Assembly: GCA_963669155.1 (NCBI GenBank)
Contig: OZ022589.1
Coordinates: 18,071,932-18,135,931, forward strand
Origin: Arbacia lixula
Lineage: Eukaryota; Echinodermata; Echinoidea; Arbacioida; Arbaciidae
Direction of reading: 5' to 3'
DNA length: 64,000 nucleotides
The position numbers and the translations under genes are program-made. A model generated the notes under the pieces. That model did no database searches, had not been told where the DNA came from, and was given only the letters and a program-made list of their open reading frames with translations. Positions 1 to 64,000 of the stretch are shown piece by piece. The first letter of the stretch is position 1; each line of letters starts with the position of its first letter.

Positions 1-1760
1 AGAATTTGGGTCAGATAGTTCAAAGGTCAAATTCATGGTTTGATATTTCACTTTTTATAGCCGTATTATTTGTTGTGTCTCGTTTCGAAGAAATGTTGTT
101 TATTCCTTGTATAATGTTAAAGGACACGGACTGTAGAGCTTGTTTACTGGCTATGTCTCTAGGCTCCTGACGACATCGAATGATTGCGTACTTAGTAACT
201 CAAGAACAGCTAAAGAAAGGAAATGATTGGCTGCGGAGGATTGCAAAATCCTTTAAAAAGATTATCGTTTAACCAGAGGCAAACTAACGGCATATCTTTC
301 TTGGAGAGCCTACAGCAACGAACAGAGATGAACAACCGATAAAAATGCATGTATGTGTTTGATTTTAATTCTGGTTTCAAATTCTCGCCTCGGAAGCAAT
401 GAAAGGTGCGATGACAAGCGAGAACTCGCCTCTAGTCTATCGTCTGATTGGCTGCAAGCACTCTGACAGAATCATGGAAACATATGGAGTATTCAAACAC
501 ACACAAAATGATATTTAAAAATCGATGGTCCGACCTTGGTTGAAAACTTTTTTTTTTGTGTGAACGTAAACATCTCACTGATAGATAATATCTCTACCGA
601 GGTCGAAATCTCACTTAAAGTTTTGAATAGCCGCGATGATATGAGGAATTTTTGTGTTGATTATAGTGTCATTCTAATTGGGCTTAATAAATCGATACGT
701 TAGAAAAGTCGCGAAGTTAAGATGAAAGTTGCCTAGCAACCATACCAAAAGCTGAATGGTCATATTGTCCCTGCCCCCTAACTTCGTGATTTTTCTAACT
801 TCGCGATTTTTAAGTCCGATGAGAATGGCACTTATCATTCAGCTTTTGGCTTCGGTCAAGATCGTACCAACTCTTAAGTGTGAATACCTCTACAGAATCG
901 AAAAATCACTCAGATTATCAAAAAAGCCCTGTATGGTGATCACCACTGGCGATAACGCTAAATTATAGATGAATTGTAATGATGGATGTTTCCACGGAAA
1001 CTCTCAAAACAAAGTGGTACATTGCACATAATCCACTCATGAACAAATGATAAAAGGAAAAAGAAACAAAATCGGATGGTGGAATTCAAGGTCCTTCAAT
1101 CAAAAATGTGTCGGTACGATATCAAAGATATTGGAACCACATTTCGAAGAAAAATTAAAGACACAAGATTTAATATTTTTTACGAAAAGCTGATATATCA
1201 CAGGAAAAACTAAAACAACATTTAAATTGACGTGTGTATATATGGTAAGATGACTGAGTTTGCGTACATTGCCTTGCAAAAGTGAATAATTGATATCACC
1301 TACTATTTACACAATTTCCCTTGAAAACATAAAACCCAATTGTCTGATGATCCTGCTTTGATTCAAATGATTTGGTTCTAATTCAGATGAATTACCTATT
1401 TGATTGACAACAATGAGATGGCTTCCTTGTCAAATGAATTCGCCTGATTGCATTTGACGCATTGACATGAGATTGGACGACATACTGAATAATCTAGCAA
1501 ATGCATTAAATCGCTTGACAGGACCTCGAGGCTTTTTTGTCATGGTTACCTGTCATTAAGATGTTGTCCTTGTCATTTTATAATGGAGAAGATGTCAGCG
1601 AGATGGGCATATTGTGTTGCTCATCATGGTCATTAGCAAGTTAAGTGATATTGATTCAACTACATTATAATGGAACATGTTTTAAGGATTGATGCATATC
1701 GTTATCATATTTATGATTGCAATGAAACTAGTTGGCTTCAATATATAGTTCATTCCCTTC
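1..1760. other. No gene seen; AT-rich unique-looking DNA
   Basis: Short reading frames only, none with protein-like composition or paired splice sites. A small local repeat around AACTTCGCGATTTTT-like words occurs near 700-810. I see nothing else that can be named. Confidence 0.5.
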
Positions 1761-1764
1761 GTTC

Positions 1765-2160
1765 TTCTCAACACCCCCGCTCTCTCTTTCCCTATAGCGC
1801 TATTTCTCTCTCTTTCTCTCTCCCTTTCTAGCGCTATTTTTCTTCCCCTCTCCCCCCTCTCTCTCTCTCCCTCCCTCTCTCTGTCCCCCCATCTCTCTGC
1901 CCCCTCTTTCCCTCCCTCTCTCTGTCCCCCATCTCTCTGCCCCCTCTCTCCCCTTCTCTCTCTCCTATCCCCCTCTCTCTCCTCCTCTTTCTCTACTCCC
2001 CCTCTCTCTCTCCCTCTCAGTCTGTATTTCTCTTTTTATCATCTCTCTTCCTTCTCTAGCCCCCCTCCTGATCCCACCCATGTCTGTCGCTGTGAATCAT
2101 GTCTCTCTATTTTTTTTCTTGTGCCAATCCGTCTACTCCTCCTCCTCTGTCTCCCTCTAT
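1765..2160. repeat. Pyrimidine-rich (CT)n tract
   Basis: About 400 bp of almost pure C/T on the plus strand with CTCTCT, CCCTCTCT and CCCCC blocks, interrupted mainly between 2020 and 2110. Degenerate simple sequence; the complementary purine strand gives long meaningless open frames. A second short CT block lies at 2691-2750. Confidence 0.85.
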
Positions 2161-5150
2161 ACAACTAAGTTTGATTTTTATTGTAAGGGTGGTAAGCAGA
2201 ACATAATGATTTAACGATATTGCAAGCCCTGCAACTCATAACAAACAATCGTATTTCCCCTTTTCATATTTGATTCGTGTTAACCAAATGCTTTTTCCAC
2301 TCGCTCGTAATTGGATTATCTACGCTGTGCAATGCGGTCGAAATTGCATTTCCCCCCATAGTTTAATAAGAAGAACATTTGGTTAAATGAAATTATATTC
2401 TGATGTGGCGTCTTGATGTTTGAGTTTCACACGCACATGTTGACACTCGGGGTAAGTTGGGGGTTTACGCTGAAACAAGATTGATGACATAATATGAAGT
2501 GAACTTTTGTTCATCGACCTTTCACTCGGCCAGACCAGTAGATATACGACTCAAGGATGACGCCATCAACATTAAATGGGAGGAGGTAGGGTATGAGATT
2601 ACCCAATGGATGCTTTCTTTGATATGATTTCGAGATCGTGAGAGAGAAAAGAATAGTGTGTACCTTTCATTATCTCATTTCTTCCTCCCCTTCTCTCTCT
2701 CTCTCTCTGTCTCTCTGTCTCTGTCTTTCTCTCCATCTCTCTCTCTCTAGAGTCAGTTTTGTCTTGCTATCTTTTCTGTTGGTTGTCTTTTGCGTATTTA
2801 GTTTGGTTTGAATTTCTGACGTTAAATTCATATGCATATCAAGCTGTTACCTGCATGATCTTATCCAAAATCAAACATTGTATGATTACAATTTCATATC
2901 TTTGATTGTATGGAACATACAGTGGAGCCGCCCTTTTTCAGATGATCCGTCTTTTAAGACTCCACACCATAATGATACAAGATCAACAAACATGATTACC
3001 CCGCCCCTCCCCACGCAAGAATAGACCGGTTGTCTATTAAGAATAATTATGGTCACACATGTTTCTAAGAGCACATTGTGTGTGTTGATAGCTCAACGTC
3101 GTACTATGAGCGTATACTGCCCATGCTGCCATAATGATTTATTCGCGGCATTCAATAACACACATGTTTTCTTCGAAAGAAATGACTCATTTATCACTGA
3201 CATCGAAATGCCATGCTAATCTAATTTTGGCCGAATTTTAACTCATCCGGGACGGAGGCCTGCTTAGAGCAAAACTGATCACTATTTGGCTTTTAAATTG
3301 GCAACGGTACTTGCTTTTAAATGACATTATTCGTTATCATAGGACTGAATGTACATTCCATTATGAATTAACCAAATGTCAAAAACATACATTTACAATC
3401 AATAATTTTGCCAATTTTAAGAGCCAAAGTGTGATTTCAATTTTTTTTCAGCGCGTTTCCAAATTTGAAGATTTAGTGCTACTTTGCCAAAATAATTACG
3501 AAGGTAATGCATATCACTAAATACCCCAAATGGATTTATCTTGTGCAGAAATCTATGATCATTCGTGTGACGCGTGTTTCATCATTATCGATGTAGTTCA
3601 TATCAAAATACGTTGCACCGTTATCGATTCTCACAGTTTCATAGATATATCTCTTCTTGATGAATACCTCTGGTTGATAACCCTCTGATCGTATCTAATT
3701 ACTCATTCTCCGATGATAATTGATGATACCTCTGATGATATAGCTAAATTATGAATGAATGCTATCTGAATATTGCATATAGGTTGTGAAAATATACGTA
3801 TATTTTCATCGGTTGTGTGATACAGTTACTCTACAAGTATTACATTGAGAATCATAAAACTCCACTCATTTTCACTTCGCTCATGTAATTGCTAATGTGA
3901 TAGTGTGTGACTGTGTATGTATGTGTGTGTGTGTGTGTGGGGTGGGGCGTGTTTATCATTTATTTTTCTTAAAGCCTTTTTACAAATGTTATTCATGCAT
4001 GATTAAGAAATACGATATCTAGAGGAATTGATGTAGGTAGTCAGGAAGATATATGTTTTGAAACGCTCATAATCACATTCGTAACTGCAGCGATTGATTG
4101 CATGACGTTTTGAACTTCAGTACATTATCATCGATTTGTTACATGTAAAAATGCATATGTTTCTGATAATCAAAGACAAAATTACTCATCTCCAAGAAGT
4201 AATCGTATCTTACCATATATTTGTTTATGTTGATAAAAAACAATGTTAATATACTTACATTATCATACATATCATTCATGTAAATCATGTAGGCAATATC
4301 TACTATTCAAATTGTTTCAACCGAATCAAATGCCCCCTCCTACCATGGCAACCCTTTGGCATGCATCCATGCCACACGAATGTGTATCACTACTGTTTTT
4401 AATGAATCGTGTTTCTTATATTTTCTACATGTTGTGTTGTAATGAAATGATAATTAAAGATAATGATATATTGGGAAGACGTTTCTTGGATTTAAAATGA
4501 CTCATAATGCTGTGCATGTTGCTACTAAAGCGTGATGACATAGTTACAGCGGGGGCAATGGCATTGGAGACATCTTCATTCATGACGTATATGTTATAAC
4601 AGATTGGCCATGGTCCGTGAAGTGGACAATTTTAGTTGGGACGTGGTAGTGCTTAACTGACTCCTATTACATTATAAACCTATGACCTTTTGAACTTCAG
4701 TGCATTATCATTCAATTTGTGAATGTATAAATATACATTATACAGATATTGACTGTCATGAGGGAAAATATAACATATGAGATTCTCAGGGGGGGGGGGG
4801 GGGGGAGTTATATCATCGTCGAAGGATATTATATTTTTCTGAATCGCGAAGCGCTGAGGAAAAATATAGTTTCCCAAGACAAAAATATAACTCCCCAAGG
4901 GAAATTAAATGTTTTGTTGTTCCCGAAGGAGAAAGTCAGTAACTGTTCTATTACAATTATACCTGAATAGATGCAAAACAAAATAACTATACAATTGTGC
5001 TGACTCACTACTTGAATGATAGCAGTGGTAGTGTCAGATGAAATGAGTTGATGAAATCCAACTGTAAAACAGTTGTAAACTGGAACAAGTTGATCTAGAG
5101 TAAAGGCTAAAATTCCAACTCCATAAAGTTTGAACCGTAACAATTCTTTT
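2161..5150. other. No gene seen; AT-rich DNA with small simple repeats
   Basis: Holds a short CT block (2691-2750), a GT run near 3917-3942 and an 18-base poly-G run near 4790-4807. The poly-G run sits in a weak hairpin in which GGGGAGTTATAT pairs with ATATAACTCCCC near 4885-4900. No exon-like segment has convincing splice sites. Confidence 0.45.
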
Positions 5151-5448
5151 CAAATTTCACCCTGCGCTAGTAGCGCTGTGATGCCCGACCAACCTTGAAG
5201 AGCGATTGATCACGTGCGCGTGACGTCATACCTCAGGATATAACGGCGTTGTATTCCCCGGTAAGACTTATTTTACCTCATGTTGGGAAATATCCTACTT
5301 TCATCTTTGTTGCGATGGTCACGTGACGGCATCTGGACCAATCGTGCATAAGTATCCATATAGATCATGTGATATATGTATATGTGTGTACATTAGTATA
5401 CATTGAGGTACAGATTAAGATCTCAACTCAGGTAGGTCATTTATCTTC

Positions 5449-5582
5449 AAAAGCCACCACATACGTCACGATTCGACCAGTCGTACGACTCTGCGACGGG
5501 CTGAATCGCAGGACCCGGTCATTTGAATTATGCAGTCGCAGGCCCTTTCGACTGCACAAATCATGTTGTGTGCGGTGGCCCA
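5449..5582. mobile_element. MITE-like element family B, copy B1
   Basis: Begins AAGCCACCACATACGTCACG and ends with GTGCGGTGGCC, so the ends are inverted (GCCACC...GGTGGC). The interior shares the CAGTCG...CTGCGAC and GCTGAATCGCAGGACC words with B2 and B3 in inverted orientation. It is non-coding and non-autonomous; the family is unknown to me by name. Confidence 0.5.
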
Positions 5583-5728
5583 AACGAATAAAACCATATC
5601 ATGTTACAAAAAGGAACACACACAAATCCCATGATGGCCATCTCGTTTGGCATGCTAAAGGTTAATCCAATTACATGTCACCATAGTCTTCTTGCTTTTC
5701 CACCTTTCCCGTACCGGATGAAATGCTC

Positions 5729-5849
5729 TTTAAGGGAATGTACTGTACTGGGAAGACAAAAAGCCTTCAAATAGGTGATCGTGAGCAATCTTCTTGCCAA
5801 TGGTCTTTAATTCTTGTTTGTCTCCCCAGTACAGTATCTTCCCTTTAAA
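5729..5849. mobile_element. Small fold-back element with 30-bp inverted ends
   Basis: The left end TTTAAGGGAATGTACTGTAC is matched inverted by the right end, read on the minus strand as TTTAAAGGGAAGATACTGTA. The pairing continues through CTGGGAAGACAAA against CTGGGGAGACAAA. It abuts family A copy A1, sharing the TTTAAAGGG end. Typical of a MITE; no coding content. Confidence 0.6.
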
Positions 5850-6340
5850 GGGATAGTCAACTCCGATGTTAACTTGGCTTTAATAAAAGCAGAGATATGA
5901 AAGAAACATATTAGTGAAGGTTTGACGAAAATCCGTCAAAGGATAACAAAGTTATGATCTTTCGAAATTCGTCACGACGTCACGTGCGAGGTGCTCTCCC
6001 GTATGTTGTGATATATGATGCCATGAATTGCTCTTTTTCTGTTTCTGTGAAGGATTTTTTTTGTCAAAGGGGTATGTGCGTAAAAAATGTTTCTAATGAT
6101 GTATTAGATGAACAAATCAAATGTTGCATATCCTTTGGAAAAAATGGACATTTAAAAGAAAAATAGTACACAACATAATGGGAGAGCAGCTCACACGGGC
6201 CGTAACAATATCAAAACTTTAAAAGGTCATAACTTTCTCATCCTTTGACGGATTTTCATCAAACCTTCACCGATATATATTTTACCATGTTTTTGTTTTT
6301 ATTGACCCCAACTCAATTTTAGGGTGACTTGTCACTTTAA
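5844..6340. mobile_element. MITE-like fold-back element family A, copy A1
   Basis: The left arm reads TTTAAAGGGATAGTCAACTC, then AATAAAAGCAGAGATATGAA, GAAGGTTTGACGAAAATCCG and TCAAAGGATAACAAAGTTAT. The right arm (about 6205-6340) is the inverted copy: ATAACTTTCTCATCCTTTGA, CGGATTTTCATCAAACCTTC, ending GTCACTTTAA. The loop carries GACGTCACGTG and an unrelated interior. Same family as A2-A4. Confidence 0.7.
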
Positions 6341-7469
6341 TAGGATTTGTATACATTAATGGAGACATATCACACACATGGTGCATACCGAGTTAATGAG
6401 TAATTTGGGAGTAGAAACTGATGTTTGGATCACGCCCAAAAAAATCACTTTGTTGTTGGAAGTGCCATGGCCTCCGATGTTACCCCAACGAGGATGGGAC
6501 GTGCCTATCTACCCGACCCCAAGCCTGGTTTCCAAGCGTTTGTACATTTTCTTCCCCCACCTGACAAGGATAATCTAGTAAGTAGTCACTGTATCAGTTT
6601 GCTCTTTTTTTCAGTCCGTCCCAACAGGGATGCTGTTAAGGACGGATATGAATCAAAATTCTTTCTTTGAACCCATGCTTGGCACCGCAGAAAAGTTATA
6701 TGTTCTCAGCATGTGCTTTTCAAGTGTTTTAACAATTACGAATATGATTATGTAGCAATGTGGAGTCTCATTTCGCTTGTCCAGTTTTGTTAATGGCATC
6801 AATAAATTCTGACAAAGAAATCGAGAATGATTAGTCTACCACAGCCAGACCCTTTTATTTAACACGCAAACTCCTATAGAGCCTGAAGCATAAGCGGGTC
6901 GCCACTCATTATGAACATTTATGCCAATGAAAGTACTTGTGCCTGCTACTTACGCAAATAAAGTACTACAGACCGCTATTTATGTTAATGAGGTACTTTT
7001 GTTAGGATGCTTAAATCTAGTTCATGCCTATCAGCCAATCACATAACAGGATTACCGAGATGAGGTATTTAGTTTGGTTTAGAAATTCACTACAGCCTGG
7101 AAGCAAGACTACGACACTCCTGCTTCTCCATCCCACCCCACCCCACCCCTGTCCATCCATCACAGGCGTCCTACAGAATGCACTTAACCGAAAGTGCTTT
7201 CTAACATTGGTGGACATCAGACAGTAAAAGCACAATCCAGTTTTTGACATGGGATCATAGGAGATCTAGTAACGGTCAAGGGACGTATGCACTCGACTGT
7301 ATTAAATTAGCATAGCGGTCTTCTGGAAGGTTCGGGGAACCGACCTGTTATTATGCCGTAATGGTGTGAGTAGAATGCGGGGGGGGGGGGGGGGGGAGTC
7401 CGCTTTGTGACCACAACACACTAGTGGATGCTGATATTGATGACACTTATTAAGATGAGAATATCATCT
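6341..7469. other. No supported gene
   Basis: An open stretch around 6470-6580 ends in a donor-like CTA|GTAAGT and reads as proline-rich peptide, but there is no convincing acceptor or partner exon. A 19-base poly-G run is at 7379-7397. Otherwise featureless. Confidence 0.4.
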
Positions 7470-7640
7470 TAAGGCCACCGCAGATGACACGATTTTGCCA
7501 TGACTCTGCAGTTGCAAGGGCGTACGATTAGAAATCTGACGTCACTTACTTGTACAAATCCTATAAATGAGTCGTGTGATTCAGCCAGTCGCAGAGTCGC
7601 ACGACTGATCGGATCGTGTCGTCTTCGGCATGTTCGGTGG
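7470..7640. mobile_element. MITE-like element family B, copy B2
   Basis: Starts GGCCACCGCAGATGACACGA and ends near TCTTCGGCATGTTCGGTGG. It shares with B3 the blocks TGACGTCAC, GATTCAGCCAGTCGCAGAGT and CGCACGACTGATCGGATCG. Inverted ends and CRE-like palindrome; non-coding. Confidence 0.65.
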
Positions 7641-8485
7641 TATTTGGATTATACGATGAACCACAATGATACCAATGCTACTATCCATAGTTATGATGAC
7701 AGTAACAATGATATGAGATCAAACAAGTTCACAATAGCAATAATAAACACACCTGGCTTTTTACGTTGCATTCAAAACGCTTTACATAAACAGGGAATAC
7801 TTTCATTTTCATTAGTTTTCATCTTTCATTTCCCTCAATTCTGCCTCCGACCAAAGAATGAATTGAGACTGGTTATATCCTACTGCAGTCAGACTCGTTT
7901 AATGTTTAGTTTAGTTAGGATTGAAAATGCACGATAGGATGGACGCTAGGTTAGCATTAGTATTGTTTTGGGGGAAACGGGTAAACCGTCACTCCATGAC
8001 TCCAGCGCAGATTTCACAACAAACCGAGGTCAGAATAATGAATAAACTTCTCGTAAATTTCGGGGTCACGATAAACTTTTTGACGGACGACGCCATGTTT
8101 TACGCACAGCTGGCGATCGTATTTATAGCACGGCCCCGCGTCATTAGACACACACTAGTAACCAATACTCGCCCCCTTAGACGCACTGCTCCGTCGACAG
8201 GGAAAGAAGTGCCAAGCTAATGTTAGTACGCCTGATGCCCGGGGCAAGGAGGCAGATATGTGCCGCTATAACACAGGCACGCCAAGAAGGCCAAGAGAGA
8301 ATTGGACTGCTCTGGCAATGCTTCTAAATTGGGAGGTGCACTGTCATGCACACCACCATTGAAAATGATGTTTCGACTGACTGTCGTTATTTGCCTTTTC
8401 GACTTGTTTGAACCGTTCTTGAATTCAGATCAGTTCGGTCAAATCCAGTTTATTCCCGTTCATGAATAGAAAGGGTACATTACAT
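7641..8485. other. No supported gene
   Basis: Contains open frames of about 100-145 codons (for example around 7500-7937 and 7921-8220) but they overlap the B2 element or lack splice sites and recognizable domains. Confidence 0.4.
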
Positions 8486-8486
8486 C

Positions 8487-8487
<1 letters not shown>

Positions 8488-8540
<53 letters not shown>

Positions 8541-8784
8541 GGAGACAGAGAGACAGAAAAACAGAGAGAGAGAGAGAGAGAGATAGACAGAGAGAGACAG
8601 GCAGGACAGATAGAGAGAGAGAGCGAAATAGACAGAGAGTGAGACAGACAGAGAGAGAGAGAGAGAGAAAGAGACTGAGAGAGAGAGATACAGAGCGAGC
8701 GAGAGAGAGAGAAAGAGATAGATACAGAGAGACAGACAGAGGAACAGAGAGAGAGAGACAAAGAAAGAGAGAAAGAGACAAACG

Positions 8785-8830
<46 letters not shown>
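8488..8830. repeat. (GA)n polypurine microsatellite
   Basis: About 340 bp of GAGAGA with interspersed GACAGA, GAAAGA and AGATAGA variants. Open frames on both strands here (poly-Ser/Leu and poly-Arg/Glu) are simple-sequence artefacts. Confidence 0.95.
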
Positions 8831-8833
<3 letters not shown>

Positions 8834-9845
8834 TGTGGAGAATTATCCTCCTCGAGACCTGATTACTTTTGACATTTCATAAAGGAAGTGTGATCCATGA
8901 GGTGCAATCCCATACGAGACTGCGCCATAATGTTATTAAAACGTGCCCACCTACTTTATTTCGCGACGATGCCCGTAAAAAATAATTGAAAAGCTGCATA
9001 AGCAGGGGAATAAACAACGTAGACACAACCTTGAATCCATCCCCATTTGGGATTTTGCCTCGATCCATGGGTATGACGCCAATTTGATGATATTATTTGT
9101 TAATGGCCCGTGACGTGCAATATTCAGGAGAGCCTCCTCCTCCGAGGTTGGGGCTCATTAAGGACGTCTGGTTCTTAATGATGATGGTCCATACGCCCAT
9201 TTCTGGCAGAGGAATGGGATAGAGGGGACGGAATAGGGTGTGGTGAGGTAATTATCATGCAAAATTGAAACAACAACTGAGACATGGATAAATTACTTCA
9301 TACTGATAGACAGCCTCTCCCCAAGCTAAACAAAGGTAAGCCTAAATAGAACGCTGCAAAACAAAAGGAATATACTACACAACAAGGCAAATCAATATAG
9401 AATCAAACGATGCACTCTAAAATGAACAAATAGAAAAGCAACTAAAATCGAAGAGTAACGCTTCCAAGACAAGGCGTTGCAATAAAATACAGAGATAAAA
9501 TACAACTTCATTTAAATTTTGAACAAATAAGAGCGGGCATATAGGAGTAACGGCATTCCCATGCTTAGCAGAGGAGGCTGAGATGGATTGGGACGAGAAT
9601 TTACATTTTAATAAATCAGGCCCTAAGCCCTACCCTAGACGGCAAATCCTCCAGCGTGTTATGCTTTCTCAAGATTTGTATTTCTATACAAACTTAAATT
9701 CCAGACCTTGATATCGCCTTAGAAGTACGTGGCGTGAAATGAAGTCGTAATGAGTTGGGAAAATGGCGCCAGCCACGTGACATGCTATAGTGACGAAATG
9801 ATCATGTATAGAGCAGATGTTACGGCACTGCAATGTGAGCTACGC
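8831..9845. other. No gene seen
   Basis: AT-rich sequence without exon-like segments or recognizable repeats. Confidence 0.4.
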
Positions 9846-10372
9846 CCGTTCCACATCCCAGCAACCACATACATACGCCCAGCCACTCACAGCCACACCC
9901 CAGCCACGCCTCAGCCACTCACAGCCACGCCCCTACTCACGCCCCAGCAACCCCCAGCCACTCATCCACTCACAGTCTTCACAGTCACGCCCTTATTCAC
10001 TCCCCAACCACTCACAGCCACGCCTCAGCTTTTCACAGAAACGCCTTTAGTCCCGCCCTACCAACTGCCAGCCAATCCCAGCCACCCGTCCACTCCCAGC
10101 CACGCCCCTACTCACGCCCCAGCAACCACCAGCCACTCATCCACTCCCAGTCACGCCCCAGCCACGCCCCAGCCACGCCCTAACCACTCACAGCTATGCC
10201 TCAGTTTTCACAGCCACGCCTCTAGTCCCGCCCCAACCACTCACGCCCACGACTTAGCTTTTCACAGCCACGCCTCTAGCATGTCTAGTCCCGCCCCACC
10301 CAATGCCAGCCAATCCCAGTCACCCATCCACTCCCATCCACGCCCCAGTCACGCCCAAGCCACGCTCTAAGT
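9846..10372. repeat. Degenerate CCAGCCACGCC minisatellite
   Basis: About 0.5 kb of imperfect repeats built from CAGCCACGCC, CACTCACAGCCAC and CCCAGCAACC words, with higher-order units (for example CACTCCCAGCCACGCCCC) repeated several times. It gives a long Pro/Thr/His/Ser open frame on the plus strand (9750-10370) that I attribute to the repeat. Confidence 0.85.
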
Positions 10373-11595
10373 CTTTATTTTTCTGTGTGTCAAACTGATG
10401 CTATTTCATTTGTATCTTGTGCAAAAGTATAAAAGAAGCATATAAAGACTTAACCGTGGGTATTAAACGTCTTCGTCAAACCTTATCATCAGCTATGGAG
10501 AGCCACAAATCTGACCTTCGAAATTAGGTAAATGTCGAATACACACATCTGAACATTTGAACACGTCCCTTAAAGTTAGAAAAGAGAATGATATTGGAGG
10601 AAATTTGGCTTGAAGACGTTTGACTTGAGCGCTGGAACATTGCGACTCGCACTCAAAATGACGCGAGTTTGAAAGGTTGAACGACGTAAGTCGACGTGGC
10701 AGAGTTCCTTTACATGAATGATCACCACTTCTACTCGTCATAGTTGCATGAGGTCTCAAGGCATGCTAGGGTGACAGCCGTCATGAAATGAAGTGGCTTA
10801 AAAAAGCTTCGCATCACCAAGTTGCATGCGCCATATCTTGCTTAATAACACACGTGTGTCATGCTTAACTGCTCATGCTTAATCCTCAATATTCAATGTG
10901 CAAAGCCAAATGGTATTTGTGTGTATGACATGTACAAATACGCCAATGACTCAAAAAGGGTTGGCAGTGGTTGAGCTAATGTGTTAAGGAGGCGTTAGAG
11001 CACGGTGATTTGACTGAAAAAAAATCCGTTGATGTCATTCGTCTTTACCCTCATTATCATATTTAAAAAAAAAAATCGTGCACATGCGCACTAGCCAATG
11101 GAAAAGTATTAAAATATTTTGCGCGCATCAATATTATTTTTCTCTACTGTCTGGCGGTGGACCTGATCGTATTACAGAGCCAAAGAAGAACACGTATTTC
11201 ATTCCAATGAATAGTATAGCAGGAGGAATATATCTCTCTTAATCTCCTGCAGAATTCCGTCACGACACACCCATGCTCTGTTTGTAAACCCTTGCAAATA
11301 GTTCGGTTGGTATGAATATTACATCTTGGCTCTGCCTTAGGCGTAATGAATAGCTCTAGCGAAGTAACTTTGACGAATTACCTCCACACGCATCCTTGGG
11401 ACATTACTTATCTATATTGATGAGGATCTATAATGTATAATATGTATAATGCAGTTTTATAAATGAAAACAGGCAGAGGAGACACCTTTTTCATGAGTTC
11501 CTGAAAATCATGGAAAGGAAAAGGAAAAGGGTTCCCGGCAGATGTCGAATTCGGTTTCAAAGACATTGAAGGTGATCGTCATTATACAGGGGTAT
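10373..11595. other. No gene seen
   Basis: Unique-looking AT-rich DNA with no paired splice signals or recognizable repeat. Confidence 0.4.
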
Positions 11596-12000
11596 GTTTT
11601 TAAGTGTGTGGGATGGAAGGGTAGGTGTAGGTGGAGGGGGATGGAAATGGGGCAACGGGTAGGGGATGGAGATGGGGGACGGGGAGGGAAGGAGAGGGAA
11701 AGGGAAGAGAAAGAGAGAGGGGAGAGAAAGGGAGAGGGGGAGGGAGAAGTGGACGGGGACCGGAGGCGGGGAGTGGGAGGAGGGGAAAAGAGAAGGGGAC
11801 GGGGAGGGGTAGGGGGGGGGGTGGAAGAGAGGGGAACGGGTAGCGGGACGGGATGATGGGAAAGGGGAGGTGGAGAGAAAGGGAGAGGGGGAGGGGATGG
11901 GGAGTGGAGATAAAGGGAAAGGGAGAGGGGGAGGAGGTCGGAGAGGAGGATGGGGAGGGAGAGTGGAAGGGAAGGGAAAGGGGCTGAAGAGGGGGTACGG
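11596..12000. repeat. G-rich polypurine tract
   Basis: About 400 bp of GGGGAGG, GGAAAGG and GAGAGGGG with almost no pyrimidines on the plus strand. It contains many G3-G9 runs closely spaced, so G-quadruplex formation is plausible. Not a coding region despite open frames on both strands. Confidence 0.85.
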
Positions 12001-13655
12001 TACTACTAGTGATACACCATCGTTTAAGGTGAACGTCTTACTCCTTATATTGAGCCTACTCCTGATTGATGCCCCAGAACAACACAGCCAAGACAAACTC
12101 TAAACAATTGTAGGAGTTAAGTAATAGGTAGGATCAACTACGATACACTAGCTAAGTTCAGACTTATCCATGTTAACGCTTCGAGTAAAGAGGAAATACG
12201 TGGGTTATCATGAACGTACAGTGCTTTTTATGCTTATTTTAATGTATATTCATTGTTCTTTCTCTAAAAATTGAATCGATTGGAAAGGATTAGAAGTTTT
12301 AGCAAATCAAACTTCGATTCATTATTCACATCATAAACCACATGGCCAATGAGACACAGCCCATATGACGGTTGTTTGTATATTCATGCTGACGATTAAA
12401 AGCATTGGTATTTACTTCACACAATCATTCTCAATCACCAGAAATTGAATCATTTGATCAAATGCTAGCAGAAGGCACAAGGGAACATAATTTATATGGC
12501 ATCGTCATCGTTAATTTAAGGACACAATTGAGACAAACCTGATGTAACAAATATGAATCAGGTAACGTTTACACCTTTAACACTTTTATTCATTAGCTTG
12601 AGGGTTCTTAAAATACTCCCCTATAAATCAACCACATCGCAGGAGAAGTTGAATTGTGTCGTAATTTATTTTATATTTATTCAATGTGAGAGTAGAAAGC
12701 AACCATGGCAACAGTGCGTCTGTTCCTCAATATCAAATTATAAATTAACGACTTATACAAAGAAAACTTGATATATTTGGATGTTATATAAAATGAAAAC
12801 ACACAAACAACAGCGGACATATTTCTCGAAAATGTTCTCGATCGCGTAGATGTTTACTTCAATTCTATCTAAAAGGTATATATCCAAACGTATTTACTGT
12901 GTCTACCTTCTTAGAAAAAAAAAGATTTTGAAACGGGAGACATAAATTGATTTTGGAAAGTATTTTCTAGGAAGAAGTGAGCTGTCAGAAATTGTCCTGC
13001 ACTTCGTTAGAGTCGTATAAAACCACTCGATAATGGGACATTGATCTACCCACGTCGCTTTGGGGAGTGCGGCGGAATGGACGAGCGCACCGTCATGTAG
13101 AATGCATTTCCTGTCCGATGGCTAATCGACAGATAGTTGATCATTTAGTTACCTTACCGCTAGCTGAAACAATAACTTCAGTTTGTGTTATGACAAAAAT
13201 ATTATGTATAAGGTAAAACAACACGATTCTGTTTTCGTTTAACGCATTCTTTACCAGAGTGCATACTTCTCTATGGGAATGCCATGTATTACGAGTGTAA
13301 ATATAACGCAATGGTGTCTGAAGAGTTAAACGTGTTCAAGTGGGTGGATATGGCTTATGTATATTGATACGAATGTGTTTTGTGCTGAGTTTGGGGAGGG
13401 TCGAGTTATTCCGGGCTGTCTGTCGATAGTGTGAAATACTTCATTGCCAAGACAGTATTCGCCACTTTGCTTCCTTGTACATGCGGAACTTACACCTTTT
13501 ATTTGACTCGGCGTTCTTGCGGTTGACTCGTTCAAACGACGTATCGTGTATATAGGGTCTGTACAAACAAATAAATTATCATTTTATCACACAGTGCTCG
13601 TACAGATCGTTTGTTTTCTATATAGCTAGTTAACGGGAGTTATTTTTTTAAGTAG
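12001..13655. other. No gene seen
   Basis: AT-rich unique-looking DNA. Nothing recognized on either strand. Confidence 0.4.
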
Positions 13656-13659
13656 CAGA

Positions 13660-14061
13660 AGGTGAAAACAAAATAGATTCAGATTTGACGAAAATCCGTC
13701 AAGGATAAGAAAGTTACGATTGTTTACGTTTTGATTTTGTGACGCCACGTGCAAGCCACATTCCTATATGTTCTGTATGAGTGCATACATTGCACTTTTC
13801 TGGTTTTGTTGAAGGAATAGCTATTTTCCATAGAGGTGTGTGTGCTTGTGTATGTGTGTAAAAGTACGTGTCTAATGATGTATCAAATGTACAGGTAAAA
13901 TCATATATATACATGTATATATATTTATGTATTACCATGTGAGGTCACAATATTCGAAATATAAAAATTTTAACTCTTTTATCGTTTGGCGGATTTGTTT
14001 CCTTTCGTATTTTCATTTCTTATAAAAAAAAACTTAACTTCAGGGTGGACTTTCCCTTTAA
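13660..14061. mobile_element. MITE-like fold-back element family A, copy A2
   Basis: Carries the family A core GATTTGACGAAAATCCGTCA, GGATAAGAAAGTTACGATTG and TTTGTGACGCCACGTGCAAG. The right end has TATCGTTTGGCGGATTTGTT and the terminal GGTGGACTTTCCCTTTAAG. The left terminal 20-30 bp are degraded. Confidence 0.6.
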
Positions 14062-14357
14062 GCTAGTTGAGAGCTGCTTTTCATGGAAGGCGCCTAGACC
14101 ACTCGCCTGCCGTCAGTATACGGGAGACACGTAGTGGGCACGTGACGGGTGAGGTTTAGACCTCCGAGGAGGAAGGCCGAACGTCCAGGTTATTAGACAT
14201 TTCTAAACCAAACTATTGAATGAAGGTGTCTGAAGTCTGTAGACTAGTCATTATCGATTTCTTCTCTGGTTCGGACAGTCTGAGACGAGGTGAGAATGAG
14301 TAAGTGACTTGTCCTAGGTGTTGAAAAATAAAACTTTTGACAAATAATTGAAAGTAA

Positions 14358-14857
14358 GTTAAAGATTGTCCGTCCCTTTTGCAAGCTTAAAAATTGAAAT
14401 CGTCTATCACGATCGTAAATTGAAGAAAGTGTGATTCAAGACCATTTCTAAGAATATAGCATGTTGAAGCTTTCTGCATATGTAAAAATTTCAGCCGTTA
14501 AATTTCAAACCGACTTTTTTCGTACTACGAAAAAAGTATTAGTCTTTGTTACAGTATCAATGTAGTTATTATGCATGTGTGAAATCCTAATTTTATGAGT
14601 AATTACCAAACTTTGGAGATGATTCCTTCTATACAACAATTTTTTTTTCATAATGCGTTTTATAATTTAATAAACAGATTAATCAATAAAGCAGATATTC
14701 TTACACAAACTGTTTAGAGCCTGAGGTAAAGACTATTAATCAGACGTTGTTAACGTGCATTATTTGAATTTTACACTACGCATCAGTTCCAAATTATGTT
14801 TTGCCAATGTATTGATGGTTTTGCGATGATCTGAAAAAGGGACGGGCTGTCTTTAAA
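14358..14857. mobile_element. MITE-like fold-back element family C
   Basis: The left end TTAAAGATTGTCCGTCCCTT is matched inverted by the right end, read on the minus strand as TTTAAAGACAGCCCGTCCCT. The inversion weakens towards the centre. Non-coding interior, AT-rich. It lies immediately before a family D element. Confidence 0.45.
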
Positions 14858-14896
14858 CCTCGAATTAAACTGAAATTGGCCCAGCATTAATTCAGA

Positions 14897-15403
14897 GGAT
14901 GTCAATTTTGTTGGAGCAGGTTTCGTAACATTTCATTCATTATTATTCGTGTTTATAATCCTTGGAATATTCAATGAGATTTTGTTTACTTTTAAGCTTA
15001 ATTTGGACCTCAAAATGTATGTGTATCAGAAATGATAATTAATTCAGAACAAAACAATAACCATCATGTATCACCTGTCAATCTGCTAGCAATTGCCATC
15101 ACATTTTCATTGATAATGCATGATGTTTCTGGCAGAAAATAGGTTGTGGGTTCACATGTTTGATGCACAATGATCATTGTTGTGTTCTGAATGTATTATC
15201 TGATACACACATTTTAGATCCAAAAATTGTTCAAAAGTGGAAATCTCATTAAATATTCGCACGATTTTCACAAGAAAGTAATGGATGAAATGTCACCAAA
15301 TCTGCTTCTGAACAGATCGACATCCCTTGACTCTATGTTATTCAATATCAGCTTGATTTAACTTGTAACTTATTTTGGATTATTTGTCAAAAGTGTCAAA
15401 TGT
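14897..15403. mobile_element. Fold-back element family D, copy D1
   Basis: A long imperfect palindrome. The left arm words GGATGTCAATTTTGTTGGAG, GAATATTCAATGAGATTTT and ATGTGTATCAGAAATGATAA recur inverted in the right arm as CAGATCGACATCC, AATCTCATTAAATATTC and ATTATCTGATACACACAT. The central part includes CAATGATCATTG, itself palindromic. The same family occurs at 31230-31797. Confidence 0.6.
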
Positions 15404-16150
15404 TTTTTTTTAACACCTAATATAATGATTAGCAGACTTTTTTTTATTTCGCTTGATATTAGAAATGTTAAACAGTTTGAAAGTCAGTCGAAGTAGAGGC
15501 TGGCCCCTTGGGTTGCAGCATGTTTCATTTACATGAATCATTACACCACCAGTAAACTCCAATTTATGCTTCGAGCGAGCCAACTCGTAGTCTAGTTTCC
15601 CAAGTCAACATCGATGTTAGGTCACCGCGTATACATCATGCACAGATTGTCTGGATCCCAACAAAATAGTCCGACATATGTTATCTGTTGCTGCAGCCAG
15701 AAATGCAACATAATTCTTCTAAATTCCACCAGGGCAAACTCAGCCATCCTGATCTGTTAGCAAGTAATGAAGTTATCTCCCTCGGGATATTTTTTACCTG
15801 AGCAAGAGCTGGTGGACCTAGCTCGCGCTTAGTCACCCTGTCGATTTCCTTCCCGACTTGACCATGGAAATGATCTCCGAATCGATTATCCGGCTTCCGT
15901 AACTGCCCGTGATCGATTCACCCGTCTTGTCATCGATTTCATGGAGAGTAGCTCGGACAATTTATTCTTTCTCTCTCTGTCTCTCTCACTGTCTTTCTCC
16001 TTCTCCCCCTCTTCAATTATTCTCTGTCGCTTTAACGCGTTTCTCTCTTAAATCATGTTTTGAGTGTGTGTCTCTCTCTCTCTTCCTATCAACTGTATAC
16101 TCTCCCTTTACATATCTCACTTGTTATTTCATCCCTTTTTCTATTTCATT
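15404..16150. other. No supported gene; short CT tracts
   Basis: CT-rich patches near 15968-16010 and 16070-16085. No paired splice sites or recognizable protein segment. Confidence 0.4.
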
Positions 16151-16860
16151 AGGTGGTCTATCATGAATGACAGATCAACTCGTCATTTCGCTAGAATTTT
16201 CTTTCTTTGTCATCATTTATTTTCATTCCAGACCCCCCACTTTTTTCATTGTGTCTCAGCATTGCATATGCCATGTTTTATCAAATGGTCATCATGTATA
16301 GGGATATAAGTGAGCCTATCAATTCCTGGATTTCAAGGTCATTACATAATCGCGCGCGGAAAATGTAAAAGTGCTCAAAACCAACTCAAAATTGTTTTGT
16401 ATTTGTTTCATGCTATTTCTAGCATTTCGAAAATTTACGCGCGTTTTTCCGTGCGTTAAGCAAACGCAACGTCGGAAACCATTTTTTTCACTGGATTCAT
16501 GTGTCTGACATACAAGACATCCTGTCATTTTGAGCCATTTCCATGCAATAACAAGGTCGTGCGGATGCGTCAATACGTTTTTGTGTGCAAATATTGCAAA
16601 AAACATGACTGCTCTTCAGAATGGCTGGTGACCCCCAATTTTTGTTTATATTTTTAAAGAGTGTGAAGTGTAGATGTTATTTCATGTATCATCTTGTCGT
16701 TAAAGACATCGTGACGTCATCATATTGCCACATATGAATCGAAAAAATGAATTTTCATGTACGACGTCATGAACTTTTTTACCCGTTTGTGCGTATCTCT
16801 GTAATCCTGTATCCATTTTCTCCCAAATTTCAGTATGTTGTAACTGAGACACCCGCAATT
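16151..16860. repeat. Solo, 3'-truncated copy of the 1.6-kb repeat
   Basis: It opens AGGTGGTCTATCATGAATGA, matching AGGTGGTCTGTCGCCAACGA at 53090. It continues through the same blocks: TAGAATTTTCTTTCTTT, a diverged CGCGCG tract, CATCCTGTCATTTTGAGCCA, GACGTCATCATATTGCCA and TTTCAGTATGTTGTA. It stops near 16860, before the tRNA-like segment of the full unit. Substitutions relative to the array are numerous, so it is an older insertion. It includes the 5' leader that only the first array unit keeps. Confidence 0.75.
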
Positions 16861-17073
16861 TAATTTCCAATGTGTGTAATAAGATCAGCTATGAACTCCC
16901 AGCGAAAGTTGAACGGTTGACATATTTCTCATACCAGATTTTCTTTTGTTATTCAGAGGAAGGCACTGTCTAATTAGAAATACAGCTTATTGTTTGAAGC
17001 ACCTGAATGTCTTGAATTTTTATGAAGCAACGGTCATCATAGATCAAAGGAAGTCTATCCGAGCGCAGTCCAC

Positions 17074-17124
<51 letters not shown>

Positions 17125-18191
17125 ACCAATACAATATTTCCATATTTCCATATGTAGCTGTTTAGAGGTCCTTAAGCTTACCATGAAACCCCTAAAAGTT
17201 AAATAAATCTTGCTTCCATTTGACAGATCAGCACCAGACTTGAAATGACTAAAACAGAAGTCGAAATAATGACGCTTGGGAAGGAGATATCTTGCGACAG
17301 GGGACTGTATCTTATATAATCTACACGTCATTGCTGATTTCTGTTAAAGCGTGTTAATGCGCGTTGTCCTACTTGATTGAAATGTTTCTGATTTGCACTG
17401 TCAGTTTAAAAGCGGAAGCACAGATTATGCCTCCTCCAAACATGCCAAAAGGAGCATGAGGAGGCCCACAATGTTTTGTCCCTTTTGGGGAGCGTCAAAC
17501 ATACTATCTGTGGATTGTTTGTGATTTAACACCATTCCCGTTCTGTTCACTATCCGCGCAATGAACACGTGGAACATAAATATTTATATCTTGTTTTCAA
17601 ATCAATTAGCTTTTTCTGAGGCAAATGTATAATTGTTATTCTAAAAACAAGTGGATTTGTGCACAACATTAAGCACCAGTACTTGATTTAAACTGCATTC
17701 TTACTTCATGTGTGTTAAACATCAACCATTTAAAACTCAAGCACATCATTATGGAAAAAATGTTTATTAAACAGAATGACACAGGTCAGCAGGATAAGTT
17801 ACATTTACTGCTGAATTATCTAAAGTAATGCCATAATAATATACCGATTATTTACGAGGGCGTGCACGCGCGCGTGTGTGTGGATGTGTGTGTGTGTGTG
17901 CGTATGTGTGTATGTGTGTGTGTGTGTGTATGTGTGTGTGTGTGTGTGTGTGCGTGTGTGTTTCAACAATTGCAGAAACCAGAATCGTCCTTTAATCTTT
18001 TTGATTTTACATTTTGCATCCCATTTTGTTACATGCTGTTTATTAGGCATATTTTGTGCCATTTTCATCATGTTCATGGTATTGCAATAGTTGATTGGCA
18101 GAACACAGATCGTGCACATCATCATTGTTGCATCTCATTCCTAATTTCTCTGTCATTATCCCCCCAAAGCGATCAACCTGATTTACGCTCT
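16861..18191. other. No gene; (CT)n and (GT)n microsatellites
   Basis: (CT)n at 17081-17119 and a (GT)n tract with interruptions at 17872-17962. The remainder is AT-rich with no exon-like segment. Confidence 0.5.
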
Positions 18192-18360
18192 TAAAGCCAC
18201 CGCAGACGATACGATTTAGCCACGATCCTGCAATCGTTAGGGCATGCGACTGGAAGTGTGACGTCACCTTCATGGGCAAGTCCAATGAACAGGTCTTACG
18301 ATTCAGCCAGTCGCAGAGTCGCACGACTGATCGGATCGCGTCGTCTGCGGGGGTTTTTAA
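18192..18360. mobile_element. MITE-like element family B, copy B3
   Basis: Opens AAAGCCACCGCAGACGATAC and closes GCGTCGTCTGCGGGGGTTTT, so the first ~20 bp are inverted at the end. It shares GTGACGTCACC and GATTCAGCCAGTCGCAGAGT with B2. Best-preserved family B copy in the window. Confidence 0.7.
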
Positions 18361-19775
18361 GCTTTCTATTGGGGCACGTGATCGTCTTCCATCATCCTGC
18401 TTACACATGGTGTAACGCTCAGCACAGTGATGTTGCTACACTAGTCCCTATTTATGTCCTGGCTTTCCTGTGACCTAATTACCGAGCCGTGCTCACGTGT
18501 GGATCCGGCTCGTTACAAACCTATTAAATGACCCACCGGCGCAGTCGTAACTCACGAATATAATCATTGTCATACAGCGAGAAACCTTACGGGATATACA
18601 AAAATGAAATATGATGCAAGTTGAGTTGCCGTTTATCAATGTTCATTGCCAACTCTGAGGTGCGACCGTATATCACAGTGAGAACTCATTTGTGCACACC
18701 ATTCTTGCTGTGAAATGCATTATTGTTACAGAAGCGGGGCCGAGATAATGACTGCCCCTATTCACTTTGCCACAAATGAGTTACACTACATTGCAACTGA
18801 ACAATCAGCTGAAAACAGTATAGTGCTATATTGGAACCACACGGATAAACGCTCTTGCTGTGAAGAATGGCAAGTCCTAGCCTATGTCCTGTTTTGCAAT
18901 CACTCATACAGTGAGAATCGGTTCTCCTAAAATACGCCAAGAGCAGTCAAAAGGAGCCAAAAGCGACAACATTTAAGAGCAGCAAAAGGTAGCGAAAATC
19001 AGCAAACAAGCTGCCAAAAGCAGCAGAAGACACCACGAGACACCGATGAAACACGGTAGATATTTGCAAGACTGTTAAATGGTTCTCCAGGGAATCGAAG
19101 CAGTAGTGTAGCAGAATTTATCGTAAAACCGTAAAATCTCTTGGCGACCTCTGCGCGGCGATACCTAACGATAGCGATAACGATCACGAACTCTTGGCTA
19201 CCTCGTAGTTGCTCGTGGGCAATCCTCGCGCATATATTAGTAGGACCCGTGAGGATAGATCAATATCGATATCCCTTGAAAGTTATGATCGATTTCCATT
19301 GCACTTTCAAGTACTAGCCTATGTCCCTTTTTTCAATCAGTCATATAATGAGAGTTGGTTCACATTTAAGATTAAAATTAATCGTTAAGTGTGCGCATGG
19401 TAGCCAGGCGATCATCTACCTGATTCACACTGACACGCCACGGGGTCATCCCTTCATGCCGAGTAACTTGGAGAAAGCTTGTTAACCGCGAGGACGATCA
19501 TTAGAATTCACCTGAAAGCCTTGCTACCACAGCCCTTTATCATTCGTCATGTTCGTAGAATTACCCGCTCCAGTGTCTCCATGCCTAGCCATGCTCGCAC
19601 GATACGCGATCTAGGGAAAACACTATACCCCACGCCCTCCACTTCACCCCGGAAGCTAAATGATATATGCAACAAAATCCCTCGTGAAGTCGTGATCATG
19701 AAATATTTGTAAAACGTCACATTTTCGGTATAGTACATGACTCATAAGCTCGCGGACAAACGCGCATAGACAAGC
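18361..19775. other. No gene seen; diverged local repeat
   Basis: The phrase CTAGCCTATGTCC with a following TCATA-AGTGAGA segment occurs near 18877-18925 and again near 19316-19360, so part of this stretch is a dispersed non-coding repeat. No exon is supported. Confidence 0.4.
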
Positions 19776-19795
19776 ACGCACGCACGCACACACAT

Positions 19796-19862
<67 letters not shown>
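19776..19862. repeat. (CA)n microsatellite
   Basis: Nearly pure CA dinucleotide repeat, about 60 bp perfect at its core (19796-19860). Confidence 0.95.
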
Positions 19863-19863
<1 letters not shown>

Positions 19864-20162
19864 CCACATGTATACTTAATTTTATTACGCTCATCATGCT
19901 GCTGGTAGAGCAATTCTCCATCGACCATCATAAATACCCATTTCATTGTAATTACATCCTTATACATTGCTTGAGGTGATATCTCAAGCCAGTTAGTATC
20001 TGCAAAATATGTGAGGTCATACTTTATAGGTCAACAATCTGATGACGCAAAAGCTAAGACAAAAACTCACTAATGATGAAAATTGTCGATGCTTTTAACG
20101 ATGCGCTTTACTTACATACATAACTCTCTGTGTTTGAAATATGTAACTGAACTCATCGGTTC

Positions 20163-20275
20163 GTGTGTGTGTGTGTGTGTTTGTGTGTGTGGGTGTGTGT
20201 GTGTTTGTGTGTATGTGTGTGTGCGTGTATGTGTGTGTGAGTGTGTATTTGAGTGTGTGTCTGAGTGCGTGCGGG
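20163..20275. repeat. (GT)n microsatellite, interrupted
   Basis: GTGTGT with GTTT, GTAT and GAGT interruptions; degenerate at its 3' side. Confidence 0.9.
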
Positions 20276-21885
20276 CATGAGTTTAGAATGTCGTTTAGAC
20301 TAGTCTTGACGGTCTCAAGTTACTAAGCCATTTCCCACCCGTCTCCTCTTGCATAACCGCTGGGCACAGCATCGACCCAATCTCTACATTTTCATCCCGT
20401 TAAAATTTCATTTTCCTTCCCTGTGTCTCGTCCCAGCCATACTGTAGTCGGTAAATAATCCCTAATGCACTGGAAAGACTGTCGGAAAGCTGAGTGGCTT
20501 GCTAAGTGTTTTCCATGTCCATGCACATGTAAATCGAGACATACGTTTTGATTAAAATTCTACTCCCTCAAGATTTGACACTAATTAATTTTTCAGTTAA
20601 ATACAATGGTACTCCCTTTCCGCGCCCCTTTCCCACAATCCCCCGCACTTCACATTTTTTCCACGGACAACTGTGTAATCTAACAGGTCTACAGTGGATT
20701 AGTATGTAAACAAATACTATGCACGTTTTCCCTAAGCATGCACAATTTAATCTCCTTGTGATTTGTTTTCACAAGTAAATTACACAATTTAGTTTCTCTA
20801 TGCGTTTGTAAAGCTTCACAATCCAGTCATGATGTGTTTGTAAGACACTTGAAAAGGATCTTCTCTCATTAAGCCAAGATATCCCTTGGATTTCTTAAAT
20901 TTCGTGGGTTTCTAAATTTTCATTTTGTTTAAAATGTATCCGTTTTTTAGGAGTTTAGTAGTATTTTAGTGGTTTCCAAAACTGTACTTTATGTTAAAGT
21001 AGTAGGAAAAAACAGCTATTTGAAATGAGAAAAGATAACCCCGTGAGAACAGTTTACCCAATCATTCCGATCCCTTTCACTCGACAGTCTTTAAGAGGAG
21101 TTCACCGTAATGGTTACTTTTATAGCAGTTCAGTAAGACTATTTTTCTTCTCCTGATGTGAAGAAGTCTTGAGAGAAAAAGTGCTATATAGAGACAGACA
21201 CTTCCTTTTGAACTATTGCTTCCTTTTAGTCTGTTTTGACGTCTTTGTTTCCTCGATGGGCATTGTCCATGCTCGTGGGCATTATACATTTATGTTGTTG
21301 TAAAGAAGTCAAATGCAATATCAAATAATGGCAAGATGATCGTGTCATTACTTCTACAGCCAAAATCGCACGTAGCGCTATATGACAAACATGAAACCCA
21401 CACGTGACCGACCCAAAAATAGTCAAACGGACTCGCGAATAAAAGGGCATAAACAGATCAATGAACGCATGGAAAGCAAACATTCCGACCTAAAAAAATT
21501 CTCGTCAAAATAATTGAAGGATGTTTATTCGTTGTTTCGCTCATCATACAATGAGCTGAGTATATCAGCTAACATACCGGTATACTTACGATATATTGCG
21601 TAAGTGTACAAGAAGTGAAGGACCGACGTTCATTACGCGCTTCGTAGATAAGGAGTAGTAACAAAAAAAACTTTGGAAGTGTGAGGTTTTGAGGTGCACG
21701 TACTTCACAAATCAAATACTTGCGCTGCGTTTTCCCGTCTCATTTCGCTGAAAAAATAAGGAAACAATCTTGAAACGCAAAAGGCATAAAATTGAGACCG
21801 ATATATTATATTGAGTGAATGGACACTGGAGTGAAGGGTTGGAGGGGGGGGGGTGAGAGGGGCAGGAAATGATAGAAGGGGAAAA
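20276..21885. other. No gene seen
   Basis: AT-rich unique-looking sequence. No paired splice sites with protein-like reading and no recognized repeat. Confidence 0.4.
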
Positions 21886-21889
21886 TACA

Positions 21890-21897
21890 AAGCGAGA

Positions 21898-21939
<42 letters not shown>

Positions 21940-22012
21940 GGAAAGGGGAGAAAGGTGATCGGGGTGAGGGGGGACTTATAAAGAACGATAAAGCCATACT
22001 TGTACAAGCATA

Positions 22013-22061
<49 letters not shown>

Positions 22062-22072
22062 TGTGTGTGCAG
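21890..22072. repeat. (GA)n and (GT)n microsatellites
   Basis: (GA)n at 21894-21937 and a long (GT)n at 22013-22068, separated by G-rich spacer. Confidence 0.9.
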
Positions 22073-23626
22073 TAAGTGTGGATAGAGGTGGGAAGGGTGG
22101 GGGAGGGGCGTTATTACCAGGTCTCCCCTCTTTATTACAGCTCGTGCAGAGGAGTGGTTAGGGAATGTGCCCCATACCCCCTATCACCACCCCCCCCCCT
22201 CCCATCCCGAATATCACTGCCTATCGGGTCCTTGGGCTGGACATGTCGGAATGATCCATAACAAGAAGCGACCATTTCCGGTGAAAATGGCGCGTAATGG
22301 AGTTGCCTACTTCACTCCCGCCAACCGACAAATTTGAGTTGGGTCATCAGGAGGCGGAGCGTGGGCGATCGATCGCTATTTACGTCGTATGATTTAGCAA
22401 TTATGACGGGCCTGGTACGGGTTATTCAGATTCAGAATAATGTTTCAAATTGTCACAGGGCAGATACTTTATTTTTCTACACACGTCCCAGTGAAAACAA
22501 AATGAAAGTGTTTACGGGAGGGAACGCTCAAATTTGGAGAATTATGATAATGACGTCGTGTCATTTTATGCACAGGCTGTTTAGGCAGAGGGTAAGCTTG
22601 AGTCGCTACCAATAACAGTCGTTCAATCCGCCTTCTGGACATTGCACTGTATACATATATAGGTGGAATAAACGAACACGGGACAGTTCGTAGGAATCAA
22701 ATACGATTGAATCAAAGTTATCAAAACACTTGCACAAGCAGTTCAAAAAGACTTCATCATGACTTAGGCTCGACGATCAGGCGACGACGTCGAGATGTTT
22801 GCGTCTGGTTGGGGAGGCATTTCAATACACTGATATCAAGTTAAATGAAACATAGCCCATATCAGGTTTCCTTGAATTCATACTTCTCTTGGAAGGCAGC
22901 AACGAACAACTTTGAATTAAATTATAACAATGATACTGAAGAAAGAATCGTGGCTGATTAAGACTTATTTCCTGAGGTTTTCTGTGAGAGGCATTCAGAT
23001 GTCTTTACGAAACAAACATGACAAACACACAAATACAAAATTATTCATGAACTCACTTCAAACGAGTTCTTGGACGACATAGAGCGAAAGTACACAATAC
23101 TGACAGGTAGCTGTACTTGGTTCATTATTGTTTGGGTCCAACCACGCTCTTTTAACAGCGCGTTCACCTCGTATCATGTATTCCTTGTATACGCCTGGAC
23201 GGAGCGCAACAGTGCGGAATTGCAGCTTTCTAATTGACACACATGTCATGCTCGGGTACGCCTCTCCAACCAGTGTTTCAGAGTCGCCATGACACTCTAC
23301 CATGAAAACCACAATCAGATCCGGACGGGGTCGAGGTCGAATAACTACATGGATTGGATATCGAATGAGGCAGGTGCACGGGAAGTGGGTGGGAGGGAGG
23401 GGGGGGGGGAGGGGGCTTACGTTTTTCCTAGTTACGCACATGGGGGCACGAAGACAAACACTGCCCCAGTGGGCCTCACGTCGAACTGTCCCCGACTGTT
23501 TGCCCAACAACCGGAGGGCGTACGTCAATGTCACCGGTGCTAGGTGGCCCCATCTCCTCTAGAACGTTCAATGACTACTAAGCACGCATTTCTCTCGGTC
23601 ATATAAAATGGGCATTCCGCGTCACA
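22073..23626. other. No firm gene; one protein-like minus-strand segment
   Basis: Minus-strand 23058-23310 reads as an open peptide of ordinary composition ending in a stop (...CQYCVLSLYVVQELV). I cannot identify it or pair it with other exons. The rest is unassigned. Confidence 0.3.
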
Positions 23627-24253
23627 TAGTCCAGCGGTATAGCTGATTAATTTTTCACTTTTGTCTAAAAACACGAAATTCGGCACACATGCAGAATTAA
23701 ATGATAGAAGCGAGTTTGAATATTGAACCTTTTTAAATTAATCCCAGGGAGGCAACGGTGGCCATTTTGCCAACTGGCCGCTACTCATAAATCCAAATCC
23801 TAACTTTAATTCTAACTCGATTCTTAATCATGTTTGTGACAAAAGTATCGGGGTTTGGTGAAATGTAGTTTTCGTGCGGGCGTGTACAACGACGAAGAAG
23901 AGAAGAAGGAGGGCGGTTAAATTGGCAAGGGATACTAGATTATCATAGGAATGTGTAATTTATGAAAATCACTCGAAATCATACTAAACCTTATACTAAC
24001 TTGAAGTAAATTTAACCCTCTTTAATATGACACCTTATATGAGGAAATATGTCATTCAAATGTTATCTATAAAATTGGTCAATACTACTTTTCCATGGCG
24101 GCCATTAAAACAAAGGGCTGCATGACTATCCTAGGCAATATTAGAGATGGCTCAATATTTATTTGAGTAAAATTTGTAATTGTACATGCTTGCCAAATTT
24201 TGTGCTCTTAGACAAAATAATTTGGTCAATCTATCGAGCTATACCGCTGAACT
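23627..24253. mobile_element. MITE-like element family F (large palindrome)
   Basis: The left end AGTCCAGCGGTATAGCTGAT is mirrored by the right end, read on the minus strand as AGTTCAGCGGTATAGCTCGA. Inner blocks TTTGTCTAAAAACACGAAAT and GCACACATGC are mirrored too (TTTGTCTAAGAGCACAAAAT, GCAAGCATG). Both arms contain a GGCCATTTT / ATGGCGGCC motif. About 630 bp, no coding. Confidence 0.65.
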
Positions 24254-25190
24254 AACATAGTACTCACATAAATTCTTATACCGCAGTGTGCCATAGTTTA
24301 TCTATATTCTACCAAAGCTGCAGTAGGTAGGAGTGAAATGCATGCAATTGCAACATGCGACATTATATCTTACAATCGATACATATTAGGGCGATACCCG
24401 GAAGTCGTTTTTTTCTCCCGGTGCGCTTGCGCGTGGTCCGGAGCTACTCAGGCAATCTTTCGTAGATGTGAACTTGTTATTAACAGGGTCAACCGCAGAT
24501 GGGAAGGGAGTGCGTGTGTGCGCGTGTGTTTTCATGTATGCGTGTATGTATGTATATGAGCATTGATGTGTATGCGTGGGAGTGCGTGCGTTCGTGTGTG
24601 TATAAGTGTGTGTGTGTGCGTTTATTTGTGAGGCGGGATTTTTTTTTAAAATATTTGTCTGCCAATCTTTTTCTGCACATTCGTGCTTATTCCCCCAGAG
24701 CTAAGATCTTTATTTCCGCTCTTTTTCTGTACCTTTGTCATGTTTGTGCGTCAGTTTCTTTTGTGCAATATCACCTACATGCAGCATATGTTTGAAATGT
24801 GGTTGAAATCCCTGGCATGGAAAGTAAAAGACGAATGAAGCTGTAAGGCAGTGGGAGAGCCATGAGGAAAAGGTATTTATAGCGAGTTTTGATGAGCATC
24901 ACACAAATAGAGTCTGAGGAGAGGAAAGGGCTGGTCGGACTTTAACTAGGTCACGCTGAGGATTAGTATTACAACCAAACAAAGGGAAGCGGGGAGGGGG
25001 CGGGGGGGGGGGGGTTGAATGGAACATGGCGCCCCCTCCCAACTCACGCCCAGCGTCTTGTTCTAATCCCAAGCGACTATGCGTCATTTGTGAACACTGA
25101 CTAACGGTACCTCAGTCGTTCTTTGGAATTCTTTGTACCTGGGGTATAAACATGGCGCTTATGATGAGACAGCTCTATACACGAGGTCGG
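24254..25190. other. No gene seen; GT-rich and G-rich patches
   Basis: Degenerate GT tract near 24505-24620 and a poly-G patch near 25000-25014. No exon supported. Confidence 0.4.
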
Positions 25191-25194
25191 AGGG

Positions 25195-25200
25195 AAAGAA

Positions 25201-25237
<37 letters not shown>

Positions 25238-25372
25238 GGGGAGATAAATAGAGAGAGAGAGAGAGAAAAAGAGGGAGAGAGAGATAGAGAGGGAGAGAGA
25301 GAGAGAGAGAGAGAGGGGGAGAGAGAAAGAGAAAGAGAGAGAGAGAGAGGGGGAGAGAGAGGGAGTCTGAGA
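25195..25372. repeat. (GA)n polypurine microsatellite
   Basis: GAGAGA with GATAGA, GGGAGA and AAAGAG variants; open frames here are repeat artefacts. Confidence 0.95.
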
Positions 25373-25988
25373 TCTGTGGAGCGTTCCTCCGCGGGTCTCC
25401 TTTTCCAGTGTTGAGCCAAACGAAAGCACGGGCCGGGGATTAGTGTTAATCCCAGTCTGTCGCTGCACCCCGATTAATCCACATTCCCCTGTCCAGCGTT
25501 CACGCTCACTTAACACGTTGTCCTTACTTAAACTGGGGTGTGTGAGAGAAGCAAGTATCCAAACACTCTATACAGAGGTTGAATAACTAAAGTATTACAA
25601 ACTATTCGGATGTGTTTTTCTCTGAACGTACGGGCTTTTAGTGAGATAGCTTCCGTAGCAATTATACAAAACTGTATTAATATTGAATGTTGGTTTACGT
25701 GTGTGTGTGTTTGTGTGTGTTTGTGTGTGTGTGTGTGATAAACAATTTGTATGTCAATTTTAATCAACGTTAATATTACTTCACAGTTTCCACACAATAT
25801 AACAACTTTCGAATTGTAATCAGCTTTCATATTTGCCTTCATATCCTTTTTTCTTTAAACATTTGCCTTCATTCAATTCAGCCTGTTATGTGAAGTAAGG
25901 ACCTATTTTTGCTCCCCAGCAATGCACGAAAACGTTAGACAGGAATACGATAGTGGAGATTTTGAATCACCCAGGAAGGGGGTTCATA
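25373..25988. other. No gene; (GT)n at 25699-25738
   Basis: A short (GT)n microsatellite in otherwise unassigned AT-rich DNA. Confidence 0.45.
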
Positions 25989-26242
25989 CAAAACAAGGTT
26001 AAATCTGATCAACTGGACTTACTAGTTCTATGGGAGAAGAAAAGTTTCACGACCTCTCCAGGCTGCTTCTTCCGCTAAGCTGGCTTGAGAAGAGCAGATT
26101 TCAGGTGAAAGCTATTGAAGTCACTGAAGGATGCAATCTTCTATTGTTCTTTTGCTGAAGAAGTAACCTGGCTATGTTGTGAAACTCTTCTACTCCCAAA
26201 GAACTAGTAAGTACGGTTGATCAGATTTAATATTGTTTTGTA
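25989..26242. mobile_element. Fold-back element family E
   Basis: The left arm ACAAAACAAGGTTAAATCTG, ATCAACTGGACTTACTAGTT and CTATGGGAGAAGAAAAGTTT is mirrored by the right arm, read on the minus strand as ACAAAACAATATTAAATCTG, ATCAACCGTACTTACTAGTT and CTTTGGGAGTAGAAGAGTTT. About 250 bp and non-coding. A smaller hairpin follows at 26303-26392. Confidence 0.7.
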
Positions 26243-27171
26243 TGTTACACCCGAATGCAAATAGAGGTTCCCCGTACTTGATGGAGATACACCTGGACCC
26301 TGTATATATATATTTCAATTGTTGCAAGTATACCATCAACGGTAATTACACTTGATGGAAAGTTACAATAATTGAAAACGTATATGCCACATGGCCTTGG
26401 ACAAGTGAGACTCGTCTACTTATTTAGTCTATCCAGTGTATATTTACATTGAACATGTTGAAGGGAAGAGAAAAGAAAAGTTCAACATCAGCGAGCAGCA
26501 TCAAACTCAAATTCAAACTCAAAGACAAACGTGTAGAATGAACGACGTGGATGTCATTGGAATATATTGAATATTTACTACGTCGAATCTTTTTTGGTAA
26601 TTATAGCTAATGGCCGTATTTGCATGTCGCGTAGTTTAATGGCTTTCTGGAAATCAAGTACTTTTTGGAAAGTGAATACTTGTTATCTTTCAGATTTGTC
26701 AGAAGATAATCTACGCCAGCGGTGTGAATAGCGATGGAATGATCTGCATTTCTTGAACTGGCTCGGGTGAGAGGTTGATAACCCCGTTTGTATTCTTCCC
26801 CGATTCTCATCTAGCTTGTCAGCAACTATATCGCGGCATTCAGCGTCTTCGTAAAGTCATCGGCGCGGTCGGGGCAGGAAGTATCTAATGACGAGGTTAT
26901 CGGAATACTGCCTTCAGTCGGTCGTACAAACAGCGCACTGACAGGTGTTATCGCTAATCTTTGGATACATTCATGTCTGAACATTATAAAGCACCCTCTT
27001 CAAATTAAGATGATGTCTTTGCTTGCAGCCGAAATTGTTTTGATGAAGTGTTTTTACAATTTCGCGCATCTTTTTTTTTTATTAAGTTGTTAAAACTGCA
27101 CCATACGCCAGTAAGAAACCTTCGTTCTAATAAGAAACAATCATGTTTGTTATTCCACCAGTTCTGATGAG
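26243..27171. other. No gene seen
   Basis: Apart from the small hairpin near 26303-26392 I see nothing in this stretch. Confidence 0.4.
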
Positions 27172-27179
27172 GTCATTAT

Positions 27180-27400
27180 GGTGAACGTAGCTTCGTTTAT
27201 GCACTGCCTCGACCTTACGGAACAATGTCCCAGAACACTTAACAAAAAACAACAATGATTCCACTTATACATTTAAGATCGCTTTAAAAACGCACTTATC
27301 TATTACATCTTGTATCTTGCATTGTCTACTTCTTCTCTACAGCGCAAAGAGACACGTTGAATCACTATGTGTTATGCGCTCAATAAAAATCGCTAAATTA
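27180..27400 (+). mobile_element. 3' end of a CR1/L2-like LINE (relic)
   Basis: Reading from 27221 gives NNVPEHLTKNNN followed by YTFKIALKTHL with no stop. This is the last conserved part of LINE reverse transcriptase ORFs of the CR1/L2/Jockey type (usual form WN.LP..IR...S...FK..LK.HL). It is followed by the usual short 3' tail with AGCGC...GCGCTCAATAAAAATC. Only the terminal ~200 bp survive; upstream sequence is not recognizably reverse transcriptase. Such 5' truncation is normal for LINE copies. Confidence 0.6.
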
Positions 27401-29660
27401 TTTAAAGTTTGTGGAGCAACGATGCCGACTTAGCCACCGGTGGACACATGTGGTCTCTCGTCAATGAGCACACCCTCCCACAGACATGCCCCAAACATAG
27501 CGGAACCCCGCGCACTGTGGCAACACTCGCCCCACCACGACGGCCGGGCTCATGTTTCCGATGTAGGGCCTTCTCCCATTCTGCCCACGCTAATACCGCG
27601 TATCAGTCTTCCCGTCACGATTCGCTTGCCATAGACGTGCACTGCTTTACCCTCTTAGCACACATTTCTGATTGCACCATTGCAGTACCATTACGTTCTG
27701 TTCGCACTGCGCAGGCAACGAGTTTCCCTTCCTGTGTTCCCCCTAAAACCACCCAGTGCGCATCCCCTCATTATTTGGTACACTCGCGTAAACGTGGTTG
27801 GAAAGCCGATCAGTGCGCGCAGACGGCTCGCTGTGTAAATCTCCTTATAGTCTACATTTTGCGGCAGTCGCGCCGTTGCGCAGTTGTGCCGGTACGAAAA
27901 TATCCGCTGAAAATGGGTAGTGGATTGATTCCTCGGATCTCTCCTCAACACATGAAAGTCAAGCTCTCTGGAGCTTAGAATTCCCCCTTTGAGAGGAAAT
28001 AGCGGCGCTACTACACAATTTCATTAAATTTGATTGCGATTGAAGTTTAAAAGACCGCAAGGATTGCATTGATGTAATTCAGGCTAAATTGGCAGTGAAG
28101 CAGCTGCATTAAGTGCGCTATAAATCTTGTATACAAACTTGATACCATTTGATAAAACAATTACATTTAGCTCGTTAAGCACACTTTACCCTCTGCTATA
28201 AAATGTCAGAGTGGTTGATGTTTTATTTATGGTTTAACATGAGAGGGCAACAACAGGGCATTAAGACATTTTTTTGGTAAAGTCTTTTAACTGGAACAAA
28301 ATGGAGTCGCGCTGTCTCGTAGCCTCCTCGCAAGGAATCTGCGTAATCCGTTGACTCTCGACAGGGTCAATCGTATCCTACGAAAGGGGAATTAAGTTGC
28401 TGTAATAGAATGCAAATGATTAATGACACCCGTCTGGAGATAATTAAACTTGGCACCTTCTCCCCCAAAACAGATACGCGAACTGCACTACAATCTTCGT
28501 GATGTTGTTTTCCTCCCTCCTCATCTCTCTCTCCCCCCCTCTCTCTCTCTATTTCTCTCTCTCCCTCTCAATCAAATCAATCACTGTCACTCTCCGTGTC
28601 TGTCTTCTTTTCGAAAACATACATTGCCCGATGCAAGGTTTACAATTAAATGTAGACAAAAAACCGTTGCAAAATACTAATCTTATCTTAGTTACTTAGA
28701 ATGTGAAGGTTGAATGACACAATCAGACAATTGGTCTCGAAATCAGACTGCCAACCTTATACAATTTTTCTAATTAAATTACATGCCATTCTGAATGTCC
28801 AACATGGACAATAAATGTCTAACTTCAATTAAACTGCACTTCCTAATGTATTCTCCAACATGTTTTAGCAATAACAATTAAATCCAAATTCAATGCAAAC
28901 ACACTCGTTCTATCTTGTTATCAATAAGAACACTATTTTTCACATTAATTGTTCGTTCATTCAGTCCCAGCGTATCGGTGCTCTTAGCTGTACTTCATAT
29001 CAATCTAACATGTTAAATACCTTGAACCAGAATCTATACAATACAATAACAATTAGATCCAAAAATCATTGCTTTCCTTTTGCAGCACAATCACCGTTAT
29101 CACAACCATTGACCCGGGCACAACGCCATTCCTTCACTCTCCTTGAATTCCTCCCTACACATTTTATTCAATTATTTATAATTTATTTGTATTATTTGTA
29201 TTTGTATTTTATAGCCATTTATTTTCAATTTTGACCCCCCCATCATTTCGTCTTCTTAAGCACATATTGCCCCATCTCATACATCTATTGCTAGTTAAGA
29301 TACCGTTTTTACAAGTATTACGTCGTCGTAAATCTAACAATTTGTAATTGATACTCGAAATAAGGTGTTAATATTGCTGAAAGGCCCTGCGCGGTAACTA
29401 CACGTGCCAATAAAGTTATCATATCGATGTCCTGAATAAACATGCATACAATCACAAACTTTGCCCAGACTTCCTGACAAAGTGATGATTTTAGAATGTG
29501 ACATACAAAAGGATGATGTTATGTCATTGTCATCATGATCAGGGATCGAGACCCAATTTCGATCCTCCAAGTGCCATCCGTGCAACTTTCAGTCGTCTGG
29601 GTTGTATTGTGTATCGTACGTGTGGTATACGGATAATGGAAGGTGAGAAAATGAGCTAAA
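27401..29660. other. No supported gene
   Basis: A 189-codon open frame at 27409-27978 has Cys/His/Arg/Ser-rich composition and no recognizable domain or splice partner; I treat it as chance. CT-rich patch near 28500-28570. Otherwise AT-rich. Confidence 0.35.
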
Positions 29661-29669
29661 CAGATATCC

Positions 29670-29712
29670 ATACTTTATCAATTAATTAATTAATCAATTA
29701 ATCAATTAATTT
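29670..29712. repeat. (ATTA)n-type tetranucleotide repeat
   Basis: Alternating ATTAATTA and ATCAATTA words. Confidence 0.8.
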
Positions 29713-31229
29713 CGTTAACAATAAGGAGGTAATTATGTTTGTGAACTGTGTTTTGATCGTTTATTTTGTGGCATACTATAGTCGTGATAGTGTGTGCGCT
29801 TATTGTTTACTTATGTGAAACTGAAACAATTTCCCCCCTTTTTTGTCTTCGGAATGATTTGTATATCATTGGTTTTTAAATTTGTCTTCAATCGAGTGAT
29901 AATTGCATTTAATTTATATTGCTTTTGTGTACTTCAAGTGGAGGGTATGATTTATGTAATAGTGTATAAATGATCTCAAAATAAAGATGTGTGTGTGTGT
30001 GTGTGTTTGCGTGAGCCAATATAGGAGGGGTAGTGAGCGAGTGGTAGGATGTGTGGGTGGGTGAGGGTAGAGAAAATGAAGGGGGGGGGGGGGGTAAGGG
30101 TCTACTTGAACGTCATCATATGGCATAATTCGATTTTAAGCAGTAAGAAAAATCAGTTATACCACACGCTGTTGTCAGTACTTTTCCACACTTTTATACA
30201 CAGCCGCGCCCCGTAATGTCGTACCACCCTGATTCCTCCATCTCCCGTGCCCATTTAAACGGTTTTAGCCGTGGCCCTTCTGGCTTCCTGGGAAGAACTA
30301 TTCCGATTCAACCACAAGCTCAAGAATGTAATGACTCCGGCATTTTGCCTAATATCCGTCTTGGCGTACCCTAGGGGCGGGGAGGGATAATTAGGCGCAT
30401 ATCCGCGGGCTTTCCACCAGACGACCGCTCCGAACTTTAATATTAAGATTCCCATCTCGCAAGTGCTGTAGCAATAAATCCACCGTCAAGTGTACGGGGA
30501 AAGGACAGTGCCCTATCGGAGAACTCAAGCGGGGAGTATGTCGCTACTTATAGGGGGCAATGCCGTAGCTTTTTTGCGTTACCGAATTGTATTTGAGGGT
30601 TCCCCAAACAAAGCACATGTGCATAATATCAAAAGCAGTTGGGAGGGTACATTTATGATATTACATGCATCACCACTGCGTATATACCAGAGGTTACGGA
30701 GCAAATTAAAACTCCACCTCCTCCTCCGTAAATATGCAGACGACGGAAATAACTCGTATGCACTCTTGTAATACCTGGGCTTACTTGGGATTAAGATTGT
30801 ATTTACTTTCCCCGTCCACTATCTCCCTGATTGAGCCCCACCCCCATATTCCTTAAGGTAGGCCTAATAGTCCAGTCATTTCCTGCTGTCAGAGACAGTC
30901 CATGTAACCCCCGAACCATACCAACATGTCTCGACTAAAATCTATTGGGAGTTGTTGCAAGTACGGTGCTAGTACGGTCCGCAACTGTGCATAGCATTTA
31001 GCCTTTTATGTGATCGTGGTGGTATTAATTCTGTGTATGCTTCATGTGCCTTTTTAACAAGTAGCACACACAAACCACATGGAGCAGTAGAGCATCTGGC
31101 ACAAAAAGGGTTAAGACACATAAACCTCTTATTTCAGTAAAAATGCATCGTGACTTTCAGTACAACACAGATACGACATAACCTTATTTTCAAGCTAAGA
31201 ACATGGGAATCAAATCAATCCTTCTACTA
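29713..31229. other. No supported gene
   Basis: Short GT run at 29990-30008 and poly-G at 30079-30095. Open frames under 100 codons without domains or splice partners. Confidence 0.4.
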
Positions 31230-31797
31230 GGTGTTTTAAAATACATTTGACACTTTTAAAAAATAATCTAAAATTAGTTTCATCTCACGTTAAGCTCAAA
31301 CTAATGCATCATAAAGTCAAGGGATATCAAAATTCTTAGAGGCATGTTTTGTGACATTTTATGGATTACTTTTCTTGTAATAATCCTATAGGAATATCTG
31401 ATGAGATTTTCCCTTTTGTGTGTGTATCAAATAATTAATTCAGAACACAAAATGGTCATTGTGCATCACACATACCAAACCGCAACTTCTTTTCTGCCAG
31501 AAGCATCATGCATTACTAATGACACTGTGATGGCAGCTGTTAGTGGATTAACAGGTGTGACACACAATGGTCATTGTTGTGTTGTGAATCAATTATCCTA
31601 CACAAGTTTTGAGGTCCAAATGTGTCCAATAGTGAAAATCTCATTAAATATTCCAGGGATCATTACAAAAAAGTAATTGATGAAATGCCACAAAACCTGC
31701 CTCTAAAAAGTAGACATCCTTTGACTTTATGATGTATCAATTGCAGCTTGATGAGAGTTGAAACGGATTTTTAATAATTCTGCAAAAGTGACACCTA
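31230..31797. mobile_element. Fold-back element family D, copy D2
   Basis: More complete than D1. The left end AGGTGTTTTAAAATACATTT and CACTTTTAAAAAATAATC is mirrored by the right end GATTTTTAATAATTCTGCAA and AAGTGACACCTACAG. It shares with D1 the blocks GTGTATCAAATAATTAATTC, CTGCCAGAAGCATCATGCAT and CTCATTAAATATTC. Centre carries CAATGGTCATTGTTGTG. Confidence 0.65.
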
Positions 31798-32688
31798 CAG
31801 TAGTACATGGTTAGCCTGCCCGTGTTATGTTGTGATAATAGATTATGTCGTAATGAGGATACTGTACTAACGGGGTGAGGTGGGTGTGGGGGAGGGAGGG
31901 GGTGGGGTGGGGATGGAGGGGGAGGGGGGGGGGGTGGTCAAGGGCTGGAGAGGAGGGAGCGGACCCGAGATAGATTCCAGGATTCGGTGTTAGTGACGAA
32001 AAGGGTACTACGTGGATCATGGTTTCAATTTTGGAATGATTGCGTACCAAATACATTTTACGTTGGTATGGATCATTGATATGGATTATCTCGTCACTCT
32101 GTTAACCGATTCATTTATATAATTTTTGTATCTATTTTACACAGTATTCTACATCGGCAGTGAAATCAAGGTGAATCACAGATCGTGAATGTATAGTTCC
32201 CTATAAAATCAATGAGGTTTCGTCTTGACCTTTCGTACGTTTAAACGTTCCCAGGGGATACCAACCCCTTGCGTATTTTCCGCAAATGTTGGCTTCTTTA
32301 TGTTGGCTTCTCTCGCAAACACATTGGATACTCAGTGGCCCGGATGCCAGGGGGTAAGTTTGCTGAACGTGCTCACGGATCAAGCCCACGGCCTCGATTT
32401 CTGTCACTAGCTCTCCATATTCGTCAATCATACCCGGCCACCGTGAGAGTTGATCCGTTGAGCCGTGCTCCCTGGAAAGATCGAAATCAAACATTTCGTA
32501 GGAGCGCAACACGATTGTATGACGTCGTGAGGATAACATTCATAAGACCACACGTTTGTGAGCGGGCACGGGCTGTTGCAGCGTGTGTGGATGTGTGGGT
32601 ATGTGTTTTGAACGAATTGGGAGATTGTGAAATGCAAACTTTAGATTAGCAGGACACCGAAGGTGAGGCGGGTTCTGACAATCAACAC
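31798..32688. other. No firm gene; G-rich tract
   Basis: G-rich tract at 31873-31936 with closely spaced G runs. Overlapping open frames of 110-126 codons at 32200-32650 on both strands have no recognizable domain. Unassigned. Confidence 0.35.
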
Positions 32689-33079
32689 TTAAAGTGATCA
32701 TTCATCCTGAAATTCAATTGGTTTCATCTAAAGCAGAAACATGGAAGAAACATATCGGTGAAGGTTTAATGAAAATCCGGCAAAGGATAAGAAAGTTGTG
32801 ATCTTTTAAAATGTTGCTTTTGTGACGTCACGTGCGAGATCCTCTCCCATACCTTGTGTACAATTTGTTATTTAAAATGTCAATTTTCTCAAAAAGAGTA
32901 TGCATCCTTTTACCTGTGCATTTGATACATCATTAGATTTAAATTTTTACACACGTACCTCTACGGAAAAAAATATCCCTTCGTCAAAAAATATGAAAAG
33001 AGCAATTAATTAAATCATACAGCACACAACGTATGAGAGAGAGAGAGAGTGCGGAGAGGGGGGGGGGGAGGGAGGGAGG

Positions 33080-33125
<46 letters not shown>

Positions 33126-33300
33126 AGAGACAGAGAGAGAGAGAGAGCACCTTGCCGTGACGTCACAAAATCGAAATGCCTAAAGATCATAGCTTTCTTA
33201 TCCTTAGACGGATTTTCGTCAATTCTTCACTCACATGTTTCTTTCATATTTCTGCTTTTAGTGAAGCCACCTTTATTTCAGAGCGAACTATCCCTTTAAG
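32689..33300. mobile_element. MITE-like fold-back element family A, copy A3 with internal (GA)n
   Basis: The left arm CTTAAAGTGATCATTCATCC, GAAGGTTTAATGAAAATCCG and TTTGTGACGTCACGTGCGAG is mirrored by the right arm CCGTGACGTCACAAAATCG, GACGGATTTTCGTCAATTCT and GAACTATCCCTTTAAG. The loop contains a (GA)n microsatellite at 33033-33149 and a G-run, making it longer than A1 or A4. Confidence 0.75.
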
Positions 33301-33404
33301 AAGTACAACAAAGAGCAAGGAAGGCAATAGGAGTACAGACAGTGAAACGTATGCATGCCGGACATAAATAATATAGCCTGGTTTCAATGCATGGCTGATC
33401 AAAA

Positions 33405-33660
33405 CTTAAAGGGGTAGTTCACCCTGAAAATTAGTTTATTTCAATAAAAGCAGAATAATTATGAAAGAAAGATATTAGTGAAGGTTTGACGAAAATCCGT
33501 CAAAAGATAAGACAATTATAATCTTTTGAAATTTCGATTTTGTGACGTCAAGTGCGAGGTGCTCTTCCATATTATGTTGTGTACGATTAGGTTTCGAAAA
33601 TATCAATGTTTCTGCTTTTATTGAAACCAATTTAATTTTAGGATGAACTTTCCCTTTAAG
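33405..33660. mobile_element. MITE-like fold-back element family A, copy A4 (short form)
   Basis: TIRs CTTAAAGGGGTAGTTCACCC and (minus strand) CTTAAAGGGAAAGTTCATCC. It keeps GAAGGTTTGACGAAAATCCG and TTTGTGACGTCAAGTGCGAG, but the right arm is shortened and lacks the mirrored CGGATTTTCGTC block. It lies about 100 bp after A3. Confidence 0.75.
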
Positions 33661-34125
33661 ATAAGAGTATAGTACTCACAAGAATAGTCACTCTTTCATT
33701 CTCCTCTTTACTCTCTTTGAGCAGTGATGTGTTAGGAAGGAGGGACAACTCGAGCATAATTATTCAAACATCTGTATGGATACTATAATGAATGCTAATG
33801 AATGTCAAAAGCATTCCATAATCACTACAATGCTTTGATGTCCCATGCGCGCCACCGACATTTAGCTGTAGTTAACTTGGAAAGCAATATCTTTAATTCC
33901 CTATTTTGTCTCTCGAAGCTGTGTTTCTTATCACATCGTTCTGCAATTTTCAAGAAAGTTAAGGACAACACCACTAAAGATCCTGCTCTCGGTTTTCTTC
34001 TAAATAATTGTTGAATAATGCACATTGCTGAAAAGCACATGCTGAGACCACATGATTTTTCGGCGGTGGCATGTATGGGTTCAAAGAAATAAAGTTGTTT
34101 CATATCTTTCCATAACACATCCCTG
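33661..34125. other. No gene seen
   Basis: Nothing recognized in this stretch. Confidence 0.4.
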
Positions 34126-34307
34126 GCGGGTGTTTCACCAAGCTGTTCGTAAGTTACGAACGACTTTACGAACGACTGGTTATCCCTTCTTCTGCTAAAT
34201 GCGATACTACACTTTGTTCATTGAGAATCTGTTTAGCACAAGAAGGGATCACCAGTCGTTCGTAAAGTCGTTCGTAACTTACGAACAGCTTGGTGAAACA
34301 ACCCCCT
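34126..34307. mobile_element. Near-perfect hairpin element family G
   Basis: The left arm GGGTGTTTCACCAAGCTGTT, CGTAAGTTACGAACGACTTT and ACGAACGACTGG is mirrored almost base for base by CCAGTCGTTCGTAAAGTCGT, TCGTAACTTACGAACAGCTT and GGTGAAACAACCCCC. The arms are about 75 bp with a loop of ~35 bp. The repeated TTACGAAC/GTTCGTAA words also give sub-hairpins. Such a strong palindrome suggests a recent or structurally maintained MITE. Confidence 0.8.
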
Positions 34308-35870
34308 GGTTTGGGCATGAACCCTATTGTTGGAACGAGCCGCAGCAGAGAGAATTGAGAATGATTAGTCTACTGCAGGTAGACCCGTTTATTGCATATT
34401 GTAGTTTGGATTGAAAATGGCTATCGGACATTTTGATGGAAGACGGCATACTACAGAAGCTGTTACTTGATGGATTGATATAATAGACGGGTGGTGAGAA
34501 AGAAATTATGACAATGAATTACTTAGTTCGGCAGTGGAAGGACAATGACTGCCAGAGGTCAGATCAAGCACTGGCGATCGAAGAAGGTCAAGGGTGCGTA
34601 CCCGCTAACGGCACCTCATCAATGAATAACATTTATACCATTTGATGCTCTTACCCCCATCATATCCTACTATAAATTATGTTAATGATACTCGGCTGTA
34701 AATCTATTCTGGCGAACTTTCTCCTTTAGCCGGCGGGCTTCCGTTCCCGTTTGAGGAATGGCTGAGTAGTATGAAAATTGAGAATCGTCAAATAGTCCTG
34801 TGTATTCCCACCGTTCGTCTGCGCGTTCATGAAACAACAATCGCACTGACGTCTCAGACGTTTGTCATGTGCGCTCGCTATAGGAAAGAAACCTCATCTC
34901 ACGAAATGATGTTAATCTGGAGGCGGAAAGACGCAATGAAAGAGATATTTAAAAAAAAACGAGAGCAGATTGTGAATGAAGAATTGAATGATCGATTGTA
35001 TACATGACACAATGAATCTATGGATAGATGGGACTCGCGCTTTCTGAAAACGATGTTTTTCGATAAAGGGAAGTCTGCGCAAAGAAGTCTTTCGTCCGTG
35101 AGAATGAATGCGATATCGGGAGAACGAGAAATCCATTGGGAATAGCCATCAATCTACATGTATACAGCCCCGCTAGATTATAAAAAGGCTTCGATATCCG
35201 AGCACTTCATGTGATCGGTTCTAAATTGTAGGCAGGTTTGGGTGACTGACAAACTTCTTAATGAAAAAAAGGAAAATCAGGAGAGCGTCGGGCATTTTCA
35301 AGAGAAACTGATCACTTTATTTTCCTTGCTTCATAATTTTGGCCTATATACATATACATACCTCCATACATATTCTTGCTTCGCTGTTTTCCATCACTGT
35401 CTCGAACATTTGCAAGTACAGGTACAGGAATAGTGTGAATGAACTTTGACATCAGATACACCGTCACTTCTCATTTTATTACCGCATTTACTTCGCTATC
35501 ACATACATAATTACGCATGTAATATAGATATGTACACATGCATACTCATATGCTCTTGTATGCCAACACGTTTGAGGAGCTATGAGTTTACACACACCCA
35601 CAAAATGAGGAGTTACAAGTGTGTGTACAGTTATTTGAGGAGCTCCCCAAATGCATATTGCAGTTGAAATTACTGCAAAGTGTATTCTTATTATGAACAT
35701 GATACCCACGGAATTCCTCCTCGAATTACTGTTAGTAAGCACACTGAATAACAAACTGCATGTGGGGGTAGGGACAATGCGTGTTTCCTGACAGCAAATT
35801 GTAAAGCACGCCCTCTATCGAACTCCTCCTTTTTCCTCCTCTGATTGCATACATCGATCGTATACCCACG
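34308..35870. other. No gene seen
   Basis: Unassigned. An open frame at 34771-35007 is ordinary in composition but has no partner or domain. Confidence 0.35.
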
Positions 35871-36010
35871 TGCCACGCGAACGCCTTGAATGCATACATG
35901 GTGTACGCGCGTGACGCGCGGTATTTGAGCGGACTATAACACTAGGCTGAACTGAAATACGACGTGAACTGCCTGTACCATACCCCATTTCGGTGATACC
36001 TAGGTCCTAA
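35871..36010 (+). promoter_or_regulatory. Possible CpG-rich promoter region
   Basis: It contains ACGCGCGTGACGCGCGG and has more CpG than its surroundings. It lies just upstream of a start codon that abuts a consensus splice donor (ATG|GTGAGT at 36011). No clear TATA box at a fixed distance. Position and composition only. Confidence 0.25.
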
Positions 36011-37248
36011 ATGGTGAGTGATTCGACACCATCATCATTTTATAGTTAAGCTATAGGCCTAAGTTACCTTTTAATCTTTTACCTACTCTCAAAGTGTCAT
36101 CTAAGTTCATGTTCTTTGACTTCGTTTTAGGCGGTGGCTGCATGCTGCTCTCGCAGTAAGCCTAGTCGTAGCCCGACCAGACCCGGTGCGCAGCAGCACG
36201 GCGTTGCCGTGCGCAGCGACAGCTGTGGGCATTACTAAGCCTAGCCCTATGGCTATAGGCCTGTGGTATTCTGAAAATTGTCTTAACTTTTCTATCAATT
36301 ATCTTTTATCTCAGTAAGATAATAGCTCGCTAAGATTATCTTAAATCGGTATTCTGAAAATTGTCTTATCTTTCTAAGGACCGCCTTTATAATATTTCTG
36401 GCACTGCCATTTTATTGCCTTTAACCAGTCATATAAATGTTTTATTTGAGTAGATCAACAAATACTATAGTCTATACTCTATAGAAACGTAGTTATGTGA
36501 AAATAATGGCGCATTATTGACAATGGTCAATATCCGTAGATCTATATGAACCTTGTGCCTCTTGTGCTAAGTAATGGCCGTGCGCTTTCATGTGCTTGGA
36601 ATACATGTGGTGGTTCTTCTTGTCATGGCATCTTTGAAAATGATCATCATTTCAAATTGGATCATAAATGACTTGAAAATAAGGGAATCCTTAAATACAA
36701 TAACTGTAGAATGTCTCCTCTCCTTGCCCGATTCAGCTTGGAATAACCCCGTTGAGCAAGGAAAATCACATTAGACATCGAGATACAATAGCCCCCTAAC
36801 TCTTGTAAGTTTTGTCTTTGTTTCCAAGGAAGATAAAAAATCAATTGAATCAATTTCTTATAGGCCTAAATGTGCTATTGAGTATTATGTAGTGATAGGT
36901 GAATAACTTATAATGCTTTCTTAATTATTTGCTATAAAATTGGTATTTTCACAAAAATAGAACCCCCACTTTTCTCATAGGTAATTAATGTACCCATTAA
37001 TATTTTGCCACTTGTCATTTTATAATTAGACTCTACATGAATTTTGGTGCATTAAGCTGATGGTTCAATACTGTCTTATTTTATGTTCAGCAGATATGCC
37101 AGTGCAGCATGACCATGGAGAAGTGTTTATGCTTGAAGTGCAAGGGACTGTACATTGTCTCATGCTTCTAATAGAGGCATACAAACAAAACGTCATCTCT
37201 CAGGAAGAATTAGTACAGATGTTGGTGGATGTTTTATATCAACTTTAG
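36011..37248 (+). CDS. Possible small three-exon gene, ~61 aa, unknown function
   Basis: A phase-consistent model can be built. The start codon at 36011-36013 abuts donor GTGAGT (phase 0). Acceptor CGTTTTAG leads to exon 36131-36155 (AVAACCSR plus one base), with donor GTAAGC. Acceptor TTATGTTCAG leads to exon 37091-37250, which reads DMPVQHDHGEVFMLEVQG and then a helical stretch through NVISQEELVQMLVDVLYQL to a TAG at 37246. A consensus donor (GTAAGT) follows two bases later, so the transcript may continue into the SET exons. The last acceptor is an NAGNAG site (CAGCAG), which would add or drop one residue. I do not recognize the protein. The 25-bp exon is unusually short. The third exon looks the most real. 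Confidence 0.3.
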
Positions 37249-37595
37249 CTGTAAGTTATGTTTTGAAAACTTGTAAAATCTTTGGACATTTAAAAATATT
37301 GTATTGAAATTGTATTACAATACTTATGGTAACGTGTATTTTTGTGGGCATAAAGAAAGAGTTGTGGAATTTCTCCTTTACTGTACAACATGTAGGCCTA
37401 CAGTAAAAGAGAAATTCCCTATAATTTAAGTTTCTATCAAAAATACAAACAGTTGAAACCCACTTGTTATTCATACATGTTCGATTTAAAGGTCCCCTGT
37501 CATCAAAATGTATAGACTTATGTTGATGCAACATAATGTGTACATAGCAAAATCACTAACTGTTCAATATAAATATGTGTCCTATATTTTAAAAT

Positions 37596-37995
37596 AATTT
37601 TTCGTTATTTTTTCTCTGCACTCATAAGCCCTGCCTCCAAAATATCCAACTCAAGATCCCCCCTGTGACATCATCAAAGGTAGAAATTAGCATGATAATA
37701 AGCAGAATTTATGCACAAATTAAATACTGCAATGACTACCTCCACCTGCCCACAAGAGCATTACATGTCTTCACACAATACCATGGAACAACGTTTCATT
37801 TTGGAATAATCTTTTCAGAAATGTGCTAGCTTTGTGATTATAAGCACTTGCAGGTAGTCATTGCAATGTTTAGTTTGTGCTTAGATTATGTCTATTATCC
37901 TGCTAATTTCTACCTTTGATGATGTCACAGGGGGGAATCTTGAGTTGGAGGATATTTGGAGGCGGGGCTTATCAGTGCTGAGAAAAAAGAATAAT
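37596..37995. mobile_element. Fold-back element family H (long palindrome)
   Basis: The left arm (ATAAGCCCTGCCTCCAAAAT, CCAACTCAAGATCCCCCCTG, TGACATCATCAAAGGTAGAA, ATTAGC) is mirrored by the right arm. On the minus strand the right arm reads ATAAGCCCCGCCTCCAAATA, CCAACTCAAGATTCCCCCCT, GTGACATCATCAAAGGTAGA and AATTAGC. Arms about 150 bp at roughly 90% by eye; the inner pair CAATGACTACCTCC / GCAGGTAGTCATTG also matches. It lies upstream of the SET exons and, if transcribed with them, would fold into a long double-stranded hairpin. Confidence 0.8.
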
Positions 37996-38238
37996 ACACC
38001 CTCAGCAGCTACATGTACAAAAAACAGGCCACAATTTTGATCCGATCACCTGGTTAAAATATGTAGTTAATGAATTAGTCAATAAAAGTTCAGTGTGATT
38101 TCCTGTTTATTATTTATCTATGAAGACAGTACAATACCATGAAGACAAGGACAAAGGGAAGAGGAACAGAAGAGGAGGAGAGGCCAGCATATGAATGCTA
38201 TTTAAGAGAAAAGAAGGACCCCCCTTTTTTTTAGGCAG

Positions 38239-38257
38239 GAGCTCTTTGCAGAAAAAG
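38239..38257 (+). CDS. Candidate microexon directly upstream of the SET domain
   Basis: A T-rich tract (CCCCCTTTTTTTTAGGCAG) precedes 19 bases reading ELFAEK plus one base, followed by the donor AAAAG|GTGAGG. Its phase-1 end joins the phase of the next exon to give FAEKGRGVVA. That restores the glycine that starts the GxG motif of SET domains, as in KMT5A-type sequences (GKGRGV). An alternative acceptor (TTTAG) would add four bases in a different phase. The agreement of phase and motif is the main support; the small size is the main doubt. Confidence 0.4.
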
Positions 38258-38853
38258 GTGAGGAAATAATGAGACTTGAACTTCATGATGAGGGAGGAGT
38301 ATTGGTGTGAATTTGCATGAAGGGCATTATGCATGCAGATTTTATTTTGCTTAGTACAACGTAAGTAGGAGAGGCAAAACATTTTTTTTTTAGGATCTGT
38401 GATTTCATGAAAAATGTGGGAACTGTCCTGAAATCAATAGAATTGTCAAATGTATGCTTCAGAATAGAGTGAAATTATATGATACTGGAAAGCATGCATT
38501 CTTGTTTCATTTACATTCATGACTGCCAATATATCATATGAAAGTAGTACTACTACATGTATGCGATTTTCTCTCCTTTTTAGTTGGTTTTATATTAATG
38601 TTGTTCCAACAAGTTCATGGTAAATTGTTGATGTAAATTATTTCCACAAAAGTCACCTAAATACTAGTTTCTCATGTTGGTAACATTCATGGACATGTCC
38701 CTTATCATTGGTTTTTTTTTAACATCTGTTAATTACCACAATCCTCATCTGAGAAGAAAAAATCAACATGTGGTAAATATCTATCATGCACTATTCCTAA
38801 TTCCATAGCATTGTTACCAAAATACATGTATTCTTGTCTTTCATCTTGAATAG

Positions 38854-39007
38854 GACGTGGTGTTGTAGCAGCCACACAATTTCATAGAGGGGAATTCCTG
38901 CTGGAATACAGAGGAAAGTTGATTAGCAAGGATGAGGCAGATGAGTTGGAAGAGCTGGTGCCGTCTTGCTTCAGGTTCTTTTTTTCATTTAAGGGAAAAC
39001 GTCTTTG
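38854..39007 (+). CDS. KMT5A-like SET-domain lysine methyltransferase, exon A
   Basis: Acceptor TCTTTCATCTTGAATAG and donor CTTTG|GTAAGT bound a 154-bp exon with phases 1 in and 2 out. It reads (G)RGVVAATQFHRGEFLLEYRG, then KLISKDEADELEE, then SCFRFFFSFKGKRL. This is the N-terminal half of a SET domain: the GxG cofactor loop, the basic-hydrophobic strand and the EYRG turn. The family transfers methyl groups from S-adenosylmethionine to protein lysine. The closest family is KMT5A (SETD8/PR-Set7), including the many KMT5A-like proteins of fish and invertebrates that end soon after the SET domain. Upstream coding exons are not securely found. Substrate is unknown; nuclear histone or other lysine substrates are inference. 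Confidence 0.88.
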
Positions 39008-39502
39008 GTAAGTGGAATACATTAAAAGTTAACTGGCATTCCTTTGCTAATTATGTAAACTTAATGGTAGTTGATCAGTGCTCAGTGTTCGTGTCAATAA
39101 CTCCAATTTCAAACTTGATAACATAGCCCCATTTCCAAAAAGATTATGTTTGGAATTATATCTTTTGCAGTTATTCAGCAGATTCATTTGTGTTGCACAG
39201 CAGCAGACGCATTTCTAGTTATTACATATGTATACATGATCAAAATAAGATGAAATTGGAAATATTAAACCTCTTGTTTCAATTTCTTTGTGTACATGTA
39301 TGTTCCCAATTAACAGTTGGGCTTTTAGATTGTCACAAATGATACGCAATGTTATATTTGGAGTAAGCGAGTCTTTGGTTTCATTCAGTGGGATTCACAA
39401 AAATCAGTGTATTTTTTTTTTAAATATCGGTACAGTTTAGGAGTGGGGCAAAGAGAACGATGTATCTATTACATCATTTAATGTTGACTTTCATGTTTGT
39501 AG

Positions 39503-39722
39503 TGTTGATGCAACAGATGAACCTGACACCACATGTGAAGAAGCTGTACTTGGCAGACTAGTGAACCATGGACGTGGTCGTGGGGCCAACGCAATCATCC
39601 GTGTAGTCCCTTATGAAGAGGTGCCAAGATTGTGCATATTCGCTAAAAGAGACATTCTTATAGATGAAGAAATATTGTATGACTATGGACTTTCCAAGCT
39701 GCCTTGGATTAGCAACTCAAGG
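39503..39722 (+). CDS. KMT5A-like SET-domain lysine methyltransferase, exon B
   Basis: Acceptor TTCATGTTTGTAG and donor TCAAGG|GTAAGC bound 220 bp, phases 2 in and 0 out. Joined to exon A it reads GKRLCVDATDEPDTTCEE, then AVLGRLVNHGRGRGANAI, PRLCIFAKRDILIDEEILYD and YGLSKLPWISNSR. CVDAT, GRLVNH, the xLxxFAKRDI strand and EEILYDYG are the C-terminal SET motifs; the DYG tyrosine is the catalytic-site tyrosine of the family. Two oddities stand out. NHG replaces the usual NHS. A short acidic insert (EPDTTCEE) follows VDAT. The next exon is uncertain: joined directly to the 135-bp repeats it reads one frame, and via 41592-41707 another. Confidence 0.9.
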
Positions 39723-41252
39723 GTAAGCTGAACTTCACTGTTTTTCCATGAAATAGATGTCATTTAACCCATCTTAAATGCCCATTCCCACATTTTTGTG
39801 GGAAAATTTTCAAATCTTTATAACTTCAGACTGACAGCTTCAAAAAAATTGCACTTGGCACCATTTATAGACAGAGAAAAATCTGCTATTAATGGGAGTG
39901 TTAAAATAAGACTTTTATGCATTATTCATAGAGCTGTTATTATTCAAAGATATTTTGTTGCCTGAGAGCTAAATGTCATATTTTGCATGGGAAATTGGCA
40001 ACTAGATGTATGAATAATTCATTGATCAGATAAGATTCCAGCAATGGGAGTCAAGAATTAGGACATCATTGCTCTCCATTTGCATATCCTGTGGGCTGAC
40101 TGTAGTGCATGGCTGCAGTGAGCTGTGTGTGTGTAGAATGCACATGCAATGTGTGTGAAACTGTGCATTGAACTGTGTAGCCTGTGTGTGGAGACATGTG
40201 TACACAGAATCAAGATGGTGAAAGTTCATTATGGAAATGTACCTATAAAGGTCTTTTTTCATGTGGCAGGTAATGTTCTGTTTGTGTAACATCACTAGTT
40301 TTTACTGGTTGACATTAATTTTACAGCACAATTACTAAAATTGTGACAGAAGTATTGATTTGATTTGATTTTGAGGATAAAGCTGATACAGAACTTTGCT
40401 TGCACTGTGGCTGAACTACAGACCAGACAGCATTCATTTTTTACGGAGTATTAACGTTAGGCATGGCAAACAAGCATGTTGAAATCTGAATTTAGGCAAG
40501 CAAGGCCATTGGTAAATATGATACATGGACAAATTAATATGACTTGTGACAATTGATGCTTGTCTGAATGATTTAGTGCAGCAACTGTCTTAGCAGTAAC
40601 TGGCTAGGACCCATATGGGCCATGCCTAGCCTAAAAAAGCAAGCTCACGCTAGCATCATCATTCTTCTTGACTGTTTATAAACATGAAAAGATAAAACAA
40701 TTGCTTGTCTAACTGTAATAATCCTTGAATAAATATCCGTTGATACAATTTGTACTCATTTTATTTTACCCACTGGTCACCTATTATCAAACAAATAATG
40801 AAATATGACACACTACATAGTCGGTATCAGATCAGATTTGTGCCCACTGAATTACTTCACTTAAGATTAGAAAGTGAACATTTGTGTCCAAACTCGCGAT
40901 AATAAGTCAATTGATCTAAATCGAACAATTACTTCTTGATTTGTCTGTCAAACCTGATACAACTGAAATACTAGTAATTTGATTGTGCATCCAAAATAAT
41001 TCATGTCCATTTCTCTCACACACTCACACAGTTGCATGCAAGGGTAGTGTGATCAAACTTGTGCATATTTATACACAAGCGTCGGAATGATCGATTATGT
41101 GGGGACAGCTCATTCTTTCATGAATTTGAATAGCATGAGAATTTTATTTCAACAAATATGTAGACTCTCTAAATACACTAATTTTAATTCAGTCGAAAAT
41201 AAATTTCGACAGTTTTTTAGATTGCATTTATGCTCTTTTCTTTCTTTCACAG

Positions 41253-41303
41253 TATCTTGCAAATTATAATTCCCTCCGCAACATTTACACAGTCCCTCCA
41301 TAA
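41253..41303 (+). CDS. Candidate terminal coding exon of the SET gene
   Basis: The strong acceptor GCTCTTTTCTTTCTTTCACAG is followed in phase 0, which matches the end of SET exon B, by YLANYNSLRNIYTVPP and TAA at 41301. The protein would then end 17 codons after the SET domain, as is usual for KMT5A-like proteins. The polypyrimidine tract is the best in this intron. No poly(A) signal was established. It competes with splicing into the 135-bp exon array. Confidence 0.35.
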   Translation, partial: YLANYNSLRNIYTVPP

Positions 41304-41591
41304 GAAATGGACTATGTCCAATGTAGGTAAAATGGTTCAAAGTGTTGCCGATTGTAACATAGCACATGGTGATTATTTTTGGTCTGGAGAAGGCATTGAT
41401 GGGTTAACTGAAAGCTTATGACATCCATTTGATTTAGAAGTAGGTTTTCGTCAAGTATAATGATTCTACATAAATCAGATTCATTTTAAGGGCTGTGAAG
41501 GACTACAATCGTAAAAGCCTGTTTGAAATGACAAATATACCAAAATATATTGATATATTTGCTGAAAAGCAATCACAGGTCAGGATTTCAG

Positions 41592-41707
41592 TTGAAAATA
41601 TCAATAGTTGTTATTGATGTCATTGATTACAAGTTTAATGTTCAAGGCCTTGAAGTGGGATATTCATTTCCTGGAAGTCAAGATGAATACGGCTCTGCAA
41701 TTATTAG
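41592..41707 (+). CDS. Candidate linker exon joining SET exon B to the 135-bp exon array
   Basis: From acceptor GGATTTCAG to donor ATTAG|GTATGA, 116 bp read LKISIVVIDVIDYKFNV, QGLEVGYSFPGSQDEYG, SAII with no stop, phase 0 in and 2 out. The entry phase fits SET exon B. The exit phase puts the 135-bp blocks in the KLLDLLDLEMVD frame, giving IIRKLLDLLDLEMVD. Against it: the acceptor lacks a good pyrimidine tract and the length is short enough to be open by chance. An overlapping open segment in another frame (41491-41617, ...KDYNRKSLFEMTNIPKYID...) is a rival. Confidence 0.25.
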
Positions 41708-41769
41708 GTATGAATTGCCTATTTAGATAAACTTTAAGTGAGTTTAGTTACAAATTGTAAATATTTCAG

Positions 41770-41904
41770 GAAGCTCCTGGATCTCCTGGACTTGGAGATG
41801 GTGGACTGCTCTGCCCACAGGGACCTGAGGCCACTGGAGATGCTAGAAGACAGGCGGTCACTGCTCTCAAGGAAACAGAACTTCATGGACCATCAGGAGA
41901 CTTT
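41770..41904 (+). CDS. Tandem exon copy 1 (45 codons)
   Basis: In the phase-2 frame it reads KLLDLLDLEMVDCSAHRD, LRPLEMLEDRRSLLSRKQNF, MDHQET. Leucine-, acid- and base-rich, probably helical; no family recognized. This copy has Met in RPLEMLED. The phase-0 frame is also open (EAPGSPGLGDGG...). The acceptor lies in sequence that differs upstream (GTTTAGTTACAAATTG), so this is the founding edge of the array. The 135-bp length is a multiple of three. Confidence 0.5.
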
Positions 41905-43149
41905 GTAAGTGACCATTTCAGATTTCCTTTGTACTTTTGCAATTTATTAAAAGTCATTGTTTAACATTGTTGTGGATCAATTTAGAAACTTGTAGAATTG
42001 AGGTGGCTATTTTCCGGACCCATGATTATGAAAAAAAAAAACCCATGCATTCAGGAAGTCCCGGAAGCCTGGTGTTCTGAGCTTGCTGCATAAGATATGA
42101 ATGTAATGAAAACATGGCTCCAGACTCATTATAAAGGACTGGAAAGTCTGCTGCCTTGAAATTTCTGGCGTTTTCACATCCTCTATTACAGAAGAATGGC
42201 AGTAGATGTATGAAAACTTGATTTTGTAAGCCCTTGTAACTGTGTTTTAATTTGTGCTTGTCATTTCTTTTTATAGTGGGTTAATAAAGCGGACTCCCCA
42301 ATTTGTATTTACAGTACCATCACTTAAAAGGGAAGAATAAAACTGTGTGTTTTAATTTGTGCTTGTCATTTCTTTTTATAGTGGGTTAATAAAGCGGACT
42401 CCCCAATTTGTATTCACAGTACCATCACTTAAAAGGGAAGAATATAACTGTGTGTTTTAATTGGTTCTTGTGATTTCTTCTTGTAGTGGGTTAAAAAGTA
42501 GGACTCCCCAATTTGTATTTACAGTACCCTCACTTGAAAGGGAAGAATATAATTGTGTTTTAATTGGTTCTTGTCATTTCTTTTTATAGTGGGTTAATAA
42601 GTAGGACTCCCCAATTTGTATTTACAGTACCCTCACTTGAAAGGGAAGAATATAATTGTGTTTTAATTGGTTCTTGTCATTTCTTTTTATAGTGGGTTAA
42701 TAAGTAGGACTCCCCAATTTGTATAATTTACAGTACCCTTACTTAAAAGGGAAGAATATAACTGTGTGTTTTAATTGGTTTATGTCATTTCTTTTTATAG
42801 TGGGTTAATAAGTTGGACTCCCCAATTTGTATTTACAGTACCATCACTTAAAAGGGGAGAATGTAACTGTGTGTTTTAATTGGTTCTTGTCATTTCGTCT
42901 GATAGTGGGTTAATAAAGCGGACTCCCCAATTTGTATTCACAGTACCCTCACTTAAAAGGGAAGAATATAACTGTGTTTTAATTGGTTCTTGTGATTTTT
43001 TCTTATAGTGGGTTAATAAAGCGGACTGCCCAATTTGTATTTACCGTACCCTCACTTAAAAGGGGAGAATATGACTGTGTGTTTTAATTGGCTCTTTCAT
43101 TTCTTCTGATAGTGGTTTAAAGGTAGGACTCAAATTGTAAATATTTCAG

Positions 43150-43284
43150 GAACCTCCTGGATCTCCTGGACTTGGAGATGGTGGACTGCTCTGCCCACAG
43201 GGACCTGAGGCCACTGGAGAAGCTAGAAGACAGGCGGTCACTGCTCTCAAGGAAACAGAACTTCATGGACCATCAGGAGACTTT
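43150..43284 (+). CDS. Tandem exon copy 2
   Basis: As copy 1, but starts GAACCT (Asn-Leu instead of Lys-Leu) and has Lys in RPLEKLED. Same acceptor and donor; open in both candidate frames. Confidence 0.5.
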
Positions 43285-43905
43285 GTAAGTGACCATTTCA
43301 GATTTCCTTTGCACTCTTGCAATTAATTAAAAGTCATTTTTCAACATTGTGGTGGATCAATTTAGAAACTTGTAGAATTGAGGTGGCTATTTGCCGGACC
43401 CATGATTATGAAAAAAAAAAAAAAACCCATGCATTCAGGAAGTCCCGGAAGCCTGGTGTTCTGAGCTTGCTGCATAAGATATGAATGTAATGAAAACATG
43501 GCTCCAGACTCATTATAAAGGACTGGAAAGTCTGCTGCCTTGAAATTTCTGGCGTTTTCACATCCTCTATTACAGAAGAATGGCAGTAGATGTATGAAAA
43601 CTTGATTTTGTAAGCCCTTGTAACTGTGTTTTAATTTGTGCTTGTCATTTCTTTTTATAGTGGCTTAATAAAGCAGACTCCCCAATTTGTATTTACAGTA
43701 CCGTCACTTAAAAGGAAAGAATATAAGTGTGTGTTTTAATTGGTTTTTGTCATTTCTTTTAATAGTGGGTTAATAAAGCGGACTCCCCAATTTGTTTTTA
43801 CAGTACCCTCACTTGAAAGGGAAGAATATAATTGTGTTTTAATTGGTTCTTGTCATTTCTTCTGATAGTGGGTTAAAAGTAGGACTCAAATTGTAAATAT
43901 TTCAG

Positions 43906-44040
43906 GAAGCTCCTGGATCTCCTGGACTTGGAGATGGTGGACTGCTCTGCTCACAGGGACCTGAGGCCACTGGAGAAGCTAGAAGACAGGCGGTCACTGC
44001 TCTCAAGGAAGCAGAACTTCATGGACCATCAGGAGACTTT
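43906..44040 (+). CDS. Tandem exon copy 3
   Basis: Lys-Leu start, RPLEKLED. Two changes are silent in the KLLDLL frame (GCT for GCC in CSAH; AAG for AAA in SRKQ) but would be Ser for Pro and Ala for Thr in the other frame. Confidence 0.5.
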
Positions 44041-44974
44041 GTAAGTGACCATTTCAGATTTTCTTTGCACTTTTGCAATTAATTAAAAGTAATTTTTTAA
44101 CATTGTGGTGGATCAATTTAGAAACTTGTAGAATTGAGGTGGCTATTTGCCGGACCCATGATTATGAAAAAAAAAAAACCCATGCATTCAGGAAGTCCCG
44201 GAAGCCTGGTGTTCTGAGCTTGCTGCATAAGATATGAATGTAATGAAAACATGGCTCCAGACTCATTATAAAGGACTGGAAAGTCTGCTGCCTTGAAATT
44301 TCTGGCGTTTTCACATCCTCTATTACAGAAGAATGGCAGTAGATGTATGAAAACTTGATTTTGTAAGCCCTTGTAACTGTGTTTTAATTTGTGCGTGTCA
44401 TTTCTTTTTATAGTGGGTTAATAAAGCGGACTCCCCAATTTGTATTTACAGTACCCTCACTTGAAAGGGAAGAATATAATTGTGTTTTAATTGGTTCTTG
44501 TCATTTCTTTTTATAGTGGGTTAATAAGTAGGACTCCCCAATTTGTATTTACAGTACCCTCACTTGAAAGGGAAGAATATAATTGTGTTTTAATTGGTTC
44601 TTGTCATTTCTTTTTATAGTGGGTTAATAAGTAGGACTCCCCAATTTGTATAATTTACAGTACCCTTACTTAAAAGGGAAGAATATAACTGTGTGTTTTA
44701 ATTGGTTTATGTCATTTCTTTTTATAGTGGGTTAATAAGTTGGACTCCCCAATTTGTATTTACAGTACCATCACTTAAAAGGGGAGAATGTAACTGTGTG
44801 TTTTAATTGGTTCTTGTCATTTCGTCTGATAGTGGGTTAATAAGTCAGACACCCCAATTTGTATTTACGGTACCCTCACTTGAAAGGGAAGAATATAACT
44901 GTGTGTTTTAATTGTTTCTTGTCATTTCTTCTGATAGTGGGTTAAAAGTAAGACTCAAATTGTAAATATTTCAG

Positions 44975-45109
44975 GAAGCTCCTGGATCTCCTGGACTTGG
45001 AGATGGTGGACTGCTCTGCCCACAGGGACCTGAGGCCACTGGAGAAGCTAGAAGACAGGCGGTCACTGCTCTCAAGGAAACAGAACTTCATGGACCATCA
45101 GGAGACTTT
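44975..45109 (+). CDS. Tandem exon copy 4
   Basis: Majority sequence: KLLDLLDLEMVDCSAHRD, RPLEKLED, LLSRKQNFMDHQET. Same splice signals. Identical by eye to copy 7. Confidence 0.5.
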
Positions 45110-46670
45110 GTAAGTGACCATTTCAGATTTCCTTTGCACTCTTGCAATTAATTAAAAGTCATTTTTTAACATTGTGGTGGATCAATTTAGAAACTTGTAG
45201 AATTGAGGTGGCTATTTGCCGGACCCATGATTATGAAAAAAAAAAAACCCATGCATTCAGGAAGTCCCGGAAGCCTGGTGTTCTGAGCTTGCTGCATAAG
45301 ATATGAATGTAATGAAAACATGGCTCCAGACTCATTATAAAGGACTGGAAAGTCTGCTGCCTTGAAATTTCTGGCGTTTTCACATCCTCTATTACAGAAG
45401 AATGGCAGTAGATGTATGAAAACTTGATTTTGTAAGCCCTTGTAACTGTGTTTTAATTTGTGCTTGTCATTTCTTTTTATAGTGGGTTAATAAAGCGGAC
45501 TTCTCAATTTGTATTTACAGTACCCTAACTTAAAAGGGAAGAATATATAACTGTGTGTTCAAATTTGTCCTTGTCATTTCTTTTTATAGTGGGTTAATAA
45601 GTAGGACTCCCCAATTTGTATTTACAGTACAGTACTCTCACTTAAAAGGGAAGAATACAACTGTGTGTTTTAATTGGTTTTTGTCACTTCTTCTTGTAGT
45701 GGGTTAAAAAGTAGGACTCCCCAATTTGTATTTACAGTACCCTCACTTAAAAGGGAAGAATATAACTGTGTTTTAATTTGTGCTTGTCATTTCTTTTTAT
45801 AGTGGGCTAATAAAGCGGACTCCCCAATTCGTATTCACAGTACCCTTACTTAAAAGGGAAGAATATAACCGTGTGTTTTAATTGGTTCTTGTGATTTCTT
45901 CTTGTAGTGGGTTAAAAAGTAGGACTCCCCAATTTGTATTTACAGTACCCTCACTTGAAAGGGAAGAATATAATTGTGTTTTAATTTTTTTTTCATTCCT
46001 TTTTATAGTGGGTTAATAAGTCAGACACCCCAATTTGTATTTACGGTACCCTCACTTGAAAGGGAAGAATATAACTGTGTGTTTTAATTGGTTCTTGTGA
46101 TTTCTTCTTGTAGTGGGTTAAAAAGTAGGACTCCCCAATTGGTATTTACAGTACCCTCACTTGAAAGGGAAGAATATAATTGTGTTTTAATTTTTTTTTT
46201 CATTCCTTTTTATAGTGGGTTAATAAGTCAGACACCCCAATTTGTATTTACGGTACCCTCACTTGAAAGGGAAGAATATAACTGTGTGTTTTAATTGGTT
46301 CTTGTCATTTCTTTTTATAGTAGGTTAATAAGTAGGACTCCCCAATTTGTATTTACAGTACCATCACTTAAAACGGAAGAATATAAGTGTGTGTTTTAAT
46401 TGGTTTTTGTAATTTCTTTTAATAGTGGGTTAATAAAGCGGACTCCCCAATTTGTATTTACAGTACCATCACTTAAAAGGGAAGAATATAATTGTGTGTT
46501 TTAATTGGTTTTTGTCATTTCTTTTAATAGTGGGTTAATAAAGCGGACTCCCCAATTTGTTTTTACAGTACCCTCACTTGAAAGGGAAGAATATAATTGT
46601 GTTTTAACTGGTTCTTGTCATTTCTTCTGATAGTGGGTTAAAAGTAGGACTCAAATTGTAAATATTTCAG

Positions 46671-46805
46671 GAAGCTCCTGGATCTCCTGGACTTGGAGAT
46701 GGTGGACTGCTCTGCTCACAGGGACCTGAGGCCACTGGAGAAGCTAGAAGACAGGCGGTCACTGCTCTCAAGGAAACAGAACTTCATGGACCATCAGGAG
46801 ACTTT
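46671..46805 (+). CDS. Tandem exon copy 5
   Basis: Majority peptide; carries the GCT (silent in KLLDLL frame) variant in CSAH. Preceded by the longest minisatellite interval in the array. Confidence 0.5.
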
Positions 46806-47526
46806 GTAAGTGACCATTTCAGATTTCCTTTGCACTTTTGCAATTAATTAAAAGTCATTTTTTAACATTGTGGTGGATCAATTTAGAAACTTGTAGAATT
46901 GAGGTGGCTATTTTCCGGACCCATGATTATGAAAAAAAAAACCCATGCATTCAGGAAGTCCCGGAAGCCTGGTGTTCTGAGCTTGCTGCATAAGATATGA
47001 ATGTAATGAAAACATGGCTCCAGACTCATTATAAAGGACTGGAAAGTCTGCTGCCTTGAAATTTCTGGCGTTTTCACATCCTCTATTACAGAAGAATGGC
47101 AGTAGATGTATGAAAACTTGATTTGGTAAGCCCTTGTAACTGTGTTTTAATTTGTGCTTGTCATTTCTTTTTATAGTGGGTTAATAAGTAGGACTCCCCA
47201 ATTTGTATTTACAGTACCCTCACTTAAAAGGGAAGAATATAACTGTGTGTTTTAATTTGTGCGTGTCATTTCTTTTTATAGTGGGTTAATAAAGCGGACT
47301 CCCCAATTTGTATTCACAGTACCATCACTTAAAAGGGAACAATATAAGTGTGTGTTTTAATTGGTTCTTGTCATTTCTTTTAATAGTGGGTTAATAAAGC
47401 GGGCTCCCCAATTTGTATTTACAGTACCCTCACTTAAAAGGGAAGAATATAATTGTGTTTTAATTGGTTCTTGTCATTTCTTCTGATAGTGGGTTAAAAG
47501 TAGGACTCAAATTGTAAATATTTCAG

Positions 47527-47661
47527 GAAGCTCCTGGATCTCCTGGACTTGGAGATGGTGGACTGCTCTGCTCACAGGGACCTGAGGCCACTGGAGAAGC
47601 TAGAAGACAGGCGATCACTGCTCTCAAGGAAACAGAACTTCATGGACAATCAGGAGACTTT
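47527..47661 (+). CDS. Tandem exon copy 6
   Basis: Carries GCT (CSAH, silent), CGA for CGG (DRRS, silent) and AAT for CAT, making MDNQET. The last is the only replacement unique to this copy. Confidence 0.5.
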
Positions 47662-48702
47662 GTAAGTGACCATTTCAGATTTCCTTTGCACTTTTGCAAT
47701 TAATTAAAAGTCATTTTTTAACATTGTGGTGGATCAATTTAGAAACTTGTAGAATTGAGGTGGCTATTTGCCGGACCCATGATTATGAAAAAAAAAAAAA
47801 CCCATGCATTCAGGAAGTCCCGGAAGCCTGGTGTTCTGAGCTTGCTGCATAAGATATGAATGTAATGAAAACATGGCTCCAGACTCATTATAAAGGACTG
47901 GAAAGTCTGCTGCCTTGAAATTTCTGGCGTTTTCACATCCTCTATTACAGAAGAATGGCAGTAGATGTATGAAAACTTGATTTTGTAAGCCCTTGTAACT
48001 GTGTTTTAATTTGTGCTTGTCATTTCTTTTAATAGTGGGTTAATAAAGCGGACTCCCCAATTTGTATCTACAGTACCCTCACTTAAAAGGGAAGAATATA
48101 TAACTGTGTGTTCAAATTTGTCCTTGTCATTTCTTTTTATAGTGGGTTAATAAGTAGGACTCCCAAATTTGTATTTACAGTACCCTCACTTAAAAGGGAA
48201 TAATACAAATGTGTGTTTTAATTGGTTCTTGTCATTTCTTTTTATAGTGGGTTAAAAAGTAGGACTCCCCAATTTGTATTTACAGTACCCTCACTTAAAA
48301 GGGAAGAATATAACTGTGTGTTTTAATATGTGCTTGTCATTTCTTTTTATAGTGGGCTAATAATGCGGACTCCCCAATTTGTATTCACAGTACCCTCACT
48401 TAAAAGGGAAGAATATAACTGTGTGTTTTGATTGGTTCTTGTGATTTCTTCTTGTAGTGGGTTAAAAAGTAGGACTCCCCAATTTGTATTTACAGTACCC
48501 TCACTTGAAAGGGAAGAATATAATTGTGTTTTAATTCTTTTTTGTCATTTCTTTTTATAGTGGGTTAATAAGTCAGACACCCCAATTTGTATTTACGGTA
48601 CCCTCACTTGAAAGGGAAGAATATAACTGTGTGTTTTAATTGTTTCTTGTCATTTCTTCTGATAGTGGGTTAAAAGTAAGACTCAAATTGTAAATATTTC
48701 AG

Positions 48703-48837
48703 GAAGCTCCTGGATCTCCTGGACTTGGAGATGGTGGACTGCTCTGCCCACAGGGACCTGAGGCCACTGGAGAAGCTAGAAGACAGGCGGTCACTGCTCT
48801 CAAGGAAACAGAACTTCATGGACCATCAGGAGACTTT
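48703..48837 (+). CDS. Tandem exon copy 7
   Basis: Majority sequence, matching copy 4. Its downstream minisatellite also matches that of copy 4, including a rare CAGTACAGTACTCTCAC insertion, so the two cassettes share a recent duplication. Confidence 0.5.
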
Positions 48838-50086
48838 GTAAGTGACCATTTCAGATTTCCTTTGCACTTTTGCAATTAATTAAAAGTCATTTTTTAACAT
48901 TGTGGTGGATCAATTTAGAAACTTGTAGAATTGAGGTGGCTATTTGCCGGACCCATGATTATGAAAAAAAAAAAAACCCATGCATTCAGGAAGTCCCGGA
49001 AGCCTAGTGTTCTGAGCTTGCTGCATAAGATATGAATGTAATGAAAACATGGCTCCAGACTCATTATAAAGGACTGGAAAGTCTGCTGCCTTGAAATTTC
49101 TGGCGTTTTCACATCCTCTATTACAGAAGAATGGCAGTAGATGTATGAAAACTTGATTTTGTAAGCCCTTGTAACTGTGTTTTAATTTGTGCTTGTCATT
49201 TCTTTTTATAGTGGGTTAATAAAGCGGACTTCTCAATTTGTATTTACAGTACCCTAACTTAAAAGGGAAGAATATATAACTGTGTGTTCAAATTTGTCCT
49301 TGTCATTTCTTTTTATAGTGGGTTAATAAGTAGGACTCCCCAATTTGTATTTACAGTACAGTACTCTCACTTAAAAGGGAAGAATACAACTGTGTGTTTT
49401 AATTGGTTTTTGTCACTTCTTCTTATAGTGGGTTAAAAAGTAGGACTCCCCAATTTGTATTTACAGTACCCTCACTTAAAAGGGAAGAATATAACTGTGT
49501 TTTAATTTGTGCTTGTCATTTCTTTTTATAGGGGGCTAATAAAGCGGACTCCCCAATTCGTATTCACAGTACCCTTACTTAAAAGGGAAGAATATAACTG
49601 TGTGTTTTAATTGGTTCTTGTGATTTCTTCTTGTAGTGGGTTAAAAAGTAGGACTCCCCAATTTGTATTTACAGTACCCTCACTTGAAAGGGAAGAATAT
49701 AATTGTGTTTTAATTGGTTTTCATTCCTTTTTATCGTGGGTTAATAAGTCAGACACCCCAATTTGTATTTACGGTACCCTCACTTGAAAGGGAAGAATAT
49801 AACTGTGTGTTTTAATTGGTTCTTGTGATTTCTTCTTGTAGTGGGTTAAAAAGTAGGACTCCCCAATTTGTATTTACAGTACCCTCACTTGAAAGGGAAG
49901 AATATAATTGTGTTTTAATTGGTTCTTGTCATTTCTTCTTATAGTGGGTTAATAAGTAGGACTCCCCAATTTGTATTTACAGTACCATCACTTAAAAGGG
50001 GAGAATGTAACTGTGTGTTTTAATTGGTTCTTGTCATTTCTTCTGATAGTGGGTTAAAAGTAGGACTCAAATTGTAAATATTTCAG

Positions 50087-50221
50087 GAACCTCCTGGATC
50101 TCCTGGACTTGGAGGTGGTGGACTGCTCTGCCCACAGGGACCTGAGGCCACTGGAGAAGCTAGAAGACAGGCGGTCACTGCTCTCAAGGAAGCAGAACTT
50201 CATGGACCATCAGGAGACTTT
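50087..50221 (+). CDS. Tandem exon copy 8
   Basis: Asn-Leu start as in copy 2, Val for Met in LEVVDC, and the silent AAG in SRKQ. Same donor. Confidence 0.5.
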
Positions 50222-51256
50222 GTAAGTGACCATTTCAGATTTTTTTTGCACTTTTGCAATTAATTAAAAGTCATTGTTTAACATTGTGGTGGATCAATTT
50301 AGAAACTTGTAGAATTGAGGTGGCTATTTGCAGGACCCATGATTATGAAAAAAAAAAACATGCATTCATGAAGTCCCGGAAGCCTGGTGTTCTGAGCTTG
50401 CTGCATAAGATATGAATGTAATGAAAACATGGCTCCAGACTCATTATAAAGGACTGGAAAGTCTGCTGCCTTGAAATTTCTGGCGTTTTCACATCCTCTA
50501 TTACAGAAGAATGGCAGTAGATGTATGAAAACTTGATTTTGTAAGCCCTTGTAACTGTGTTTTAATTTGTGCTTGTCATTTCTTTTTATAGTGGGTTAAT
50601 AAAGCGGACTCCCCAATTTGTATTTAGAGTAGCCTCACTTAAAAGGGATGAATATAACTGTGTGTTTTAATTGGTTTTTGTCATTTCTTTTTATAGTGGG
50701 TTGATAAGTAGGACTCCCCAATTTGTATTTACAGTACCATCACTTAAAAGGGAAGAATATAACTGTGTGTTTTAATTTGTGCTTGTCATTTCTTTTTATA
50801 GTGGGTTAATAAGTAGGACTCCCCAATTTGTATTTACAGTACCATCACTTAAAAGGGAAGAATATAACTGTGTGTTTTAATTTGTGCTTGTCATTTCTTT
50901 TTATAGTGGGTTAATAAGTAGGACTCCCCAATTTGTATTTACAGTACCATCACTTAAAAGGGAAGAATATAAGTGTGTGTTTTAATTGGTTTTTGTCATT
51001 CCTTGTAATAGTGGGTTAATAAAGCGGACTACCCAATTTGTATTTACAGTATCCTCACTTAAAAGGGAAGAATATAACTGTGTGTTTCAATTTGTGCTTG
51101 TCATTTCTTTTTATAGTGGGTTAATAAGTCAGACTCCCCAATTTGTTTTTACAGTACCCTCACTTGAAAGGGAAGAATATAATTGTGTTTTAATTGGTTC
51201 TTGTCATTTCTTCTGATAGTGGGTTAAAAGTAGGACTCAAATTGTAAATATTTCAG

Positions 51257-51391
51257 GAAGCTCCTGGATCTCCTGGACTTGGAGATGGTGGACTGCTCTG
51301 CCCACAGGGACCTGAGGCCACTGGAGATGCTAGAAGACAGGCGTTCACTGCTCTCAAGGAAACAGAACTTCATGGACCATCAGGAGACTTT
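51257..51391 (+). CDS. Tandem exon copy 9 (last before the interruption)
   Basis: Has Met in RPLEMLED like copy 1 and CGT for CGG (silent) in DRRS. About 1.1 kb of conserved intron and minisatellite follow before the array is interrupted near 52517. Confidence 0.5.
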
Positions 51392-52517
51392 GTAAGTGAC
51401 CATTTTAGATTTCCTTTGTACTTTTGCAATTAATTGAAAGTCATTGTCTAACATTATGGTGGATCAATTTAGAAACTTGTAGAATCGAGGTGGCTATTTG
51501 CCGGACCCATGATTATGAAAAAAAAAACCCATGCATTCAGGAAGTCCCGGAAGCCTAGTGTTCTGAGCTTGCTGCATAAGATATGAATGTAATGAAAACA
51601 TGGCTCCAGACTCCTTATAAAGGACTGGAAAGTCTGCTGCCTTGAAATTTCTGGCGTTTTCACATCCTCTATTACAGAAGAATGGCAGTAGATGTATGAA
51701 AACTTGATTTTGTAAGCCCTTGTAACTGTGTTTTAATTTGTGCTTGTCATTTCTTTTTATAGTGGGTTAATAAAGCGGACTCCCCAATTTGTATTTACAG
51801 TACCTGTGTGTTCAAATTTGTCCTTGTCATTTCTTTTTATAGTGGGTTAATAAGTAGGAATCCCCAATTTGTATTTACAGTACCCTCACTTAAAAGGGAA
51901 GAATACAACTGTGTGTTTTAATTGGTTTTTGTCATTTCTTTTTATAGTGGGTTAAAAAGTAGGACTCCCCAATTTGTATTTAGAGTAACCTTACTTAAAA
52001 GGGAAGAATATAACTGTGTGTTTTAATTTGTGCTTGTCATTTCTTTTTATAGTGGGTTAAGAAAGCGGACTCCCCAATTTGTACTTACAGTACCCTCAAT
52101 TAAAAGGGAAGAATATAACTGTGTGTTTTATATGGTTTTTACCATTTCTTTTTATAGTGGGTTAACAAGTAGGACTCCCCAATTTGTATTTACAGTACCC
52201 TTACTTTAAAGGGAAGAATATAACTGTGTGTTTTAATTGGTTCTTGTAATTTCTTCTTATTGTGGGTTAATAAGTAGGACTCCCCAATTTGTATTTGCAG
52301 TACCATCACTTAAAAGGGAAGAATATAACTGTGTGTTTTAATTTGTGCAAGTAATTTCGTTTCATAGTGGGTTAATAAGTAGGACTCATCAAGTTGTATT
52401 TACAGTAACATCACTTAAAAGGGAAGAATATTACTGTGTGTTTTAATTTGTGCTAGTAATTTCTTTTTATAGTGGGTTAATAAGTAGGACTCCCCAATTA
52501 ATTAGAGTATTTACAGT

Positions 52518-53087
52518 TCTTTGGGCAATTCCATGATTTGTTACGTAACACTTTATGGTCATTTTCAATCTAAGGTTGGCTTCTACAAGAAGATGCTTTG
52601 ATATTATTTTTCTATTTTTGTAGTGTGAATACCTTTAGACAAAACCTACTTCACACCATCAAATAGAATCATGAGACACATTTCAGTAAGGGATAACAAG
52701 AACTGTCATTTCGGTTAGTTACGTTACACTAAGAGGACATGAAAAAAATGATAAGATTTTGTCCCAAGAGTTTCTTCAAACTAGGTATTACTGAAACAAA
52801 CTGTGACATTCGTGTTATTGCGGGTGTCTTGGCAAGTTATTTAATATGAACCATTTTAGGAATAGCTTTCAAGTTTTGTGCAGCAACAACAAAAACATGG
52901 TTAGTTATGTTACACTTTGTCCATGCATTAAAAAATTACATTTGCTCAAATTTTTCTCACACCTAGGGTGCATATGGGGCTTCATTTATTTGAAACAGAA
53001 GTGCAGAATAGAAATACTGTTCAATTTAGCACTGAGTCTAACTATTTTCTCTTCTAAATAACATTTTATGCCTCTAAAGGACTAATT
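52518..53087. mobile_element. Left flank of the block interrupting the exon array
   Basis: The minisatellite breaks off after TATTTACAGT. The flank then contains GGTTAGTTACGTTACA at 52713 and GGTTAGTTATGTTACA at 52899, a 16-bp motif that otherwise occurs only at 63095-63315. No coding segment. I infer that this and 61243-63596 are the two parts of one inserted element. Confidence 0.5.
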
Positions 53088-54775
53088 AGGTGGTCTGTCG
53101 CCAACGACAGATCACCTCTTAATTTCGTTAGAATTTTCTTTCTTTATTATTTATTATTTATTTATTTTTATTCCAAATTTTTGTGACATGGATATCTCAA
53201 CAATGCATGAGCCATATTTCATGAAATGTTCATCATGTATGGACATATATGTGAACATGTTACAGCAACATTTTCAAGGTCATGACGTCATCGTGACGTC
53301 ATCTACGAGCAGTTTAATGAAAACCTATTACCTCATGTAGCTCTAGAACTGGTCATCTCTGTGTAATGAAATTTGACATGCATATAATTAATGAGTAGCT
53401 AATTAATTTCATTGAAAAAAAACGCGCGCGTACGCGTACGTTAGTGCAAAAACGCGCGCGCAAAATTTTAAAATGCTCCAAATCAACTCAAAATTGTTTT
53501 GCATATGTTTCAGGCCATTTCTAGCATTTCAAAAATTTCCGCGCGTGCGCGCGCGTTCGCGCGTTTTTTCGTGCGTAACGCGAACAAAACGTCAAAATTC
53601 TGTTTTTTTACTGGATTCATGTTACTGACACTACATACAACACATCCTGTCATTTTGAGCCATTTCCATGCAATAACAAGGTCGTGCGGGTGCGTCAAAG
53701 TTCAAAGTCTGCGCGTGCGTCAATACGTTTTTGTGTGCAAATATTGCAAAAAACATGACTACCTTCAATCGGCCATAGCTCTTCAGAATGGCCGGTGACC
53801 CCCAATTTTTTTTCAATATTCTGAAAGAGTGGGAAATGTAGATGTGATTTAATGTTCGATTTACCTTTTAAATTTATGTTGATGTCATCATATTGCCATA
53901 TGAATCGAAAAAATGATTTTTCATGTATGACGTCATGAACTTTTTTACCCGCTTTTGTGTATCTCAGTAATTCATGGTCAATTTTCTCCCAAATTTCAGT
54001 ATGTTGTAGCTGAGACCTCGCTCCATAGTAGGAGTTGCCTTCATTTTTCATTTTGATGACGTCTTCACGGTGTAAATTTCATTATACGCATGAATGTCAA
54101 AATCGCACTTCCGTGTTATGTCAATGGAAGTGGTATTTATGAAATGACATGACGAGCTTCTAGGAGATGTATCTCACTAATATGTCGAGCTTTCACTCTG
54201 AAATTTCAGTATGTTGTAGCTGAGTCTACGAGCTTTCCGGAACGTTGTCTCCATTTTTTAATCAGATGTCGGGATCATGGTGAAATTTCAGCTTGAATAT
54301 CGATTTCTTAATCATTCTAGCCCCTGCTGGGCATTACGTGTTAAGTAAATGGGAAGATTTGTGGCTCAGTAGGTAAGGCGCCGTTTTAAGATCTCGAGGC
54401 CCCCGGTTCGATTCCTGGCGTGGGTAGGGTCAACTTTTGCATTCCTTTTGCAATGTTTATTTTGCCATCTTCTTCTGTTCTATGCCTCACTTTGTCATTC
54501 TCTTTGAGATTTTCTTTCCAATTCTTTTTTCTCTCACCCCATTCTCTTACATGACTATTAATCACGTTAGCATAAACATGTAACCATTTAGGAAAGTCTC
54601 TGAAATGTTAGTATAATAGGTGCCCTATGAGCTTTCTTGAGCGCTGTCTCACATTGCTTATGGATAGTTGGTGTCACGAATGAAGGTCTATAGTTCACCG
54701 TGCATTTTCCAGCCCATGTCTGTGCATGAATTTGCCAATGCAGACCACCTGATACTTGTCCACAAGTATGTCTCG
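53088..54775. repeat. 1.6-kb tandem repeat, unit 1 (with 5' leader)
   Basis: The leader (53088-53160) starts with a hairpin, AGGTGGTCTGTCG / CGACAGATCACCT, found elsewhere only in the solo copy at 16151. The shared unit starts at about 53161 (TTTATTTTTATTCC). In order it has two TGACGTCA palindromes 11 bp apart (53283, 53294), alternating CG tracts (53421-53460, 53540-53564), a third TGACGTCA near 53929 and a tRNA-like segment (54362-54415). It ends with the hairpin ATACTTGTCCACAAGTAT. Open frames of 95-131 codons occur on both strands but have no recognized domain. Confidence 0.92.
54362..54434 (+). other. tRNA-like Pol III promoter segment, unit 1
   Basis: A box TGGCTCAGTAGG at 54362, B box GGTTCGATTCC at 54405, spacing 43 bp as in tRNAs, followed by TTTT at 54431. 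The middle (TAAGGCGCCGTTTTAAG) resembles leucine tRNA. The T stem has a mismatch and the acceptor stem does not pair, so this is a tRNA-derived element rather than a tRNA gene. Confidence 0.7.
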
Positions 54776-56391
54776 TTTATTTTTATTCCAAATTTTTGTG
54801 ACATGGATATCTCAACAATGCATAAGCCATATTTCATGAAATGTTCATCATGTATGGACATATATGTGAACATGTTACAGCAACATTTTCAAGGTCATGA
54901 CGTCATCGTGACGTCATCTACGAGCAGTTTAATGAAAAACTATTACCTCATGTAGCTCTAGAACTGGTCATCTCTGTGTAATGAAATTTGACATGCATAT
55001 AATTAATGAGTAGCTAATTAATTTCATTGAAAAAAAACACGCGCGTACGCGTACGTTAGTGCAAAAACGCGCGCGCAAAATTTTAAAATGCTCCAAATCA
55101 ACTCAAAATTGTTTTGCATATGTTTCAGGCCATTTCTAGCATTTCAAACATTTCCGCGCGTGCGCGCGCGTTCGCGCGTTTTTTCGTGCGTAACGCGAAC
55201 AAAACGTCAAAATTCTGTTTTTTTACTGGATTCATGTTACTGACACTACATACAACACATCCTGTCATTTTGAGCCATTTCCATGCAATAACAAGGTCGT
55301 GCGGGTGCGTCAAAGTTCAAAGTCTGCGCGTGCGTCAATACGTTTTTGTGTGCAAATATTGCAAAAAACATGACTACCTTCAATCGGCCATAGCTCTTCA
55401 GAATGGCCGGTGACCCCCAATTTTTTTTCAATATTCTGAAAGAGTGGGAAATGTAGATGTGATTTAATGTTCGATTTACCTTTTAAATTTATGTTGATGT
55501 CATCATATTGCCATATGAATCGAAAAAATGATTTTTCATGTATGACGTCATGAACTTTTTTACCCGCTTTTGTGTATCTCAGTAATTCATGGTCAATTTT
55601 CTCCCAAATTTCAGTATGTTGTAGCTGAGACCTCGCTCCATAGTAGAAGTTGCCTTCATTTTTCATTTTGATGACGTCTTCACGGTGTAAATTTCATTAT
55701 ACGCATGAATGTCAAAATCGCACTTCCGTGTTATGTCAATGGAAGTGGTATTTATGAAATGACATGACGAGCTTCTAGGAGATGTATCTCACTAATATGT
55801 CAAGCTTTCACTCTGAAATTTCAGTATGTTGTAGCTGAGTCTACGAGCTTTCCGGAACGTTGTCTCCATTTTTTAATCAGATGTCGGGATCATGGTGAAA
55901 TTTCAGCTTGAATATCGATTTCTTAATCATTCTAGCCCCTGCTGGGCATTACGTGTTAAGTGAATGGGAAGATTTGTGGCTCAATAGGTAAGGCGCCGTT
56001 TTAAGATCTCGAGGCCCCCGGTTCGATTCCTGGCGTGGGTAGGGTCAACTTTTTGCATTCCTTTTGCAATGTTTATTTTGCCATCTTCTTCTGTTCTATG
56101 CCTCACTTTGTCATTCTCTTTGAGATTTTCTTTCCAATTCTTTTTTCTCTCACCCCATTCTCTTACATGACTATTAATCACGTTAGCATAAACATGTTAC
56201 CATTTAGGAAATTCTCTGAAATTTTAGTATAATAGGTGCCCTATGAGCTTTCTTGAGCGCTGTCTCACATTGCTTATGGATAGTTGGTGTCACGAATGAA
56301 GGTCTATAGTTCACCGTGCATTTTCCAGCCCATGTCTGTGCATGAATTTGCCAATGCAGACCACCTGATACTTGTCCACAAGTATGTCTCG
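54776..56391. repeat. 1.6-kb tandem repeat, unit 2
   Basis: 1616 bp, nearly identical to unit 1 but without the leader. The paired TGACGTCA sites lie near 54898, the tRNA-like A box at 55977 and the B box at 56020. Confidence 0.93.
55977..56050 (+). other. tRNA-like Pol III promoter segment, unit 2
   Basis: A box TGGCTCAATAGG at 55977, B box GGTTCGATTCC at 56020, T5 run shortly downstream. Same structure as unit 1. Confidence 0.7.
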
Positions 56392-58016
56392 TTTATTTTT
56401 ATTCCAAATTTTTGTGACATGGATATCTCAACAATGCATAGGCCATATTTCATGAAATGTTCATCATGTATGGACATATATGTGAACATGTTACAGCAAC
56501 ATTTTCAAGGTCATGACGTCATCGTGACGTCATCTACGAGCAGTTTAATGAAAAACTATTACCTCATGTAGCTCTAGAACTGGTCATCTCTGTGTAATGA
56601 AATTTGACATGCATATAATTAATGAGTAGCTAATTAATTTCATTGAAAAAAACGCGCGCGTACGCGTACGTTAGTGCAAAAACGCGCGCGCAAAATTTTA
56701 AAATGCTCCAAATCAACTCAAAATTGTTTTGCATATGTTTCAGGCCATTTCTAGCATTTCAAAAATTTCCGCGCGTGCGCGCGCGTTCGCGCGCGTTCGC
56801 GCGTTTTTTCGTGCGTAACGCGAACAAAACGTCAAAATTCTGTTTTTTTACTGGATTCATGTTACTGACACTACATACAACACATCCTGTCATTTTGAGC
56901 CATTTCCATGCAATAACAAGGTCGTGCGGGTGCGTCAAAGTTCAAAGTCTGCGCGTGCGTCAATACGTTTTTGTGTGCAAATATTGCAAAAAACATGACT
57001 ACCTTCAATCGGCCATAGCTCTTCAGAATGGCCGGTGACCCCCAATTTTTTTTCAATATTCTGAAAGAGTGGGAAATGTAGATGTGATTTAATGTTCGAT
57101 TTACCTTTTAAATTTATGTTGATGTCATCATATTGCCATATGAATCGAAAAAATGATTTTTCATGTATGACGTCATGAACTTTTTTACCCGCTTTTGTGT
57201 ATCTCAGTAATTCATGGTCAATTTTCTCCCAAATTTCAGTATGTTGTAGCTGAGACCTCGCTCCATAGTAGAAGTTGCCTTCATTTTTCATTTTGATGAC
57301 GTCTTCACGGTGTAAATTTCATTATACGCATGAATGTCAAAATCGCACTTCCGTGTTATGTCAATGGAAGTGGTATTTATGAAATGACATGACGAGCTTC
57401 TAGGAGATGTATCTCACTAATATGTCAAGCTTTCACTCTGAAATTTCAGTATGTTGTAGCTGAGTCTACGAGCTTTCCGGAACGTTGTCTCCATTTTTTA
57501 ATCAGATGTCGGGATCATGGTGAAATTTCAGCTTGAATATCGATTTCTTAATCATTCTAGCCCCTGCTGGGCATTACGTGTTAAGTGAATGGGAAGATTT
57601 GTGGCTCAATAGGTAAGGCGCCGTTTTAAGATCTCGAGGCCCCCGGTTCGATTCCTGGCGTGGGTAGGGTCAACTTTTTGCATTCCTTTTGCAATGTTTA
57701 TTTTGCCATCTTCTTCTGTTCTATGCCTCACTTTGTCATTCTCTTTGAGATTTTCTTTCCAATTCTTTTTTCTCTCACCCCATTCTCTTACATGACTATT
57801 AATCACGTTAGCATAAACATGTTACCATTTAGGAAATTCTCTGAAATTTTAGTATAATAGGTGCCCTATGAGCTTTCTTGAGCGCTGTCTCACATTGCTT
57901 ATGGATAGTTGGTGTCACGAATGAAGGTCTATAGTTCACCGTGCATTTTCCAGCCCATGTCTGTGCATGAATTTGCCAATGCAGACCACCTGATACTTGT
58001 CCACAAGTATGTCTCG
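56392..58016. repeat. 1.6-kb tandem repeat, unit 3
   Basis: 1625 bp. It differs from units 1-2 mainly by an extra CGCGTTCGCG copy in the second CG tract (near 56780-56810), which lengthens the plus-strand open frame there. Confidence 0.93.
57602..57675 (+). other. tRNA-like Pol III promoter segment, unit 3
   Basis: A box at 57602, B box at 57645, T5 run downstream; identical to unit 2. Confidence 0.7.
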
Positions 58017-59635
58017 TTTATTTTTATTCCAAATTTTTGTGACATGGATATCTCAACAATGCATAGGCCATATTTCATGAAATGTTCATCATGTATGGAC
58101 ATATATGTGAACATGTTACAGCAACATTTTCAAGGTCATGACGTCATCGTGACGTCATCTACGAGCAGTTTAATGAAAAACTATTACCTCATGTAGCTCT
58201 AGAACTGGTCATCTCTGTGTAATGAAATTTGACATGCATATAATTAATGAGTAGCTAATTAATTTCATTGAAAAAAACGCGCGCGTACGCGTACGTTAGT
58301 GCAAAAACGCGCGCGCAAAATTTTAAAATGCTCCAAATCAACTCAAAATTGTTTTGCATATGTTTCAGGCCATTTCTAGCATTTCAAACATTTCCGCGCG
58401 TGCGCGCGCGTTCGCGCGCGTTCGCGCGTTTTTTCGTGCGTAACGCGAACAAAACGTCAAAATTCTGTTTTTTTACTAGATTCATGTTACTGACACTACA
58501 TACAACACATCCTGTCATTTTGAGCCATTTCCATGCAATAACAAGGTCGTGCGGGTGCGTCAAAGTTCAAAGTCTGCGCGTGCGTCAATACGTTTTTGTG
58601 TGCAAATATTGCAAAAAACATGACTACCTTCAATCGGCCATAGCTCTTCAGAATGGCCGGTGACCCCCAATTTTTTTTCAATATTCTGAAAGAGTGGGAA
58701 ATGTAGATGTGATTTAATGTTCGATTTACCTTTTAAATTTATGTTGATGTCATCATATTGCCATATGAATCGAAAAAATGATTTTTCATGTATGACGTCA
58801 TGAACTTTTTTACCCGCTTTTGTGTATCTCAGTAATTCATGGTCAATTTTCTCCCAAATTTCAGTATGTTGTAGCTGAGACCTCGCTCCATAGTAGAAGT
58901 TGCCTTCATTTTTCATTTTGATGACGTCTTCACGGTGTAAATTTCATTATACGCATGAATGTCAAAATCGCACTTCCGTGTTATGTCAATGGAAGTGGTA
59001 TTTATGAAATGACATGACGAGCTTCTAGGAGATGTATCTCACTAATATGTCAAGCTTTCACTCTGAAATTTCAGTATGTTGTAGCTGAGTCTACGAGCTT
59101 TCCGGAACGTTGTCTCCATTTTTTAATCAGATGTCGGGATCATGGTGAAATTTCAGCTTGAATATCGATTTCTTAATCATTCTAGCCCCTGCTGGGCATT
59201 ACGTGTTAAGTGAATGGGAAGATTTGTGGCTCAATAGGTAAGGCGCCGTTTTAAGATCTCGAGGCCCCCGGTTCGATTCCTGGCGTGGGTAGGGTCAACT
59301 TTTGCATTCCTTTTGCAATGTTTATTTTGCCATCTTCTTCTGTTCTATGCCTCACTTTGTCATTCTCTTTGAGATTTTCTTTCCAATTCTTTTTTCTCTC
59401 ACCCCATTCTCTTACATGACTATTAATCACGTTAGCATAAACATGTTACCATTTAGGAAATTCTCTGAAAGTATAATAGGTGCCCTATGAGCTTTCTTGA
59501 GCGCTGTCTCACATTGCTTATGGATAGTTGGTGTCACGAATGAAGGTCTATAGTTCACCGTGCATTTTCCAGCCCATGTCTGTGCATGAATTTGCCAATG
59601 CAGACCACCTGATACTTGTCCACAAGTATGTCTCG
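58017..59635. repeat. 1.6-kb tandem repeat, unit 4
   Basis: 1619 bp. It shares the longer CG tract with unit 3 and has a 6-bp deletion near 59468 (CTCTGAAAGTATAATAGG). Confidence 0.93.
59227..59299 (+). other. tRNA-like Pol III promoter segment, unit 4
   Basis: A box at 59227, B box at 59270, TTTT run downstream as in unit 1. Confidence 0.7.
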
Positions 59636-61242
59636 TTTATTTTTATTCCAATTTTTGTGGCATGGATATCTCAACAATGCATGGGCCATTTTTCATGAAA
59701 TCTTCATCATGCATGAATATATACGTGAACATGTTCCAGCTATATTTTCAAGGTCATGACGTCATCGTGACGTGATCTACGAGCAATTTAATGAAAATCT
59801 ATTATCTCATGTAGCTCTAGAACTAGTCATCTCTGTGTAATGAAATTTGGCATGCATATAATTAATGAGTAGCCAATTAATTTCATTGAAAAAAAACGCG
59901 CGCGTACGCGTACGTTAGTGCTAAAACGCGCGCGTAAAAAAAAAATGCTCCAAATCAACTAGAAATTGTTTTGCATATGTTTGAGGCCATTTCTAGCATT
60001 TTTCAAAAATTTCCGCGCGTACGCGCGCGGGCGCGCGTTTTTCCGTGCGTTTAGCAAACGCAACGTCGGAAAACCGTTTTTTCACTAGATTCATGTTTCT
60101 GACACTGCAAACAACACATCCTGAAATTTTGAGCCATTTCTATGCAATAATAAGGTCGTGCGGGTGCGTAAAAGTTCAAAGTCCGCGCGTGCGTCAATAC
60201 GTTTTTGTGTGCAAAAACATGACCATCTTCAATCGGCCATAGCTCCTCAGAATGGCTGGTGACCCCCAATTTTTTTTTCATATTTTGGAAGAGTGGGAAC
60301 TGTAGATGCTATTTCATGTCCCATTTGGTCGTTAAATACATCGTAACGTCATCATATTGCCATATGAATCGAAAAAATCAATTTTCATGTATGACGTCAT
60401 AAACTTTTTTACCCGTTCTTGCGTATCTCAGTAATCTTTGGTCAATTTTGTTCCAAATTTCAGTATGTGATAGCTGAGACATTGCTCTATGAGAAAGTAG
60501 CCCTAATATTTCAATAGGATTCTATCTTCATGGTATGAATTTGATTATAGACATTAATGTCAAAATCGATCGTAAGTACGTGTTATGTCAATGGAAGGGG
60601 TATTTATTAAATGACATGACGATCTTCTAGGAGCTGTATCTCGCTTATGTTCAATTCTGTTACTCTGAAATTTTAGTATGTTGTAGCTGAGTCTACTAGC
60701 TTTCGGGGACGTCATCTTTATTTTTCAATCAGATGTCGCGATCATGGCGAAATTTCATCTTGAATATCAATTTCTTAATCATTCTAGCCCCTGCTGGGCA
60801 TTACGTGTTAAGTGAATGGGAAGATGTGTGGCTCAATTGGTAAGGCGCCGCGTTTTAAGATCTCGAGGCCCCCGGTTCGATTCCTGGAGTGGGTAGGGTA
60901 AATTTTCGCATTCCTTTTACAATGTTTCTTTTGCCATCTTCTTCTGTTCTATCCCTCACTTTGTCTTTCTCTTTGAGATTTTCTTTCCCATTCGTTTTCT
61001 CTCGCCCCTTTATCTTACGTGGCTATTAATTACGTGTTAGCACAATATACATGTAACCATTTAGGCATGTCTGAAATGTACGTTAGTAGACATTGTAGGT
61101 GCGCTCTGAGCTTTCTTGAGCGGAGTCTCTGATTGCTTGTGTCACGATTGAAGGTCCATATCACCGTGCATTTTCTAGCCCATGTCAGTGCATGAATTTG
61201 CCAATGCAGACCACCTTATACTTGTCCACAAGTATGTCTCGT
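59636..61242. repeat. 1.6-kb tandem repeat, unit 5 (diverged)
   Basis: About 1606 bp with scattered substitutions and small indels relative to units 1-4. The second CRE is mutated (TGACGTGA near 59768), the CG tract is altered and a deletion removes part of the TGCAAATATTGCAAAAAAC segment. Being the outermost copy it has probably escaped homogenization. It ends with the ATACTTGTCCACAAGTAT hairpin and GTCTCG, after which the sequence changes. Confidence 0.9.
60829..60905 (+). other. tRNA-like Pol III promoter segment, unit 5 (least derived)
   Basis: A box TGGCTCAATTGG at 60829, B box GGTTCGATTCC at 60874, spacing 45 bp. It keeps CGCCGCGTTTTAAGATCTCG, two bases longer than the others and closer to a normal tRNA anticodon arm, so it may be nearer the ancestral state. 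Confidence 0.65.
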
Positions 61243-61975
61243 TCAGCCTTTGGTTTGCAGGGTAATGTTGTCGGATAGCAAGATCTGAAAACATGCATGT
61301 AGTCCTGTATTGTGTGCAATTGATACCATGTGGTGCATCACATTCATGCAATATGCATACGTTCAGGACATTTAATAATTTCAAAGGAACAAAAACATTT
61401 CAATTGCCATGATATTTTAATTAGATATCTTTTGATGTAGAATACCAATAATGTTGATAAAACTTGTACAATGGGTTCTGTCTGGTCAGTATAGTAGTAA
61501 AATAGTTAAGGTGACATTATACTTTTTTTATTACACAAAATGACATAAATTGCACTGAGCAACTTCAAAAACATTGTGAATTCTTCAGTTTACATTTGAA
61601 ACACATCTTGTGCTCATATTTTGATAAAAGTGTTATTAAAGTGGTGGTTAAAATGACCGTCTCTTCATTACTATGCCTAAACTCGCCACAAACATATTTG
61701 CTCATACTGCCAAAGTAAAGTACATAACAATATCAAACAGTGATGACCTACACATGTGCATCATAATACTAGATAAACATATTTAAACAAAAGGGTTAAA
61801 TGAAGGTTGTCTTTCCCTTTTTGGTAATATGAATACAAAACAAACAACAACATCTTTGCACACACTAAGTAGATGTCTTTGTGATTACAAATTAAATGAA
61901 TGCCAGGTAACAGTGGTTCATTGTTCAAGCTATCTCACAGTCATTTGTTGGAGTTGCTTATGTCCGAACAGAAAA
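61243..61975. other. No gene seen; right-hand flank of the 1.6-kb array
   Basis: AT-rich DNA between the end of unit 5 and the minus-strand pseudogene. Probably part of the element that carries the pseudogene. Confidence 0.4.
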
Positions 61976-63007
61976 TTATAAGTGTCCCCTATTGTTTGCA
62001 ACCTCCAGGACACCCAGTTTGGAAATCATTTTGTCCTGCATGTAGTAGATAACATTTTTCTGAGTGGACCATTTCCAGTATTTTCCTGCCCGCTGCATGA
62101 CAGAAACCAGGAATTCCTCCCCTACCACCACAACTACTTCACCTGGAAATCTCTGTTCATCATACTTCACAATGTACCAATCTCCAATGCTAATTGACTT
62201 TTCTGATGTTATTGGGGCAGCTTGTAGATGGGAAATAATCATTCATATCTATGACTGAGTGGCAGCTATCCTTTGACAAGATGAGTCTCCATTTTGCCAT
62301 CAACTTTCATCAGAGAGTGCATCTTTGCAATGCCTGAAATTGCCTGTTCCTGTGCAAACGTCACCTAAACTGAGAGCTCCATTCCTCTAAACAATCTGAG
62401 CTGACTTGATTTCTGTAACAACTACATTCTTCTTCCCCTGAGCAGCAGCAACGAAGCTCTCTGCATCCTGCACAAGACATTGCCTTGATAGAACTTTACT
62501 CCACACATGGCGTTTTACGGAGCCCCCGATGCTGTCCACTGGACCCTTACCATGAGAAGTACAGAAGAAACTCCAGCGGATTTGAACTTTGTGCTTCTTT
62601 TGCAGTGCTCCTATACCATACCAGCTGCCACATACCGATTCACTGTGAAGCTGGTCCATCAGACCAAACAGACACAGATGTCGCTTTTTCTGGCAGGTCC
62701 TGAGCAAATCCAAGTACGCGAGGACTGTGTCTTAAGAGTGGGTTGTTAGATCATCTGATGCAATTACACATGAGTGTAGGGAACCAGAATGTCACAATGC
62801 TGTTGTGAAGAAACTGGCTTGTCGCTGATTCCAGTGCGCACTCTGCACTTCGTCTTGAGATACGCACATATAATTCTCAGAAAAGTCAATCTGGATCAAT
62901 GCACTCTTGTTATGTTCCGTGGCTTGAGATGCTTTCTGATGCTCAGCACTGTCTTTGGATGTTGCAGAGATGCAGCGCATGCTTTCAATGGCATTATGGG
63001 TAGCCAA
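61976..63007 (-). pseudogene. Decayed mobile-element-type protein (DFSENY / SHGKG family)
   Basis: Minus-strand pieces in order: IQIDFSENYMCVSQDEVQSA, HWNQRQASFFTTAL (near 62792-62910); TGA; VIASDDLTTHS; TAA; DTVLAYLDLL; VWSDGPASQ in another frame; VNRYVAAGM in a third frame; IRWSFFCTSHGKGPVDSIGG, SVKRHVWSKVL (about 62490-62590); AISGIAKMHSLMKVDGK, again shifted; GDWYIVKYDEQRFPGEV and ANNRGHL with a natural stop at 61976. This order (DFxENY, HWxxxQ, SDG..SQ, FFxTSHGKGxxDxxGGxVKR, then GDWxxVxYxxxxFPGEV) matches a large family of uncharacterized metazoan proteins that I believe come from transposable elements. At least two stops and three frameshifts make this copy non-functional. Confidence 0.8.
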
Positions 63008-63094
63008 TTGCCTTCTGCTGCCTTCTTTTGTCTATATATATATCCTAATATGCTGCCCAATTGCCACTGCATAGTGCTAAATCAGTGGCAAAGC

Positions 63095-63315
63095 GGTTAG
63101 TTACGTTACATGGACGGTTAGTTATGATACATGGTTAGTTACATTACACATTTTGAGTGCTTCTCAATTCACTATAGCACAATGTTATTGAATTAATTGG
63201 ACTGTTATGATTTGGGGACTATGCATAGGAGGAATTTTTAAAATATGAACATTCTGGGCAGTTGTTTTCTTCCCGGGAAAAACAAAGTTAATATATTTTG
63301 GTTAGTTACGTTACA
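63095..63315 (+). repeat. Cluster of 16-bp GGTTAGTTACGTTACA motifs
   Basis: Copies at 63095, 63117 (GGTTAGTTATGATACA), 63133 (GGTTAGTTACATTACA) and 63300, all in the same orientation as those at 52713 and 52899. Short interspersed motif within the interrupting element; function unknown. Confidence 0.75.
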
Positions 63316-63596
63316 TTGATTCGAAGGGGCCAAGATTTCCAAAATTTCGCGTCATTAGCAATCCCAATACAAAGTTTTGATTCAGAATGCTGACAAATTG
63401 AAATTTTGTAAAGTTTTGTTCATCAACTCAATCTGAAATATCAACCATGCAAAAACATTTTTTTGAATATTGTCTTGGAAGTAAAACATCTTAGACAGTT
63501 TGCCAGTGTTCTTCAACATATTCTCTAACTAAAAAAACAAATTTCACCTCAAAAATCAGTTTAAAATTTAGGGTCATGTCCACTAATTCATGGGCC
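63316..63596. other. Right end of the interrupting block
   Basis: AT-rich non-coding DNA up to CATGGGCCCATTTC, where the minisatellite resumes. A partial resemblance exists between the two ends (TCATGG...GCCCA) but no clean terminal inverted repeat or target duplication is visible. Confidence 0.4.
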
Positions 63597-64000
63597 CATT
63601 TCTTTTTATAGTGGGTTAATAAAGCGGACTGCCCAATTTGTATTTACAGTACCCTCACTTAAAAGGGGAGAATATGACTGTGTGTTTTAATTGGTTTTTG
63701 TCATTTCTTTTTATAGTGGGTTAATAAGTAGGACTCCCCAATTTGTATTTACAGTACCCTCACTTGAAAGGGAAGAATATAACTGTGTGTTTTAATTGGT
63801 TTATGTCATTTCTTTTTACTGTGGGTTAAAAAGTAGAACTCCCCAATTTGTTTTTACAGTATCATCACTTAAAAGGGAAGAATATAAGTGTGTGTTTTAA
63901 TTAATTCTTGTCATTTCCTTTTATAGTGCGTTAATAAGTAGGACTCCCCAATTTGTATTTACAGTACCATCACTTAAAAGGGAAGAATATAACTGTGTGT
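63597..64000 (+). repeat. Resumption of the ~103-bp minisatellite
   Basis: CATTTCTTTTTATAGTGGG and four units of the same minisatellite as at 42.3-52.5 kb, same orientation, continuing past the window. More exon cassettes may follow. Confidence 0.9.

Follow-up and report, generated by a model that had tools for sequence, protein, structure and literature searches.

Tandem exon-like blocks in the large intron of a DNA-transposon-like element carrying SET and recombinase-like exons in the sea urchin Arbacia lixula

Tandem duplicated cassette exons that encode protein repeats are a general class of gene architecture. In fungi, the Starships are giant transposons, large and equipped with a tyrosine recombinase, and are defined by a DUF3435 captain as their first gene. 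Among animals, tyrosine recombinases are carried by the Crypton DNA transposons, whose animal group CryptonA counts the sea urchin among its hosts (Kojima & Jurka 2011, PMC3212892). The main text of that paper contains no occurrence of the term "SET domain". Here we describe an array of exon-like blocks in the window, the whole 64,000-nucleotide stretch of Arbacia lixula DNA that was analysed (C14:18071932-18135931 of a 607-Mb genome), together with the element that carries it. The genome has a bindin match (E 2e-65), pointing to an echinoderm and probably to an echinoid.

Compared with Cryptons, the element is similar in that its one large ORF is a putative tyrosine recombinase, no intact reverse transcriptase is seen and the host is an animal; it differs in its length of 28-38 kb, an intron of 16-28 kb, a recombinase joined to a SET domain, zinc-finger-like motifs, exon arrays and (TG)n at most ends. 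With regard to the Crypton domain DUF3504, the recombinase exon matches no Pfam family above cut-off. With Starships it shares the large size and the tyrosine recombinase, whereas its host is an animal, its recombinase is joined to SET and lacks a Pfam match, the SET-recombinase gene is its only large gene, and the copy on C1 holds no cargo ORF above 163 aa. The SET domain itself resembles that of the histone H4K20 methyltransferase KMT5A/SETD8, whose chains are its best PDB relatives (E about 1e-19) after 4ldg, but is here found on a transposon, where it is joined to a recombinase. Like duplicated cassette exons, the blocks are phase-symmetric, of length 3n and multiplied in tandem with introns, whereas they lie in a transposon gene, between two presumed enzyme domains, and their copy number varies among insertions in one genome. 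No such element is described in the titles and abstract openings of the literature surveyed, a survey outside which most subscription journals and bioRxiv preprints fall.

The original prediction described nine near-identical blocks in tandem, each with the same acceptor and donor, a length divisible by three and two open plus-strand frames, on the strand of the upstream SET exons, and this description is borne out (Table 1). All nine are exactly 135 bp and depart from the first copy at 0-4 positions, a near-identity far beyond chance; AAATATTTCAG precedes and GTAAGTGACC follows each of them, giving AG/GT borders. Stops are absent from plus frames 0 and 1 and present in plus frame 2 and in all three minus frames. 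The blocks are spaced 756-1696 bp apart, the sequence between them consisting of a conserved stretch of ~336 bp downstream of each block and of 105-bp tandem repeats, and the rise in GC is confined to the block. The block peptide has no relative at E 1 or less elsewhere in the genome (outside the ten places described below), no relative in the PDB and no Pfam family above cut-off, and Rfam matched nothing in the window.

Table 1. Position of the features of the array, of the element that carries it and of one diverged relative (window coordinates unless a contig is given).
Feature	Position	Strand	Remarks
Mobile element, part within the window	35551..64000	+	right end at window coordinate 73413 (C14:18145344)
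SET exon 1 (GRGVVAATQFHRGEF...)	38854..39010	+	starts in phase 1, ends in phase 2; 96-98% identical, ten places
SET exon 2 (VDATDEPD...EILYDYGLSKLPWISNSR)	39503..39722	+	ends in phase 0, donor GTAAGC
Exon-like block 1	41770..41904	+	
Exon-like block 2	43150..43284	+	
Exon-like block 3	43906..44040	+	
Exon-like block 4	44975..45109	+	
Exon-like block 5	46671..46805	+	
Exon-like block 6	47527..47661	+	
Exon-like block 7	48703..48837	+	
Exon-like block 8	50087..50221	+	
Exon-like block 9	51257..51391	+	
105-bp tandem repeats	42237..52499	+	broken up wherever a block and the ~336-bp stretch after it lie
105-bp tandem repeats	63597..64000	+	run past the window end up to the tenth block
Tenth block	64804-64938 (C14:18136735)	+	just beyond the window end
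Zinc-finger-like/recombinase exon	66156-68780	+	beyond the window
Relative on C21	C21:6033001-6053000		repeat-coding exon in two copies; intron with 38-bp repeats

Blocks, SET exons and a large exon of 887 aa co-occur at ten places in the genome, always with blocks and SET exons on one strand. Because the whole set recurs in this way, a single host gene, which had been taken as the setting of the array, is rejected: the blocks lie inside a large intron of a transposon gene. As a caution, exon-like arrays beside a domain gene can be part of a mobile element. Genome-wide we count 93 block copies (a lower bound; 93/93 candidates scored), all at the ten places, and the suggested variation in copy number is found as 7-14 blocks per place (C1 8, C3 8, C9 8, C10 8, C11 13, C14 10, C18 7, C19 14, C186 8 and C197 9). 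The splice-like borders are intact in 36/36 of the copies with full flanks, out of 38 found at four places.

Homology of the window copy to those on C1 and C3 begins exactly at 35551, at ~99% identity, with unrelated left flanks; in the three copies read at both ends (C1, C3 and C14) it extends from there to 73413 and the flanks are unrelated, the left 6219 bp showing 99.5% identity. By coordinates these copies measure 27,978 bp (C1), 33,644 bp (C3) and 37,863 bp (C14), the last including five tandem units at window 53161-61243 that are absent from C1 and C3. The right end reads GTACGAGTA, followed by (TG)n: TG repeats come after it in 4/4 readable copies (C1, C3, C10 and C14), and (TG)n comes before the left end in 5/6 (C1, C3, C10, C11 and C19, not C14), counts that leave out the missed right ends of C11 and C19, the left end of C18 and all ends of C9, C186 and C197. 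An inverted repeat at the extreme ends does not exceed chance (312/2000 shuffles, first 32 nt), but a 16-bp inverted repeat, ACAGTTATTTGAGGAG, is found subterminally near both ends, and over 100 nt including it 11/2000 shuffles do as well. Cryptons are expected to lack terminal inverted repeats and to bear short terminal direct repeats at most; here TG stands at both ends where read. Apart from the 887-aa exon, stop-to-stop ORFs in the C1 copy do not exceed 163 aa, and by this count of open frames an intact reverse transcriptase is not seen. The element is DNA-transposon-like, with a size of 28-38 kb.

Concerning the domains it encodes, SET exon 1 is present at 10/10 places, and exon 2 is complete at 8 and partial at C9 and C186. 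Their joined translation matches Pfam SET with E 7.9e-18 and 65.3 bits, above the gathering score of 22.4, which agrees with the SET exons predicted upstream of the blocks; it retains GRG, NH and YDYG, which we take to be the SET motifs of those names. The domain is KMT5A-like by sequence and may be active as a methyltransferase. The 887-aa exon is open and near-identical at 7/10 places, C10 among them, and is incomplete at C9 and C186. XerD, XerH, integrases, Cre and lambda Int head the match lists obtained with the predicted structure of its region, at a moderate model pLDDT of 67 and E-values above 0.001, which points to a tyrosine-recombinase fold with weak sequence matches; an earlier model of 601 residues was poor and gave no useful match. 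NRRRPGE, LRKHIAT and LGHN...YY are present, presumably as catalytic boxes of the R-H-R-Y set, and the first His of HxxR is a Thr in 4/4 relatives. No Pfam match is obtained for this exon at E 10 within HMMER's filters, and no viral relatives by tblastn (18 pattern matches, IMG/VR). In the genome it belongs to a large diverged family of 29 loci. Many of these contain long open frames, the longest of 1512 aa; some are joined to SET, and others have no SET match nearby. At C18:13598537-13604373, several recombinase pieces (54-97% identical) and the local SET exons occupy opposite strands, which marks a rearranged copy.

The phases of these exons restrict how the blocks could be used. SET exon 2 closes after a full codon at 39722 and the recombinase exon opens with a full codon, so that the intron between them, which measures 16-28 kb and holds the blocks, is in phase 0 on both sides. 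Since each block is 135 bp long, the reading frame survives whatever their number, and SET can be joined to the recombinase in frame 0 alone (EAPGSPGLGDGG...). Chained in-frame exons downstream of SET, spliced from the donor at 39722, are still the best reading as predicted. The peptide favoured in the original prediction, KLLDLLDLEMVD... in frame 1, has the wrong phase for this link, its second candidate donor at 41707 is not needed, and the receiving exon at 66156, outside the window, was absent from it.

We consider it probable, judging from phases, borders and copy numbers, that the blocks are multiplied cassette exons lengthening the SET-recombinase linker of a transposon gene. The element would contain one large gene whose product begins with a KMT5A-like SET domain and continues through a linker and zinc-finger-like motifs to a tyrosine recombinase, possibly the mover of the element. 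One 135-bp exon of phase 0-0, with flanking intron and 105-bp repeats, would have grown into an array of 7-14 copies, with unequal recombination among the repeats as the probable cause; every copy spliced in would lengthen the linker by 45 residues (EAPGSPGLGDGGLLCPQGPEATGEARRQAVTALKETELHGPSGDF, probably disordered), and linker length would be set by copy number and exon skipping. The blocks are phase-symmetric, of length 3n and intact at their borders, as in a cassette array, and frame 0 is open in 91/93 copies, the stops falling in C9 and C186, the elements with an incomplete recombinase exon. Counting against this reading are the weak sequence matches of the recombinase and a substitution density in the blocks equal to that of the adjoining intron.

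The same phases permit a second reading, unlikely yet substantial, in which the blocks are passengers, an exon-derived piece amplified with the intronic 105-bp satellite and normally skipped, with SET spliced straight to the recombinase: as both outer exons are in phase 0, skipping every block preserves the frame. Substitution density is consistent with it, being equal in block and flank. Variable sites in 33 non-terminal copies (C14, C1, C3 and C11) amount to 10/135 in the block vs 26/323 downstream (p = 1.0), and purifying selection on the blocks is not seen. Synonymous variants speak against frame 0, showing no excess there (3/17 and 3/13), with 7/17 and 4/13 in frame 1. Three array-end copies were dropped from this test because their downstream sequence differs, flank diversity being higher with them, and its power is low since repeats within arrays are probably homogenised. 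Against passengers speak the intact borders of every copy with full flanks, the GC rise limited to the block, and the gap columns, none in the block vs 14 downstream, where a poly-A run visibly varies.

Diverged relatives bear on both readings. In relatives one open frame runs through SET exon 2 and the recombinase, and all four relatives that were read (C21, C2, C7 and C4) have a repeated linker. In the C21 relative, whose recombinase is 41% identical in a 740-aa open frame, both the end of the last SET exon and the start of the recombinase exon are in phase 0, and between these exons stand two copies of another exon, of 837 and 252 nt, within an intron containing 38-bp repeats. Both copies have length 3n and encode 15-residue repeats (HTSGDREEPEPSGGL), and both are bordered in phase 0 by TTACAG upstream and by ATG with the following GTAAGC at the other end; their GC is 0.59 and 0.61 vs 0.30-0.38 in the flanks, and variants are synonymous at 7/19 in the phase-0 frame vs 3/19 in the other open frame. 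Block peptides give no tblastn match to this relative, hence the two exons are not visibly of one descent, and such a separate phase-0 exon duplication argues against passengers. The linker repeat spans ~55 residues within one exon in the C2 relative and, by eye, ~50 residues in that of C7. In the C4 relative (C4:29783001-29798500) the recombinase exon opens with about three repeats of 36 residues. The SET-recombinase intron of this relative speaks for passengers, as it is filled by long 261-283-bp arrays with no clear exons.

A reading of the blocks in frame 1 (KLLDLLDLEMVD...) is improbable, whether they represent a captured exon of another gene or part of a separate short gene using the donor at 41707. 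That frame is open in 92/93 copies, its third-position GC is high (0.77) and its synonymous variants are somewhat more frequent (7/17); however, it needs a phase-2 neighbour and both gene exons are in phase 0, its single stop sits in C10, where the recombinase exon is open, and its peptide has no relative in the genome outside the ten places (E 1 or less), in the PDB or in Pfam above cut-off.

Segmental duplication, or an assembly artefact with haplotype redundancy, instead of a mobile element is very improbable: some of the ten places may be haplotypes, because C9 and C186 carry the same defects, but the exact common ends of C1, C3 and C14, the copies for which both ends were read, the unrelated sequence flanking them, the (TG)n at most ends read, the large family of diverged recombinase relatives and the different block numbers per place all stand against it.

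Returning to the multiplied cassette exons, a wider proposal is tentative, and we lean somewhat against it: a family of large animal transposons would move with a methyltransferase-recombinase fusion whose linker is an expandable exon array, with 7-14 blocks per insertion, recombination and alternative splicing in one intron tuning the distance between a chromatin-modifying and a DNA-joining domain, and two diverged lineages using exons unlike each other. If true, it would unite three features not reported together in the literature within reach, i.e. a histone-type methyltransferase on a transposon, an animal tyrosine-recombinase element of tens of kilobases with (TG)n at most ends, and exon arrays varying among insertions. 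As seven recombinase exons are open and near-identical, both insertion polymorphism and expression lend themselves to direct tests.

Finally, other sequences are found inside the element. Gene pieces on the minus strand at 62387-63100 (SENYMCVSQDEVQSAHW, HGKGPVDSIGGSVKR), presumably DDE-like from their motifs and with no Pfam match, lie within the intron in element copies. They were considered as the mover and rejected, since they are a dispersed sequence of their own with 136 genome matches, most of them outside the ten places; most copies contain stops, some of which may fall between exons as the query joined two pieces. The five tandem units of ~1617 bp at window 53161-61243, unmatched in the C1 and C3 copies, are a separate insertion. 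They are partly similar (77-80%) to window 16345-16851, and four of the five carry a minus-strand ORF of 118 aa.
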